Shown: in pieces, positions 1 to 64,000 of the stretch | Numbering within the stretch: position 1 is the first letter of the stretch | Layout: every line of letters begins with the position of its first letter | Assembly: GCA_038049695.1 (NCBI GenBank) | Contig: CP142451.1 | Location: forward strand, 45,395,001-45,459,000 | Length of the DNA: 64,000 bases | Origin: Cinnamomum chago | Taxonomy: Eukaryota > Streptophyta > Magnoliopsida > Laurales > Lauraceae | Reading direction: 5' to 3' | Program-made: the position numbers and the translations under genes | The notes under the pieces: model-generated | Database searches by the model: none | What the model was told of the DNA's origin: nothing | Seen by the model: only the letters and a program-made list of their open reading frames with translations

Positions 1-1140
1 GGACACGCGACCCCACATCTCATGTGTAATTCGGGCCCACAGTTAATTGCAAATAACATCACTATATAAATGCAATTGCACTCCAATCTTAGGAATAAAT
101 TACAATGAAGACCCTAAACTTCCCAATTACCACAAGTAGGCCCTTCTATCATTATCCATGGATCAATTGGAATAAATCTGTCACATCCAATCTTAGATCC
201 ACATCTTATTATCCTTGAGCCCCAATTAACTACAGTGATCATCAGTACCATCCAATTAACTCTTAATCGAGATGGGTGCGCACTTACTAATGATAAATCC
301 ATTAATTGCCACAAGGGGATAATGTAGATAGATTCCATATTGACCATTGGATGTTCCCACAGTCCTACTACCACGTACCCAAGACACCGAGGTGTTGACC
401 TACAGTTGGCCTCAATCATTGGTGACTCAAAGCAAATGAATAGACAAAAACTTGAGTTCATCAATGTCTCAGGATTGAGAGCCTATTGCTAGGGAATTAT
501 GAGTGCAATCCTTAAATAGAGACAGTATTTCATAAGGTGCTTCTCATGGTCCTTCAATACATCCAATGTACCAGCACTATGATCCGGAATTTTACATTCT
601 GATGATCGAGACAAATCACAATATCTCATAGTAATCAAAGTGCTGCAACCTTATCAGATGAGATGCCCAATCTCATCACTGGTTGTGAAAATATTTTAAG
701 TATAAGATTTGTGACACATGTCTCCCGTATGTGGATCTCATCCATATACATATATCACATCTAATATACTAATGGGACCCGGTTCATCTCATGAACCATT
801 ATGTCATATGTATTGGTCATGTGCATTAAGTAATAAACACCATTCATCTCATGAAAGGAAAGCATGATTTTATTGATAAATAAAGAAATTAATCAATTTA
901 TTACATCAATTGATGGATTGAGACCACACAATGGATTGAAAGATAAGCAATGTATAAATATCATGTATACATGAGTCAAATGAGATGTAAAGACAAGTGC
1001 AAGATCATATGATAGCAATGTGAAGAAAGCTAGGCATAAAAGCATGAATAAGAATAATAACATGAATTAATAACAAGATGTCCTAGGTTCCTAGCATCAA
1101 CTAGCATTAAACATCATCCACACAATGCAAATGCAAGAAT
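1..1140. other. Unassigned repeat-like non-coding sequence
   Basis: No convincing gene is visible. The longest open frame (116 codons, minus strand, 114-464) has no recognisable motif and unremarkable composition. The AT-rich sequence reads on the minus strand like the non-coding tail of an LTR retrotransposon, but no terminal TG/CA, primer site or polymerase motif was found, so the family is left open. Confidence 0.4.
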
Positions 1141-2169
1141 CAAGAAAGGGAGACTCCGAGGGTGTCCAAGCCACCTCCCGGGGTATTATTAACAGCCCTA
1201 TTCGAATAACTGATATCAAAGTCCGGTTCCAGGGGGATCCAAGCTCCCAGTCCTATGAATAGCAGCACAGTTCAAGCCCGCTCCAAACTATTCTACGTCA
1301 TGGATGCCGTCCAAACTAACTGCCCATCACAATGTCCGAGTAACCAGCCCATCTATAAACCCCAAACTACAGATGGTCATGACATACAATCCTCCCCATA
1401 ATGGATCCTACTGTGGTCGAATAAGAGTAGTGAAGTGGTGCATGACACGAGAATCAAGACAAGCATATCAGGCTAGTTCAATATACAAGACTGTAATATA
1501 AGGACTTCTCGAATCGAACTAAGTTACGAAACATGTCCATTGATCCCATCAAGTAATCCTCTAACAATCTAGCCACGCGTGTTTATCAAGTACAAGATAA
1601 CAAGGTCCTAGGGTACACTCTAAGTCTGGTCTAAGTCCTAATTCTACAAGGGTTTATGTTTCATAATTAATTAAGTATTTTATGCCAAGAGAGTGTACAA
1701 GGAGACGATATCGACATATACAATTCATAATTCAAGGAGGAAGTTACAATCCAAACCTACGCAAGTGTTGTCATCTATGTATCGTACATGATCTAATGGA
1801 GTACGTGTGGAAATTGAGTCAATGATGCTTCTAATAAAGAACCATTGGTGTACAATCATGTCGGGCATCAATTGATCAGTTCCATATGTATTAGGTTAAA
1901 CCATGTGTAATACACGGACACCTAGACAACCATCGAAGCATATCAAGGGATCCAACATATAAGGCCCAAACCTAGGTTAAGAGTCTCTTTTCCCAAAAGA
2001 CAGGGTCTGAATCATTAATCCAAATATCTACTTTTCTTCCTCATCTCTAATCATTATGCAATTTAATCCATTGGATTCTACGTCTTGAGGGCATCCCAAC
2101 AATATCTAGAACTTTAAAATCCAACGATTGGATTAAAAGTTACGGGTATTCGAATTTGGCCATTTAGAC

Positions 2170-2360
2170 AACAGTACACCATCCGATCGATTGGAAAGAA
2201 GGTCCGATCAATCCAATAGGGACATCCGATCGATCGGATAGAAGGTCTGATCGATACGATCTCGGACGCCATCTAGTTAAATGTTCCGTCCTTTGTCTGA
2301 TCGATTCGACAGAGGACGACATCCTGTTAGAGGGTTTGTCCTTCGTACGATGGATTCAAC
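2170..2360. repeat. Cluster of GATCGATC palindromic words
   Basis: Repeated variants of TCCGATCGATCGGA-like words occur here. Positions 2224-2239 form a perfect 16-nt palindrome. The cluster lies downstream of the TATA-like site in LTR orientation, as do the CTCGAG-type cluster at 57085-57360 and the one at 10480-10860. Confidence 0.6.
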
Positions 2361-3645
2361 AGAGTGTCCAATTGATCAGGCAGCGAACAGAGACCCCCAA
2401 TTTGGGTTTTTGCTCCTTCCTTCTCATGTCATTTCAAAGGCTATACCTGCACAAACTGAGCCTCCTTGTTCTCCCAACAATCACATTCATCCAATTTCAT
2501 GTTTACATCCATTAGAATCAACCCCAACTACCCAATTAGTCCCATTTCCAATTAATCCCTAATTCTAACATGTAATCAAGAATCCATAATCCTAACAAGC
2601 TTGGATTTTTGGTAATCTAACAATAGCATCATGAAATCAAAAAAACAAGCATATATACATCAATTAGAAGTTGCTTAAACTCTTGCCTTTGTCCAAGAAG
2701 ATAAATGAAAACAAGACTTGTGGAAGAAAGCCTCTCTACACCAATCTAACACAAAAACCCTCCTAGCCACAAGCTCTCCGTCGATCCAAGAACACAAGGA
2801 AGAAGAAAGAGAAAGGGAAAAATCATATGCATGTAAAGATCTACACAGAGGAAGAGGATTGGGGAAGATGGAGGTTGAGAAAACTTTCCAAATGAGGTCT
2901 AGAGAATGAGAACGACAAGAGGAAGAAGATTGCCGATTTGGATCGTTGAGATTGACCCTCTTTGGCTTGTATTCGGGCTTGAGAAGATGAAGAAGGAAGG
3001 AGAAGAGATTACTGGTTCTTTTATTACATAGATGAAGGTATGAATGAGGTTAGGGCTAATCGTGGGTTAAAGAGGACTGGACAGGGAAATAACAATTTTT
3101 CCCTTAATAAGTGGGTCCAAGGAAAAATGGATTATTTGAGGGGTTTCCGGTTGTTGGATCGTGATGAGCCAAAAAAAAAAAATATGGTCTACACGACGAG
3201 ACCTTTCCAACAAATCCAGAATCACAGAGATTAGAATTTTTTTTGGAAAAACATCCAAATTTTCCCTAAATCGCAAACTAATCCCATGTTAGGATCGAAC
3301 GCACTTGGAATCACACGAAACTCCGTGAATGCTATCCTAATAATAAAACAAACTCGCTCACGGTTTAAACTTACCTAAATATCTAAAAATACAATTAATT
3401 ATAATAATTACAGAATAAATGAGTTAACATGCCTGTTAATGGGTTTAACTGACCCATTAAGGTTGGGGCCTTGTACGGATTTTTGAGAAAACAGGGTCGC
3501 CAAGATCGTGGAGATGTGAGGAGTAGATCATGTGGCTTGGAACTCTGATTTGGTGGAGAAATGGAGCGGGAAAGTGCGGGATGGCTGCTAGTTTGGGCAG
3601 TAATGAAATGGGGAAAAGAATAAGAAGAAAATGACGGTTGTCCTC

Positions 3646-3653
3646 TATATATA
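3646..3653 (-). promoter_or_regulatory. TATA-like box of the LTR block
   Basis: Minus-strand TATATATA followed by a purine-poor leader. It lies about 510 bp from the LTR terminus at 4158, which fits the end of a U3 region. The assignment rests on position and sequence only. Confidence 0.4.
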
Positions 3654-4158
3654 CATTTTTGGAATTTAGAAAATTACACTATGTCCCAGCCACTTAAGTG
3701 GAAAGAATACGAAAAATGAAATGTCTCGGTACGCCGAATGGGTCCAGGCCAAGAACAAAAGTTTCTCAAAATTAAATGTACAATCAATCAAGCCCAAAAA
3801 TGACATATTTTGAGGTTCCGATGGAAAATTCAGCTTTTACAAAAATGAAGATTATGTCCCTTATCAAGTATGAAACTATGAAACAAATAGTTTCCAGGTA
3901 TTAAATGGCTATGAGTTGAAAAAGAAGATTCCTAAAAATGATTTAATCTCTCTAATGAGCTAGGATTTGAGCTATTTTTGAAAATACCCTTAATACCCTT
4001 CTTAATGGCCAAATGACAATTCTATCTCTTTCTAAGCCGGAGCTCAGTCCAATTTCAGCGAAACTAACTCAAAACTATCCTTACACTGAAACCAAGTTGA
4101 TTAGAGCCTAAGTAAAATTAATCCACACAAATTATTGATAATTAGGACAGGGGCGTTA

Positions 4159-4339
4159 CAATTGTCCCAAGGTAGTATGTTTGTAACTGGGTTGTCAAAA
4201 TTTACAAGGTTGTCAAAATTTACATCCACCAATTTACAAGGTTGTCAAAATTTGCAAAGAGTACTTCCATCGATACCAAGGAAAACATGGTTAAGAGGTT
4301 TATCCAAGGCCTTAGGGCAGGAATTCATAAGGACCTGAC
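4159..4339 (+). pseudogene. Element E: gag relic, Tekay-like
   Basis: The plus-strand frames read SQGSM, then SKFTRLSKF and KENMVKRFIQGL. These match the conserved gag segment of Tekay-type elements: the intact-order version in element D at 51789-51905 has GSMTVLEYLTKFERLSRY and KKIAKFFEGL. A word of about 19 bp (GTTGTCAAAATTTACAAGG) is present three times at 4192-4255, so slippage has broken the frame. Element A begins directly after this relic. The rest of E's gag, its protease and its RT are missing. Confidence 0.6.
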
Positions 4340-5358
4340 TGATTGTCCTAAAACAGGGTTTGCAAATATAATTTATACCAACCTACTATCTCTACTCGTG
4401 AGAGTAAAGATGCTAACCGAGTGTCGTATCCACTGGGACAAAAAGGCTGAGTTGTGTTGGTTCCAAAATTCCTAAATTAATCCTATTAGAAAATGAAGTG
4501 TTGATTTGATGGGTTTGATTCCTAAATTAGCAATTTAAAGACAAGATTTGATCCAATTCAAGAAAGGTCATAGGGCACGACTCCACACCAGCCTAGTGCA
4601 ATGACGAACATAGACCTCGGGTTTCACTATCAATGCTTTAAAGACTCATTTTGGTTACAAATCTCCACAGTCACCAAACAAATTGTGCGGGTTTAGATCT
4701 GGGCATAACCTATCTCTATGGCATAGATTATCCTAGATTTAACTCCACACACATTCAAGCACCATTATATGACTGGCATTCCAAACTATAAGAATAAAAT
4801 ATCAAAAATAGATTTTGCATTAATAAATAAACCCAATACATGGATATCATTTATGTCATATAATCAAAGCATTCAAAATAAAACCCTAGAACCTATACAT
4901 CACGATAAACACAAAACTAGGGCTTCATCACAACCTTAAGATAGAGTTTTAGTTACTCAAAGAGAGATTGATGAAGAATCCTTGACGAAACCCCCATTGG
5001 CGTTCTTCCCAATCTTCCAAAATCATCCTTCCCTTCTTCTCTCAAGATGTGAATGCCCTATAAACGAGTTTGGCTCTCTTTTTATAGGTTTTCTCCCAAA
5101 AATCACTTCAAAACGTGCTAGGAGACGGACTCCACCCGGGTCTGGTGTCCGGATGCCAGGAGGCAGTAGCCTCTAAAGTGTCGCACAGGTTCTGGCGTGT
5201 GATGGCTCTATCCTTTTCCAATTGGCTTTGAATTCCTTTTCTTCACCTAAAACACCTGAAAATATTAAAATAACACAAATTAGGTCATATACTACCATCC
5301 CAATTTGCAACAAAGTCATCGTTGACGGGCCTTAAATGTACATTTTAGGTTCTCATCA
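4340..5358 (-). repeat. Element A 3' LTR (1019 bp)
   Basis: Begins TGATTGTCCTAAAACAGG and ends CTCTCATCA-type (here TTCTCATCA) on the plus strand. It is homologous over its length with the LTRs at 12774-13443/36980-37297, 41512-42558, 44161-45638 and 59898-61325. The adjoining CACCCCCAACTT (5359-5370) is the complement of a polypurine tract, which confirms the minus orientation. Confidence 0.8.
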
Positions 5359-6749
5359 CACCCCCAACTTACACTTTGCTAGACCTTGAGCAAAGCTAAA
5401 ACAAAGGACTAACTAAGGCCATTTTCGTAGGGAGCACGGCTGCACTTAACATGTACCGCAAGCCTTTAAACCTCTAAGTTCCCCTTAGAGGACGAGTTAT
5501 AGTCTCGTGAGGGTTTGCAGCGAATTTACGCACAAAATTCCCAAAACACAAAAGTCAAGGAGTCTTTTCCAAAATAATATCTACGAATGCCGGATATTCT
5601 TGATTATGGAGTTTTCAATAAACATCTCAAATTTGGTTCGCAAATCCTATCTGTTTGTCAGAAATCCTCGAAATCTTGCTAGAAAAATTGATCGTGCATG
5701 GTGAAAAATGTGTATATAAAGAAGCAGGAGAGCATAAAATGATCCACTAAAAATTTCCGTGAAAACATCTTCTTCTTTCAAAATTCTGGGCCACCTAACC
5801 TCAGTAAAGATAGCATGTTTTCTCTCAAGGTAACTATGGTGGCTTTCACACTATTCTTTTTCAAATGCCGTAACAACACTATTTTAGTGATATATATATA
5901 TATTAATACGATCCCCAACAATAGCAGCCTTTTCCATAGCCGGTAAAGATGAACAGTTTCCTCTCTAGGCAACTGTGGTGGCTTTCACACTATTATTTTT
6001 CTAAAGGTTGTAACAACACTATAGTAGTGAAATTTTTTTATTTTCTTCCTTTTTTTTTAATACAGTCCCCCAACAATAGGCATCCCTTTCCATATGCCTG
6101 AATTAATTCACCGAGTTGTGGATGAATTCACTCAGTTCAACTAGGACACAGTATGACTGAGGGTCGGTTTTCCATCATATTTTTTCTGAAGTTATCACAA
6201 GTATGGAAATCATATCTTCACATTTCAAATTTTCTTTATAAAACGTGTCAAGTGAGGGATCAATAATTCAACAATTTCTCAAAAACTCTTTCCTAAAACA
6301 AGAAAGTGAACCCTTTTTCTCTTTTTCCTCTCAGAATAAAAATTCCAAAAATCAAGTATCTTCGTTTCATAAAAATCATGTTAGAAATCCCCCGAAAAAC
6401 TAACAAAAATAGCAATTTAAAAAAAAAAAACAAAACTAAAGGAAAAGAACTAAAACTTCTAAGACTAAACCAAATGTTAATACCCCACCCCCAACTTAAC
6501 CTAACATTGTCCACAATGAGAAGCATTAAAATGAGATATAAAGGAAAAGGAGGGATATCACCTGGGCACCGCTTAACATAAGTTGGAATGGAGGAAAACG
6601 GAGAGGACGCCCCCCCAACTCGGACCAAAGTACCTGTGAAATGTTAGCGTCAAGCAAGAAAAAGAAAAACAAAGAAAACCTACGAAACACAAAAAGACAT
6701 GACCCAACACTTCCTTCATGTCTATCTTCTTTATGTTAGGAATTAAAAA
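5359..6749 (-). other. Element A 3' untranslated region
   Basis: Non-coding region between protease and 3' LTR. It includes the complement of the Athila-style signature ATTGTGGACAATGTTAGGTT near 6500. A segment containing GGTGGCTTTCACACTATT occurs at about 5836 and again at about 5976, a ~140-bp tandem duplication not seen in copies B or C. A ~190-bp stretch present in B (37840-38030) and C (46210-46380) is absent here. Confidence 0.6.
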
Positions 6750-9109
6750 TATCTGCATTTCCCAAGAAGGTTTAAAACCATCTATGCAATGAATGTGGTG
6801 TATGCAGATGGAGGGATCAATACCTTTCAAATCGGCAACTGAAAAGCCGATTGCACTCTTGTGCTTTTTCAACACTTCCAGTATATGACCTTCCTGATCG
6901 TCAAACAAATCAGAAGCAATGATAACTGGTAAGGTATACTCAGGTTGAAGAGCTGTTACCACGAGCTCATCAACAACATCGACTGCAAAGCAGTCGTCCT
7001 TGTCTGGAGTTTGATGAGAGGCCCTAAAAGCATTCAGCCTCACTTTCATATTACCGAAGGAAACATCCATAACTCCGGTGCGGCAATTAATGTTCGCATT
7101 GGCCATGGCCAAAAAGGGCCGGCCAAGAATGACCGGAGTTTGTATCCTCGAGTTTTGCACCAGTTCAGTGTCAAGGACGATGAAATCAACAGGAAAAAGG
7201 AAGTTATCGACCTTGACCGAAACATCCTCAATTATGCCCCGGGGTACCCTGACAGATCTATGAGCAAGTTGCAAGGTAACCTGAGTGGGCTTCAATTCCC
7301 CCAGCCCAGTCTGCTAATACACCGAGAAAGGCAAGAGATTGACACTTGCTCCAAGATCCAACAATTCGTGATTAATAATGTGACTCCCAATCGTACAAGT
7401 AATGGTGGGTGTGTCAGGATCTTTTAGCTTGGGAGGAGTGTCATTATGGATAATCGAGCTCACTTGCTTGGTGAGCAAAACCTTCTTGGGCACATGAGAT
7501 TTAGATTTGCGCTTTTGAGTGCACAAATTTTTTTCAGAAATTTAGCATACAAAGGGACTTGTTTAATACCATCCAGCAAAGGTAGGTTGATCTTTACTTG
7601 ATTGAACACCTCTAACATCTCATCCATGATTGTTCCCCTTTTACTAAAGGGAGAGGATGTTTCAAGACAAGTGGAAAAAAGGGGCTTTAGGCACATATGG
7701 GGGTGCCACAGCTGGGATAGTTAAAGAACTGGGAGGGGTGACATCCTTTCCCTTTGAAACCCTTTCAGCCCTAGAGCCCTGGGAATGGATGTAGATTCTC
7801 TTGCATCTTTCTTAGACACCTAGTCTCAACCTCACGCCCATTCCTCAACGTGACAACCATTTTCGCTTGCTCATGATAGGTATCATGGAGTTGCGAGTTG
7901 CTACCCACCTCTTAGGGTTGACCAAGGGTTGGCTAGGCAAACGTCCCTCCCCTCTTCTATTAAGAACGTGAGCTATTTGCCCTATATGGGCCTCTAGATT
8001 GGCTATGGATTGAGAGTGGGAATGGACCATCTTAGTGCTTATTTTGAGCTCTTGCAGCACTATCTCCTCAAAGGATGGATTCCTTTGCTGTGGAGAAGGG
8101 TTGGGGTGCTAGTTGGACTGTTGGGAATGATAAGCTGCAGGATTAATAAGAAAATTTTGCCTTTGCGGTTGAGAGGATGAATTGCCCTGGCCAAGCGACT
8201 TCCAGGAAAAATTGGGGTGACTGCTCCATCCTGAGTTATAAGTATTTAGAATTTCCCAGTTTGGAGAACCCTTGTGCAACATTCACATGTTCATGCACAA
8301 ATTCAGGAAATTAGGGGGCTGCAGGACAATTGCTCACAAAATGAGCGGGACTGTAGCACAAAGCACAAACACCCTGAGAGGATGGGGATTGGAGAGATTG
8401 ACCTACAGATAATAGTTGATCCAATTTTTAGGTCAAGGCTGCCACTTAAGTGCTGAGTTCATTAGAGGGTTGAATTTCAAACACCCCTCTAGGTTGTTGA
8501 GAGTTCGAGGCTGGCAGCCTCTCCAATCTAGTAGTGGAGGCATGGTGTTGAAAGGTCTCACTCATATTCTCAAAAAGCACCTATGCCTCATCCTCATTTT
8601 TCAGCATAATAGATCCCCCACTGGTGGTGACTACCATGTTTCACCATTCAGGAGACAATCCATCATAAAAGAACTGTATCAATTGCCACTTGGAAATTTG
8701 GTGATGAGGACACTTCCTAATGAGATCCTTAAACCTATCGCATGCCTCATGAAATTGTTCATTATCAGTTTGGGCGAACGATGTGATGGATCGCCAGTAC
8801 TGATTGATTTTGCCAACAGAGAAAAATTTACCTAAGAATTTTTGTTGTAGTTGGGCCCAAGTGGTGATGGAGTTTGCAGGTAAAGTACTCAACTAATACT
8901 TAGCTTTGGCCTTTAGTGAAAATGGGTAAAGAAACATCTTTAAGGCCTCACTACTGAAATTATTTATTCTCACTTTGGAGCAAATAACCAGGAAATCATC
9001 AACGTGATTGTACTGGTCTTCATTGTTCAAGCCATAGAAAGAAGGAATAAGATTTATTGTACCAAGCTTGATTTCATATTGAGCTGCATGAATTGTAGGC
9101 AGCTGAGTA
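6750..9109 (-). pseudogene. Element A gag-protease, broken
   Basis: Gag would coat the element's particle and the aspartic protease would mature it. Read right to left: the gag core (motifs FYGLNNED, SITTWAQLQQKF, CPHHQISKW, FFYDGLSPEW at 8641-9109), a zinc-knuckle region near 8300, a linker (7845-8060), then the protease with LLDLGASVNLLP (near 7340) and GRPFLAMANANINC (near 7100). The LLDLGASVNLLP active-site style and IIEDV-VKVD block are Athila-type. A TAG at 7314-7316 cuts the protease just after the active site, and other stops and shifts split gag. After the protease (PSICIHHIH, near 6800) the sequence jumps to 3' UTR: no RT motif is present, as in copies B and C. Confidence 0.75.
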
Positions 9110-12079
9110 TGTCGCGACCCCAGACCGGGAGTCCGGGCCCCGCGACAGATTTTCCATTCAAAAAACGGCAATAATTTCCCACAGTTTCCCACGGTGAGGA
9201 TCCCAAGGTCGCGGGACAAACTCACACATATAATAGTTGTGGAAGCGTGTAGCAAAAAATAACAAGACAAAAACATGTGATATAGAAACCACATTTATAT
9301 AATTGAAATAATGAAGTCAAGCATTTCAGAGAGAGAAATATAAATAGGAAGATTCCCAATTACATCAAGTTCAAAGCTAACAAAGTATATTGTTAAGAGA
9401 CATCCCAAAAAGAGGCCAACAAGGCCAATACATTCCAAAATCATGAAAAGGTAAATCCCTCATCAAAACAATGAGTGTCTCAAGGATCTTTCCGACGTCT
9501 AGATGAGGTCATCGGGTTGCCACTCACAAGCTGGGGGTGGATCAACAGCCTCCTCCAAACACTCCTCCTCAAGGGCAAGGATGCCTGTACCTGAGCACCA
9601 AAATGCAAGGATCAAACACGACGGTTTGGCAAGAAATCAATTTAGACAAGTATTTAAAACATTTATAAAGAGGAGGAACATTATTGAAAACATTTACTGA
9701 ATTTAAAACAATTACAAAACTAATATACGTTTGAAATAAGTAAAACTAGTATAGATACTTATAACGTCATGAATAGATAATTCCACATTGAGCCCATCCT
9801 TTCTTTATCATATACAATGAAAAGAGTAAGCAAAACAGAGCAGAAACAAAACAAAACAGGATCCTGTACCAGAAAGATAGGCAGGTACCGGCTGCGTTAC
9901 CGGTCAGAACAGGATGTATATATATAATATACGACTAATCTGCAAAAAGTCCAAGTGTTTAAGGACCCCCAGACAGTGGATCAGACTGAAAGGGCAATCC
10001 AAGCTCAGTGGTATTCATCATAAGTCATGAATGCACAAAACAGGGCTAACATATACAAAACAGATCAAAAATAGGGGAAATCACTTGTCAAAACTGGTCA
10101 AAGCAGAACCGATCAGAAATAGCATAGGCTATAACAAAACTGAACTTAAGAAGTGATCCCCTTAATGGTTCTTGAAAACAGTTCAAAACGTGACTGAAAC
10201 TTGTAAATCAAAACGTGTACAAAACAATATTTGTACGTCTTGTCAAAACTGAGAATTTAAGAAAATTTATCAAGTATATATATTAAGGCCCTTCATTTGA
10301 CCCTCATGTATTTGGTAACCCAAATGTCGTTATAAAACGAATTTGGTGCTCCCGAAGCTAAGAGACATTTCGAGTTCCAAGTGCATAATATCAAGCTAAA
10401 AGCCTTTAAATATATTCTGGTTCTCATTCCCCAAGAAAATCAAACAAAAACATATTATAACTAAAAATTTGGTTAGCTCACGGTCACTTGTCGACTAGCC
10501 GCAGAAATGTAGGTCAGCTAGACGCCAGCTGACCGCTGAGTATCAGACAGAAAATTTAGCTTCTAGAAATGTAACCGAACATTCTCGGTCACCTGGTGGC
10601 TAGCCGCGGAGGTGCATGTCGGTTAGCCGCCGGCTGACCGCTAGATCCCTATCAATTACAGAATTATGTGTTTCTAACCGCGAGTTTCGGCGACCTGGCG
10701 GTTCCATTGGCGGTTAGCTGTGGTCAAATTTTTGGCCAGCCGCCAGGGTTACCCAGAACCTTCAACGTTCTGTATTTCTAACCGAAACTGGGTCGGTTAG
10801 CCGCCGATCACCATTCGGCTAGCCACCGAGGTGACCACCAGCTCGGGAATGACCATTTCTGTTGCAGATTTAGGCACTGTCTTCTCCAACCAAATAGAAA
10901 ACCATTCAAAATGAAACTTGAGCTAAACAAAGGCATTCAAACTATGTTGAAACATATAAATGCAAGTTGAAAGTGGATTTCCAAAATAAAACATCACATT
11001 GCTATGAATACAATAACCAAACCTAAAAATCACTTTTCGGGCTAAAATGAAATCCATACTTAATCATTCATCAAGAAAACTAAAAGGATAACTTGCCTTA
11101 GTTCAAAATGTACAAATCCAACCTTCTCAAGGATCCTATCAAGGAGTTGGGCCAATATCTACAAGAATTCCAAAAAGAACTTCAAAACCCTAACATTTGG
11201 AAAACAAAGAGCCCATTTTGAAAGAGGGTTTGCAAACATGTAAAACAAGATCTATAGGAGCTAAAAAGAACTCCATTGAAGAGATGGTTGAAGCTCTTAC
11301 CTAGAAATGACCAACAAGAAGGAAGGAAGAAGAAGAAGAGTTTGTCTTGTTACAAATGTCCAACAAAAAGGTCCAATGGAAAGCTTGGAAGGAGAGGAAG
11401 AGGATGGTGCGATCCAAGCTTCAATCCAAGTCCAAATGGTTGAGTTACTAGGAAGAGAAAATGGAGAGAAAAAGAGGAAGAAGGAGACCTTCCTAGAACT
11501 GTACGTTGGAGACCCAATATGAGAATGGAGTGAATGAGTGAGAGTGAGGGAAGAAAAGGGCTTATTTGGCTTGAGTGAAGGTGTGGGTCCCATCACGTCT
11601 GGAATTTCAAACGACTAGAACATGTTCTTGCGGGCTCCGGACAAGGTTGACGAAGAAGGATAAAATGATTCTTGAAAAATCTAGTTTCCAAAAAGTATAT
11701 TTTTGACATGGTTTCGAGATTTTGAAAATCGTGTCCAGATTTGGGTGTAAAAGACAAATCCTACCCCTTTTGGCCAAAAACACAGATTTATGGGTTTCGA
11801 ACACTGACGGTTAAAATACAAAAATCGTAGGAAATAATAAAACTACTCAAGGTAATTCAAAACTACAAACAAAGCAGAAAACAATGATCAACCTCCCGAA
11901 GCTTACACGTGCACTAAGGCCTCCCTGAGCATGTCTGACTCAACCAACGCTCTCAAAATTCCCAAAACTAGTATCAAGTCTAAAACAACTATTCTAATCC
12001 GATGAATACTAAAACCTCTTAAAAACTAAACACTCGCTTAATTAGCACTAATCAAGCTAATCTGGGATGGGGTCTAACA
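9110..12079 (-). mobile_element. Solo LTR, Tekay/Del-like, 2970 bp
   Basis: Starts TGTCGCGACCCC and ends GGGGTCTAACA, flanked by a perfect 5-bp target duplication GAGTA (9105-9109 and 12080-12084) inside element A's gag. Its termini resemble the LTR at 55912-58866, whose complement also runs from TGTCGCGACCACGG, so it lies in minus orientation. No gag, pol or second LTR is present, which is the usual product of LTR-LTR recombination. Weak TATA-like sequence lies around 11555-11575 (minus strand). The open frames at 11297-11596 and 11307-11522 have no motif and are not called as genes. Confidence 0.85.
10480..10860. repeat. Cluster of GGTTAGCCGCCGG-type words
   Basis: About ten variants of a short CG-rich word (CGGTTAGCCGCCGGCTGACCG and relatives) are packed into 380 bp inside the solo LTR. 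They tend to form local inverted repeats. The position corresponds to the CTCGAG word cluster in element D's 3' LTR. Confidence 0.65.
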
Positions 12080-12084
12080 GAGTA

Positions 12085-12480
12085 CACGATCATGATGCGT
12101 ATTCCGAAAGAGTATAGTGCTCCTTCAAGGGCCGGAGGGGAGGTGGAAGGGGTGGATTGTTTGCCTCACCTTATTCCTTCGCCATCGGTGAAGGTGTGTG
12201 TGGAAAATCGGAGGAGTACTTTGACGATCGAATTATGCACACACACAACTCTTACTGCAGGTTATATATATATAAAAAATTCAAAAAGGCTAGAGCTTAC
12301 AGTGCTTTGGGTAGAGAAGAGAGATTCCCTTTGAGTAAAAGTTGGCCTTCGTGAACTCTCTTGGATCCCTGCACGAACTCTAGACTTTTTTTATGTTAGA
12401 ATCAATTACCAGCAATAAAGATAGCAAACAATGTGAGTAAGAATGAATAAGTAAAATAAATATTTGAAAAAGAGAAACGA
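12085..12480 (-). pseudogene. Element A gag N-terminus and leader
   Basis: The complement of 12085-12150 matches the first gag codons of copies B and C (SEY followed by the CIQLPT region), resumed after the solo-LTR insertion. Next comes leader sequence shared with copies B (41100-41470) and C (59520-59860). The leader stops before any primer-binding site, so the true 5' end of element A is lost. Confidence 0.6.
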
Positions 12481-12504
12481 GCAGTAGTCTTCGCAATGAA
12501 AATT
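12481..12504 (+). other. Filler DNA at deletion junction
   Basis: GCAGTAGTCTTCGCAATGAA plus a few bases nearly duplicates 12606-12628 of the neighbouring RNase H relic, but lies out of order between element A's truncated leader and the start of that relic. A short local copy at a deletion joint is typical of error-prone double-strand break repair with templated filler. Confidence 0.55.
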
Positions 12505-12773
12505 TAGGCTGTGTGTTGATGCAAGATGGATAAGTCATCACTTATGGCTCAAGGCAGTTGAAAGAGCACAAGAGAAACTATGCGATGCATGATTTGGAAC
12601 TACCAGCAGTAGTCTTCACAATGAAAATGTGGAGACATTGTTTGTACAAAGAGAAGTTTGAAGCCTAATCAGATTACTAGAGTCTACAATGCCTGTTCTC
12701 ACAAAAAGAGATGAGTAAGAGAGGGAGACGTTAGATAGAGTACATCAAGGACTATGATTTTTTGATCAAGTAC
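12505..12773 (+). pseudogene. Element E: RNase H relic, Tekay-like
   Basis: Nucleotide-level similarity to element D's RNase H at 53998-54265 is clear: GTTGATGCAAGA, CAGTTGAAAGA, GAAAATGTGGAGACATT, then CAAGGACTATGATTT and ATCAAGTACC occur in the same order. Stops and small indels destroy the frame. The relic is cut at AGTAC, and the continuing sequence (AGTACCATCCTGGAAAAG) appears at 42559 after element B. Confidence 0.75.
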
Positions 12774-13443
12774 CGATTGTCCGAAAACAGGGTTGCAAAT
12801 ATAATTTCTACCTAGCTACTATCTCTACTCGTGAGAGCAAAGATTTCAATCGGGTGTCATATCCTCTGGGACAAAAAGGCTAAGTTGTGTTAGTTCCGGA
12901 ATTCCTAGACTAATCCTAATAGAAATCAAAGTGTTGATTGATGGGTATTGGTTCCTAAATTAGCAATTTAAAAGACAAGGTTTTAATTCAATCAGGGTAC
13001 GAATCCACTCTAACCTCGCACAATGGCAAGTATAGACCTAGGGTTTCACTATCAATATTAAAAAGACTCGTTCTGGTTACAAATCTTCACCAAGTCAACA
13101 AATAAGGGATGTGGATGTAGATCAGGGCATAACCTATCTCTATGGCATAGATTATCCTAGATCTAATAACACATTCATTCCAACATCGTTATATGACTAG
13201 TATTCGAATCTACAAGACTAAAATACCAAAGAAAGAGATGTTGCATTAATAAAATCCAATCAATGGATAACATCATGTCATATAACTAAATAGCTTTCAA
13301 ATTAAAACCCTAGAACCTATACATCACCAAAATACAAGACTAAGGCTTTATTGCAAACCAAAGATAGAGATTTAGTTATGCATGGCGAGGGGTTGACGAA
13401 GAATCTCTGACGAAATCCTCATTAGCGCTCTTCCAAAGCTCCC
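12774..13443 (-). repeat. Element B 3' LTR, outer part
   Basis: Starts CGATTGTCCGAAAACAGG; the expected leading TG has become CG, but the flanking AGTAC duplication fixes the boundary. Homologous to 41512-42180. It is interrupted at CTCCC by element G and resumes at 36980. Confidence 0.8.
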
Positions 13444-13688
13444 TGATGGACCCGGCTTTTGTCTTTTTCCAAAGCTGCCTCCGCCCCGGGGCTGACGGGG
13501 TATGGTGGAGGGAAAAAGGAAAAGCGGGCATCAGTTTTTTTGTACGGGTATGCCAATTTCTCTTTAATACTTGGAATTTAGAAATGGTGATCCGGAGATC
13601 CACCTTCACAAGTAAAAAGGGAAATGAAACTTTTTTCTAGTTTTCCATTGCATACATATTTTAATAAAAGAGACAGTTTTGTTTGAAT

Positions 13689-13758
13689 GCCGTGAAAGGC
13701 GTTTTTGTGCCGTAGAAGGCGGTTTGGTGCCGTTGGAGGCGATTTTGCCATGAAAGGC
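13689..13758. repeat. Four GCC-N6-GGC mini-hairpins
   Basis: GCCGTGAAAGGC, GCCGTAGAAGGC, GCCGTTGGAGGC and GCCATGAAAGGC lie at 13689, 13709, 13729 and 13747. The arms stay fixed while the 6-nt loop changes. The set recurs in the other G LTR (about 34708-34777), and relatives appear in LTR H near 51475-51530. The mirror form GGC-N6-GCC dominates 22260-22935. Confidence 0.7.
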
Positions 13759-14285
13759 GATTTACAAATCTTATCAATAATGAAAGACAAGAGATGTGAT
13801 TTTTTGTCTCTTTAGAAAAAAATACAATTTACAACAGAAAAGTAAGAAAAAGGAATCTAACTTCTCATGCGATTGTGGGAGGGCTCGTTCAGATCGATGG
13901 TCGCGAGTCATGTATGGGCTCCGCCATCGTCCTTCAGATGAGAACATAGTGCTTGATTTCTTGGCTTGGCTCCAACCTCAGATTTTTAGAGGATAAGGAC
14001 CAAGATAAGGTCCTATATCCGGTAAAAAACTGAGTAGACGGGCTGAAAAGCCGCATCTAGCCATGTTGGATAGAAGGAGAGGTGGTCTTTGGGGGGGTGG
14101 CCCCCCAAGGGGCTTCAATCACCTTGTTGAACTTGTTGCAGCAGAGTTTTCTTGAAGGAGCAGGGTTGTAGAGATTTCTCCAAGGATTTTTGAATGATTT
14201 TCTGGCGATTTTTCCGGATCTGTGGCGATTTTCCCGGATCCTTCTGTGTGTGTCCCCCTTTCTTGGAATGCTTGGAGAGGACTCC

Positions 14286-14293
14286 TATTTATA
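14286..14293 (-). promoter_or_regulatory. TATA box in G 3' LTR
   Basis: Minus-strand CCTATAAATAGG, a strong TATA box. The same sequence is at 35304-35311 in the 5' LTR and 50974-50981 in LTR H. Transcription in the element sense would start roughly 30 bp beyond it. Confidence 0.65.
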
Positions 14294-15010
14294 GGCCTTT
14301 TGGTAGCCTTTAGGAGTGATTTATGAGCCTTTATGGTAATAAAGCTCATTAAGGGAGGAGTTACAAGTTTAATTGCTTTTTGTTTTGTAACTCCTGACCC
14401 TTGGATTTCATTGGCCGGAGGAGAGTCATGGGCATTTAATCGCCTTTAATCTCCATTATGTTAGGAGTTTCATGGCTTGAATGCCATGATTGCTTGGACT
14501 TGTAACTCCTGAACAGAGGCTTCTGATTGGGCCGTTCAAGATAATGGGTTAATGACCGCATTAACTTGCCATAAACGGGCCAATTGATTGCACTAAGTGG
14601 CCACCTTGGTAGCTGAAGAGTCGCGGGCCATGTTGCGTCTCTTGGAATTCCCTTTGCGATGATCATCGATGGATCCTTATGTAAATCAACATCAGATGAT
14701 CATGTAGTTTCAGACATTGGTTGATACCAGCGGGCCGGCAGCATCTGTCCAGTCGATTTCGCGATCGGGCGGGCAGAAAGTGCACTTTTTGGTTGTTCAG
14801 CTAGCGATCAACGAAGTTTTTGAAGTTCTTGGAAGGATTTCTGTGATCTTGGCGAATATCGGCGAATTTGGAGCCTCAAAAGTCTGAATCTGGAAAAATC
14901 ACAGGGACAGAACAACTCGTCTCGCGAAAACGGACGAAACGGGGGGTCCCGGGGCGAAATCGGCGCCCCGGACCTCCCAGGGTCGCCGGCCCCATGGTCT
15001 CCGGCGACCA

Positions 15011-15040
15011 TGGGCCATGGTCGCCGGCGACCATGGCCCA
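15011..15040. repeat. Perfect 30-nt palindrome in LTR
   Basis: The half-site TGGGCCATGGTCGCC is followed directly by its reverse complement. It lies in a GC-rich stretch (14940-15100) with more ATGGTCGCCGG-type words. The same palindrome is at 36029-36058 in the other LTR. Confidence 0.85.
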
Positions 15041-15331
15041 GGGTCGCAGGCCTGGCCCAGGGTCGCGGGGCTCTGCGACCCTGGGGGGAAAATTGCTTCC
15101 CGGGGCCCGTTTCTGGCCGTTTTTCGTCGTTTTTCGCTTCCGTTTTTTTTGTTTGTTTTCTATGAGATTTCTCCACATTTTTGGCTTGATTTCCCTCTGA
15201 AAAACATGATGAGAATCCTTGCAAATTGGTTTGCAAAGTTTCCGATTTTCCGGGAAATCCGAGCGCAGAACTGCTGATTTTCCGCCAGAAGCTGAAACAG
15301 GGTCAAACGATGTCGGAATGACCTGAAATTT

Positions 15332-15660
15332 GAGGTGAAGCTTCTTGAGCATTAAATAAGACCAACCATGGGCTTTCTTTTGAGTTTTGAAGCCGTTTGG
15401 GGTCATGCAAATGCTTGCCTTTGATTTCACTGCGAGGGAAATGCCGAACTTTGACTTTCGGTCAAACGATGTCCGATTGACCTGAAATTCGACGTGTGAC
15501 TCCCTCATCAGTAGTTAAGACCAACCATAGGCTTTTGTTTGAGTTTTGAAGCCATTTGGAGTCATGCAAACGCTTGCCTTTGTTTCTCCTGCGAGAGAGA
15601 TGCCGAGCTTTGACTTTCGGTCAAACGATGTCCGATTGACCTGAAATTCGACGAGGAGCG
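15332..15660 (-). repeat. 159-bp tandem repeat in G LTR
   Basis: The word CTGAAATTCGACG and its diverged form recur with spacing of exactly 159 bp (anchors at 15332, 15491, 15650). The unit equals 53 codons, so the minus-strand frame stays open across copies. LTR H carries five units (49213-50007). Confidence 0.75.
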
Positions 15661-15955
15661 TATTGGAGTCATTTTGAGATGATCCGCAAGCTCCGAATTA
15701 GGTGCCATGGTCCCAGGGTGGTCCGCCGCCGGGAGCTGCTACTTAGCTGTTGGAGAAGTGAAGCTAGGCCAAATGATATCGAAATGACCTGAAACTTCAT
15801 GTGTACCTCTCTTTTGGTTCTTTTGAGTGACCTTGCAGTTTTTGTTTGATTCTGACAAGATCTGATGCTTGAAGTGGCGCCTGCCTATTTTGGTAGGATG
15901 CGGCTCCGTGTAGCTTTTGGTGTGAAGAGGCAAAGTGACATTTTTGGTGTCAACA

Positions 15956-15966
15956 AATGCCCCCTC
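15956..15966 (-). promoter_or_regulatory. Polypurine tract of element G
   Basis: On the minus strand AGGGGGCATT precedes the 3' LTR start TGTTGACACC. A G-rich tract here is the expected primer for plus-strand DNA synthesis and confirms the element's orientation. Confidence 0.6.
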
Positions 15967-16200
15967 GAGGTACAGCGACGATATAGCTTTTGTAGTCGAT
16001 GTGCCTCGAAGAGAATCTTGAAGAAGAGCTTCTGACTTGACCAAGAGTCTTTGAGCATTTTTTTTTATGGAGTAGCCTTTTGAGCTTCCAGGGGATTTTA
16101 TGGTAGTGAGAGGGATCACGTACCACCTTAAGGCAAGATTTTGAGAATGACATTTGGATTTGGATTTGGTTTTGGTTTTTTGGTTTTGATTTTGACCTTG

Positions 16201-16389
16201 TGACCTAACAAGCTGTATGTGGCAGGTTAGGGGGTCAGGTTTTTGGTTTTGATTTTGACCTTGTGACCCAACAAGCTGTATGTGGCAAGTTAGGGGGTCG
16301 GGTTTTGATTTTTGGTTTTGGTCTTGTGACCCAACAAGCTGTATGTGGCGAGTTAGGGGACCATGGTTTGGTTTTTGGGTTCACTCTTT
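16201..16389 (+). repeat. 63-bp tandem repeat, three units
   Basis: The words TGACCYAACAAGCTGTATGTGGC recur at 16201, 16264 and 16327, spaced exactly 63 bp. They lie between the polypurine tract and the PMD gene promoter. The unit length is a multiple of three, so a spurious 104-codon frame is open through it. Confidence 0.75.
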
Positions 16390-16689
16390 GGGACAATTTT
16401 GGGTCCATTGGAGTGGTTTGGGCTTTTGTGGAATGTCAATTTCAAGATTTTGGCTTAATTTGGTTCATGAGGTGGGATGGTTTGGATTTTTGGAAACTCA
16501 TGAAGCTTGGATTTTTGTATGGTATGGTCCAATCAACTCAAAAGAGGCATGGGACCATTTTTGTATGCTCTTGGTAAGAGAAATTTTGACTAAAAGCCAC
16601 TTTTAGTGCCTAGGTGGTCAAACCTGGCTCATATGGGCTAACCCATGGGACCTTAAGCTTTGAAGGATGGCTTAGATCTCAGATGGTGT

Positions 16690-17003
16690 CACTTTGTAAA
16701 GAATATCCAAAGATATCTCCTTTGGGTGGAGAATATCTAAAAATATCCTTACTTTGAGAGATTTTCTCAAGTTTCCTTGATTTTGGGAGAGATTCTCTCA
16801 AAATATCTTTCTTTGGGAGAGAATATCTATCATTCCCTTTCTTTTTGGAGAGAATTTCTCAAGGAATCTTTGTTTTGGGAGAGAATATCCCAAGTTTCCT
16901 TTTCTTTTGGGAAGGCAAATTTACTTGGGAAGGTTGCTAATTTTTAGCCCTTACCTCCTTGCTTTTCTCTTGTTTCCTCTTTTGTTTTGCTCTCTTCTAT
17001 AAG
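16690..17003 (+). promoter_or_regulatory. Putative PMD gene promoter with TATA box
   Basis: TCTATAAGAG (TATA core 16998-17003) lies about 125 bp upstream of the first ATG at 17126. Upstream, 16690-16930 holds at least seven degenerate copies of a GGAGAGAATATCT-like word, and one AAAATATCT (16800-16808) equals the plant evening element recognised by CCA1/LHY/RVE-type MYB factors. A dedicated promoter on this strand would let the gene be expressed opposite to the element's genomic transcript. Function is inferred from motifs only. Confidence 0.45.
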
Positions 17004-17125
17004 AGCAATTGAGGTGGGATCTCTTGCTCCTATTGCTTTCTTTTTGCAAAAGTCTTCAAGAGTTGCTCTAAGATCAAGAATCCTCCTTCTTCAAGAGTCT
17101 TCAAGTTCTCCTTTCTTCTCCATCC

Positions 17126-17405
17126 ATGGCTTCAAGTGAGTTTTTTATTTCTTTTTACAAGAAATTCCATGTAAAGAAAGTTTCATCATTTTTTTCTTCC
17201 CTTTTTTTTTTTTTTGCACGTGTTCTTTTTTTTCTTTTTTTTTTTTACACGCCCTTTTCTTTTCTTTTTTTCTTTCTTCTTTTTTTTTTTTCTTTTCTCC
17301 TTTTTTTTTTTTTTTTGCTGCTGTACGGACATGTCCGTACAGCTTTGGGCCGTACGGCCATGTGGCCCATGGGCTTCGGCCTGTGGGCCAGCCCATAATT
17401 TTTTC

Positions 17406-17440
<35 letters not shown>

Positions 17441-20400
17441 GAACTTTCCTTTCTCCCCTTTTTGTATCATCATGATAATGAGGTTTCATGCATTTCAAGA
17501 TGTTTATGCATTTTTTTTTTCTTTTTTTTTTGTTTGATGCATCAAGATAGAAGGCTAGAGTTTCTATGTTAAGTCAACATGAATTTTGACTTAGACAAAG
17601 TTTGATTTTGACGAAGTTGGGTTGGAATTGGTCAAATTTTGTCAAGGCTTTCCTAGCATCTAGTGCATGATGATTTTCTTTTATGCATGATTTTGGTAAA
17701 TTGAATTGGGAGCATGATGATGATGCACACCTGGAAATCTTTTGCAAGTCTTGAGATTTGAAGCTCGCAGCAATGTTGAGCTCTTTCTTTAGTCTTGCGG
17801 GGGTTTCGAGGAGCTTTTTGCAAGTTTTGGGATTTGAAGCTCGCAGCAATGTTGAGCTCTTTTCCGATTCTTGCGGAAATTTGAGAAGACTGTCTTGATC
17901 TCGCAGCAATGTTTGAGTTCGAGTCTTCTTTGAGAATCCTTCATTGATCATGAGCTTGCAGCGATGTTGAGCTCATCTTCAGGCTTCCTTTCTTTTCGGG
18001 GTGATTCCCTTTTCTTCGGAATTGCCCCGGAGTCATGCCAAAATTTCGCTAGGATTTTTTTTAGCAAAATTCTGTCATTCTGTTGATTGATTTTTTTTTT
18101 CAATCTTTGCAGGTAGTTCCTCCAGAACGAACAAGGGTAAGAAGCCCGTTACCGATACACCTCGTCGATCTGCCAGATCTTCCAATGCTGCTGTACAGCA
18201 GGCTTGGGAGAAGGTCCAGTATGTGGAGAGAAACTTGGAAGAGTGTGACTCGCTCAACCGAGATGAGATGAGACAGCGACTGATCGGTCTCAAGGATGAG
18301 GAGTTTTACAAGATTATGGCAAGCAATCGTCCTTGGGTCATGGACGATCAGAGCGTTGTGCCCAAGCCTACCTTTTTCTTTGGTGATGCAGCTCCTGATG
18401 ACTCGTCATATCAAAGGAGATGCTTTCAGTTCTCTTACACAGCCGATGGTGAGGAGAGAACCATTTCTACCCGGTCGCCTTTTGATCGTACTATTTCGAT
18501 CATGAGTCTTTCTCCCACTTGCTCTAAGAGAGAAGATCCTCCAAGCTGGGTGAAGAGGACCACTGTGGTCAAGACCGGGGTTTTTGTTGGCGGTCCTTCT
18601 GGTTATGCAGAGAAGTCGCCTGTCCGTCTGGACATGTTGATGCCGGCCAGCGGCTACCAAGGATCTGATCATCCATCGGTTGATTTGAGACCGGTGGGCC
18701 TTGGCATTTTCAGGGGCGATGGCAGCAATTGGGTGAAGCCTTTTCGACTTCGTGGCCGTTTCAGTGTTGACTCGGGCTGGGAGTCGTGGACTGATCACAT
18801 CCTGCAGATCGGCGGTGCCATTCTGAAGGAGGCCGAGATTTTTGATGCGGTTCGCGCTTTTAGGCAAACCGTATTTTTCTCCGATGAGGCTTTTATGGCC
18901 ATGCTGGAGTCCTTCCTTCCACAAACCAACACCTTCATTGTTACGAATGGTGAGATTGGTTTTTCTTTGAAGGAGCTGAGTGCCATTACCGGGTTACCCA
19001 TCCTCGGCAAACTCTATGAGGAATTTATGCCGATTGACAGCGTCCTTGAGGAGCAGTCTGAGGAGTTCAGGCTTTTGTACTTTCAGCTCGTCGCCTTCTA
19101 CGATTTTTTGAGGGAGAAGGAGGGCTTGAAAGTCCGGTGTAGCAGTTGGAGGAGTTTCAGCTCTTTGTCTCCAAACTTTTTTGGCGACGAAGAATCTTCT
19201 GAGAGTATGACCCAGGAAGCCAAGACTAAGAATCCGGGGAAGAAGATTTCTGCCATGCGAGAGAATTTGAAGAACTTTCTCACAAGTACAGACGCCGTTT
19301 GCTCCGACATTGCGCTGCGGAGAGACGTTGCTGCGTACCTCACTTATTGGCTGGGTGAGGCTGTTTTTGCTGGAGGAGACGGAACACACATCAGGCCGCA
19401 TTGTATATTTCCGGCTTGTCAGATGGCGTTCGGAGAGCAGTTGGCTTTGGTGCCTGCTCTTTACTCCTATTTGTGCACCGAACTGCAGGCTGCTGCTTTT
19501 CTGGTTCGGCTTGGGCTTCCTATGAATAGGGTATTTTCAGCCCATATTTTTTATTCGTGGTATGTGTACCACTGTCCCGGCTTCCACCGTTTGGGCGCTG
19601 CTCAGGATGATGACCCTTTTATGATTCGGTTGGCTAGGGGAAAAGCCGTTTCGGATTCACTTTTGTCTGCCCGCTTGAGAATCCGACGATTCAGGGATGT
19701 CGAGATTGGGCAATCTTCAGTAAAGCTTTCTCCAGATTTGCGGAAGAAGGCTTTTGATTTTGGTGTCTCCCGAGATTCTACCAGGGCGGGATCGGGAAGA
19801 CACTATTCTTTGACCAACGCAGAGAAGAGGTGGCTTTTAAACATACGTGTTGGCACGATGGTGTACCGCAGACATCTTTTTGTTGATATCCAACCGTATG
19901 TCCCTTCGCGTTTTGCGTTGCAGTTAGGCTTCTCTCAAGGCGTTGTTGGAGCGCCTTCGAGCATGGTGAAGCGTTTTGGAGGTTTGCAGGACGGGAGAAA
20001 TGCATGGGCTTTCTATAGTGCGGAGGACACTACTGCCATGATTTCCTATCCTGAGTTGCCCATTTTCCGGACTGCTGGCTTCACGAAGTGGTTCGTGGAG
20101 AGCTTTGCTGTGTACCGAGGGCTTTCCAAGAAGGAGCTGAATGTCAAGCAATCTCCTGGGAAGGGTCTTGGTAGATCAGATGGCGTCCGTCGAGGGGAAG
20201 TTTTGTTCTTCCTTTCTGGAGAGAAGCATAGGATAGGCTTTCTCGAGGAACAGGATGTCATTAGATCCGGAGCCGCACAAGAGATACCTGCTGAGGTCTT
20301 GAGACAGCTCGAGGAGGAGGAAGCCGAGATCGACACTTGGATGCAAGCAGAGCGAATGAAGGCTTCCATGGGGTCCACTGGTAGGAGCGGGTCGTCCAGT

Positions 20401-22024
20401 GAGGAGCCAAGTGGAAGTCCTGACTTTGACAGTGAGGCAGGTACTTCGAGTAGACCGGCTCGTAGAAAAAAGAGGAGGAGAGGACAGCGTCGCACAGAGA
20501 GACGCCACGAAGACTTTCCTGATCTGGAAGTCCCTCCTACCATTGCTGAGGAGGTATCAGGAGATGCTGATGAGCCTCCAGAGAAGAGGAGTCGTGAAGA
20601 AGAGTCCGCTGATGTTGGTATGATTTTCCTTCTTCTCTATTTTCGCTTCTTTCCTTTTATGAGGGATTTTTTTTGATCTGTTGTTTTCTTTCTTTTGCAG
20701 AAGATGAAAACTTGGTGATGCCCGAGGTTCCTGCCGATGAGGCGGTGATGGATCCAGTTGCGGCATCTGAAGAAAAGTTGAGGGACTCTGGGGAGGACCC
20801 AGAATCTCCACCTGGTATGAGGATGATGATTTTTTTTTATTTTTATTTTTATTTTTTTTATTTTTTGAATTTGCTGACACATATTTTTGTTTTCTTGTCA
20901 GCTGACTTGCCAGAGGGTTCCGACTTCGAGCCATCTATGGATATGGCTTTCGACGATGCTTCGGATGAGCAAATGGAGATAGAAAGTACTCCGCCCATCA
21001 TGGAAGAAGGTATTTCATAGTGATAATCTTGACATTGATTTTTTTTTGACAAGATCATATTCATACCTTTTTGTGTTTGGCAGATTTTGAAGTGACAGAA
21101 GAGAGTCCATCGCTTCCTTCAGAGCCAGAGCCAGGGATGCCAGAAGTTGACCCAGTAATTGGGACTTCTCCAGCCAATTCTGACGCGGCAGAGGCAAGAC
21201 CTCATGTTGAGATTCCTTCTCCAGCGGCCCCGATTGGAAAGTGTTCTATTGTTACTCTTCCGATGGGACATGACTTGGGCAGCCAATCGACAGAGAAGGG
21301 TGAGTCTTCATCTGGCCCATCTCTTCAGTATGCGAAGAAGGTGGTGATGCGGGTTTTGAGTTCTTGGATTGAGACCCTCCTTTCTGGACACTTGGATGTT
21401 GCACGTAGCAAGATTCCGCATGTGAAAGAGATTCTCAAAGATGCTGAGGAAGATATTGGTCTGGATGTTACGGACGCCCGGGCGATCGTTGATAAGATCA
21501 TTGCATTAGGCGACGGATGGTTTGAGACCATCAGCTATCCTGATGACCAGTTCTTCCAAGAAATGTTCCTGAACCCTGCTGAGAAGGCTCAATCGGATTT
21601 GAAAGAGACTACACAGGGCAGGAAGCAGCTGGTTCGGGAGAGGAACCGAGCGGAGTTAGACATCATCAGGCTGCAACATGACCTTAGCATCCTTGATGGA
21701 GAGGTTGAGGAGGCAAGGAAGCATCTCGAACACCGAAAGGCCCAAGTCGCCAGTACGTGGTCCGCCATAACAGAGGCTCGTGACAGGGAGAGTGCTTTGA
21801 TTCGCCAAGTTGCAGAGGCCGATCAGATTCTCAATAGGAAGGCTAAAGAGAATGAACGATGGCAGACTGCACGGGATAGTCTTCCTGGTGTAGCAGAAGG
21901 GATAGAGCCTTCTCCAGCTACTCATGGCAGATTCTTGAAGAAGCGTGCCTTGGAGACTCTAACGGATGAAGCCAAGAGTTTGCTTGAGGAACTGAAAGCT
22001 TGGCTGGAGGGCATTTTTGGCTGA
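17126..22024 (+). CDS. Plant mobile domain (PMD) protein, five exons
   Basis: A captured host-type gene running opposite to gag-pol. Predicted exons: 17126-17135, 18113-20617, 20701-20814, 20902-21009, 21084-22024; together 3678 bp, 1225 residues plus TGA. All four introns are GT-AG and phase 1, and the frame stays open across every joint. Exon 1 supplies the ATG; exon 2 has no upstream in-frame ATG of its own, which supports the short first exon. Residues ~270-300 read TNTFIVTNGEIGFSLKEL then GLPILG, and ~410-425 YLTYWLGEAVF, both diagnostic of the aminotransferase-like plant mobile domain. A basic stretch (RRKKRRRGQRRTERR, ~790) looks like a nuclear signal. Exons 3-4 are acidic linkers, and exon 5 ends in a likely coiled coil (~1100-1195). 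PMD genes antisense in Tat-type elements are known; the role in the element is not. Confidence 0.82.
17136..18112 (+). other. Intron 1 with palindromes and poly-T tracts
   Basis: A 977-bp intron (donor GTGAGT, acceptor TTTGCAG). It contains long T runs on both sides of a GC-rich island, and a T-run/A-run pair near 17408-17441. In the island, 17320-17343 is a perfect 24-nt palindrome (half-site GCTGTACGGACA), followed by GGCCGTACGGCC. At 17757-17970 there are about four diverged copies of a GCTCGCAGCAATGTTGAGC word (first two spaced 76 bp), each an AGCTC...GAGCT inverted repeat. Confidence 0.65.
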
Positions 22025-22259
22025 GACCCCTCTTTCTCTCTTTTTATATACCACATGTATTTTTTTTTTTGGTATACATTTTTGTAGTGCTTGTGAACAC
22101 TTTTCTTTTCTTCTTCTTTTTTTTTTGGTACCACATGTATTTTTTTTGGTACTTTTTTTTTTGTTTTCCCTACGCTCACTTAAATATTGTGATTAAAGTG
22201 ATTGCTAAATGGGATGTGATCAAAAGTTTGTCATTTTGTGAGAAATCTTTTGACAAATG
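22025..22259. other. 3' flank of PMD gene, T-rich
   Basis: Non-coding. It holds two copies of a CCACATGTATTTTTTTTGGTA-like segment (22050 and 22130) between T-rich tracts. This is the likely transcript end of the PMD gene; no sharp polyadenylation signal could be chosen. Confidence 0.4.
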
Positions 22260-22935
22260 ATTGTTTTGGCATGGGAGCCAGTTTTTGAGACATGTTTTGG
22301 CATGGGAGCCAGTTTTTGAGACATGTTTTGGCATGGGAGCCAGATTTTGTTCACGGCATGAAAGCCAAATTTCGGGTGGCATCTATAGCCGGATTTGGAT
22401 GGCATCTATAGCCGGTTTGTTTTGAAAACCAGTTTGTTTTGTTGGCATGAAAGCCGGGTTTCTGTTTTGGTTGGCGTAAAAGCCAGGTTTTTTTTTTTTG
22501 ATGGCATGAAAGCCGAATTTTGAGGTGGCATGAAAGCCAAATTTGGGTTTATGGCATGAGAGCCAAAATTTTTGAGATGGCATGAAAGCCAAGATTTGGT
22601 TTGTGGCATGAGAGCCGGTTTTGTTTTTGGTGTAAGAACCAGATTTTGTTTTTGGCATGAAAGCCGAAATTTCTTTTTTTTTTTTTTTTGGCATGGAAGC
22701 CAGATTTTTTGTTTTTGGCATGAAAGCCAGATTTTTTGGCATGAAAGCCAGATTTTTTGTTTTTGGCATGAAAGCCAGATTTTTTTTTTTGAAAACCGAG
22801 TTTTGTTTTGTTGGCATGGAAGCCGAATTTTGATTTTTGGCATGAAAGCCGGATTTTTGATTTTTTGGCGTGAAAGCCGGATTTTTGGCATGGAAGCCGG
22901 GTTTTTTGGCGTGAAAGCCAGGTTTTTGGTTTTCA
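22260..22935. repeat. GGC-N6-GCC minisatellite (over 20 copies)
   Basis: The core TGGC-ATGAAA-GCCA recurs more than 20 times, separated by T-rich spacers of variable length. Loops vary (ATGGGA, ATGAAA, GTAAAA, ATCTATA), and at about 22629 the arms change together to TGGT...ACCA. On the minus strand the repeat gives long spurious frames rich in FMPK and FHAK words, with no gene support. Confidence 0.85.
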
Positions 22936-22940
22936 AAAAT

Positions 22941-23343
22941 GCAAGTATCGACTAAAAGTCGCCTCCCTGCTGAATGGTATTGCAAGTATCGATGGAATGT
23001 CGCTTCCTTGCTCATTCGGTTGCGAGTATCGATGGAATGTCGCCTCCTCGCGGATTTGGGTGCAAGTATCGACTAAGCGTCGCTTCCCTGCTTTTGTCTT
23101 CAAAAATTTTGTTTTGTGGGTATCGATGGAATGTCGCTTCCCCACGATTTTTGAAGTTTAAGGTTTTTTCGAACCTTTGTTTTGTTCTTTTTTTTGTTTG
23201 TTTTAAAATTTGGGTTGTGGATATCAACTGGAACGTTGCGTCTCCACGATTTTTGAAATTTTGGGGTTTTGGAAGTATCGAATGGGGTTCGCATCCTTCC
23301 GGTTTTGGGTTTTGCAAGTATCGACTGAACGTCGCTTCCTTGC
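22941..23343. repeat. Array of eight covarying 30-nt hairpins
   Basis: Eight units of 30-31 nt start at 22941, 22982, 23022, 23062, 23116, 23217, 23271 and 23314. Each has a 5-nt outer arm, TAT, a 4-nt inner arm, a 5-6-nt loop, the complementary inner arm, a CNTC-type spacer (CTTC, CCTC, CGTC or CATC) and the complementary outer arm. Outer pairs: GCAAG/CTTGC, GCGAG/CTCGC, GTGGG/CCCAC, GTGGA/TCCAC, GGAAG/CTTCC. Inner pairs: CGAC/GTCG, CGAT/GTCG, CAAC/GTTG, CGAA/TTCG. Units 1 and 4 have one outer mismatch. Paired changes keep the fold, so structure rather than sequence seems to be maintained. Confidence 0.85.
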
Positions 23344-23722
23344 GGTTTTTGAAAAACCATTTTTTTTGTTTAAAGACACGAGGGTCGTAAATTTTGACTC
23401 AAAACCATTTTGGTGGTAAAAGTCGAGGTGGACTAGGGCTGAAATCCCTAGGTCCTGATTTTGTTTCAAACCACGAATTTTGGTTTCAAGGATCGAAAAT
23501 TTTGGTCAAGTTTGGGAAGAAGCTCCTAAACTTGGATTTTTGGATTTGCTTTTTTTTTTTTTTTAACAATGAAACGATGAAAGAAACATTGTTTTGAGGG
23601 GTTTTTTTTTTAGAAATTTCAACAAGAGGATGAAAATTCCAAAAGGAGTGGGTTTGACGAGCAGATACCTAGGAATAGGCTTTGGCCGTGCAGGCGTCGC
23701 TCTGACCCGATGGAAGAAGCCT
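23344..23722. other. Further single hairpins before pol end
   Basis: The spacer to the integrase end continues the pattern with unrelated inverted repeats: GGACTAGGG...CCCTAGGTCC (about 23432-23456, one bulge), AAACC...GGTTT (about 23467-23485) and CAAGTTT...AAACTTG (about 23508-23535). No gene is seen. Confidence 0.55.
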
Positions 23723-24790
23723 TCAAGGGTAGTACCGCTTCAAGAACTTCCCATTGATGGGCAGCATACATCTGTCACCCTCCATGTTTAGAAGAGCGTA
23801 TGCGCCGTTGGAGAAGACTTTGTCGATGACGAAAGGTCCCTCCCATTTTGGTTCAAATTTGCCTTTGGATTTGTTGGCAAAAACCATTGGTCTTTTTACT
23901 GTAAGAACCAAGTCTCCCTTTTTGTAGGCGCGTTGCCTGACCTTCTTGTCAAAAGATCCTGCCATGCGTGCTTGGTAGAGTTCAATGCTTTGTAGAGCTT
24001 CGAGCCGTCTCTCATCGAGGTTATCCAGCTCTTGGAGTCTCAATTTGACATTGCTTTCTTGCGTCATGTCATTTTGTAGAGATACCCTTAAGGAAGGAAT
24101 TTGAACCTCCAAAGGGACAACAGCTTCGCATCCATAGACCAAGGAGAATGGTGTGCTATGGGTTGGTCCTCGAACTGTGGTTCGATAGGCCCACAAAGCT
24201 TCAGGCAGTTTGTCGCCCCATTCTCTTTTGTGACTAGAGACCATTTTCTTGAGGATTTTGCAGAGCGTCTTGTTGAAGGCCTCTGCTAGTCCATTCGCTG
24301 CCGGATTGTACGGAGTTGAAGGACAACTTTGGATTTTGTATTTGTCGCAGAACCTGTAGAATCGGTGATCGCGGAACTGTGGTCCGTTATCATGGACGAA
24401 TCTTTTAGGTATGCCGAAGCGACAAATGATGTTGGTGCGCAAGAAGTGAAGGACTGATGACGTCTTCATTTCACTAAGCGCGAATGCTTCTGACCACTTG
24501 GAGAAATAATCCGTAGCGGCGAAGATGAAGCGATGACCTTTGCTCGATGGAGGGGAGATAGGACCTATGATGTCCATACCCCAGGCTTCAAAAGGCCATG
24601 AGATTGCTGTAGGATGTAGCCATTCCGGAGGCATGTGGACATAATCTCCATGAACTTGGCATTGTTGGCAGCACTTAGCAAATTGCATTGCATCAGCCAC
24701 CATGGTAGGCCAATAATAACCTAACCTTTTTATCTGATCGTAGAGCTTAGGCCCAGCCTGATGGCTCCACAAAGACCAGCATGTACTTCT
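23723..24790 (-). CDS. Element G integrase (frame separated from pol)
   Basis: Joins element cDNA to host DNA. The 349-residue frame has the zinc-finger cysteines (CCQQC), the catalytic triad in MDIIGP (near 24571), HDNGPQF (near 24390) and LAEAFN (near 24281), and a C-terminal GPF module (KWEGPFVI) before KFLKRYYP. No chromodomain follows, as expected outside the chromoviruses. The first zinc-finger histidine (VHAGLCG) lies in the upstream polyprotein frame, so a single-base change near 24766 splits the domain; a one-nucleotide loss would explain it. Either a real inactivating mutation or a sequencing error fits. Confidence 0.85.
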   Translation of the reverse strand, partial: RSTCWSLWSHQAGPKLYDQIKRLGYYWPTMVADAMQFAKCCQQCQVHGDYVHMPPEWLHPTAISWPFEAWGMDIIGPISPPSSKGHRFIFAATDYFSKWSEAFALSEMKTSSVLHFLRTNIICRFGIPKRFVHDNGPQFRDHRFYRFCDKYKIQSCPSTPYNPAANGLAEAFNKTLCKILKKMVSSHKREWGDKLPEALWAYRTTVRGPTHSTPFSLVYGCEAVVPLEVQIPSLRVSLQNDMTQESNVKLRLQELDNLDERRLEALQSIELYQARMAGSFDKKVRQRAYKKGDLVLTVKRPMVFANKSKGKFEPKWEGPFVIDKVFSNGAYALLNMEGDRCMLPINGKFLKRYYP

Positions 24791-27700
24791 TTGAGTGTTC
24801 CCTCAGCCTCTTGTTGTGACAAGCAGCGTAGAAGTACTCCATTGTAGGATTTTCTATACAGCATTTTTGAAGGAATATCCAAATGAAAGTTTGGGGCTCG
24901 TCTTTGGATGCTTACCCGTTCTTTTGGATCTTCAGGTAGGATTCCGAACATTATGTAATCAATGAACGGATCCCTCCAGTCGCTGATCAGAGGTTTAAGG
25001 ACGGAGATCCGACTTCCAACCACTTGATGGCATTCAGCAACTGCTTGATGTGTGTTGAGAGGAGGGAGAATCCTTTTTTGACACACTGTAATTTGCATGT
25101 TTTCCCCTTCTTGGATTGCCATAGACGCAGCAAGTCCAGCCAGGGCATCTGCACGAATGTTTCCACCTCTGAGGATGTGGGTGATATGACAGATGTCGAA
25201 CTTTTGTCGAAGCGATTGTGCTTTGTTGTAGTAAGGCAACAGATCGGGCTTCCTGACTTCAAATTTCTGATTCATCTGGTTGACGATCAGTTGAGAGTCT
25301 CCAAAAGCTTCCAGCGTAGTGATGCCGGATTCAAGGGCGAGTTCCAATCCTATGATTAGGGCTTGGTACTCAGCTGCATTGTTTGAACATGGTTCCAGTA
25401 GCGAGAATGCGTGTGGAATCATGTATTTGTCGGGATTAACAAAGAGAATGCCAATTCCCGATATTTGATTTCCCTTTTCATTTGTCCTGGTTGCGCCATC
25501 GAAGTACATGTGCCAGGAAGCATTTGATAAGGAAGTCTCCACACTGTAGACCGGTTCGTCTGGGAGGTCGTCCCTGAGTGGAGAATCTTTAGGCAATGGA
25601 TGCTCGGCGAGGAAATCCGCTAGAGCTTGGCCTTTGATTGCTTTTTGTGGTACATACCTAATGTCAAATTGTGACAGGAGGATGGACCATTTTGCCAGTC
25701 GGGCATTGAGAGAACCTGCTTTTGTGACAAGGACCTTTAGGAGGTTGATCCTCGAAATCAGGTAAACTGTGTTGGATAGCAGATAGTGACGCAGTTTTTG
25801 TACGGCGAACATCACTGCCAAGCATTCTTTTTCGACTGGAGAGTAGCGATGCTCTGCACCTACCAACATGCGGCTAAGGTAATATAGAGCAGCTTCTTTT
25901 CCCTGGTCATTCTTTTGTGCGAGTAGAGCGCCTAAAGAACAGTCAAGGGCTCTTGTGTACAAGAGGAATGGTTTTCCAGTTGTGGGGGCAGCCAACACTG
26001 GAGGTTTAGTCAGGTATGACTTGATGTCCTGGAACGCGGCTTCACATTCAGCATCCCAGACAAAATCGACACCTTTCTTCATTAACCGAGAGAATGGACG
26101 GCACTTTCCTGATAGGTTGGAGATGAACCGCCGAATGTATGCCAATCTTCCTTGGAGCCCTTTTAATTGTCTTAGGGTTCTTGGAGATGGCATTTCTAGG
26201 ATAGCCTTGACTTTGGTGGGGTCAAGCTCTATGCCAGCTTTCCGTACTATGAATCCGAGAAACTTACCCGATGAAACACCGAAGAAGCATTTGAGGGGAT
26301 TCATTCGTAGTTTGTGTTTGCGAAGTCGGAGGAAGACTTCTCGAAGATCTTTGAGATGGTCTTCTTTTCTTTTGCTTTTGACGGCGAGATCATCGACATA
26401 ACATTCGACCGTCTTATGCTGCATATCTTGGAATATCTTCATCATAGCCCTCTGATATGTAGCGCCGGCATTCTTCAGACCGAATGGCATGACAGTGTAG
26501 CAATACACGCCAAACGGGGTCCGAAATGCTGTGTGTTTTCCATCTTCAGGATGCATCTTTATCTGATTGTAGCCAGAGAAGCCATCCATTAATGTCATTC
26601 GCTCGAACCCACAGGTATTGGCGATCATCACCTCCGGTATAGGGAGCGGGAATTCATCTTTTGGGCATGCATTGTTCAGGTCTCTGTAATCAATGCAGAC
26701 CCTGATTTGCCCATTTTTCTTTGTCACGGGGACGATGTTGGCCAACCATTCAGGATGCTGTTCCTCACGGATGAAGCCAACGCTTTTGAGTTTTTGAACT
26801 TCTTGTTCAATTTTGTCCATCACGTCAGGACGGAACCTTCTTTGGCCTTGTTTGACAGGCTTGATATCTTTTTGAAGATTGAGTTTATGGATTGCTATTT
26901 TGGGGTCTAAGCCAGGCATCTCAGCGTAAGACCATGCAAAACAATCAACGAACTCATGAAGAAACGCGATATACTCGGGTAACTCATCATCCTTTATATT
27001 CTTGCTTATGAATACAGGACGTGAGTTATCAGGTTTTCCCAAGTCTATCTTTTGAACAGAATCTTCTGTTGGAAGATTTGAAGGTGGTTCCTCCACAATA
27101 TTTTCGGAGGCTTCCAACCCAACAAAGCCTTCTGGAGTTCCAAAGGTATCTACAGACCACGGCTCTGCTTTTGTCAATGGGTCTTCTTGATTGGTACTTT
27201 TCTCAAGATTTGCTATGAGATGGTCCCAATCACCTGTTGAAACTAGGTCGAAGTAGGGTACTTCCTTTGGAGACAGTGGTTCTTCTGGGTCAGAGAACCG
27301 TGTGTCTGTATTATCGGACAATTCCTCTTCATCATCAAAGAAATCGTACCAATTGGATGAACTTCCTGGATCCTTGACGACCAACTCTTCAAAGAGATAT
27401 CCAGGGAGATCGATGTCTTCATTAATATGAGATGTTGAGGCTTGGTTGGCAAGATGATTTTGCAGCCTTTGTGTCAACTGTCTCAAGGGGGCGTCAGGAT
27501 CATACCCCAGCCCATATGAAAACTTTTCTATGTGGCGGTGGGGTTTCCAACCTTCCAGTTGACTTTTGGTCAGGGTTGGTTCCAATGGCGTGATAATACC
27601 ACGGCCATCTCCCAAACCGATTGGGTTCTGAGCGTCGTAGCCCATTTTCTTCATGATAGCTTGCGCCATTGGACTATACAGGGATAGTTGAGGCATACCT

Positions 27701-30700
27701 TCATTTTGGAAAGGTTCAAGCGAAGAATTTGATGAAGAAACTCCCGATTTATGGAAGAAGATTGGCTTTTCTTCTGCTGATGTTGCTGGAACAACGAAGG
27801 AAGCAGATGCCGGATCTTCTATGTCAACGGTTGTCTCCATCGGAGTGAGAGCGGGCTGAACTTGTTGATCATCAGCTTGGCTTGATGATGTATCGTCTTC
27901 TGGCTCTGAGTCCGAATCCGTGTCTTGCAAGATAGACACGAAGGAGACAGCAAACTTACCCCCAGCCCTCTGTTTTGTCTTCTTTGCTTTGGTGGTGATC
28001 ACCAGAGGCTTTGAAGACTTGAGGGAGACCATGAAGGGAGATTGATTATTCTCTTCGGTTTTGATAGAGGGTTTATTTTCTTCCGGTGATTGCTGAGGAG
28101 CCTTGCCTTTGTCTTTCTGGAGATTTTCGGCAAAGGATGCTGTTTCTTCCTCCCTTTCTTCTTTTTCATCTTTGTACATCTGAGCATCTGCGAAATAGAC
28201 TTCTTTGCCTTTGAAGGGCTTTTTGTCTGCAAACACTCGATGTATCAAGCCGTCATTGCCAACGAACTTGATGCACTGATGTAAAGTCGAAGGGACAACA
28301 CCATTCTCGTGTATCCAGGGGCGTCCGAGAAGGATGTTGTAGCATGAAGGGGTCTTTATCGCATAGACCGTGACCTCGGAGATAAGATCACCGATTTGCA
28401 ACTTGAACCTGATTTTGCCGATCGGCCTTTGAGCGCTGCCATCATATCCAAAGATGGACACAGACGTGTGGCTCAGCTTGCTAGGCGGAATGCCCAGTTC
28501 TTCGAGTGCCGAAGTGGAGATGAGGTTGAGTGCAGAACCTGGATCGATCTGGATTTTGCGTACTGGCACCTCTTTGATGTACCCGGTGAAGTACAGGGGT
28601 CGGTTGTGCTTTGTCTCGCCTAGCAGGAGGTCTTCCTTGGTGAAGGCGATGGTTGCACTTGCTGCTTTTTGAACCGAGAGGCATTCGATGCAGGATCCTT
28701 CAGTTTTCTTCTTTTCTCCTTTTGAGGGAGTTTTTGATTTTTTGACCCTATGGTCCATTTCAATTTGTAGGACTTGTGGGGCATGTTTGTCGACATCCGC
28801 ATCCAGCATTTGTAGTTCTGAAATGAGACTATCACGAGTCTGTGGTGACATTCGTAACAAGTCTAGGATGTGCAGACGTGCAGGTATGTGTTTGAAGTGC
28901 TGAATCAAGTCGTACTTGAAAGCCTCCTTGGGGCCTGCATTTTCATTATTCTTGCCACTAGGGGCGTTTACAACTTGTTTTCCCAAAGGATTTACATAAG
29001 AAGCAGAAGGTTGGTTGTAGTTTTTGTGGTAATCCCGGCCAGAACGGGTACCTCTACCAACTTCAAGAGCTTCTGGAGAAGGGTCTTTGTTTAGAAGATC
29101 ACCCTCGAGATCGAGGGGTTGTTCCTTCTCATTTGCTGAAGATTTCTCTGTGTCAGCATTGCCATCTTCAGTAATTGTGTTGCATGGAGCATTTTCCGGG
29201 AACAAGTCCTGAACAGCATCCAGCAACTTTCCTTCTTTGTCGAATATTTTGTTGGTCCAGACATCACCGATGAGATCGGGCATTTGGGACCAATTGACCG
29301 GATTTTCTCCGAAGAAGATTTCACCGGCTGGAATTTCTTCAAGGTGATCGGTCGGAAGAGGTTTGAGTTCCGATGTCACTGTTCCAGGAGACGAAGCCTG
29401 AGAAGGTGAGGAATTATCATCCTGAGTTATTGCATTGCAAGTAACTTTGACGGAAGATGCCTCCAAGATGAACTGTTGGGAATCAGATTCGTCCTCAGAT
29501 GTAAGAGGATCGTCGATCCAACAGCTTTCTTCATTTTCCGGGGTTACCGGAGGAGATTCCTGTAGATTTTCAGGAACTTCCGGTGCTGGGTTGTGACGAA
29601 GCTGATTGATGCGACCTTGTTCTTGCTCTATAGCAAGGTGCTGCAAGATCCTTGCGTATTCATCGAGATTAGGCACGGGAGCCAAATCTTCTTCTTCGTC
29701 TGCTCCTTGTGGTTCCACTAGAGTATTTTCTTGGACAGCCTCTTGGTCTTCTTCATCATCAGACCAGGATCCTTGCGGCTGTAATGGGTTATACCAGATT
29801 ACTGGCATAAGATGAGATTCAGGGATCCATTCCTCGTCGGAGAGATATTCTCCTGTTTCGAGGGATTCTTCCCACTCATCGATGTCACCGGCGGTGTCAC
29901 TGGACTCATATCCATCCATGGAGAATCCGACCACTGAGTTGCAAGAGTATGATGCCCCCTGCGTAGTTTCATCTTTGAGATGTGGTGGCATGAAATCACC
30001 AAGAGTGAATTTTCTTACCGCCTTTGAAGCCTTAGGAGAGGACTCTTCTGTTGCCCCCAATGAAGCGGTAGAGGAGGTTTCTGCCTTTTCAACGACTTCT
30101 TGCTTTTTCGGAGCTTTCTCCTGCTGTTTGAGCTTGCGGAGTTGTCTCCTGGCTTGCCTTCGCTGTTGAGCGGTTGGCTTTGTTTTGACGACCTCCCAAT
30201 TTTCATCTTCTAGGAGATCGGGGTGTACCCATATGGGCTGTCCGTCTGATGTTGGATATGGAACCAACTCTTGGGACGTTTGGGTCATCTTTATCACCTT
30301 GAAGGAAGTAGTGATCTTCTCTTTTGGTGATTTTTGTTTTTGTCCACACGACACCATGTTGACGGAGGCAGACCCATAGTTCTTGTCGAAGGTAATGACT
30401 CCGTTTTTCCACATCTCATTTATCTTCTCTCTCACAACAAAACATTGATTGAGAGGATGCGAGACCATCTGATGGTATGGGCAGTACCGAGGATCGTTGG
30501 TTTTACCAACATCTCCTGGTCTTTTGGGGTCAGGCAATGTAAGTTTGCCATTTGCTAGGAGTGCCCCAAAGATTTCTTCAACGTCTTCATCAAATGGGTA
30601 TTTCTTTTCTACCCGTTCTCTGAAGGCATCAGAGAGTTCAGGCTTTTTACCTGTAGCTTTGTTCCCAGCTTTCTTTGGCTGCTGAGGAGCTGACTTGGTT

Positions 30701-31542
30701 TGCACATTGAGAACCTCCTTTTTCTTTGGTTTTGAGGTTGCAATGGCAGTCGGCTCTTTCTTTGATGACTTCTGACTGTTGAGGTCTTTGATCACCGTTT
30801 CAGCTTCCATAGATGCTTCCAGGAGTTCTCCCAGGTTCTTTGATTTGTTGCCGATGATCATGGAGCGGATTCTTGCTCTCATGTTGTTTCGGCAGATGTC
30901 GACCAGTGATGCTTGTGGCAGTACATCGGAGCATTTGTATGCCATTGCCTTCCACTTGTGAATAAAGTCATATGTTGACTCATTCTCTCCCTGTTTTAGG
31001 CTGCAGAGCTGAGCCATAGTAACAGGATGATCCTCACCTTTGAAGTGGGTTAGGAAGCGTGTCTCCATCATGGCCCAATTTTGAATGGAGTCCTCCGGCA
31101 GAGTGGAGTACCAATCAAAGGCCGTACCTTTTAGGGTACTTGCAAAGAGGCGGATTTTGAGGGCATCTTGATCTGCAATAGCTCCCGTCAGGATCTTGAA
31201 ATGGATGACGTGTTGTCTGGCCGAACCCTTCCCCGTATATGTTTGGAGAGTAGGTTGCTTGAATTTTGTAGGGAACGGGACCGAGTCCATCCACAAGGGA
31301 TATGGTGGCTTGATCCCATGCTCTTTTAGTGTATCCTCTTCTTTTGCTTTGGCGAGGATATCGTCAACGTCCTTCTTGGTAAGGGCGCGTGATTCACTGT
31401 TTTCCGCATTTTCCTCGTCGCCTTGATGGCTCGGAGGAGCTTCATTATTTTGTGGACGCTGAAGATTGAGAATTAGGTTCTCTATTAGAGTCTCTATCCT
31501 CTGCTGCCCTTGCTCCAGCTGCTGGATGCGTGCGGTTACGTA
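24730..31542 (-). CDS. Element G gag-protease-RT-RNaseH polyprotein
   Basis: One continuous frame. The first in-frame ATG is at about 31290, but the frame is already open from 31542, overlapping the ORF1 stop by 7 nt. Domains from the start: gag core (FKQPTLQTYTG, AFDWYSTLP; 31300-30760), CPYHQMVSHPLNQC zinc-finger-like motif (~30460), long acidic linker, protease with catalytic IDPGSALNLI (~28545), G-patch (MKKMGYDAQNPIGLG, ~27640), RT (~26850-26380) with CYVDDLAV at 26389-26400, first RNase H (~25960-25650), second RNase H (YFDGAT, AEYQAL, GDSQL, ADAL; 25510-25110). The second RNase H is typical of Tat elements. The frame ends at 24730 after a shift in the integrase zinc finger. Protease and RT keep their catalytic residues. 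Confidence 0.9.
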   Translation of the reverse strand, partial: YVTARIQQLEQGQQRIETLIENLILNLQRPQNNEAPPSHQGDEENAENSESRALTKKDVDDILAKAKEEDTLKEHGIKPPYPLWMDSVPFPTKFKQPTLQTYTGKGSARQHVIHFKILTGAIADQDALKIRLFASTLKGTAFDWYSTLPEDSIQNWAMMETRFLTHFKGEDHPVTMAQLCSLKQGENESTYDFIHKWKAMAYKCSDVLPQASLVDICRNNMRARIRSMIIGNKSKNLGELLEASMEAETVIKDLNSQKSSKKEPTAIATSKPKKKEVLNVQTKSAPQQPKKAGNKATGKKPELSDAFRERVEKKYPFDEDVEEIFGALLANGKLTLPDPKRPGDVGKTNDPRYCPYHQMVSHPLNQCFVVREKINEMWKNGVITFDKNYGSASVNMVSCGQKQKSPKEKITTSFKVIKMTQTSQELVPYPTSDGQPIWVHPDLLEDENWEVVKTKPTAQQRRQARRQLRKLKQQEKAPKKQEVVEKAETSSTASLGATEESSPKASKAVRKFTLGDFMPPHLKDETTQGASYSCNSVVGFSMDGYESSDTAGDIDEWEESLETGEYLSDEEWIPESHLMPVIWYNPLQPQGSWSDDEEDQEAVQENTLVEPQGADEEEDLAPVPNLDEYARILQHLAIEQEQGRINQLRHNPAPEVPENLQESPPVTPENEESCWIDDPLTSEDESDSQQFILEASSVKVTCNAITQDDNSSPSQASSPGTVTSELKPLPTDHLEEIPAGEIFFGENPVNWSQMPDLIGDVWTNKIFDKEGKLLDAVQDLFPENAPCNTITEDGNADTEKSSANEKEQPLDLEGDLLNKDPSPEALEVGRGTRSGRDYHKNYNQPSASYVNPLGKQVVNAPSGKNNENAGPKEAFKYDLIQHFKHIPARLHILDLLRMSPQTRDSLISELQMLDADVDKHAPQVLQIEMDHRVKKSKTPSKGEKKKTEGSCIECLSVQKAASATIAFTKEDLLLGETKHNRPLYFTGYIKEVPVRKIQIDPGSALNLISTSALEELGIPPSKLSHTSVSIFGYDGSAQRPIGKIRFKLQIGDLISEVTVYAIKTPSCYNILLGRPWIHENGVVPSTLHQCIKFVGNDGLIHRVFADKKPFKGKEVYFADAQMYKDEKEEREEETASFAENLQKDKGKAPQQSPEENKPSIKTEENNQSPFMVSLKSSKPLVITTKAKKTKQRAGGKFAVSFVSILQDTDSDSEPEDDTSSSQADDQQVQPALTPMETTVDIEDPASASFVVPATSAEEKPIFFHKSGVSSSNSSLEPFQNEGMPQLSLYSPMAQAIMKKMGYDAQNPIGLGDGRGIITPLEPTLTKSQLEGWKPHRHIEKFSYGLGYDPDAPLRQLTQRLQNHLANQASTSHINEDIDLPGYLFEELVVKDPGSSSNWYDFFDDEEELSDNTDTRFSDPEEPLSPKEVPYFDLVSTGDWDHLIANLEKSTNQEDPLTKAEPWSVDTFGTPEGFVGLEASENIVEEPPSNLPTEDSVQKIDLGKPDNSRPVFISKNIKDDELPEYIAFLHEFVDCFAWSYAEMPGLDPKIAIHKLNLQKDIKPVKQGQRRFRPDVMDKIEQEVQKLKSVGFIREEQHPEWLANIVPVTKKNGQIRVCIDYRDLNNACPKDEFPLPIPEVMIANTCGFERMTLMDGFSGYNQIKMHPEDGKHTAFRTPFGVYCYTVMPFGLKNAGATYQRAMMKIFQDMQHKTVECYVDDLAVKSKRKEDHLKDLREVFLRLRKHKLRMNPLKCFFGVSSGKFLGFIVRKAGIELDPTKVKAILEMPSPRTLRQLKGLQGRLAYIRRFISNLSGKCRPFSRLMKKGVDFVWDAECEAAFQDIKSYLTKPPVLAAPTTGKPFLLYTRALDCSLGALLAQKNDQGKEAALYYLSRMLVGAEHRYSPVEKECLAVMFAVQKLRHYLLSNTVYLISRINLLKVLVTKAGSLNARLAKWSILLSQFDIRYVPQKAIKGQALADFLAEHPLPKDSPLRDDLPDEPVYSVETSLSNASWHMYFDGATRTNEKGNQISGIGILFVNPDKYMIPHAFSLLEPCSNNAAEYQALIIGLELALESGITTLEAFGDSQLIVNQMNQKFEVRKPDLLPYYNKAQSLRQKFDICHITHILRGGNIRADALAGLAASMAIQEGENMQITVCQKRILPPLNTHQAVAECHQVVGSRISVLKPLISDWRDPFIDYIMFGILPEDPKERVSIQRRAPNFHLDIPSKMLYRKSYNGVLLRCLSQQEAEGTLKEVHAGLCGAIRLGLSSTIR

Positions 31543-32693
31543 TCATGCGGCGGAGGTTGTTCAGTATTTGTGACCAAGACGTTCATTCTTCGAGAGTCGA
31601 AAGAGGATACAGTCTTGGTGACTGAGCTGGAGCTCATTCTTTTAGATGAAGAGCTCGAAGAGTGGTCACTCCGATGTCCTTGGCTTGAAGAAGCGGGAGA
31701 GTTTTCTTTATGTCTTCGTGTCCGGGAGACGCTGCGAGTCACCGATCGTCTGACATGGATTTTAGTTGCTGACTTCTGGCGTTTTCTGGTTTTGCCAACC
31801 ATATTAACAGCAACAAGTTGGTCGGGTCTTTCTTTTTCGACCCATTTTTGGGAGACTTGAAGTGCAGAATCCTGGGTTCTTTGCTTCTCTAGTCTCTTTT
31901 GTCGATATGCCGTTCGGCGACGCATACGACGAGCGATTTGAGCTTTGGTTAGCTCTGGCTGTGCCCTAGCAATGAAGGAAGTAGTCCCTGGTGCGCAGCA
32001 GCCAAGCTTGTCTTCTTTGAAGACGGGCAGGGACAGGATCTGGACGCGGTCCTTTGCCTGTCGCAGCGAAGCTTTGAATTTTGCGAGTTCGGCTCCCGTT
32101 GAGAGGAAGGGTCGACTCGCAGGTGTGAAGGCCTTGACAGGTTCTTGCGGAGGCCTTACGATGCAAGATTTGATTTTGGGCTTGTATGAGCAAGCCGGCT
32201 CGTGCTGAGTTGGTTTTGTTTGGCGGAGGGTAGGCTTCTCCTCTTTCATGTAAGCAAGAAGGTAGAACCGGTTCTCCTTGAGAGGGGCCAGGTATGCTGG
32301 CTTTGCTGATGTTTGTGACCTTCGCTGTTTGGGTGAAGGCCTTGGAGACCAAGTCTTTGAGCAGACCTGGTTTCTTGCTGGTTGAGGCTTTGCAGGAGCA
32401 CTACGGGCCTCAGGTTTCTTGATGATCGCCCTTGGTATCACTGTAGTGATACGTTGAGGGGCGGTTCTCTGCTTCTTGGCAGGTGCGGTTTCTTCTGCGG
32501 GTAGTGGGAATGGTCCCAATGACCCGAAGACAATGGTCCGGGGAGTAGAGTTTGACCCGGTGTCTTCTGAGTTGCCGAGGGAAATGACGCTTCGGCAGCT
32601 GGCGGGGCGCTTGTAAGTGCGCTTGGTTTGTTTGTCTTGGAGCATGAGCTGGTACTTGTTCTCATCAAAGGTGATGGTTAATGAAGCTGCCAT
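31536..32693 (-). CDS. Element G ORF1, unknown function
   Basis: A 385-residue frame upstream of gag. The start ATG (complement of 32691-32693) lies in AACAATGGC, an excellent plant initiation context. The protein is very basic, with the middle and end rich in R/K and S (RRMRRRTAYRQKRLEKQ, then a serine run SSSSSS) and no recognised enzyme motif. Position and character match the ORF1 known upstream of gag in Ogre elements. It ends with TAA at 31536-31538 inside the open gag frame, so gag may be reached by a -1 shift or by reinitiation. Nucleic-acid binding is plausible from composition but not shown. Confidence 0.75.
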   Translation of the reverse strand: MAASLTITFDENKYQLMLQDKQTKRTYKRPASCRSVISLGNSEDTGSNSTPRTIVFGSLGPFPLPAEETAPAKKQRTAPQRITTVIPRAIIKKPEARSAPAKPQPARNQVCSKTWSPRPSPKQRRSQTSAKPAYLAPLKENRFYLLAYMKEEKPTLRQTKPTQHEPACSYKPKIKSCIVRPPQEPVKAFTPASRPFLSTGAELAKFKASLRQAKDRVQILSLPVFKEDKLGCCAPGTTSFIARAQPELTKAQIARRMRRRTAYRQKRLEKQRTQDSALQVSQKWVEKERPDQLVAVNMVGKTRKRQKSATKIHVRRSVTRSVSRTRRHKENSPASSSQGHRSDHSSSSSSKRMSSSSVTKTVSSFDSRRMNVLVTNTEQPPPHDT

Positions 32694-34438
32694 TGTTAGT
32701 TTTTGAAAACTTCTGAAACAAGACCATATCCATTAGTAATCACAAGAATATGGTGATCATAAATGGAAAATATTATGGTTTCGCCTTTTCAAGTCGCCCG
32801 AGGGGACATGGCCCAGCCCAAGCAATATGAGGAAGGCAGAAAAGCCATAGAGGGCACAATTGTTCTGAACGCAGGTAGGGTCAGCTCAGAATGAGCGTCC
32901 CAGTGACTGATAGAAGCAATTGTGAACCTTAATTCAAATTACCGAGAAGCAAAGCTCACTCAAGGTAAAATGATATAAGGTTGAGATACAAATGTGTCGG
33001 TTGCGAATACAGTAGACCCGAAAGGGCGTACTAGCACCGCTAGGCACAAATGTTGCAAATCGCATCCTTGGAAAGGACACGAGATGGGATTTTTGAAAGG
33101 TCAAGATTGGATTCATAGGAGAGAGCAAATGGTATTCCAATCCGAAAATGAGCTCAACATTTCTGCGAGCTCGAAAGTCCGAAAAGGAAGGAACCAGGAT
33201 TTCTCAAATATGAATCCAAAAGTGACGGAAGTTTTTTTTTTGAAAGTGTCAAGATTGGACTTTATAGAAGAGAGCAAATGGTATTCCAATCCGAAAATGA
33301 GTTCAACATTTCTGCGATCTCGAAGTCCGAAAAGGAAGGAACCAGGATTTCTCAAATATGAATCCAAAAATGACAGAAGTTTTTTTTTTCTTTTTTTTTT
33401 GAAGATTTTTTTTTTATTTTTTTAAAAGAGTTCACATAGATCTCCAATTCGATCTTATGAAACCTCAGTTGATAGATCAGCCCCCAGGTAAGGGTAGGAT
33501 TACTTAATGAACCCGTTTGGAGGACCCTTGCCTAGAACAGTCTAGCTGTCTCCACACTCTGGACAAGGCTTTTCTTAGATCCACTTTGGTCAAAGAACGC
33601 AATTGGTGCAACCTTAGTGGCTTTTTTTTTTTGAAAGATTTTTTTTTTTATGGATTCATAGAAGAGAGCGAATGGTGTTCCATTCCGAAAATGGGTTCAA
33701 CATTTCTGCGATTCCGAAGTCCGAAAAGGAAGAAACCAAAGTTTCTCAACTTAAACCCAAAAGAGGAAAATCTGAAAAAAATTTGTAAATCAGATTTTGT
33801 TTTATTTTTTATTTTTTATGGATTCATAGAAGAGAGCGAATGGTGTTCCATTCCGAAAATGGGTTCAACATTTCTGCGATCCCGAAGTCCGAAAAGGAAA
33901 AAACCAAAGTTTCTCAACTTAAACCCAAAAGAGAAAAATCTGAAATTTTTTTTTTAAATCAGATTTTGTTTTTGATTTTTTTTATGGGTTCAACATTTCT
34001 GCGATCCCGAAGTCCGAAAAGGAAAAAACCAAAGTTTCTCAACTTAAACCCAAAAGAGAAAAATCTGAAAAAAAAATTTTAAATCAGATTTTGTTTTTGA
34101 TTTTTTTTTTATGGATTCATAGAAGAGAGCGAATGGTGTTCCATTCCGAAAATGGGTTCAACATTTCTGCGATCCCGAAGTCCGAAAAGGAAGAAACCAA
34201 AGTTTCTCAACTTAAACCCAAAAGCGGAAAATCTGAAAATTTTTTGTAAATCGGATTTTGTTTTTTGATTTTTTTGAGAAAATTTTTTTAGAAACAAGAA
34301 AGACTGGAAATAAACTCAAAAGAAGAAATTTCCAAGAATCCCATCTCATGTGTTTTTTTTTTTTAGATGCAAGATCCAACATAGGCCACCAACTAAAAAG
34401 GAGCCAAAAGGAATCTAAGCACATGTTCATCAAATGAA
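32694..34438 (-). repeat. Element G 5' UTR with tandem repeats
   Basis: Non-coding leader between primer site and ORF1. At 33110-34290 a word containing CCGAAAATGGGTTCAACATT and CCGAAGTCCGAAAAGG recurs at least six times with spacings of about 130-170 bp. Copies carry T-rich or A-rich fillers of different length, and one copy (33984) is truncated. Newer copies include an AATGG-TGTT-CCATT hairpin. Open frames in the region come from the repeat. Confidence 0.7.
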
Positions 34439-34459
34439 CGAGTCCCACCGGGTATGCCA
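34439..34459 (-). promoter_or_regulatory. Primer-binding site of element G
   Basis: The plus strand here reads as a tRNA 3' end: CGAGTCCCACC, then GGGTATG and terminal CCA. It lies three bases from the LTR start at 34463. On the minus strand it is TGGCATACCCGGTGGGACT, the right place and shape for a primer site. I could not name the tRNA. Confidence 0.6.
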
Positions 34460-34462
34460 GCT

Positions 34463-36974
34463 TGATGGACCCGGCTTTTGTCTTTTTCCAAAGCTGCCTC
34501 CGCCCCGGGGCTGACGGGGTATGGTGGAGGGAAAAAGGAAAAGCGGGCATCAGTTTTTTTGTATGGGTATGCCAATTTCTCTTTAATACTTGGAATTTAG
34601 AAATGGTGATCCGGAGATCCACCTTCACAAGTAAAAAGGGAAATGAAACTTTTTTCTAGTTTTCCATTGCCTACATATTTTAATAAAAGAGACAGTTTTG
34701 TTTGAATGCCGTGAAAGGCGTTTTTGTGCCGTAGAAGGCGGTTTGGTGCCGTTGGAGGCGATTTTGCCATGAAAGGCGATTTACAAATCTTATCAATAAT
34801 GAAAGACAAGAGATGTGATTTTTTGTCTCTTTAGAAAAAATACAATTTACAACAGAAATGTAAGAAAAAGGAATCTAACTTCTCATGCGATTGTGGGAGG
34901 GCTCGTTCAGATCGATGGTCGCGAGTCATGTATGGGCTCCGCCATCGTCCTTCAGATGAGAACATAGTGCTTGATTTCTTGGCTTGGCTCCAACCTCAGA
35001 TTTTTAGAGGATAAGGACCAAGATAAGGTCCTATATCCGGTAAAAAACTGAGTAGACGGGCTGAAAAGCCGCATCTAGCCATGTTGGATAGAAGGAGAGG
35101 TGGTCTTTGGGGGGGTGGCCCCCCAAGGGGCTTCAATCACCTTGTTGAACTTGTTGCAGCAGAGTTTTCTTGAAGGAGCAGGGTTGTAGAGATTTCTCCA
35201 AGGATTTTTGAATGATTTTCTGGCGATTTTTCCGGATCTGTGGCGATTTTCCCGGATCCTTCTGTGTGTGTCCCCCTTTCTTGGAATGCTTGGAGAGGAC
35301 TCCTATTTATAGGCCTTTTGGTAGCCTTTAGGAGTGATTTATGAGCCTTTATGGTAATAAAGCTCATTAAGGGAGGAGTTACAAGTTTAATTGCTTTTTG
35401 TTTTGTAACTCCTGACCCTTGGATTTCATTGGCCGGAGGAGAGTCATGGGCATTTAATCGCCTTTAATCTCCATTATGTTAGGAGTTTCATGGCTTGAAT
35501 GCCATGATTGCTTGGACTTGTAACTCCTGAACAGAGGCTTCTGATTGGGCCGTTCAAGATAATGGGTTAATGACCGCATTAACTTGCCATAAACGGGCCA
35601 ATTGATTGCACTAAGTGGCCACCTTGGTAGCTGAAGAGTCGCGGGCCATGTTGCGTCTCTTGGAATTCCCTTTGCGATGATCATCGATGGATCCTTATGT
35701 AAATCAACATCAGATGATCATGTAGTTTCAGACATTGGTTGATACCAGCGGGCCGGCAGCATCTGTCCAGTCGATTTCGCGATCGGGCGGGCAGAAAGTG
35801 CACTTTTTGGTTGTTCAGCTGGCGATCAACGAAGTTTTTGAAGTTCTTGGAAGGATTCCTGTGATCTTGGCGAATATCGGCGAATTTGGAGCCTCAAAAG
35901 TCTGAATCTGGAAAAATCACAGGGACAGAACAACTCGTCTCGCGAAAACGGACGAAACGGGGGGTCCCGGGGCGAAATCGGCGCCCCGGACCTCCCAGGG
36001 TCGCCGGCCCCATGGTCTCCGGCGACCATGGGCCATGGTCGCCGGCGACCATGGCCCAGGGTCGCAGGCCTGGCCCAGGGTCGCGGGGCTCTACGACCCT
36101 GGGGGGAAAATTGCTTCCCGGGGCCCGTTTCTGGCCGTTTTTCGTCGTTTTTCGCTTCCGTTTTTTTTGTTTGTTTTCTATGACATTTCTCCACATTTTT
36201 GGCTTGATTTCCCTCTGAAAAACATGATGAGAATCCTTGCAAATTGGTTTGCAAAGTTTCCGATTTTCCGGGAAAAGCCGAGCGCAGAACTGCTGATTTT
36301 CCGCCAGAAGCTGAAACAGGGTCAAACGATGTCGGAATGACCTGAAATTTGAGGTGAAGCTTCTTGAGCATTACATAAGACCAACCATCGGCTTTCTTTT
36401 GAGTTTTGAAGCCGTTTGGGGTCATGCAAATGCTTGCCTTTGATTTCACTGCGAGGGAAATGCCGAACTTTGACTTTCGGTCAAACGATGTCCGATTGAC
36501 CTGAAATTCGACGTGTGACTCCCTCATCAGTAGTTAAGACCAACCATAGGCTTTCATTTGAGTTTTGAAGCCATTTGGAGTCATGCAAACGCTTGCCTTT
36601 GTTTCTCCTGCGAGAGAGATGCCGAGCTTTGACTTTCGGTCAAACGATGTCCGATTGACCTGAAATTCGACGAGGAGCGTATTGGAGTCATTTTGAGATG
36701 ATCCGCAAGCTCCGAATTAGGTGCCATGGTCCCAGGGTGGTCCGCCGCCGGGAGCTGCTGCTTAGCTGTTGGAGAAGTGAAGCTAGGCCAAATGATATCG
36801 AAATGACCTGAAACTTCATGTGTACCTCTCTTTTGGTTCTTTTGAGTGACCTTGCAGTTTTTGTTTGATTCTGACAAGATCTGATGCTTGAAGTGGCGCC
36901 TGCCTATTTTGGTAGGATGCGGCTCCGTGTAGCTTTTGGTGTGAAGAGGCAAAGTGACATTTTTGGTGTTAACA
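34463..36974 (-). repeat. Element G 5' LTR (2512 bp)
   Basis: Pairs with 13444-15955, with identical length and about 99.4% identity by eye. It ends GTGTTAACA, next to the CTCCC duplication. The minus-strand TATA box is at 35304-35311, and the 30-nt palindrome at 36029-36058. In this orientation it would drive ORF1 and gag-pol. Confidence 0.92.
35304..35311 (-). promoter_or_regulatory. TATA box driving element G
   Basis: Minus-strand TATAAATA within CCTATAAATAGG. A leader of about 0.8 kb of LTR would precede the primer site. Confidence 0.65.
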
Positions 36975-36979
36975 CTCCC

Positions 36980-37297
36980 AAACCAGCCTCCAAAACTTCT
37001 CCCCAAATGTGAATTCTGTTAAAAACGAGTTTGGATGCTTTATATAGACTTTTGGCCTCAAAAACTCATCAAAAAATGGAAAGAGGCAGACCGCACCCGG
37101 TCTGAGTGTCTGGACACCAAGAAGCCATGAGGCAGTACCTCTGGTTGCAATTTTGGGGTCTGGTGTCCTGACGCCAGTTGGACACCGGGAGGCAGTAAGC
37201 TCCAGTTCTTCTTATTTCTTGGCACCTTTCTCCTATTTTAGCTCTAAAGTCCTTCTCTTCACCAAAAACACTAATAAACATTAAAATAACATAAGTA
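36980..37297 (-). repeat. Element B 3' LTR, inner part (truncated)
   Basis: Continues the LTR interrupted at 13443; homologous to about 42190-42480. The last ~75 bp present in the other LTR (42481-42558, including TTTTAGGCTCTCATCA) are missing, and the sequence passes from ACATAAGTA straight to the polypurine-tract complement AGCCCCCAACTT. Confidence 0.75.
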
Positions 37298-38759
37298 CAG
37301 CCCCCAACTTACACTTTGCCAGACCTCGAACAAAGCTAAAAAAAAGGAAAGACTAACTAAGGTCACTTTCGATGCCTTTAAACCTCTAAGTTCCCCTTAG
37401 AGGACGAGTTATAGTCTCGTGAGGGTTTGCAGTGAATCTACCCACAAAATTCCTAAAACAAAAAAATAGGGAGTCTTTTCCAAAATGATACCTACGAACA
37501 CCGAATATTCTTGATTATGGAGCTTTCAATACACATGCCAAATTTGGTTCACAAATCCTATCTGTTGGTCAGAAATCCACAAAATCTTGTTGGAAAAATT
37601 GATCGTGCACGGTGAAAATTGTGTACATATAGAAGCATGAAAGAACAAAACGATCCACTAAGAAACTCCGTGAAAACACAACTTCTTCTTCTTTCAAAAT
37701 TCTGGGCCACCTAACCTCAGTAAAAGAAAACATGATTCATCTCAAGACATTTATGGTGGCTTTCACACTATTGTTTTCCAAAGGCTGGAGCAACAGTATT
37801 TTAGTGATATATTTTTTTCTCTTTTTTTCTTTTTACTTAATATACCAAACACACATATGTGACTGTGCAATGCCTAGGTCCCTTAAACTTTCTAATTAAC
37901 CCACATAACAAGCATTAGGCTAATGACTCCCAAAACAAATGTCTTTAGGGCACTAGGTATATAAATAACCCTATGAGCTTATTGACTCAGGTTATACGAA
38001 CCCAAACTAGTCACAAAACTTTTTATTCTTTTTTTTCAATATGGTCCCCAACAATAGGCAGCCATTTCCATTTGCCCAAATTAATTCACCGATTTGTGGA
38101 TAAATCCACTCAGTTGAACCAGGACATTGTATGACCGAGGGTCGGCTTTCCATCATAATTGTTCTGAAGTTCTTACAAGTATGGAAATTATAGCTTCACA
38201 TTTCGAATTTTCTATATAATACGTATTAAGTGACAGATCAACAATTTAACAATTTCTTAAAAACTCTTTCTTAAAAACAAGATAATGAACCCTTTTTCTC
38301 TTTTTCTTCACAAAATAAAAGTTCCAAAAATCAATGTATCTTCGTTTCATAAAAATCCTCTTGGAAATCCCCCAAAACACTAACAAAAATAGCAATAAAT
38401 TGTTTTTTTAACTAAAAATAAAGGAAAAGAATAAAGGAAACGAACAAAAACTACTAAGACTAACCCAAAGGTCAGTCAAGGTTAATAACCCACCCCCTAA
38501 CTTAACTTAACATTGTCCACAATGTGAAGCACAAAAATAATGAGATATAAAGGACAAGGAAAGTAAAAGAAAAAGGAGGGTATTCACCTGGGTACCGCTT
38601 AACATTAGGTGGAATGGAGGAAAATGGGGAGGACACCCCTAACTCAGACCAAAGTACCTGCAAAATGTTAGTGGCAAGAAAAAAAAATAAAAATGAAGAA
38701 AACCTACTAAGTACACACCAAACCTGCATAAATACATGACTCAACACTTCCTTCATGTC
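37298..38759 (-). other. Element B 3' untranslated region
   Basis: Non-coding, homologous to 5359-6749 and 45639-47089. It includes the complement of ATTGTGGACAATGTTAAGTT near 38510. About 130 bp present at the protease/3' UTR joint in A and C are missing here. Confidence 0.6.
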
Positions 38760-41037
38760 CACCTCCTTTATATGATCTTCCTGATCTCAGACAGATCAGG
38801 AGCAATGATAACTGGCAAGGAATCTTCAGGTTGAAGAGCTTTTTCTACAAGCTCATCAACAACATTGACTGCAAAGCAGTCTTCCTTCTCTGGAGGTTGA
38901 TGAGAGGCCCTAAAAGCATTCAGCCTCACTTTCATATTACCGAAGGAAACATCCATAACTCCGGTACGACAATTAATGTTCGCATTGGCCGTGGCCAAAA
39001 AGGGCCGGCCAAGAATGAGAGGAGTGTGTTTCCTCGAGTTTTGCACGGGTTCAATGTCAAGGACGATGAAATTGCCAGGAAAAAAAATTGTCGACCTTGA
39101 CCAGAACATCCTCAATTATTCCCCGGGGTATCCTAACAGATCTATCAGCAAGTTGCAAGGTAACCTGAGTGGGCTTCAATTCCCCAAGCCCAATCTGCTC
39201 ATACACCAAGTACGACAAGAGATTGACACTCGCTCCAACATCCAATAATACATGATCAAGGATGTGACTCCCAATCGTACAAGTAATTGTGGGAGTGCCA
39301 GGATCTTTCAGCTTAGGAGGAGTGTCATTATGGAAAATCGAGCTCACTTGCTCGATAAGCAAAATTGTCTTTGGCACATGAGATTTAGATTTGCTAATTT
39401 GAGTGCATAAATCTTTCAGAAATTTCACATACGAAGGCACCTACTTGATAGAATCCAGCAAAGATAGTTTGATCTTTACTTGCTTGAACACTTCTAGCAC
39501 TTCATCCATGGTTTCTCCCTTTTTACTAAAGGGAGAGGGTGTGTCAAGACAAGTGGGGAAATGGGCAAATGGGGATGCCACAGCCGGGACTGATGAAGAG
39601 CTGGGAGGGTTGACCTCCTTTCCCTTAGAAACCATGTCAGCCCCAAAACCCTTAGGAGTGGCTGTAGGTTCTCTCGCATCCTTCTTAGGTTCCGCAGGCC
39701 TAGTTTCAACCTCACGCCCATTCCTCAATGTAACCACCATTTTATCTTGCTCATGATAGGTATCATGAGGTTGCAAGCCATTACCCACCTTGAATGTATT
39801 CTTGGGGTTGGCCGTGGGTTGGTTGGGCAAACGTCCCTCCTCTCTTCTGTTAAGTACAATAGCTATTTGGCCTATCTGGGCCTCTAGCTTGGCTATGGAC
39901 TAGGAGTGGGAATGGACCAGCTGAGTGGTTACTTTGAGCTCTTTGAGCTCGTGCAGCACTGTTTCTTCAAAGGATGGATTCCCTTGAGGTGGTTGAGGGG
40001 TGGGGTGCTGGGAGGATTGTTGGGAATGATAGGTTGTAGGATTAATAGCAAAATTCTGCCTGGGCGGTTGAGAGTATGAAGTGCCCTGGCCGCTAGGGCG
40101 ACTTCAAGGCAGAATTGGGGTGATTACGCCATCCCGGGTTATAAGTATCAGAAAGTTGTTCATTACCCGGTTTGGAAAACCCCTGTGCAACATTCACTTG
40201 CTCTTGCACAAATTTAGGGAGCTGAGAGGCTGCAGGGCAATTGCTCACAAAATGAACGAGACTGGAGCACAAAGCACAAACACCTTGAGCAGATGGAGAT
40301 TGGAAAGATTGACCCACAGACAATAGTTGATCCAACTTTTGGGTCAAGGCAGCCACTTGAGTGTTGAGTTTCAAACATCCCTCTAGGTTTTTTAGAGTTA
40401 CAGGTTGCCGGCCTTTCCTATCTAGCAGTGGAGGCATGGTGTTGAAAGGTCTCACTCACATTCTCATGTAGCTCCCATGCCTCATCCTCATTTTTAACAT
40501 AATAGATCCCCCACTGGCGGTGGCAACCATGTTTCTCCATTCAGGAGACAATCCAATATAAAAGAATTGCACCAATTGCCACTTGGCAATTTGGTGATGA
40601 GGACACTTCCTAATGAGATCTTTGAATCTATCCCATGCCTCATGAAATTGTTCACCATCTGTTTGGGCGAACGATGTAATGGATCTCCTGTGCTAATTGA
40701 TTTTACCCACAGAGAAATATTTATCTATGAGTTTTTGTTGCAGTTGGGCCCAAGTGGTGATGGAGTTCGCTGCTACCCAATACTTAGCTTTGTCCTTCAG
40801 CGAAAACGGAAAAAGAAACATCTTTAGGGCCTCACTATTGAAATTGTTCATTCTCACGGTGGAGCAAATAACCACAAAGTCATCAATATGATTATATGGG
40901 TCTTCATTGTTCAAACCATAGAAAGAAGGAATAAGATTTATTGTACTAGGTTTGATTTCATATTGAGCTACCTGAACTGTAGGCAGCTGAATACATGATG
41001 GCGACGCGTATTCTGAAGGACTATAGTGCTCCTTCAA
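38760..41037 (-). pseudogene. Element B gag-protease, broken
   Basis: Read right to left: gag N-terminus and core (CIQLPT, FYGLNNEDPYNHIDDF, SITTWAQLQQKL; 40693-41037), continuation with CPHHQIAKW, a CX2CX4HX4C knuckle (CALCSSLVHFVSNC, near 40250), a linker (39441-39830), and a protease with LLDVGASVNLL (near 39230) and GRPFLATANANINC (near 38985). Several stops interrupt the frame, for example between the linker and protease near 39441. RT, RNase H and integrase are absent at the same point as in copies A and C. Confidence 0.75.
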
Positions 41038-41511
41038 GGGCCGGAGAGGGGGTGTAGCGGGTGGAGCCCCGTCTTACTTTCTTGGCCATTTATTAGTTTG
41101 TGTGTGAAAAATCAGAAGAGTGTTTAGATTATCTAATTTCCCTAAGGACTTGCTCTAAATTTTGGTATAGAGATACCAAATCTGGACGACAAGAGCGATG
41201 ACCAAGCATGCACACACAACACTTACTGCAATTATATGAAAAGAATCAGAAAGTCTAGGCTTACCGTGCTTTAGCTAAAAGAGAACTTTGATTGAGTATA
41301 ACCTTTTTTTTCTCTTTTTTCAAGAACTCTCCATGATCCTACACAAACTCTAGGATTATTTGTGTTAGAATCGATACCATGCAGTAAGGATAGTAAACGA
41401 TGAGAGAAAAGATAATAAAGTAGAATAAAACAAATTAAAAAAATAAACTAATTTTAGAATTAAAAGAAACAAACAACCGTGCTAATTATCCACGGCAGCG
41501 ATGCCAAAATT
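41038..41511 (-). other. Element B leader with degenerate primer site
   Basis: Non-coding leader shared with A and C. The primer site at 41489-41506 reads TGGCATCGCTGCCGTGGA on the minus strand, a mutated form of the tRNA-Asp-type site better preserved in C (59875-59891). Confidence 0.65.
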
Positions 41512-42558
41512 TGATCGTTCCAAAACAGGGTTGCAAATATAATTTATACCTAGCTACTATCTCTACTTGTAAGAGCAAAGATGTCAATCGAGTGTCGTAT
41601 CCGCTGGGACAAAAAGGCTAAGTTGCGTTGGTTCCAGAATTTCTAGACTAATCCTAATAGAAAACGAAGTGTTGATTGATGGGTATTGGTTCCTAAATTA
41701 GCAATTTAAAGGAAAAGGTTTTGAATCAATCAGATAAAAGATCTCAGGGTACGAATCCACTCTAACTTCACACAATGGCAAGTATAGACCTACGGTTTCA
41801 CTATCAATGCTAAAAAGATTCGTTCTGGGTGCAAATCTTCACCGAGTCAACAAATAAGGGATGTGGATGTAGATCATGGCATAACCTAACTTTATGGCAT
41901 AGGTTATCCTAGATCTAACAACACATTCATTCCAGCATCGTTATATGACTAGTATTCGAATTTACAAGACTAAAATACCAAAGAAAGAGATGTTGCTTTA
42001 ATAAAATCCAATCAATGGATAACATCATGTCATATAACTAAGTAGCGTTCAAATTAAAACCCTAGAACCTATACATCACCAAAATATAAGACTAAGGCTT
42101 TATCGCAAACCAAAGATAGAGATTTAGTTACGCATGGCGAGAGGTTGACGAAGAATCTCTGACGAAATCCCCATTAACACTATTCCAAAGCTCCCAAACC
42201 AGCCTACAGAACTTCTCCCCAGATGTGAATTCTGTTAAAAACGAGTTTGGATGCTTTATATAGACTTTTGGCCTCAAAAACTCGTCAAAAAGCGGAAGGA
42301 GGCGGACCTCACCTGGTTTGGGTTTCGGAACGCTAGCTTCGCCAGGAGGTAGTACCTCTGGTTGCAATTTTGGGGTCTGGCGTCCAACGTTCTTCTTATT
42401 TCTTGGCGTTTTTCTCCCATTTTAGCTCTGAAGTCCTTCTCTTCACCTAAACACCTGTAAACATTAAAATAACATAAGTAATGACCTATACTACCATTCC
42501 AAGGTGTAACAAAGTCATCATTGAGGGGCCTTAAATTGTATATTTTAGGCTCTCATCA
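41512..42558 (-). repeat. Element B 5' LTR (1047 bp)
   Basis: Starts TGATCGTTCCAAAACAGG and ends GGCTCTCATCA on the plus strand, followed by the AGTAC duplication (42559-42563). Full length compared with its truncated partner. Confidence 0.85.
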
Positions 42559-43060
42559 AGTACCATCCTGGAAAAGTAAATGTAGTTACGGGCGACTTAA
42601 GGTTTGTCAGTCACCCTAACTCACTTATGTGTGGAATGATCATTCATAGAATAGTTTCGTGACTTGGACGTTGAGTTACAATCACTCGATGCGGGTGTTA
42701 TGTTGGCAAGTATGTTAGTGTTCGAGTGAACTATTATTTAAAAGATTATGGGTATCAGAAGAATGAACTAGAGTTGATGAGAACTATCAAACACATTGCA
42801 GAGATGCTAGATATCAAGATCTTTTAGGGTGTTTTGTATTTGTAGGATTGATTGTGGGTACTAGACGTAGAATACTTGAAGAATGAGAATATGACGGAGG
42901 CACATTACATGAGGTATTTGATGCACCCGAGCAATACAAAAATGTATTAGAACTTAAAGGGACGATTCTGGCAAAATAACATGAAGAGAGAAATTGCTAG
43001 ATTTGCTTCTAGATATCTAGTTTGCCAGTATAGATTAATAGGTAGCAAATCCCCTACCCC
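42559..43060 (+). pseudogene. Element E: integrase N-terminal relic
   Basis: Resumes E after element B: AGTACCATCCTGGAAAAG continues the RNase H end. Further on, ATGCACCCGAGCAATACAAA, AACTTAAAGGGACGATTCTGG and AACATGAAGAGAGAAATTGC match the integrase zinc-finger coding region of element D (54625-54725). Stops and indels are frequent. E cannot encode protein. Confidence 0.75.
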
Positions 43061-44160
43061 TACCCCAGAGGAGGCAGCTAAGGAAAAGTCGTAAATCGTG
43101 ACTGAGTGGAGCACATATGATGAAGAGCATCGTACTAGCACAATAGAGGTCGATAAGAACTTGTGGGTTTCATCTTTTGTAGATTTATTTATGGCCATGT
43201 TTTTAGGCCTTTCTTTTGGAAATGTTCTTAATATACTTTTTTATTAACAACTTTTATGCTAATGAGAATGCTTTTGAATCTTTATGCATACTCTGATATC
43301 CTGTCTCTCTATTATGCTGAATGTACATGTAGTTATTTGGTAACGCAAGCTTTCACCGAATCACATAAATGCAATTGATAAAAAGATCATGAACTAGAAT
43401 ATTCTCACGCGTCAAAGCCCATGAGCGCACCTAGGGCAGGGGTTAATAACTCATATTGTCCAGAATCACCATGCTAATCCCGATTGGTTGCGGCCCTAAG
43501 TCAAGGCTATCTAGCCACCTTGGTGTCTTGACACCTTGCCCATAATTTCGTGCTTTCTTATTTTCCCAAATTTTATTATCTAGCCATTTCCCCAATTTTT
43601 CCAACAGTTTGTCAAAAAAAAAAACTCTTTCTGGTTCTCAAAAGAATTCGAAAGAAAATCAAATCAGAAACTTAAAGAGTAAATCCGCGGTGCCAATAGA
43701 GATGCTATGGGTCCCGTTTTGATGGAGAAAGAAGAAATTTCTTACTGAAACACATTTAACTTTTCCAATGTAAGAGAAAAAAAAATCTACTTTAGGAACG
43801 GAGGAAACACACTTTTCCATAGTGAAATTATCTATATTTACTTTTAACTTCATCAAATATTTCTTAATTACTTTATCCTAAGATAGTATTCTCTACTTTG
43901 ATGGAAACACATTCGAGAAGAGTACTACTATATCTATAACCCTTATCTAGTATCTATCTACTGCCCTTATAAAAGGGAAGATGTGACCTCCTCCAAATTC
44001 TCTGCCCACCTTACTGGTGGAGCCCACTTAGGCTATGCCATGATGGAAGCAAGTTGTGACAAAGCATTGCATCGGACTACTCATTCCCTTTCTCGATTCT
44101 TCCTTTCTTCACCGCCTCGTCCCCTTTCCTCTTGTTTGGAAAAAGAAACAGAGAGCTCTC
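43061..44160 (+). other. Unassigned, possibly host-derived, promoter-like
   Basis: Lacks similarity to the repeats elsewhere in the window. Near its right end TATAAAAGGG (43968-43977) is a strong TATA box, followed by a pyrimidine-rich leader-like stretch up to the insertion of element C at CTCTC (44156-44160). The sequence resumes at 61331 with more leader-like sequence. No coding exon is proven on this side. Confidence 0.4.
43968..43977 (+). promoter_or_regulatory. Candidate host-gene TATA box
   Basis: TATAAAAGGG matches the plant TATA consensus and lies about 190 bp before the insertion of element C. It is not inside any recognised LTR. Confidence 0.4.
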
Positions 44161-45638
44161 TGACCAGTCCTAAAACAGGGTTTCAAGTATAATTTATTCT
44201 CCGCTATTATATCTGCTTGAAAAGGCAAAGATGTTAACCGAGTATCGTATCCACTGGGACAAAAAGGCTAAGTTGTGTTGTTTCCTAAAGTCCTAAACTA
44301 ATCCTATTAGATAAACAAAGTTCTGATTATTAAACTAATCCTACTAGAAAACAAAGTGTTGGGTTGATGGGTTTTGATTTCTAAATTAACAAATTAAAAG
44401 ACAGGGTTGATTCAATCAGAGAAAAGATCTAAGGGTACGAATCCACTCTAACCTCGCACAATGGCAAGTATAGGCCTTAGGGTTTCACTATCAACGCTAT
44501 TGAGACTCATCCTGGTTACAAACCTTCAGAGTCAACAAATTCAGGATGTGGATGTAAATCGAGGCATAACCTATCTCTATGGCATAGATTATCCTAGATC
44601 TAACAAACACATTCATTCAAGCATCATTATATGACTTAGTATTCAAATCTACAAGATTAAAATACCAAAGAAAGAGATATTGCATTAATAAAATCCAATC
44701 AATGGATTAACATCTTGTCATATAACCGAAAGCGCTTAAAATAAAACCCTAAACCTATACATCACCATAAACTAGAGATTAGGGCTTCATCGCAACCCAA
44801 AGATAAAGGTTTAGTTACGCATGGAAGACGATTGGCGAAGAGTCTCTGATGAAATCCCCATTGACGCGCTTCCAAAAGCTCCAAAACCTTGCTCCAGACC
44901 TTCTCCCAAGATGTGTATATCCCCAAAAACGAGTTTGGGCTCTTATTTATAAATTTTGGGATGAAAAACCTCTTCAAAACGTGCATGAGGCGGAGTCTAA
45001 TACGGTCTGGGCGTCCGGACGCTAGGAATTTTTCTCCTGCGCGCAACTCTCTGTGACCGGGCGTCCGGAAGCCCGGAAGCAGTGGCTTCCATATTTTCTT
45101 CTGTGGCCGGGCGTCCAGACGCCCGAACACAGTATGCACTGGTATCACAGTGAACTTCCCGAGCTCATATCTCCCTCGATATAGCTCCGATTTATACAAT
45201 CTTGGACTCCACGGATATCTACTAGAAAAGATCTTTCCAACTGTACATAGATTATACTAATCCGACACTTGAGTTGAAAGTTATGACCATTTCAAGTTGT
45301 TGCCCCTGAAATTTCCGAGAATAATGGTGCAATTAAAAGAACTTCCATGTTGGCATGCTATGGGGTGAGTGGGACCCATGTTGGACGTCCAAGGCATGTT
45401 TGGACTCTTACTTTGCTTTCTTATTTGAGTCTCTTCCCATATTTGGCACGCTTTCTTACTTGGAACTCCGGTTTGTCATGCTTTGTGAGATTTCTTCCAT
45501 TTTAGCTCTGAATTTCGCTCCTTGCATTTGTAATACCTACAAACAATAAAATAACATAATTAAGCTAACTAATCTCTTCCGACGATATAACCAAGTCCTC
45601 ATTAAGGGGCCTAAAATGTATCTTTTAGGCTCTCATCA
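44161..45638 (-). repeat. Element C 3' LTR (1478 bp)
   Basis: Starts TGACCAGTCC and ends GGCTCTCATCA. It is 50 bp longer than its partner because the GGGCGTCCGGA...CCCGGA segment is present twice (about 45055-45135). A minus-strand TATA box is at 44944-44951. Confidence 0.88.
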
Positions 45639-47089
45639 CACCCCCCAACTTACACTTTGCTAGACTTGAGCAAAGCTAAAACAAAAAGAAAACTAACTAA
45701 GGCCACTTTCGTAGGGAGCACAACTGCACTTAGCATGTGCAGCAAGCCTTTAAACCTCTAAGTTCCCCCTAGAGGACGAGTTATAGTCTCGTGAGGGTTT
45801 GTAGTGAATCTACCCACAAAATTCCTAAAACATAAAAGAAAAGTAGGGAGTATTTTCCACCAAGGTATCTACGAACACCGGATATTCCTGATTTTTGGGG
45901 TCTTCAATAGACACTCAAATGTGGTTCACAAATCCTATCTTTTGGTTAGAAATCCTCAAAATCATGCTGGAAAAATTAATCGTGCACGGTGAAAATTGTG
46001 TACATATAGAAGCATGAAAGCATAAAACGATCCACTAACAATTTCCGTGAAAACACATCTTTTTCTTTCAAAATGTTGGGCCACCGAACCTCAGTAAAAG
46101 TTAACATGATTCCTCTCAAGGCATTTGTGGTGGCTTTCACACTATTGTTTTTCAAAGGACATGACAACGCTATTTTGATTTTTTTTTCTTTTTTTTCCTT
46201 TTTTTTTTTAAAGAAATGACTGTGCAATGCCTAGGTCCCTTAAGCTTTCTAATTAACCTATGTAACGAGCATTCAGCCAATGACTCCCAAAACAGATGTC
46301 TTTAGGGCACTAGGTATGACAATACCCCTATGGGCACTGGCTCGGGTTAAAAAGGCTACGAACCGAAACTAGTCACAACTTTTTTTTTTTTTTTTTAATA
46401 CGGTCCCCAACAATAGGCAGCCATTTCCATATGCCCGACTTAAGTATAACCGAGGGTCAGCTTTCCATCATAATTGTTCCGAAGTTTTCACTAGTATGGA
46501 AATCATAGTTTCACATTTCAAATTGTCTATATAATACGTGTTAAGTGAGAGATCAATAATTCAACAATTTCTCAAAAACTCTTTCCTAAAACAAGATAGT
46601 GAACCATTTTTCTCTTTTTCCTCACAAAAAGTTCCAAAAATAGGGTATCTTCGTTTCATAAAAACCCGGTTAGAAATCTTCCTAACGACTAGCAAAACTA
46701 GCAAAAAAAACTCTTTTTTTTAGAATACCAAAGGAAAAGACGACAAGTAAAAAGAACTAAAAACTACCCCTAAACTACTCCAAAGGTTAATACCCCACCC
46801 CCCAACTTAACCTAACATTGTCCACAATGTTAAAAACAAAATAAAAGAAAAAGGACAAGGAAAGTAAAGGAAAAGGGGGATATCACCTGGGTACCGCTTA
46901 ACAAGAAGTGGAAGGAAGGAAAACGGGGAGGACGCCCCCCAACTCAGACCAAAGTACCTGCGAAATGTTAGCGGCAAGCACAATAAACAGAAACAAAGAA
47001 AACCTAAGAAGTACAAACCAAACTTGCAAAAAGACATGACTTAGCACTTCTTTCATGTCTACCTCCTCCAAGTTAGGAACTAAAAACCT
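45639..47089 (-). other. Element C 3' untranslated region
   Basis: Begins with CACCCCCCAACTT, the complement of a polypurine tract (45639-45651). Near 46800 the complement of ATTGTGGACAATGTTAGGTT and a G-run mark the usual Athila 3' UTR. No gene is present. Confidence 0.65.
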
Positions 47090-48922
47090 CTACATATCCC
47101 GAGAATGTGTAAAATCAGCAATGCAAGGGGGACAAGATATGTAGATGGAGGGATCAATATCTTTCAACTCGGCAACTGAACAGCTGAGTGCACTCTTGCG
47201 CAAGTCCAACACATTCAAAATGTGAGCTTCCTGACCATTAGACAGATCATGAGCAATGACAGCCGGCAAAGTATCCTCAGGGTGAAGAGCGTTTTCTACG
47301 AGCTCATTAACAACATTGACTACAAAGCAGTCATCCTGGTCTGAAGGTTGATGAGAGGCCCTAAAAGCATTCAACCTTACTTTCATATTCCCGAAGGAAA
47401 CATCCATAACTCCGGTTCGGCAATTAATGTTCGCATTGGCCGTGGCCAAAAAGGGTCGTCCAAGAATGACAGTAGTGTGCTTCCGTGAATTTTGCACTGG
47501 TTCAGTGTCAAGGACAATGAAATCGACAGGGAAAAAGAACTTGTCGACCTTGACCAGAACATCCTCAATTATTCCTCGGGGCACCCTGACAGATCTATCA
47601 GCAAGTTGCAAGGTAACCGGAGTGGGCTTTAAGTCCCCTAGCCCAATCTGCTCATACACCGAGTAAGGCAAGAGATTGACACTCACTCCCAGATCCAACA
47701 ATGCATGATCAATAACGTGACTCCCAATTGTGCAAGTAATGGTGGGGGTGCCAGGATCTTTCAGCTTGGGAGGAGTGTCATTATGGAGAATGGAGCTCAC
47801 TTGCTCGGTAAGTAAAACCTTCTTTGGCACATGAGATTTAGATTTGTGTTTTTAAGTGCACAAATCTTTCAGAAATTTAGCATAAGAAGGGACCTGCTCG
47901 ATAGCATCTAACAAAGGCAGGTTAATCTTTACTTGCTTAAACACCTCCAACATTTCATCCATGGTTGCTTTCTTTTTACTAAAAGGAGAGGGTGTGTCAA
48001 GACAAGTGGGAAAAGGGGCTTTAGGCACATAAGGGGGTGCCTCGTTTCCCTTAGAAACTATGTCAGCCCGAGAGCTCTTAGGATTGGCTGTGGGCTCTTT
48101 CACATCTTGCTTAGGCTCCTCATGCCTAGTCTCAACCTCACGCCCATTCCGTAATGTGACAACCATTTTCGCTTGCTCATGATAGGTATCATTATGTTGC
48201 GAGCCACTACCCACCTCAAAAGAATTCTTAGGGTTAACCGTGGGTTGGCTAGGCAAGCGTCCCTCCTCTCTTTTGTTAAGAGCATTAGCTATTTGCCCAA
48301 TCTGGACCTCTAGCTTAGCTATGGATTGAGAGTGGGAATGGACCAGCTGAGTGGTTGCTTTGAGCTCTTTGAGCTCTTGCAGCACTGTCTCCTCAAATGA
48401 TGGAGTTCTTTGAGGTGGTTGAGGGTTGGGTTGCTGGTAGGATTGTTGGGAACGATAGGCTGCATGATTGTATTGAAAATCAGGCCCATTTCCTGGTTGA
48501 AAGAATGAAGTGCCTTGATCGGGCGACTTTCATGAAAAGTTGGGGTGATTACGCCATCCCAGGTTAAAAGTATTCGAAAATGGATCATTACCCGGTTTGG
48601 AGAACCCCTGTGCAGCATTCACTTGCTCTTGCACAAATTTAGGAAATTGAGAGGCTACAGGACAATTCCTCACAAAATGAGCGGGACTAAAGCACAAAGC
48701 ACAACCACCTTGAGAGGGTGGGGATTGGAGAGTTTGACCCACAGATAATAGCTGATCCAATTTTTGGGTCAAGGCAGCTACTTGAGTGGTGAGTTCATTA
48801 GAGGGTTGAATTTCAAATACACCTCTAGGTTTTTGCAAATTAAAGGCTGTCGGCCTCTCTAATCTAGCAGTGGAAGCATGGTGCTGAAAGGTCTCACTCA
48901 TATTCTCAAAAAGCTCCCATGC
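47090..48922 (-). pseudogene. Element C gag C-terminus and protease
   Basis: Read right to left: gag region with a CX2CX4HX4C knuckle (CALCFSPAHFVRNC, near 48690), linker (47852-48385), then a 246-residue protease frame (47090-47830) with LLDLGVSVNLLPYS, QLADRSVRVPRGIIEDV and GRPFLATANANINC. Only one stop (near 47850) separates linker and protease, making this the best-kept copy of the family's protease. The frame ends after PSIYISCPP and enters 3' UTR: RT is absent. Gag is cut at 48922 by element D, and its N-terminal part lies at 58872-59482. Confidence 0.8.
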
Positions 48923-48927
48923 CTCAT

Positions 48928-49056
48928 TGTAAGACCCCGACCCGAGTGAACCCTATTAGTGCTAATTAAGTTGCGTGTTAGTACTAAGCTTGATTAGTGA
49001 TCTTGACTAAGTTGGGTTTGGAATAGCTTTCGAATTAGTTTTGGGGGACTTTCGAT
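48928..49056 (+). repeat. Element D 5' LTR remnant
   Basis: Matches the first ~120 bp of 55912-58866 almost exactly, then ends abruptly near GTTTTGGGGGA. The rest of the LTR, the primer site and the start of gag are missing. Confidence 0.85.
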
Positions 49057-49212
49057 GAAATGACTCCAAAATTTGAACCAAAATGAAACGATGAAATGAC
49101 TCCAAAGGAAAATTTGAACCAAATCCAAACGGACCTATGGCAGAGCACCCGGGGACGATGGCATCCAATTCGGAGCTTCTCGATCATCTCAAAATGACTC
49201 CAATAGACTCCT

Positions 49213-50007
49213 CGTCGAATTTCAGGTCAATCGGACATCGTTTGACCAGAAGTCAAATCTCGACATCTCCCTTGCAGTGAAATCAAAGGCAAGCGTTTGC
49301 ATGACTCCAAATGGTTTCAAAACTCAAACGAAAGCCTATGGTTGGTCTTATCTACTGATGAGGGAGTCACCCGTCGAATTTCAGGTCAATCGGACATCGT
49401 TTGACCAAAAGTCAAAGCTCGGCATTTCCCTCGCGGTGAAATCAAAGGCAAGCGTTTGCATGACTCCAAATGGATTCAAAACTCAAACGAAAACCTATGG
49501 TTGGTATTATCTACTGATGAGGGAGTCACCCGTCGAATTTCAGGTCAATCAGACATCGTTTGACCAAAAGTCAAAGCTCGACATTTCCCTCGCGGTGAAA
49601 TCAAAGGCAAGCGTTTGCATGACGCCAAATGGCTTCAAAACTCAAACGAAAGCCTATGGTTGGTCTTATCTACTGATGAGGGAGTCACCCGTCGAATTTC
49701 AGGTCAATCGGCCATCATTTGACCAAAAGTCAAAGCTCGGCATTTCCCTCGCGGTGAAATCAAAGGCAAGCGTTTGCATGACTCCAAATGGCTTCAAAAC
49801 TCAAACAAAAGCCTGTGGTTGGTCTTATCTACTGATGAGGGAGTCACCCGTCGAATTTCAGGTCAATCGGACATCGTTTGACCAAAAGTCAAAGCTCGGC
49901 ATTTCCCTCGCGGTGAAATCAAAGGCAAGCGTTTGCATGACCCCAAACGGCTTCAAAACTCAAACGAAAGCCCATGGTTGGTCTTATTTAATGCTCAAGA
50001 AGCTTCA
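49213..50007 (+). repeat. Five 159-bp tandem units in LTR H
   Basis: The anchor CGTCGAATTTCAGGTCAATC recurs at 49213, 49372, 49531, 49690 and 49849, always 159 bp apart. Because 159 is 3 x 53, a 296-codon frame (49277-50167) stays open with a 53-residue repeat (SPVEFQVNRTSFDQKSK and KASVCMTPNGFKTQTKA). Confidence 0.88.
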
Positions 50008-50260
50008 CCTCAAATTTCAGGTCATTCCGACATCGTTTGATCCTGTTTCAGCTTCTGGCGGAAAATCAGCAGTTTTGCGTTCGGCTTTTCCCGGAAAATC
50101 AGAAACTTTGCAAACCAATTTGCAAGGATTCTCATCAGGTTTTTCAGAGGGAAATCAAGCCAAATAATGTGGAGAAATGTCAGAGAAAACAAGCAAAAAA
50201 AAACGGAAGCGAAAAACGATGAGAAACGGCCAAAAAGGGGCCCCGGGAAGGGATTTTCCC

Positions 50261-50290
50261 CCCAGGGTCGCAGACCCCTGCGACCCTGGG
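50261..50290. repeat. Inverted repeat in GC-rich part of LTR H
   Basis: Arms of 13 nt (CCCAGGGTCGCAG and its complement) around a 4-nt loop ACCC. It corresponds in position to the 30-nt palindrome in element G's LTR but with a different centre. Confidence 0.75.
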
Positions 50291-51111
50291 AGGTCCGGGG
50301 CGCCGATTTCGTCCCGGGACCCCCCGTTTCGTCCGTTTTCGTGAGACGAGTTGTTCTGTCCCTGTGATTTTTCCAGATTCAAGCTTTTGAGGCTCCAAAT
50401 TCACTGATATTCATCAAGATCACAGGACTCCTTTCCAGAACTTCAAAAACTTCATTGATTGCCAGTCGAACAACCAAAAAAGTGCACTTTCTGCCCACCC
50501 GATCGTGAAATCAACTGGACAGATGCTGCCGGCCCGCTAGTATCAACCAATGTCTGAAACTACATGATCATCTGATGTTGATTTACATAAGGATCCATCG
50601 ATGATCATCACAAAGGGGATTCCAAAAGATGCAACATGGCCCGCGACTCTTCAGCTACTAAGGCGGCCACTTAATGCTATCAATTGGCCCGTTTATGGCA
50701 AGTTAATGCAGTCATTAACCCATTATCTTGGACGGCCCAATCAGAAGCCTCTGTTCAGGAGTTACAAGTCCAAGCAATCATGGCATTCAAGCCATGAAAC
50801 TCCTAACATAATGGAGATTAAAGGCGATTAAATGCCCATGACTCTCCTCCGGCCAATGAAATCCAAGGGGCAGGAGTTACAAAGCAAGAGACAATTAAAC
50901 TTGTAACTCCTCCCTTAATGAGCTTTATTACCATAAAGGCTCATAAATCACTCCTAAAGGCTACCTAAAGGCCTATAAATAGGAGTCCCCTCCAAGCATT
51001 CTGGGGGATCGAAATCATCAGCAATTCCTGCTCTAGAGATCCAGAAGCTCAGAGAGAGAGAAACCTCTGTCGGAATTCCGCAGCAGCCTCCACTACAAGG
51101 TGACAAAAGTC

Positions 51112-51135
51112 CCTTGGGGGGCACTCCCCCCAAGG
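51112..51135. repeat. G-run/C-run hairpin in LTR H
   Basis: CCTTGGGGGG, loop CACT, CCCCCCAAGG: a perfect 10-bp stem about 135 bp downstream of the TATA box. G's LTRs keep an equivalent (near 14090-14112 and 35109-35131) with a different loop. Confidence 0.75.
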
Positions 51136-51788
51136 TCCTTTACCTTCTACTTCAACAAAAGTGGCTTAGACATGGCTCTTCAGCCCTTCTACTCGGCTTT
51201 TTATTGAACATAAGACCTTCTCTCGGTCTTTGTTCTCTAAAAATCTGAGGATATAGCCAAGCCAAGCGAATCCAAAGCATCCGACGTTCTCATTTGCATG
51301 GATGATGGCGGAGTCCATACATGACTCGCGACCGTCAATCTAAACGGGTCCCTCCCACAATCTCCTGAAAAGTTAGATTTTTCCTTTCTCGCTTTTCATT
51401 GTATTTCGTATTTTTTTTAAAGAGACAAAAAACCACAACTCTTGTCTTTCATTATTGATGAGAATTGTAAATCGGCTATAAACGCCAAAAATCGGCTATA
51501 AATGCCAAAAAAATTGCCTTTTACGGCAAAATAAAAAACTGTCTCTTTTCTTAAATATATATGCAATGGAAACTTGAAAAGAAGTTGATTTCCTTTTTTA
51601 CTTGCGAAGATTGATCTCCGGATCATCACTTGCAATTCCAAGTAAAATAGAAAATCTGGCACACCCACCCAAACACCCAAAAGCGTTGATGCACGCTCCG
51701 CCCTCCGGGGGCGAAAGGGTCGGACCAAACGGACTCCCACGTTCGCCGACGCCCGGTAGCGCCCGGGGTCCTGGAGCGCGTTCCATCA

Positions 51789-52345
51789 GGGAGCATGACA
51801 GTCTTAGAATATCTCACCAAATTTGAGAGGTTGTCCAGGTATGCCCCGGAGTTGGTGGATACCGTGGAGAAAAAGATTGCTAAATTCTTTGAGGGACTTA
51901 ACCCTTCATTGAGAGAGATGCCACAGGAGTGGTACCACCTACTACTTTTGATGAGGCAGTCAAGAGAGCCTACAAGTTTGAGAACTTCCACAACAAGATT
52001 CTCAGAGTTCAAGGCAAGGGACAAGCTCAGCAGCAGAACCACCAGCAAAGGAACCACCAAAACAAGAGACAGAGGACAGAACCGAATGCCCAAGGTCCAT
52101 TGGTTTGTACCCATTGTGGGAAGAACCATGAGAGTGCACAATGTCGTACACTCACAGGAGCATGTTTCAAATGTGGCTCCATGGCCCATCAGATGAGAGA
52201 TTGCCCAAGGCAGAATAGACAGAATCAGCAGCAGCAGCAAGGGGCACAGCGTCCACCAGCACCACAAAATGCAATAGTTGTTCAGAATCAGGCAAGGCCA
52301 CTGCAGCAACAACCACCAGAACAACAAGCTCGTCAGCAGGGATAG
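51789..52345 (+). pseudogene. Element D gag, N-terminus missing
   Basis: Begins in mid-gag at GSMTVLEYLTKFERLSRY, the conserved Tekay-type segment, directly after LTR H. A frameshift near 51925 moves the rest (PTTFDEAVKRAYKFE) into another frame. A CX2CX4HX4C knuckle (CFKCGSMAHQMRDC, near 52180) follows a CTHCGKNH motif. The frame stops at TAG 52343-52345 before the protease. Confidence 0.85.
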
Positions 52346-53140
52346 AACCCAAATCAGGGTGCACCTCAGCAGCATAGGAATGCACCACCAGGCAGGCCAC
52401 AGCAGGCACAGAATAGGCCACAACAGCGAGGACAAATCTATGGAGTCAACAGAGTGGATGCAGAGGCAGCGGGAAATGTAGTGGAAGGTACACTTCTTGT
52501 TTGTGGGATAAAAGCTAAAATTTTATTTTACCCTGGTTCTACCCATTCATTCTTATCCCATGAATTTGCTAAGTTGATTGATATGCATGCTAGAGAACTT
52601 GAGTTTATTTTGACTGTGGCAACCCCAGTAGGCAAACAAATTATTTGTAGTATATTTTATCCTAGTTGCACAGTCCAGATAGGAGAAGTGGTTTTAACCG
52701 CAGATCTCATTCTATTAGAGATGTTCGATTTTGATGTCATCCTAGGGATGGATTGGCTGGCTGGATACCATGCCACAATGGATTGTTTCCATAAGACCCT
52801 CACTTTCAAGTTAGATGAGACACCAGCAGGGGTGTTGTTTCAAGGAGAGAGGAGGAGTCCACATGCAGGGTTTGTCTCAGCATTGAAGGCTGATAGACTT
52901 TTGAGAAGTGGTTGTGAAGCATATTTGGCATTTATCACGGAGGATAAACGGTCCCAAGGGGTGGAGGAGATCCCAATTGTTTGGGAGTTCCCGGATGTTT
53001 TTCGGGAGGAGATTCCAGGTTTACCACCCATCAGAGAGATTGATTTCACCATTGAGTTGTTACCAAGGACCGCCCCGATATCCATTGCACCATATAGAAT
53101 GGCTCCAGCAGAGTTGGGAGAGTTGAAGACTCAGTTGTAA
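52346..53140 (+). pseudogene. Element D protease, active site lost
   Basis: The frame continues after the stop with protease features: STHSFLSHEFAKL, then VILGMDWL near 52740. The expected catalytic aspartate motif before SHSF (D-S-G-A in Tekay elements) reads Y-P-G-S (near 52530), so the enzyme is dead even without the stop. The linker toward RT (IPGLPPIREIDFTIEL) is recognisable. The frame ends at TAA 53138-53140. Confidence 0.82.
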
Positions 53141-54245
53141 GAGTTGTTAGACAAAGGTTTTGTGAGACCGAGTGTTTCACCATGGGGAGCTCCAGTTTTG
53201 TTTGTCAAGAAGAAGGATGGTTCGACGAGAATGTGTATAGATTACAGAAGATTGAATCAGGTGACCATCAAGAACAAATACCCGTTACCAAGAATAGATA
53301 AATTGTTTGATCAGTTGCAAGGTGCATCATACTTTTCGAAGATTGATTTGAGATCCAGTTACCATCAGCTGAGAGTTAGAGAATCAGACGTGTTGAAAAC
53401 AGCTTTCCGGACAAGGTATGGCCACTATGAGTTTCTAGTGATGCCATTTGGATTGACTAATGCACCGGCAATGTTCATGGCATTGATGAATAAGATATTT
53501 GCAGAGTATCTGGATCAGTTCGTTGTAGTGTTCATAGATGACATTTTGGTGTACTCCAAGACTAGAGAAGAGCATGAAGAGCATTTGAGGATTGCACTGC
53601 AACTCTTGAGAGAGAATCAGCTGTATGCGAAGCTCAACAAGTGCGAATTTTGGTTGGAGCAAGTAGCATTTTTGGGACATATCATCTCCAAAGAAGGACT
53701 ATCAGTGGATCCATCTAAGGTTGAAGTAGTTATGAGTTGGGAAAGACCGAAGAATGCAACAGAGATCAGAAGTTTTCTGGGATTGGCAGGCTATTACAGG
53801 AGGTTCGTGCAGGGATTTTCGTCGATTGCGTCACCTTTGACGAAGTTGACAAGGAAAAATGCACCATATGTGTGGACAGAGCAGTGTGAAGAGAGTTTCC
53901 AAGAGCTAAAAAAGAGATTGACTACCGCACCAGTCCTTACTTTGCCATCCGGAAGCGGCGGTTTCACTATTTTTACCGATGCTTCGAATGTGGGACTTGG
54001 TTGCATGTTGATGCAAGAAGGAAAAGTGATTGCATATGGATCCCGACAGTTGAAAGATCACGAGAAGAACTATGCCACCCATGATCTTGAGTTAGCAGCG
54101 GTTGTTTTCGCGTTGAAGATGTGGAGACATTACCTCTATGGAGAGAAGTTCGAAGTCCACTCCGATCACCGCAGCTTACAGTACTTGTTTTCGTAGAAAG
54201 AATTGAACATGAGGCAGAGAAGATGGATGGAATATATCAAGGACT
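53141..54245 (+). pseudogene. Element D reverse transcriptase-RNase H
   Basis: RT motifs in order: [17 protein letters not shown] (near 53210), [32 protein letters not shown], and FIDDILVYS with the catalytic pair at 53531-53542. RNase H follows: TDASNVGLG (near 53975), [16 protein letters not shown] and VHSDHRSL. Uninterrupted for 350 codons, then TAG at 54194-54196 and a shift near 54246. The GLTNAP variant and order are chromovirus-like. Confidence 0.88.
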
Positions 54246-55900
54246 ATGATTTTTCCAATCAAGTACCACCCGGGGAAGGCCAATGTAGTTGCAGATGCCT
54301 TAAGTAGGAAATCAATAGGCTTGGCAAATCTAAGTGGCACTTGTATTTTTGAACAGTTTGAAGAGTTGAGTCTAGATCTTCAGCCACTGAGGAAGGGTGT
54401 TTTGTTGGCTAACATGACGGTGTCAGAACCATCTTTCATTCAGGAGATCAAGGATAGTCAGTTGCAAGATCCAGAGTTGGCCAAGATTTCAGAGCATATA
54501 GCAAAACGTCCTGACTTCCGTATTGTTGACGGAGTTTTGTACTACCGTAACCGTCTATGCGTGCCGAATATATTGAAGACTTGAGAAATGACATCATGGC
54601 CGAGGCTCACAGTACGAAGTACTCTATGCATCCAGGCAGCACAAAGATGTATCAGAATTTGAAGGGCAAATTTTGGTGGAACAATATGAAGAGAGAGATT
54701 GCAGCGTTTGTCTCCCGTTGTATGACCTGTCAGTTGATTAAAGCAGAGCATCAGAGGCCTCCAGGTTTGTTACAGCCATTAGAGATCCCGGAATGGAAGT
54801 GGGAGCACATTACCATGGACTTTATTTCGGGATTACCGAGGACTAGCAGAGGCAACGATGCGATTTGGGTCATTGTAGACCGTCTCACCAAGTCAGCGCA
54901 TTTCCTTGCTATGAAGACTGGGAAGAAGATGCACATGCTACCTTTGGCAGAGTTGTTTGTCAGCGAGATCGTCAGTCGACATGGGCAGCCAGTTTCTATC
55001 ACTTCTGACTGAGACAGCAGGTTTGTCTCGAGGTTCTGGAAGACATTGCACAAGTCTATGGGTACGAGACTACAGTTTAGCACGACTTATCACCCGCAGA
55101 CAGATGGCCAGTCAGAGAGGACGATTCAGACTCTTGAGGATATGCTACGTGCTTGTGTGTTAGATTTCAAGACTCAATGGGATGAAACTTTACCGTTGTG
55201 TGAATTCGCTTACAATAACAGTTACCATTCGAGTATTGGAATGGCTCCTTTTGAGGCATTGTATGGCAGAAGGTGTAGGACACCTGTTTGTTGGGAAGAA
55301 GTCGGCACCCGCAGTTTCCATGGACCGACTATTGTCAGTGAGACCAGCGACAAGATCAAGTTGATTCAAGAGCGTCTGAAAGTGTCCCGAAGTAGGCAGA
55401 AGAGCTATGCAGACTCCCACCGCAGAGATCTACAGTTCAAGGAAGGAGATAAGGTTTTTCTGAAAGTGTCACCTACAAGGGGAACATTGAGATTCGGGCA
55501 GAAGGGCAAGCTATCACGGAGATACATTGGACCGTATGACATTGTGAGCAAGATCGGTGACGTGGCTTATAGACTAGCCTTACCACCTGAGCTATCCGGT
55601 GTACACAACGTCTTCCACGTGTCTATGTTGAAGAAGTATGTTCCCGACCCTTCACATGTACTCCAGCACGAGCCATTGGAGATCAGAGAGGATGCTACCT
55701 ATGTTGAGAAGCCAATTCAAATCATTGATACAAAGGAACAAGAGTTGAGGACTCGTACTATTCAGTGGGTAAAGGTTCTATGGGAGAATCATGGACCGGA
55801 AGAGGCAACGTGGGAATTACGAGATCAAGTGCAGAAGAAGTACCCACATCTTCTACCAGAGGTGAGTCTTATGTTTCATTTGGAGGACCAAATGCCCTAA
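54246..55900 (+). pseudogene. Element D integrase with chromodomain
   Basis: Begins at KYHPGKANVVADALSRKS and linker, shifts again near 54560, then the HHCC finger (HSTKYSMHPG, CMTCQLIKAEH), the catalytic core (MDFISGLP near 54820, ITSD at about 55000, GQSER near 55110), and a chromodomain (YVEKPIQIIDTKEQELR through GPEEATWE, 55700-55830). A TGA at 55010-55012 cuts the core just after the second catalytic aspartate. The chromodomain marks the chromovirus branch and would guide integration to marked chromatin. Confidence 0.88.
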
Positions 55901-55911
55901 GGGGTGGAGGA
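55899..55911 (+). promoter_or_regulatory. Polypurine tract of element D
   Basis: AAGGGGTGGAGGA lies directly before the 3' LTR start TGTAAGACCCC and overlaps the end of the pol stop codon. Confidence 0.75.
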
Positions 55912-58866
55912 TGTAAGACCCCGACCCGAGTGAACCCGATTAGTGCTAATTAAGTTGCGTGTTAGTACTAAGCTTAATTAGTGATCTTGACTAAGTTGGG
56001 TTTGGAATAGCTTTCGAATTAGTTTTGGGGGATTTTTGATTGCTTGGTGCTTAGTGGGACCCTTTGGGGGTTTCCTTTTCATGACATTGCATATGATTGA
56101 GGTTTATCAGAGATTTTGCATTCATTGTTTTAATCTCATTTTATCGGTATTGTTAAGCTCTACAACTTTCCTGTTGATCCCGATTCCGTTTGAGATCCCG
56201 AAACCCGAATTTTGACCTTGGGGGCAAAACAGTCATTGTGCACCAAATCTGTACCCAAAACTTGATATTCCCGAAACCCGCGAAACCCATACTTTTGGAA
56301 ACTAGATATTTCGACTAACATTTCTTCCTTCTTCATCGAATTCATCCGAGGTCCCGAGAGAGATGATTTCAGCCTAAGTAGATTGGTAGTGGTGGAGCCC
56401 ACTCCTCACTTGCTACAATAGGAGACCCTTCCCTTCCATTTTCATTTTCCAGCACAAGAGAGAGAACTAGGGCTTCTTGAGCAACCCCTTCTTCTTCTTG
56501 CTTTCCATCACTCAATCCACTCCACAACTTGCACCAAGAGGAGATTGGAGGCCATCATCTTCTTCATCTCCTTGAGAGCTTTCTTTCCATAGCTTTTGTA
56601 GAGCACACCAACCATTACAAGATTTCCTTTGAGCTTACCATTGCCATTAGAAGACCTTGCAACTTGGACCATTGTCTTTGGAGATTGTTAGAGTTTGATT
56701 CCATTGTTAGAAGACTTAAGGCAAGTGGATGAATGATTTTACCAAGCTTTCATGGATTTTGGTTACTTTCCATTAATGCACATTTATTGTTTTGTTTTGA
56801 AATGAATGCTCATGTTAGAGTATAAAGGCATAATTATGATCATAGAGAGGAGGTAGCTCATAGCATTGAATGCCTTCTTGTTTTCTTTCAAAAGTATATA
56901 TTGTGAAATGGTTTCCTTCTCCCTTCTTCCTTGTATTGAATGTATTGTGATGGAGAAGAATGGGATGGAAGTTATTTGAGATTTGAGGTTGTTGGAATGG
57001 GGTTTTTAGACTCCTCACTTGATGTGTAAGAAGGGCTAAAAGGAGGTTGTAAAGAGGAGGAATAGAGAGGAGCTGAACTGGTATGGAATCTGTTCCTGGA
57101 CAGTTCGCTCGAGCGACCATGACACTTCGCTCGAGCGACCTGTCCAGAAATGGTTCGGAGCATTCCAGTAGCTGGGTCGCTCGAGCGGACCCTTGGTCGT
57201 TTGAGCGGTCATCCTAGAACTAATTCCAGTGAGTTGTTCGCTCGAACGCATTTAAATAACCGCTCGACCCAATGAGTTCGCTCGAGCGAACTCACCCAGA
57301 CAACCTTCCCAGCGAGCGACTCGCTTGAGCGAACCCTACAGTCCGCTCGAGTGATGCGGGTCGTCTAGCCTAGGTTATGTTTGGGACAACGTTCGACTGT
57401 TTCAACGCATTGGGGCTATTCTTTGGGAACCCCTCCATATCAAGGAGATTTATTAGGCATTGTGTGAGGCTATTTGAGGAAGAAACCATATCACAAGGAT
57501 TTCATTCATAGTTTTGAAAAGATCTAAGTGTATAAGGAGCCCGGAATGTCCCCAAACTCAAAGAGTACCAAATTGTTATGTGATCGACATACCGGGTCCC
57601 TATCCATTTCAAATAGATATTTTCCCGAAATGTCAATTGCTTACAGTACCTTACTGATCCCGAAATTTGCACTACTTGTCTTATTTTCCCGAAAGCATTG
57701 TTATACACTTGGAATGGTTACTTGACCCGAAATACATTGCACCATTTAATATGATAGTGTGCCCTTGAGCACCCCCGTCTTGCCCGCTTGACTATTTATT
57801 GTACTTGATTTAATTGCATATGTCTCTATTGTATTTGACCTATGAGTCGGCACCACTAAGCTTGGATAATCTTGTTGGTCTGATCCACCGACTTGGAGAT
57901 CCCCCTCTTGTCCCGCCAGCTGCAGTTTGGATCCCGCTACCCGGTCGTTACCGTGGTCTTGTCCCGATGCCGCAGATTGCTACTGTGGTCCCCGATGCCC
58001 GACTCGCTACCGTGGTCATGTATAGTATTGTATATGTATATGTATTTATATGAGATCCCCTGTTTCTCCTCACCTCGAGTGACTGAGATTAGGGCCTAGT
58101 TATTGCTCTATCACCGTAGTGATAGAGGACTTAGCTTCGTGTGGTCGCCATCTTGCTTGTTCCCCGTTTCCTTGGTCACCTTACATGTTTTACATTGCAT
58201 ACGTATATTTGGAATAAATGTTTTATCTTGTTTAGAGAAATTGTTATTTAAACAGGTTTTCATGTTTTGAAGGTAAATTCATGTATTCCCTTATTGTCAT
58301 TATATCTCCCCCATTTGCCAAACCGTCGTGTTTGACCTACTCTTCGGTACTCAGGTCCCGCCGTCGGTTATCCCGAGGAGGAGCTTGAGGAGGCGGTCGT
58401 AGAACCGCAGCAGTTGGTTGAGTGGCGTGCCGATGACGTCATGTAGACGTTGGTTGGTTGTGAGAGACTTATCATTTTGGGGAAATGTTTAACCATTCTT
58501 TTGAATTGGTATTTTGTATATTGGCCTTTGTTGGCCTCTATTTTTGGGGAAATGTAATTAAACGTTATTTGTATAAACTTTAACTTACTTGGGTAACATG
58601 CTATAGATAATTGCTCATTCTGATACAGTATTTAGACTTGTGTTATTGTCTTGATGACCAAGGATGGATTGACTATTTGATTTGCTACACGCTTCCGCAC
58701 TTAAAGGAAATATTCATTGATGGTTGTGATATCCTCACCGCGGACACCTGTAGGAAATTAAATAAGTGGTTTATTGTTGAAGTATACCCCTTTCAATCAC
58801 TAATTTCAATCCTTTTCCATTACCGTCCCGATCCCGGATTAGGACTCCCGGTCCGTGGTCGCGACA
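55912..58866 (+). repeat. Element D 3' LTR (2955 bp)
   Basis: TGTAAGACCCCGACCC to GGTCGCGACA. A TATA-like ACAATAGGAG lies about 500 bp in (near 56413), matching the solo LTR layout. The open frames inside have no motif. Terminal similarity with 9110-12079 places both in related LTR families. Confidence 0.88.
57085..57360. repeat. Cluster of TCGCTCGAGCGA palindromes
   Basis: About ten copies of a TTCGCTCGAGCGAAC-like word in 275 bp, most containing the perfect palindrome GCTCGAGC and several the 12-nt TCGCTCGAGCGA. Variants (GCTTGAGC, GCTCGAAC) are scattered among them. Confidence 0.8.
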
Positions 58867-58871
58867 CTCAT

Positions 58872-59482
58872 CCTCATTTTTTAGCATAATTGATCCCCCA
58901 CTGGCGGTGACTACCATATTCCGCCATTCAGGAGACAATCCATCATAAAAGAACTGAACCAATTGCCACTTGGCAATTTGGTGATGAGGACATTTTCTAA
59001 TGAGATCATTGAATCTATCCCACGCCTCATGAAATTGTTCATTATCAGTTTGGGCAATCAGATCTCCTGTACTGATTTGTTTTACCCACAGAGAAATATT
59101 TATCCAAGAATTTTTGTTGCAATTGGGCCCAAGTAGTGATAGAGTTTGCAGGTAAAGTATTTAGCCAATACTTGGCTTTGTCCTTCAATGAAAACGGAAA
59201 GAGAAACATTTTCAAGGCCTCACTACTGAAATTGTTGATTCACACCGTGGAGCAAATGACCAGGAACTCATCAATGTGATTGTACGGGTCCTCATTGTTC
59301 AAGCCATAGAAAGAAGGAATAAGATTGATTGTGCTAGGGTTGATTTCATATTGAGCTGCCTGTATAGTAGGCAGCTGAATACACGATGGTGACACGTATT
59401 CTGAAGGAGTATAGTGCTCGTTCAAGGGCCGAAGAGGGGGGGCACCAGGTGGGGTCTCATCTTCCTTTCTTCCATCAGTCAT
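58872..59482 (-). pseudogene. Element C gag N-terminal part
   Basis: Starts with ATG at 59482 (MTDGRKEDE) and continues CIQLPTIQAAQYEI, FYGLNNEDPYNHIDEF; a stop follows ICSTV at 59240. Further gag sequence (SITTWAQLQQ, CPHHQIAKWQL, FFYDGLSPEWR) runs down to 58872, where element D interrupts it. This is the family's only visible gag start with an in-frame ATG. Confidence 0.78.
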
Positions 59483-59897
59483 TGGTAAAGTTGTGTGTCA
59501 GGAATTAGCAGAGTGTTTAGATCATCTAATTTTTCTAAGGACTCGCTCTAAATTTTGGTCTAGAGAAATCAAATCTGAATGACAAGAGCGACGACCAAGC
59601 ATGCACACACAAAAATTTACTGCAATTATATGAAAAGAATAAAAAAGTCTAGGCTTACCGCGCCCTTGGGAAGAGAGGAGAGATTTCTTTGAGCAAAACT
59701 TTGTGAACTCTCGTAGATCCCTGCACAAATTCTAGGATTCTGTGTTAGAATTAATATCCTGCAGTAAGAATAGTGAATATGTGAGAAAAGATGAAAAAGA
59801 AAAATAAAATAAAAAGAAATTGAAAACGCTAAACTAATATTAGAATTAAAAGAAACAAACAACCGTGCTAATTGTCCCCGGCAACGGCGCCGAAATC
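59483..59897 (-). other. Element C leader
   Basis: Non-coding leader between primer site and gag start, shared with copies A and B. No gene is seen. Confidence 0.65.
59875..59891 (-). promoter_or_regulatory. tRNA-Asp-type primer-binding site
   Basis: The minus strand reads GGCGCCGTTGCCGGGGA, complementary to the 3' end of plant tRNA-Asp, lacking only the leading T of TGGCGCC. It is six bases from the LTR. Athila elements are known to use this primer. Confidence 0.8.
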
Positions 59898-61325
59898 TGA
59901 CCAGTCCTAAAACAGGGTTTCAAATATAATTTATTCTCCGCTATTATATCTGCTTGAAAAGGCAAAGATGTTAACCGAGTATCGTATCCACTGGGACAAA
60001 AAGGCTAAGTTGTGTTGTTTCCTAAAGTCCTAAACTAATCCTATTAGATAAACAAAGTTCTGATTATTAAACTAATCCTACTAGAAAATAAAGTGTTGGG
60101 TTGATGGGTTTTCATTTCTAAATTAACAAATTAAAAGACAGGGTTGATTCAATCAGAGAAAAGATCTAAGGGTACGAATCCACTCTAACCTCGCACAATG
60201 GCAAGTATAGGCCTTAGGGTTTCACTATCAACTCTATTGAGACTCATCCTGGTTACAAACCTTCAGAGTCAACAAATAAAGGATGTGGATGAAAATCGGG
60301 GCATAACCTATCTCTATGGCATAGATTATCCTAGATCTAACAAACACATTCATTCAAGCATCATTATATGACTTAGTATTCAAATCTACAAGATTAAAAT
60401 ACCAAAGAAAGAGATATTGCATTAATAAAATCCAATCAATGGATTAACATCTTGTCATATAACCGAAAGCGTTTAAAATAAAACCCTAAACCTATACATC
60501 ACCATAAACAAGAGATTAGGGCTTCATCGCAACCCAAAGATAAAGGTTTAGTTACGCATGGAAGACGATTGGCGAAGAGTCTCTCATGAAATCCCCATTG
60601 ACGCGCTTCCAAAAACTCCAAAACCTTGCTCCAGACCTTCTCCCAAGATGTGTATATCCCCAAAAAGGAGTTTGGGCTCTTATTTATAAATTTTGGGATG
60701 AAAAACCTCTTCAAAACGTGCATGAGGCGGACTCTAATACGGTCCGGGCGTCCGGACGCCAGGAATTTTTCTCCTGCGCGCAACTCTCTGTGACCGGGCG
60801 TCCGGACGCCCGGACACAGTATGCACTGGTATCACAGTGAACTTCCCGAGCTCATATCTCCCTCGATATAGCTCTGATTTATACAATCTTGGATTCCACG
60901 GATATCTACTCGAAAAGAGCTTTCCAACGGTACATAGATTACACTAATCCGACAATTGAGTTGAAAGTTATGACCATTTCAAGTTGCTGCCCCTGAAAAT
61001 TTCGAGAATAATGGTGCAATTAAAAGAACTTCCATGTTGGCATGCTATGGGGTGAGTGGGACCCATGTTGGACGTCCAAGGCATGTTTGGACTCTTGCTT
61101 TGCTTTCTTATTTGAGTCTCTTCCCATATTTGGTACGCTTTCTTACTTGCAACTCCGGTTTGTCATGCTTTGTGAGATTTCTTCTATTTTAGCTCTAAAT
61201 TTCGCTCCTTGCATTTGTAATACCTACAAACAATAAAATAATATAATTAAGCTAATTAATCTCTTCCGACGGTATAACCAAGTCCTCATTAAGGGGCCTA
61301 AAATGTATCTTTTAGGCTCTCATCA
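59898..61325 (-). repeat. Element C 5' LTR (1428 bp)
   Basis: TGACCAGTCC to CTCTCATCA, followed by duplication CTCTC. A minus-strand TATA box is at 60681-60688. A perfect 20-nt palindrome (half-site CCGGGCGTCC) lies at 60794-60813; in the partner LTR this unit is duplicated. Confidence 0.88.
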
Positions 61326-61330
61326 CTCTC

Positions 61331-61873
61331 TCTCAAGGAAAAAAAACCCTCAAATCTCCTCCTTCCTCTGTGATTTCTGCCATGAAATGGATGATGGGCA
61401 ACAACTATCTGGATTTCTTGTAACTCACTTTGGTTTCTTTTCCTATCATTAATATTTGGTTTCTTTTCCTCTATTTTTTTGGGCATTTTCTTCTTCTATT
61501 GTTCTCATGTTCCCTTTCTGGTGTGCCTCATTTAGATTTACTTTGGTAATTTCATTTGTATGGTCTCTCTAATATTTTTTCTTCTTTTTGGATAATTCTG
61601 TTGAAAATGCTGTAATATATGTTTTCTCCTTTTCCTTCTGTAAGTATCATCCAAGTCTCAATTGTTCACTATGTTGCATAAAAGGGATGTGTATGGGTAT
61701 ACTCTTTTTTTATTTCTTTGGATAATGAAATTTCTTTCCATGTTGTTGTACTTTAAAGCCTCCTCATTCTACTCATCCTACACAGTATCCTCTTTTTTTT
61801 TCTTTGTCAGATTAAGTTCTTAATGAAGAATTTTCTTCGGCTTCTATATTCTACTCCTTTTTTTGGGGGGTTG
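61331..61873 (+). other. Possibly host-derived leader and T-rich intron-like DNA
   Basis: Continuation of 43061-44160 after element C. It opens with CT-rich leader-like sequence and an ATG at 61382 with a 13-codon frame, followed by ~400 bp of T-rich sequence resembling a plant intron. TTTCTTTGTCAG (to 61810) looks like a splice acceptor, and an ATG at 61823 opens MKNFLRLLYSTPFFGG before element F interrupts. No protein family can be assigned. Confidence 0.35.
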
Positions 61874-62402
61874 TGATGGGCCAGGCCCAAATGACTCGGT
61901 CCGCAATGACGGGTTAGGCCCAAATGGCTCAGTCCACGGTAGCGGGTCAGATCGAACTGACTCAAGTCCAGGATGAGCCCGGGTCATCATCCACCCATTA
62001 AGGGTCGGATCCGGATCCACCGAATGACAAAGTCAGCGCGCGCGTCGTTCCATCTACCAGCTTTGCCGAGTCCTGCGAATGAGATCTTACCTGCTCATCT
62101 GTTGAGGACGGTTCGGAAGACTCCACCAGAATGGAGCGTGCATCGCTGGAGAATTGTCCCCATCCGTTAGGGGAAGAGTATAAAAGGAGAGTCCTACCAA
62201 AGAAGCGAGGGATCTAGATTTTTCATGACCATTGTACTCATTTACTTTGTAATCACTTCCCCAGAGCAGTAAAATCACCAGTTGAAGTGGACGTAGGTCA
62301 CACTGACCGAACCACTATAACTCTCTCTCTCTTCATTAAATTTTACATTAATTGCATATTACTTGACCGGTGGTGTCCGAAATACACTTTTTGGCATCAT
62401 CA
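61874..62402 (+). repeat. Element F 5' LTR (about 529 bp)
   Basis: Starts TGATGGGCCAGGCCC (possibly two bases earlier) and ends GGCATCATCA, with inverted TGATG/CATCA termini. GC-rich U3, TATAAAAG at 62179-62186, then a leader. A short LTR compared with the other families here. Confidence 0.75.
62179..62186 (+). promoter_or_regulatory. TATA box of element F
   Basis: AGTATAAAAGGAG, a strong plant TATA match, about 220 bp before the LTR end. Confidence 0.6.
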
Positions 62403-62405
62403 GTT

Positions 62406-62422
62406 TGGGACCGTCTGTGGGA
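62406..62422 (+). promoter_or_regulatory. Primer-binding site of element F
   Basis: TGGGACCGTCTGTGGGA begins three bases after the LTR. It closely resembles the TGGCGCCGTCTGTGGG site that follows the LTR in many plant Tat-lineage elements. Confidence 0.6.
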
Positions 62423-62453
62423 ATCGAACAAAATTTCCTTTTTTTCAAAAGCT

Positions 62454-64000
62454 ATGTCGATCACCAGGTCAACAAGGCGACAAGATGGTAATCCTGTGCA
62501 GGAAGGCGAGGGTAATCCTCCACCGACCAACCCTGCACCGAATGCTCCCGCTCCCTCTCCTCAGCAGATGCTGGAGACCATGCAGCAGTTGGTGACTCAT
62601 AACCAACAAATATTGCAGCTGATGCTGGTAGGCCAGGGAGGAGCACTAGGTGCAGGGTCGCAGGATGTACCGCGCTCAGAGCAACCGGTGGCTCCACGTA
62701 AAGGGGCACTTCACCCCGGCGCCCGTCCACATGTTGCCCGGGGCCGAGGCGCCAACCGGCGCCACCCTCACCCGGGGGCCCAACCCCTGGGAGCCCAAGG
62801 TTGAGGAGTACCCCTGGGCGCCCATCCTCATGGAGCCCTGGGCGCCCATCATCATGGCGCCCACGCCCAGGGCACATCTGCTGGAGCTCCCCCTCTCGTC
62901 CCACACGGAAGACTCCTGGTCGACCCTCAAGGTCGTGCTCATCTCGACGTGCCTCCACCCCCAGGTGGAGCCCCAGGAGGGTCGAATCGTGGTGGACTTC
63001 CACCTCCTCCCTCTGCTTCAATTGATGAGGATCCTGATTTCCAAGAGGGGGGAAGTGGGAATTACAGCCTGGAAGACGAGAGCCAATTCCGAGGTCAGTC
63101 CAGAGAAGCTCCCAACTAGTGGGACGAGAAGATCAAGGAGATGCAAAATCAGATCGGCAATGTCTTCAACGCCATGAAGGCACAGGTACCAGAATCCATT
63201 GACTACCTGGTACAACGAACGAACACACCGTTCAAACCCTCTGTGGCGAACTATCCACTCCCCAAAAAATTCAAAATGCCGACCATGGAAACCTTTGATC
63301 GAACCAAGGACCCGTTGGATCACTTGGAAACTTATAAAACTCTAATGCAACTACACAACATCTCTGACGAGATCATGTGTAGAGCATTTCCAACCACCCT
63401 GAAGGGCTCCGCACGGCAATGGTTCTCCAGCCTGGCCCCGGCCTCCATCTCCACCTTTGCAGAGCTAAGCAAGTCCTTCGTCTCACACTTCATTGGAGGA
63501 CGCCACCACCAGAAGCCCGCCACGCACCTGCTTAGCATAAAGCAGGATAAGAATGAAAGCCTCAGGAGTTGCCTCACTCATTTTAACGAGGAGGTACTCC
63601 AAGTCGAAGAGCCAGACGACAAGGTCTCCATGACAGCCTTCCTGGGAGGCCTTCGCTCGTCAAGCTTTCTCTTTTCGGTGATGAAGCGCCCTCCAAAGAG
63701 CTTCCCGGAGCTGCTGGCAAAAGCCCAGAAATACATGAATGCTGAGGATATCACCAGGGCTAGGCGAGGAGAGTCCTCCAGACCAGAAGGCAAGGGGAAG
63801 GAGCGAGACAGAAAGGACAGGAAGGAAAACAGGAACAAGAGAAGCAGGACGGAGAGAATACCCATCAAAGAGAGGCTCGGCCCAGCTCCTCAGAGAGATA
63901 GACAGGCCTTCACCCCCCTTAACGCCTCAGTCGGACACATCTTGTTGCAAATTCAAGATGACCCTGCGGTTAAATGGCCAGGGAAGATGAAGTCTCCCCC
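62454..64000 (+). pseudogene. Element F gag, two in-frame stops, incomplete
   Basis: ATG at 62454 (MSITRSTRRQDGNP). One frame carries the whole gag: a Q-rich start, a low-complexity G/A/H/P stretch (62805-63010) encoded by GC-rich GGGCGCCCAT-like repeats, then the retrotransposon gag core YPLPKKFKMP, DPLDHLETYK, CRAFPTTLKGSARQWFSSL, KSFVSHFIGGR, LRSCLTHFNEEVL and KYMNAED (63245-63745), followed by a basic region. TGA at 62802-62804 and TAG at 63117-63119 interrupt it. The frame is open to the window's end. Confidence 0.85.

Follow-up and report, generated by a model that had tools for sequence, protein, structure and literature searches.

The 64,000 nt stretch of DNA analysed here (the window) contains, beyond the 3′-end of the pol gene of a large retrotransposon, a tandem array of short units whose arms change in letters from unit to unit while remaining complementary. 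This raises the question of whether the array is a structure that selection maintains in the element's RNA or a by-product of the way in which such repeats are copied. A sequence-only reading had described eight units of 30–31 nt at 22941–23343, and all eight were found there (Table 1).

The array is hosted by an Ogre-like LTR retrotransposon of 23.5 kb (13444–36974), which has two 2.5 kb LTRs and a 5 bp TSD flanking both ends, and whose pol-sense strand is the − strand. Ogre/Tat elements rank among the largest plant retrotransposons, and the family found here is young and high-copy in a source genome of 1.06 Gb. In the gag-pol ORF the protease match was slightly below the Pfam cut-off; the second RNase H-like domain (aRH; RVT_3, residues 1933–2054) followed RT_RNaseH (residues 1774–1877), and the integrase was encoded by the next ORF. 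Ogre and Retand are described as having an aRH between RNase H and integrase, and 57% of Ogre elements as having a plant mobile domain (PMD) (PMC6317226). The same source gives the Ogre layout as two polyprotein ORFs with an intron-like region between them, and a TSD of 4 or 5 bp for most lineages, hence the TSD is not discriminating. The aRH, a PMD ORF, the very large size of the element and its LTRs and the 5 bp TSD were all present, and the predicted domain features fit an Ogre-like Tat element. The two-ORF layout was absent, as gag and RT share a single open frame (24730–31296), so the element is called Ogre-like rather than filed as a proven Ogre. TRP28 (PF04195), by which Retand would be recognised, was not found in the two + strand ORFs scanned (E ≤ 0.01).

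Table 1. Features of the retrotransposon and its hairpin arrays, by position in the window.
Feature	Position	Strand	Observations
3′ LTR	13444–15955	−	99.4% identical to 5′ LTR; TSD GGGAG outside
Antisense ORF with plant mobile domain (PMD)	18223–20676	+	PF10536, E 2.1e-16, above cut-off
Antisense ORF nearest array	21071–22024	+	End faces array
24 short GGC-N6/7-GCC hairpins	22262–22930	−	Adjoins unit array
Unit 1	22941–22970	−	Sense GCAGG-GAGG-CGAC-TTTTA-GTCG-ATA-CTTGC; folds alone; unit-model match
Unit 2	22982–23011	−	Outer GCAAG/CTTGC; folds alone
Unit 3	23022–23051	−	Outer GCGAG/CTCGC; folds alone; unit-model match
Unit 4	23062–23091	−	Sense outer GCAGG/CTTGC, one G.U; folds alone
Unit 5	23116–23145	−	Outer GTGGG/CCCAC; folds alone; unit-model match
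Unit 6 (31 nt)	23217–23247	−	Outer GTGGA/TCCAC, inner CAAC/GTTG; folds alone; unit-model match
Unit 7	23271–23300	−	Outer GGAAG/CTTCC, inner CGAA/TTCG; folds alone; unit-model match
Unit 8	23314–23343	−	Outer GCAAG/CTTGC; folds alone; unit-model match
Integrase ORF (3′-end of pol)	23723–24772	−	End faces array
gag-pol ORF	24730–31296	−	gag, RT, RNase H, second RNase H-like domain
5′ LTR	34463–36974	−	99.4% identical to 3′ LTR; TSD GGGAG outside

The units had been placed between the convergent ends of pol and the PMD gene. The flanking ORFs do converge, and the 1.7 kb between their ends (22024 on the + strand and 23723 on the − strand) contains two hairpin arrays, although the antisense ORF nearest the array is not the PMD ORF but the one ending at 22024, whose sole domain match (HAUS5) was below the cut-off. 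In the second array, which adjoins the units, 23 hairpins were GGC..GCC and one was GGT..ACC, a paired change, and the loops were variable. Its folding z was −6.81 on the sense strand and −3.09 on the antisense strand, and a count over seven near-identical copies gave 147 GGC..GCC hairpins for 150 occurrences of GGC. A − strand ORF at 22383–23015 was considered as a gene and set aside; a second frame across the same repeats is also open, so this ORF probably reflects stop-poor repeats.

Other repeats and signals were observed in the window. As judged by eye, the antisense PMD gene seemingly has a TATA-like box of its own, CTATAAGAG, within 16990–18112, where a GT..AG intron would separate a short first exon, ATGGCTTCAA, from the main PMD ORF. 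Upstream of the antisense gene, at 16721–16901, there are tandem quasi-palindromic units (GAGAGAATATCTC-like) with a period of about 31 bp. Each LTR contains approximately four diverged copies of a 20 bp repeat (13688–13763 and 34707–34782), and one copy has an exact GCCGTGAAAGGC, a hairpin in which the arms of the GGC array are exchanged. At 49139–51673 there is an LTR-like stretch, 76–95% identical by segment, from a related element that runs in the other direction; it contains a 159 bp tandem array expanded to about five copies.

Seven of the eight units are 30 nt long and one is 31 nt. On the pol-sense strand they share the layout G-N4 / GANG / CGA.. / loop / ..TCG / ATA / N4-C, with CAA/TTG as the inner arms of one unit. 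They are irregularly spaced, with spacers of 10–71 nt and TRF tandem-repeat periods of 40–43. The sense spacers (162 nt) consist of 57% A, 22% C, 15% T and 5% G; being A-rich and G-poor, they would leave the hairpins as islands within a largely unstructured sense RNA. On the + strand, Watson-Crick pairs filled 38/40 cells of the outer arms and 29/32 cells of the inner arms, the exceptions being two A.C (outer pair 4 of units 1 and 4) and three T.G (inner pair 4). The list of arms in the sequence-only reading omitted GCAAG/CCTGC of units 1 and 4, in which the + strand A.C mismatch is a G.U wobble on the pol-sense strand. It also gave CGAT/GTCG as matched, which is T.G on the + strand and a C.A non-pair on the sense strand. 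A search with a unit model had six of the eight window units among the matches listed, units 2 and 4 not being among them, and one weak extra match (17 bits) at 29638–29661. No Rfam 15 family matched 13400–37000 at its gathering score when searched to E ≤ 1; two sub-gathering matches (E 0.77 and 0.83) each lay outside the array.

The arms were then compared across units. Shuffling whole 3′ arms among the eight units, a control that ignores relatedness, gave P = 0.00035 for the outer and P = 0.019 for the inner arms. In an alignment of ten units, namely the eight of the window and two from locus L048, the outer helix was 100% paired (G.U included), two-sided change was seen at 4/5 outer pairs and 6/9 pairs overall, and the covariation score was 0.447, compared to 0.207 for shuffles. 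Relatedness was retained in a phylogeny-preserving null, in which substitutions were simulated on the unit tree with the changes per column kept. The score was 0.462 for the 18 unit types common to at least two arrays (null mean 0.105) and 0.508 for the eight units of the window (null mean 0.132); in neither set did any of 2000 simulations match the score, the number of two-sided pairs or the paired fraction (P = 0.0005). With all 136 distinct units, decayed ones included, 500 simulations gave P = 0.002 for the score and P = 0.004 for the paired fraction.

The sequence-only reading had proposed a check with R-scape. An R-scape-like test over all column pairs found no single pair with E < 0.05, the best being about 0.3: outer pair 3 ranked first in all units (E 0.29) and second in the 18 shared types (E 0.39), where the non-pair columns 19–20 outranked every pair (E 0.057). 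R-scape would therefore probably not be passed pair by pair on one family. The matched-pair changes that had been claimed thus hold beyond phylogeny for the structure as a whole, without significance for any individual pair; what can be said is that covariation exceeds relatedness at the whole-structure level, the independent events being too few to prove single pairs. By computation, the hairpin structure of the units is well supported. Two of the changes, G-C to A-U at inner pair 2 and C-G to U-A at outer pair 2, could be paired decay at CpG sites, which cannot account for GGAAG/CTTCC or for the A-U to G-C changes. A swap of outer pair 1 to C..G with the rest of the core kept had no match genome-wide.

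The linkers between the two stems were also followed through the family and proved nearly constant, as had been reported. Among 239 units of 28 arrays, taken only where they were within nine mismatches of ten known unit strings and with the array cut at some loci, ATA was intact in 235 and GA-N-G in 216 (N = A in 98, G in 66, T in 27 and C in 25); the ten strings are themselves paired, so paired percentages over these 239 units lean upward. Inner pair 4 was a C.A non-pair in sense in 82/239 units and is therefore not required. Substitution was compared in the 18 arrays outside the near-identical group, with sites in poorly aligned stretches dropped. At A/T sites the rates were, for the linkers, ATA 1.0% and GANG without its N 0.7%; for the stems, inner 3.7% and outer, where changes compensate, 11.3%; and elsewhere, apical loop 5.3%, spacers 7.3% and array flank 4.3%. 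At non-CpG G/C sites it was 5.6% in GANG, 4.3% in the inner and 6.7% in the outer stem, 12.4% in the loop, 21.9% in the spacers and 11.1% in the flank. The free N changed in 18/86 A/T cells and 0/33 G/C cells of these 18 arrays, and in 13.9% over all bases (uncorrected rates) in an alignment of 25 of the 27 further arrays, L045 and L056 being without an anchor and L057 partial. Among inherited non-Watson-Crick outer pairs, sense G.U occurred in six unit types and A.C in one, whereas the singleton mismatches (mostly decay) counted at pairs 1, 2, 3 and 5 comprised 33 G.U and 34 A.C; the six G.U types are related, so the sense-strand wobble bias is a hint. A nearly fixed asymmetric loop with one free base, flanked by covarying stems, is the pattern that a recognised RNA site would show. 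The loop may resemble a UAA/GAN-like or loop-E-like 3D motif.

The serious rival to selection on a fold is a neutral minisatellite that template switching, during DNA or RT synthesis, keeps palindromic, so that its units fold without function; we regard this as unlikely. Template switching can make a multi-base compensatory change in one step (PMC8794818), and a copy tract limited to one 5 nt arm is possible. From GCAAG/CTTGC to GTGGG/CCCAC three neighbouring pairs change together, and the number of units varies, 6–13 having been counted per array in the 28 arrays (some loci being cut). The 3′ repeats of Ogre have also been proposed to arise from abnormal strand transfer between co-packaged copies (PMC7004042). 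Copying of this kind leaves unexplained why an unpaired loop stays nearly fixed, with a free N inside it, between covarying stems, and why the sense spacers are A-rich. Outer pair 4, moreover, occurs as A-U, G.U and G-C in the ten units, as expected of stepwise change, and six of the seven inherited non-Watson-Crick types are wobbles in sense, although these types are not independent.

Folding of the two strands bears both on selection in the sense RNA and on a second alternative. Each of the eight units formed the two-stem hairpin alone on the − strand, with an inner stem of 3 bp in three units and 5 bp in one, compared to 4/8 on the + strand (counted from fold brackets); the structure originally drawn on the + strand is thus better defined in sense. 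The folding z of the array was −6.05 in sense and −0.41 in antisense (60 shuffles), and a repeat run gave −5.61 in sense. In eight further arrays, a chosen subset of the 28 in which some are old, z was lower in sense (−2.4 to −4.5) than in antisense (+0.4 to −2.8) in 8/8, so that folding was stronger in sense in all nine arrays folded. This sense-strand excess is not confined to the units, as the flanks share it: z in sense was −5.12 at 22025–22255, where there is no array, and −3.79 at 23350–23720. Two coding stretches gave −1.84 and −2.14, and locus L095, which lacks units, gave −1.69.

A 3′-end or termination element, in which + strand hairpins followed by T-rich DNA would end the antisense gene or keep converging polymerases apart, is improbable. 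The + strand spacers are T-rich and the array does lie between the convergent ORF ends at 22024 and 23723, but the + strand of the array folded no better than its shuffles. AATAAA was absent from both strands of 21901–23800, and a search of this interval for four signal-like words found only one AATGAA (+ strand, 23568). Terminators of the intrinsic hairpin-T type are known from bacteria. The two-way terminator or collision buffer suggested by the sequence-only reading fares no better, as the folding excess is mainly pol-sense and genomic RNA has to extend through the array as far as the 3′ LTR; a terminator here would truncate that RNA and is thus unlikely.

Genome-wide searches, which covered one plant genome, found 9,633 matches to the core pattern compared to eight for a reversed control. 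Both sides of outer pair 2 differed from C-G in 1,959 units compared to none in the control; these units are copies rather than independent events, and among roughly 100 such matches listed (all on C1, the contig in which the window lies) four were by eye not Watson-Crick at that pair. From the pattern counts we estimate a family of about 1,000 or more copies, throughout which the fixed layout that had been claimed is kept. The proposed search of other elements with the model gave nine matches in an older relative (locus L096) and none within 1.8 kb in L095, a different Tat/Ogre-like family as told apart by its pol-end motif alone. The array therefore looks family-specific, in line with the literature on such repeats, and it has the character of a minisatellite: short tandem repeats specific to a family, variable in number and lying between pol and the 3′ LTR. 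A PMD-based search for distant families, over 30 loci and six further stretches, yielded no unit-model match, which is a weak negative since the 30 loci extend about 1.5 kb past the domain, short of the expected array position. None of these 36 loci had a tblastn match (E ≤ 1e-5) to this gag-pol or integrase, and they look like other transposon types. Near the PMD genes of L090, L092 and L093 there are tandem palindromic motifs (CCGAAC..GTTCGG; GGGGATATCCCC; TCGGC..GCCGA), which are probably subterminal repeats of DNA transposons.

It is quite improbable that the units serve in the DNA itself as palindromic targets of a binding protein, for which the PMD protein of the element would be one candidate. 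Their arms are palindromic, and several other PMD loci in this genome have tandem palindromic motifs, but those look like fixed-sequence subterminal repeats, and none of the 36 loci, mostly short as they are, matched the unit model. A sequence-specific DNA site conserves its letters; in the array it is the pairing that is conserved, while the arm letters vary. Least probable of all is chance, namely that the units are alike as tandem descendants of a single palindrome, with unconstrained pairing: all units are related, the per-pair tests were not significant and the number of two-sided pairs was borderline over the 136 distinct units (P = 0.054), but this reading is largely refuted by the collapse of slid pairings (≤0.131 compared to 0.447) and by the failure of the relatedness-keeping nulls to reproduce the pairing in the 18-type and eight-unit sets (0/2000).

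We hold with even confidence that the array is a multi-site RNA–protein docking structure in the element's genomic RNA, and the packaging structure considered by the sequence-only reading comes close to this. The array would be a cis-acting structure in the element's own sense RNA, each unit having two short stems split by the nearly fixed asymmetric loop 5′ GANG / 3′ AUA, and the A-rich, G-poor single-stranded spacers would hold the hairpins apart. The internal loop would be the recognition site and the arms its scaffold, providing about eight equivalent putative docking sites for an RNA-binding protein, which may be the element's Gag or a host export factor. The bound protein might mark the unspliced genomic RNA for packaging or export; for retroelements, exporting genomic RNA that still contains introns takes special means (PMC10309623). 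Units would be gained and lost through tandem duplication of the kind described for Ogre 3′ regions, while selection keeps each unit foldable. More tentatively, the array could represent an undescribed class of cis-RNA, a multivalent hairpin array with a conserved 4×3 internal loop and candidate docking sites for Gag or an export factor.

If the docking reading is true, part of what is called a hypervariable 3′ UTR minisatellite is a selected RNA machine and not replication debris, and the poorly understood "spacer repeats" of the element may be a working RNA structure. A selected hairpin would have a directly testable function (RNA binding, export or packaging), and its covariance model could be applied to other plant genomes.

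Among known systems, retroviral constitutive transport elements and packaging signals bind NXF1 or Gag and drive export or packaging. The array may work like these, with no sequence relation claimed, as a fold with internal loops located 3′ of pol in a sense RNA that has to leave the nucleus unspliced, but there a single long hairpin is used whereas here there are many small repeated ones. RNA hairpins maintained by template switching (PMC8794818) share multi-pair compensatory change in short stems, but pure copying does not predict the nearly fixed unpaired loop or the wobbles of the array. Retand likewise has tandem arrays and antisense genes, those encoding TRP28, between pol and the 3′ LTR (PMC11963269), whereas the antisense ORF here matches PMD and has no PF04195 match; according to that paper, neither how tandem repeats of this kind arose nor what they do is known. 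In soybean GmOgre (Gmr9) five interleaved minisatellites lie between pol and the 3′ LTR, and their functions are stated as not known (PMC3305785), and some satellites derive from Ogre 3′ UTRs (PMC7004042). The main texts of PMC3305785, PMC7004042 and PMC11963269 never use the word "hairpin", and the hairpin form was not found described in the titles and abstract openings searched of the retrotransposon/Ogre literature, subscription papers being outside this scope. The sequence-only reading knew of no described element of this form, and for the hairpin these searches agree, but the position and repeat nature of the array are well described for Ogre/Tat elements. Their hypervariable 3′ tandem-repeat region (Macas 2009, as cited in PMC7004042) likewise lies 3′ of pol and has several short repeat families in variable number and high copy; what differs is that each unit here is an RNA hairpin of two stems, its arms compensated and its internal loop nearly fixed.
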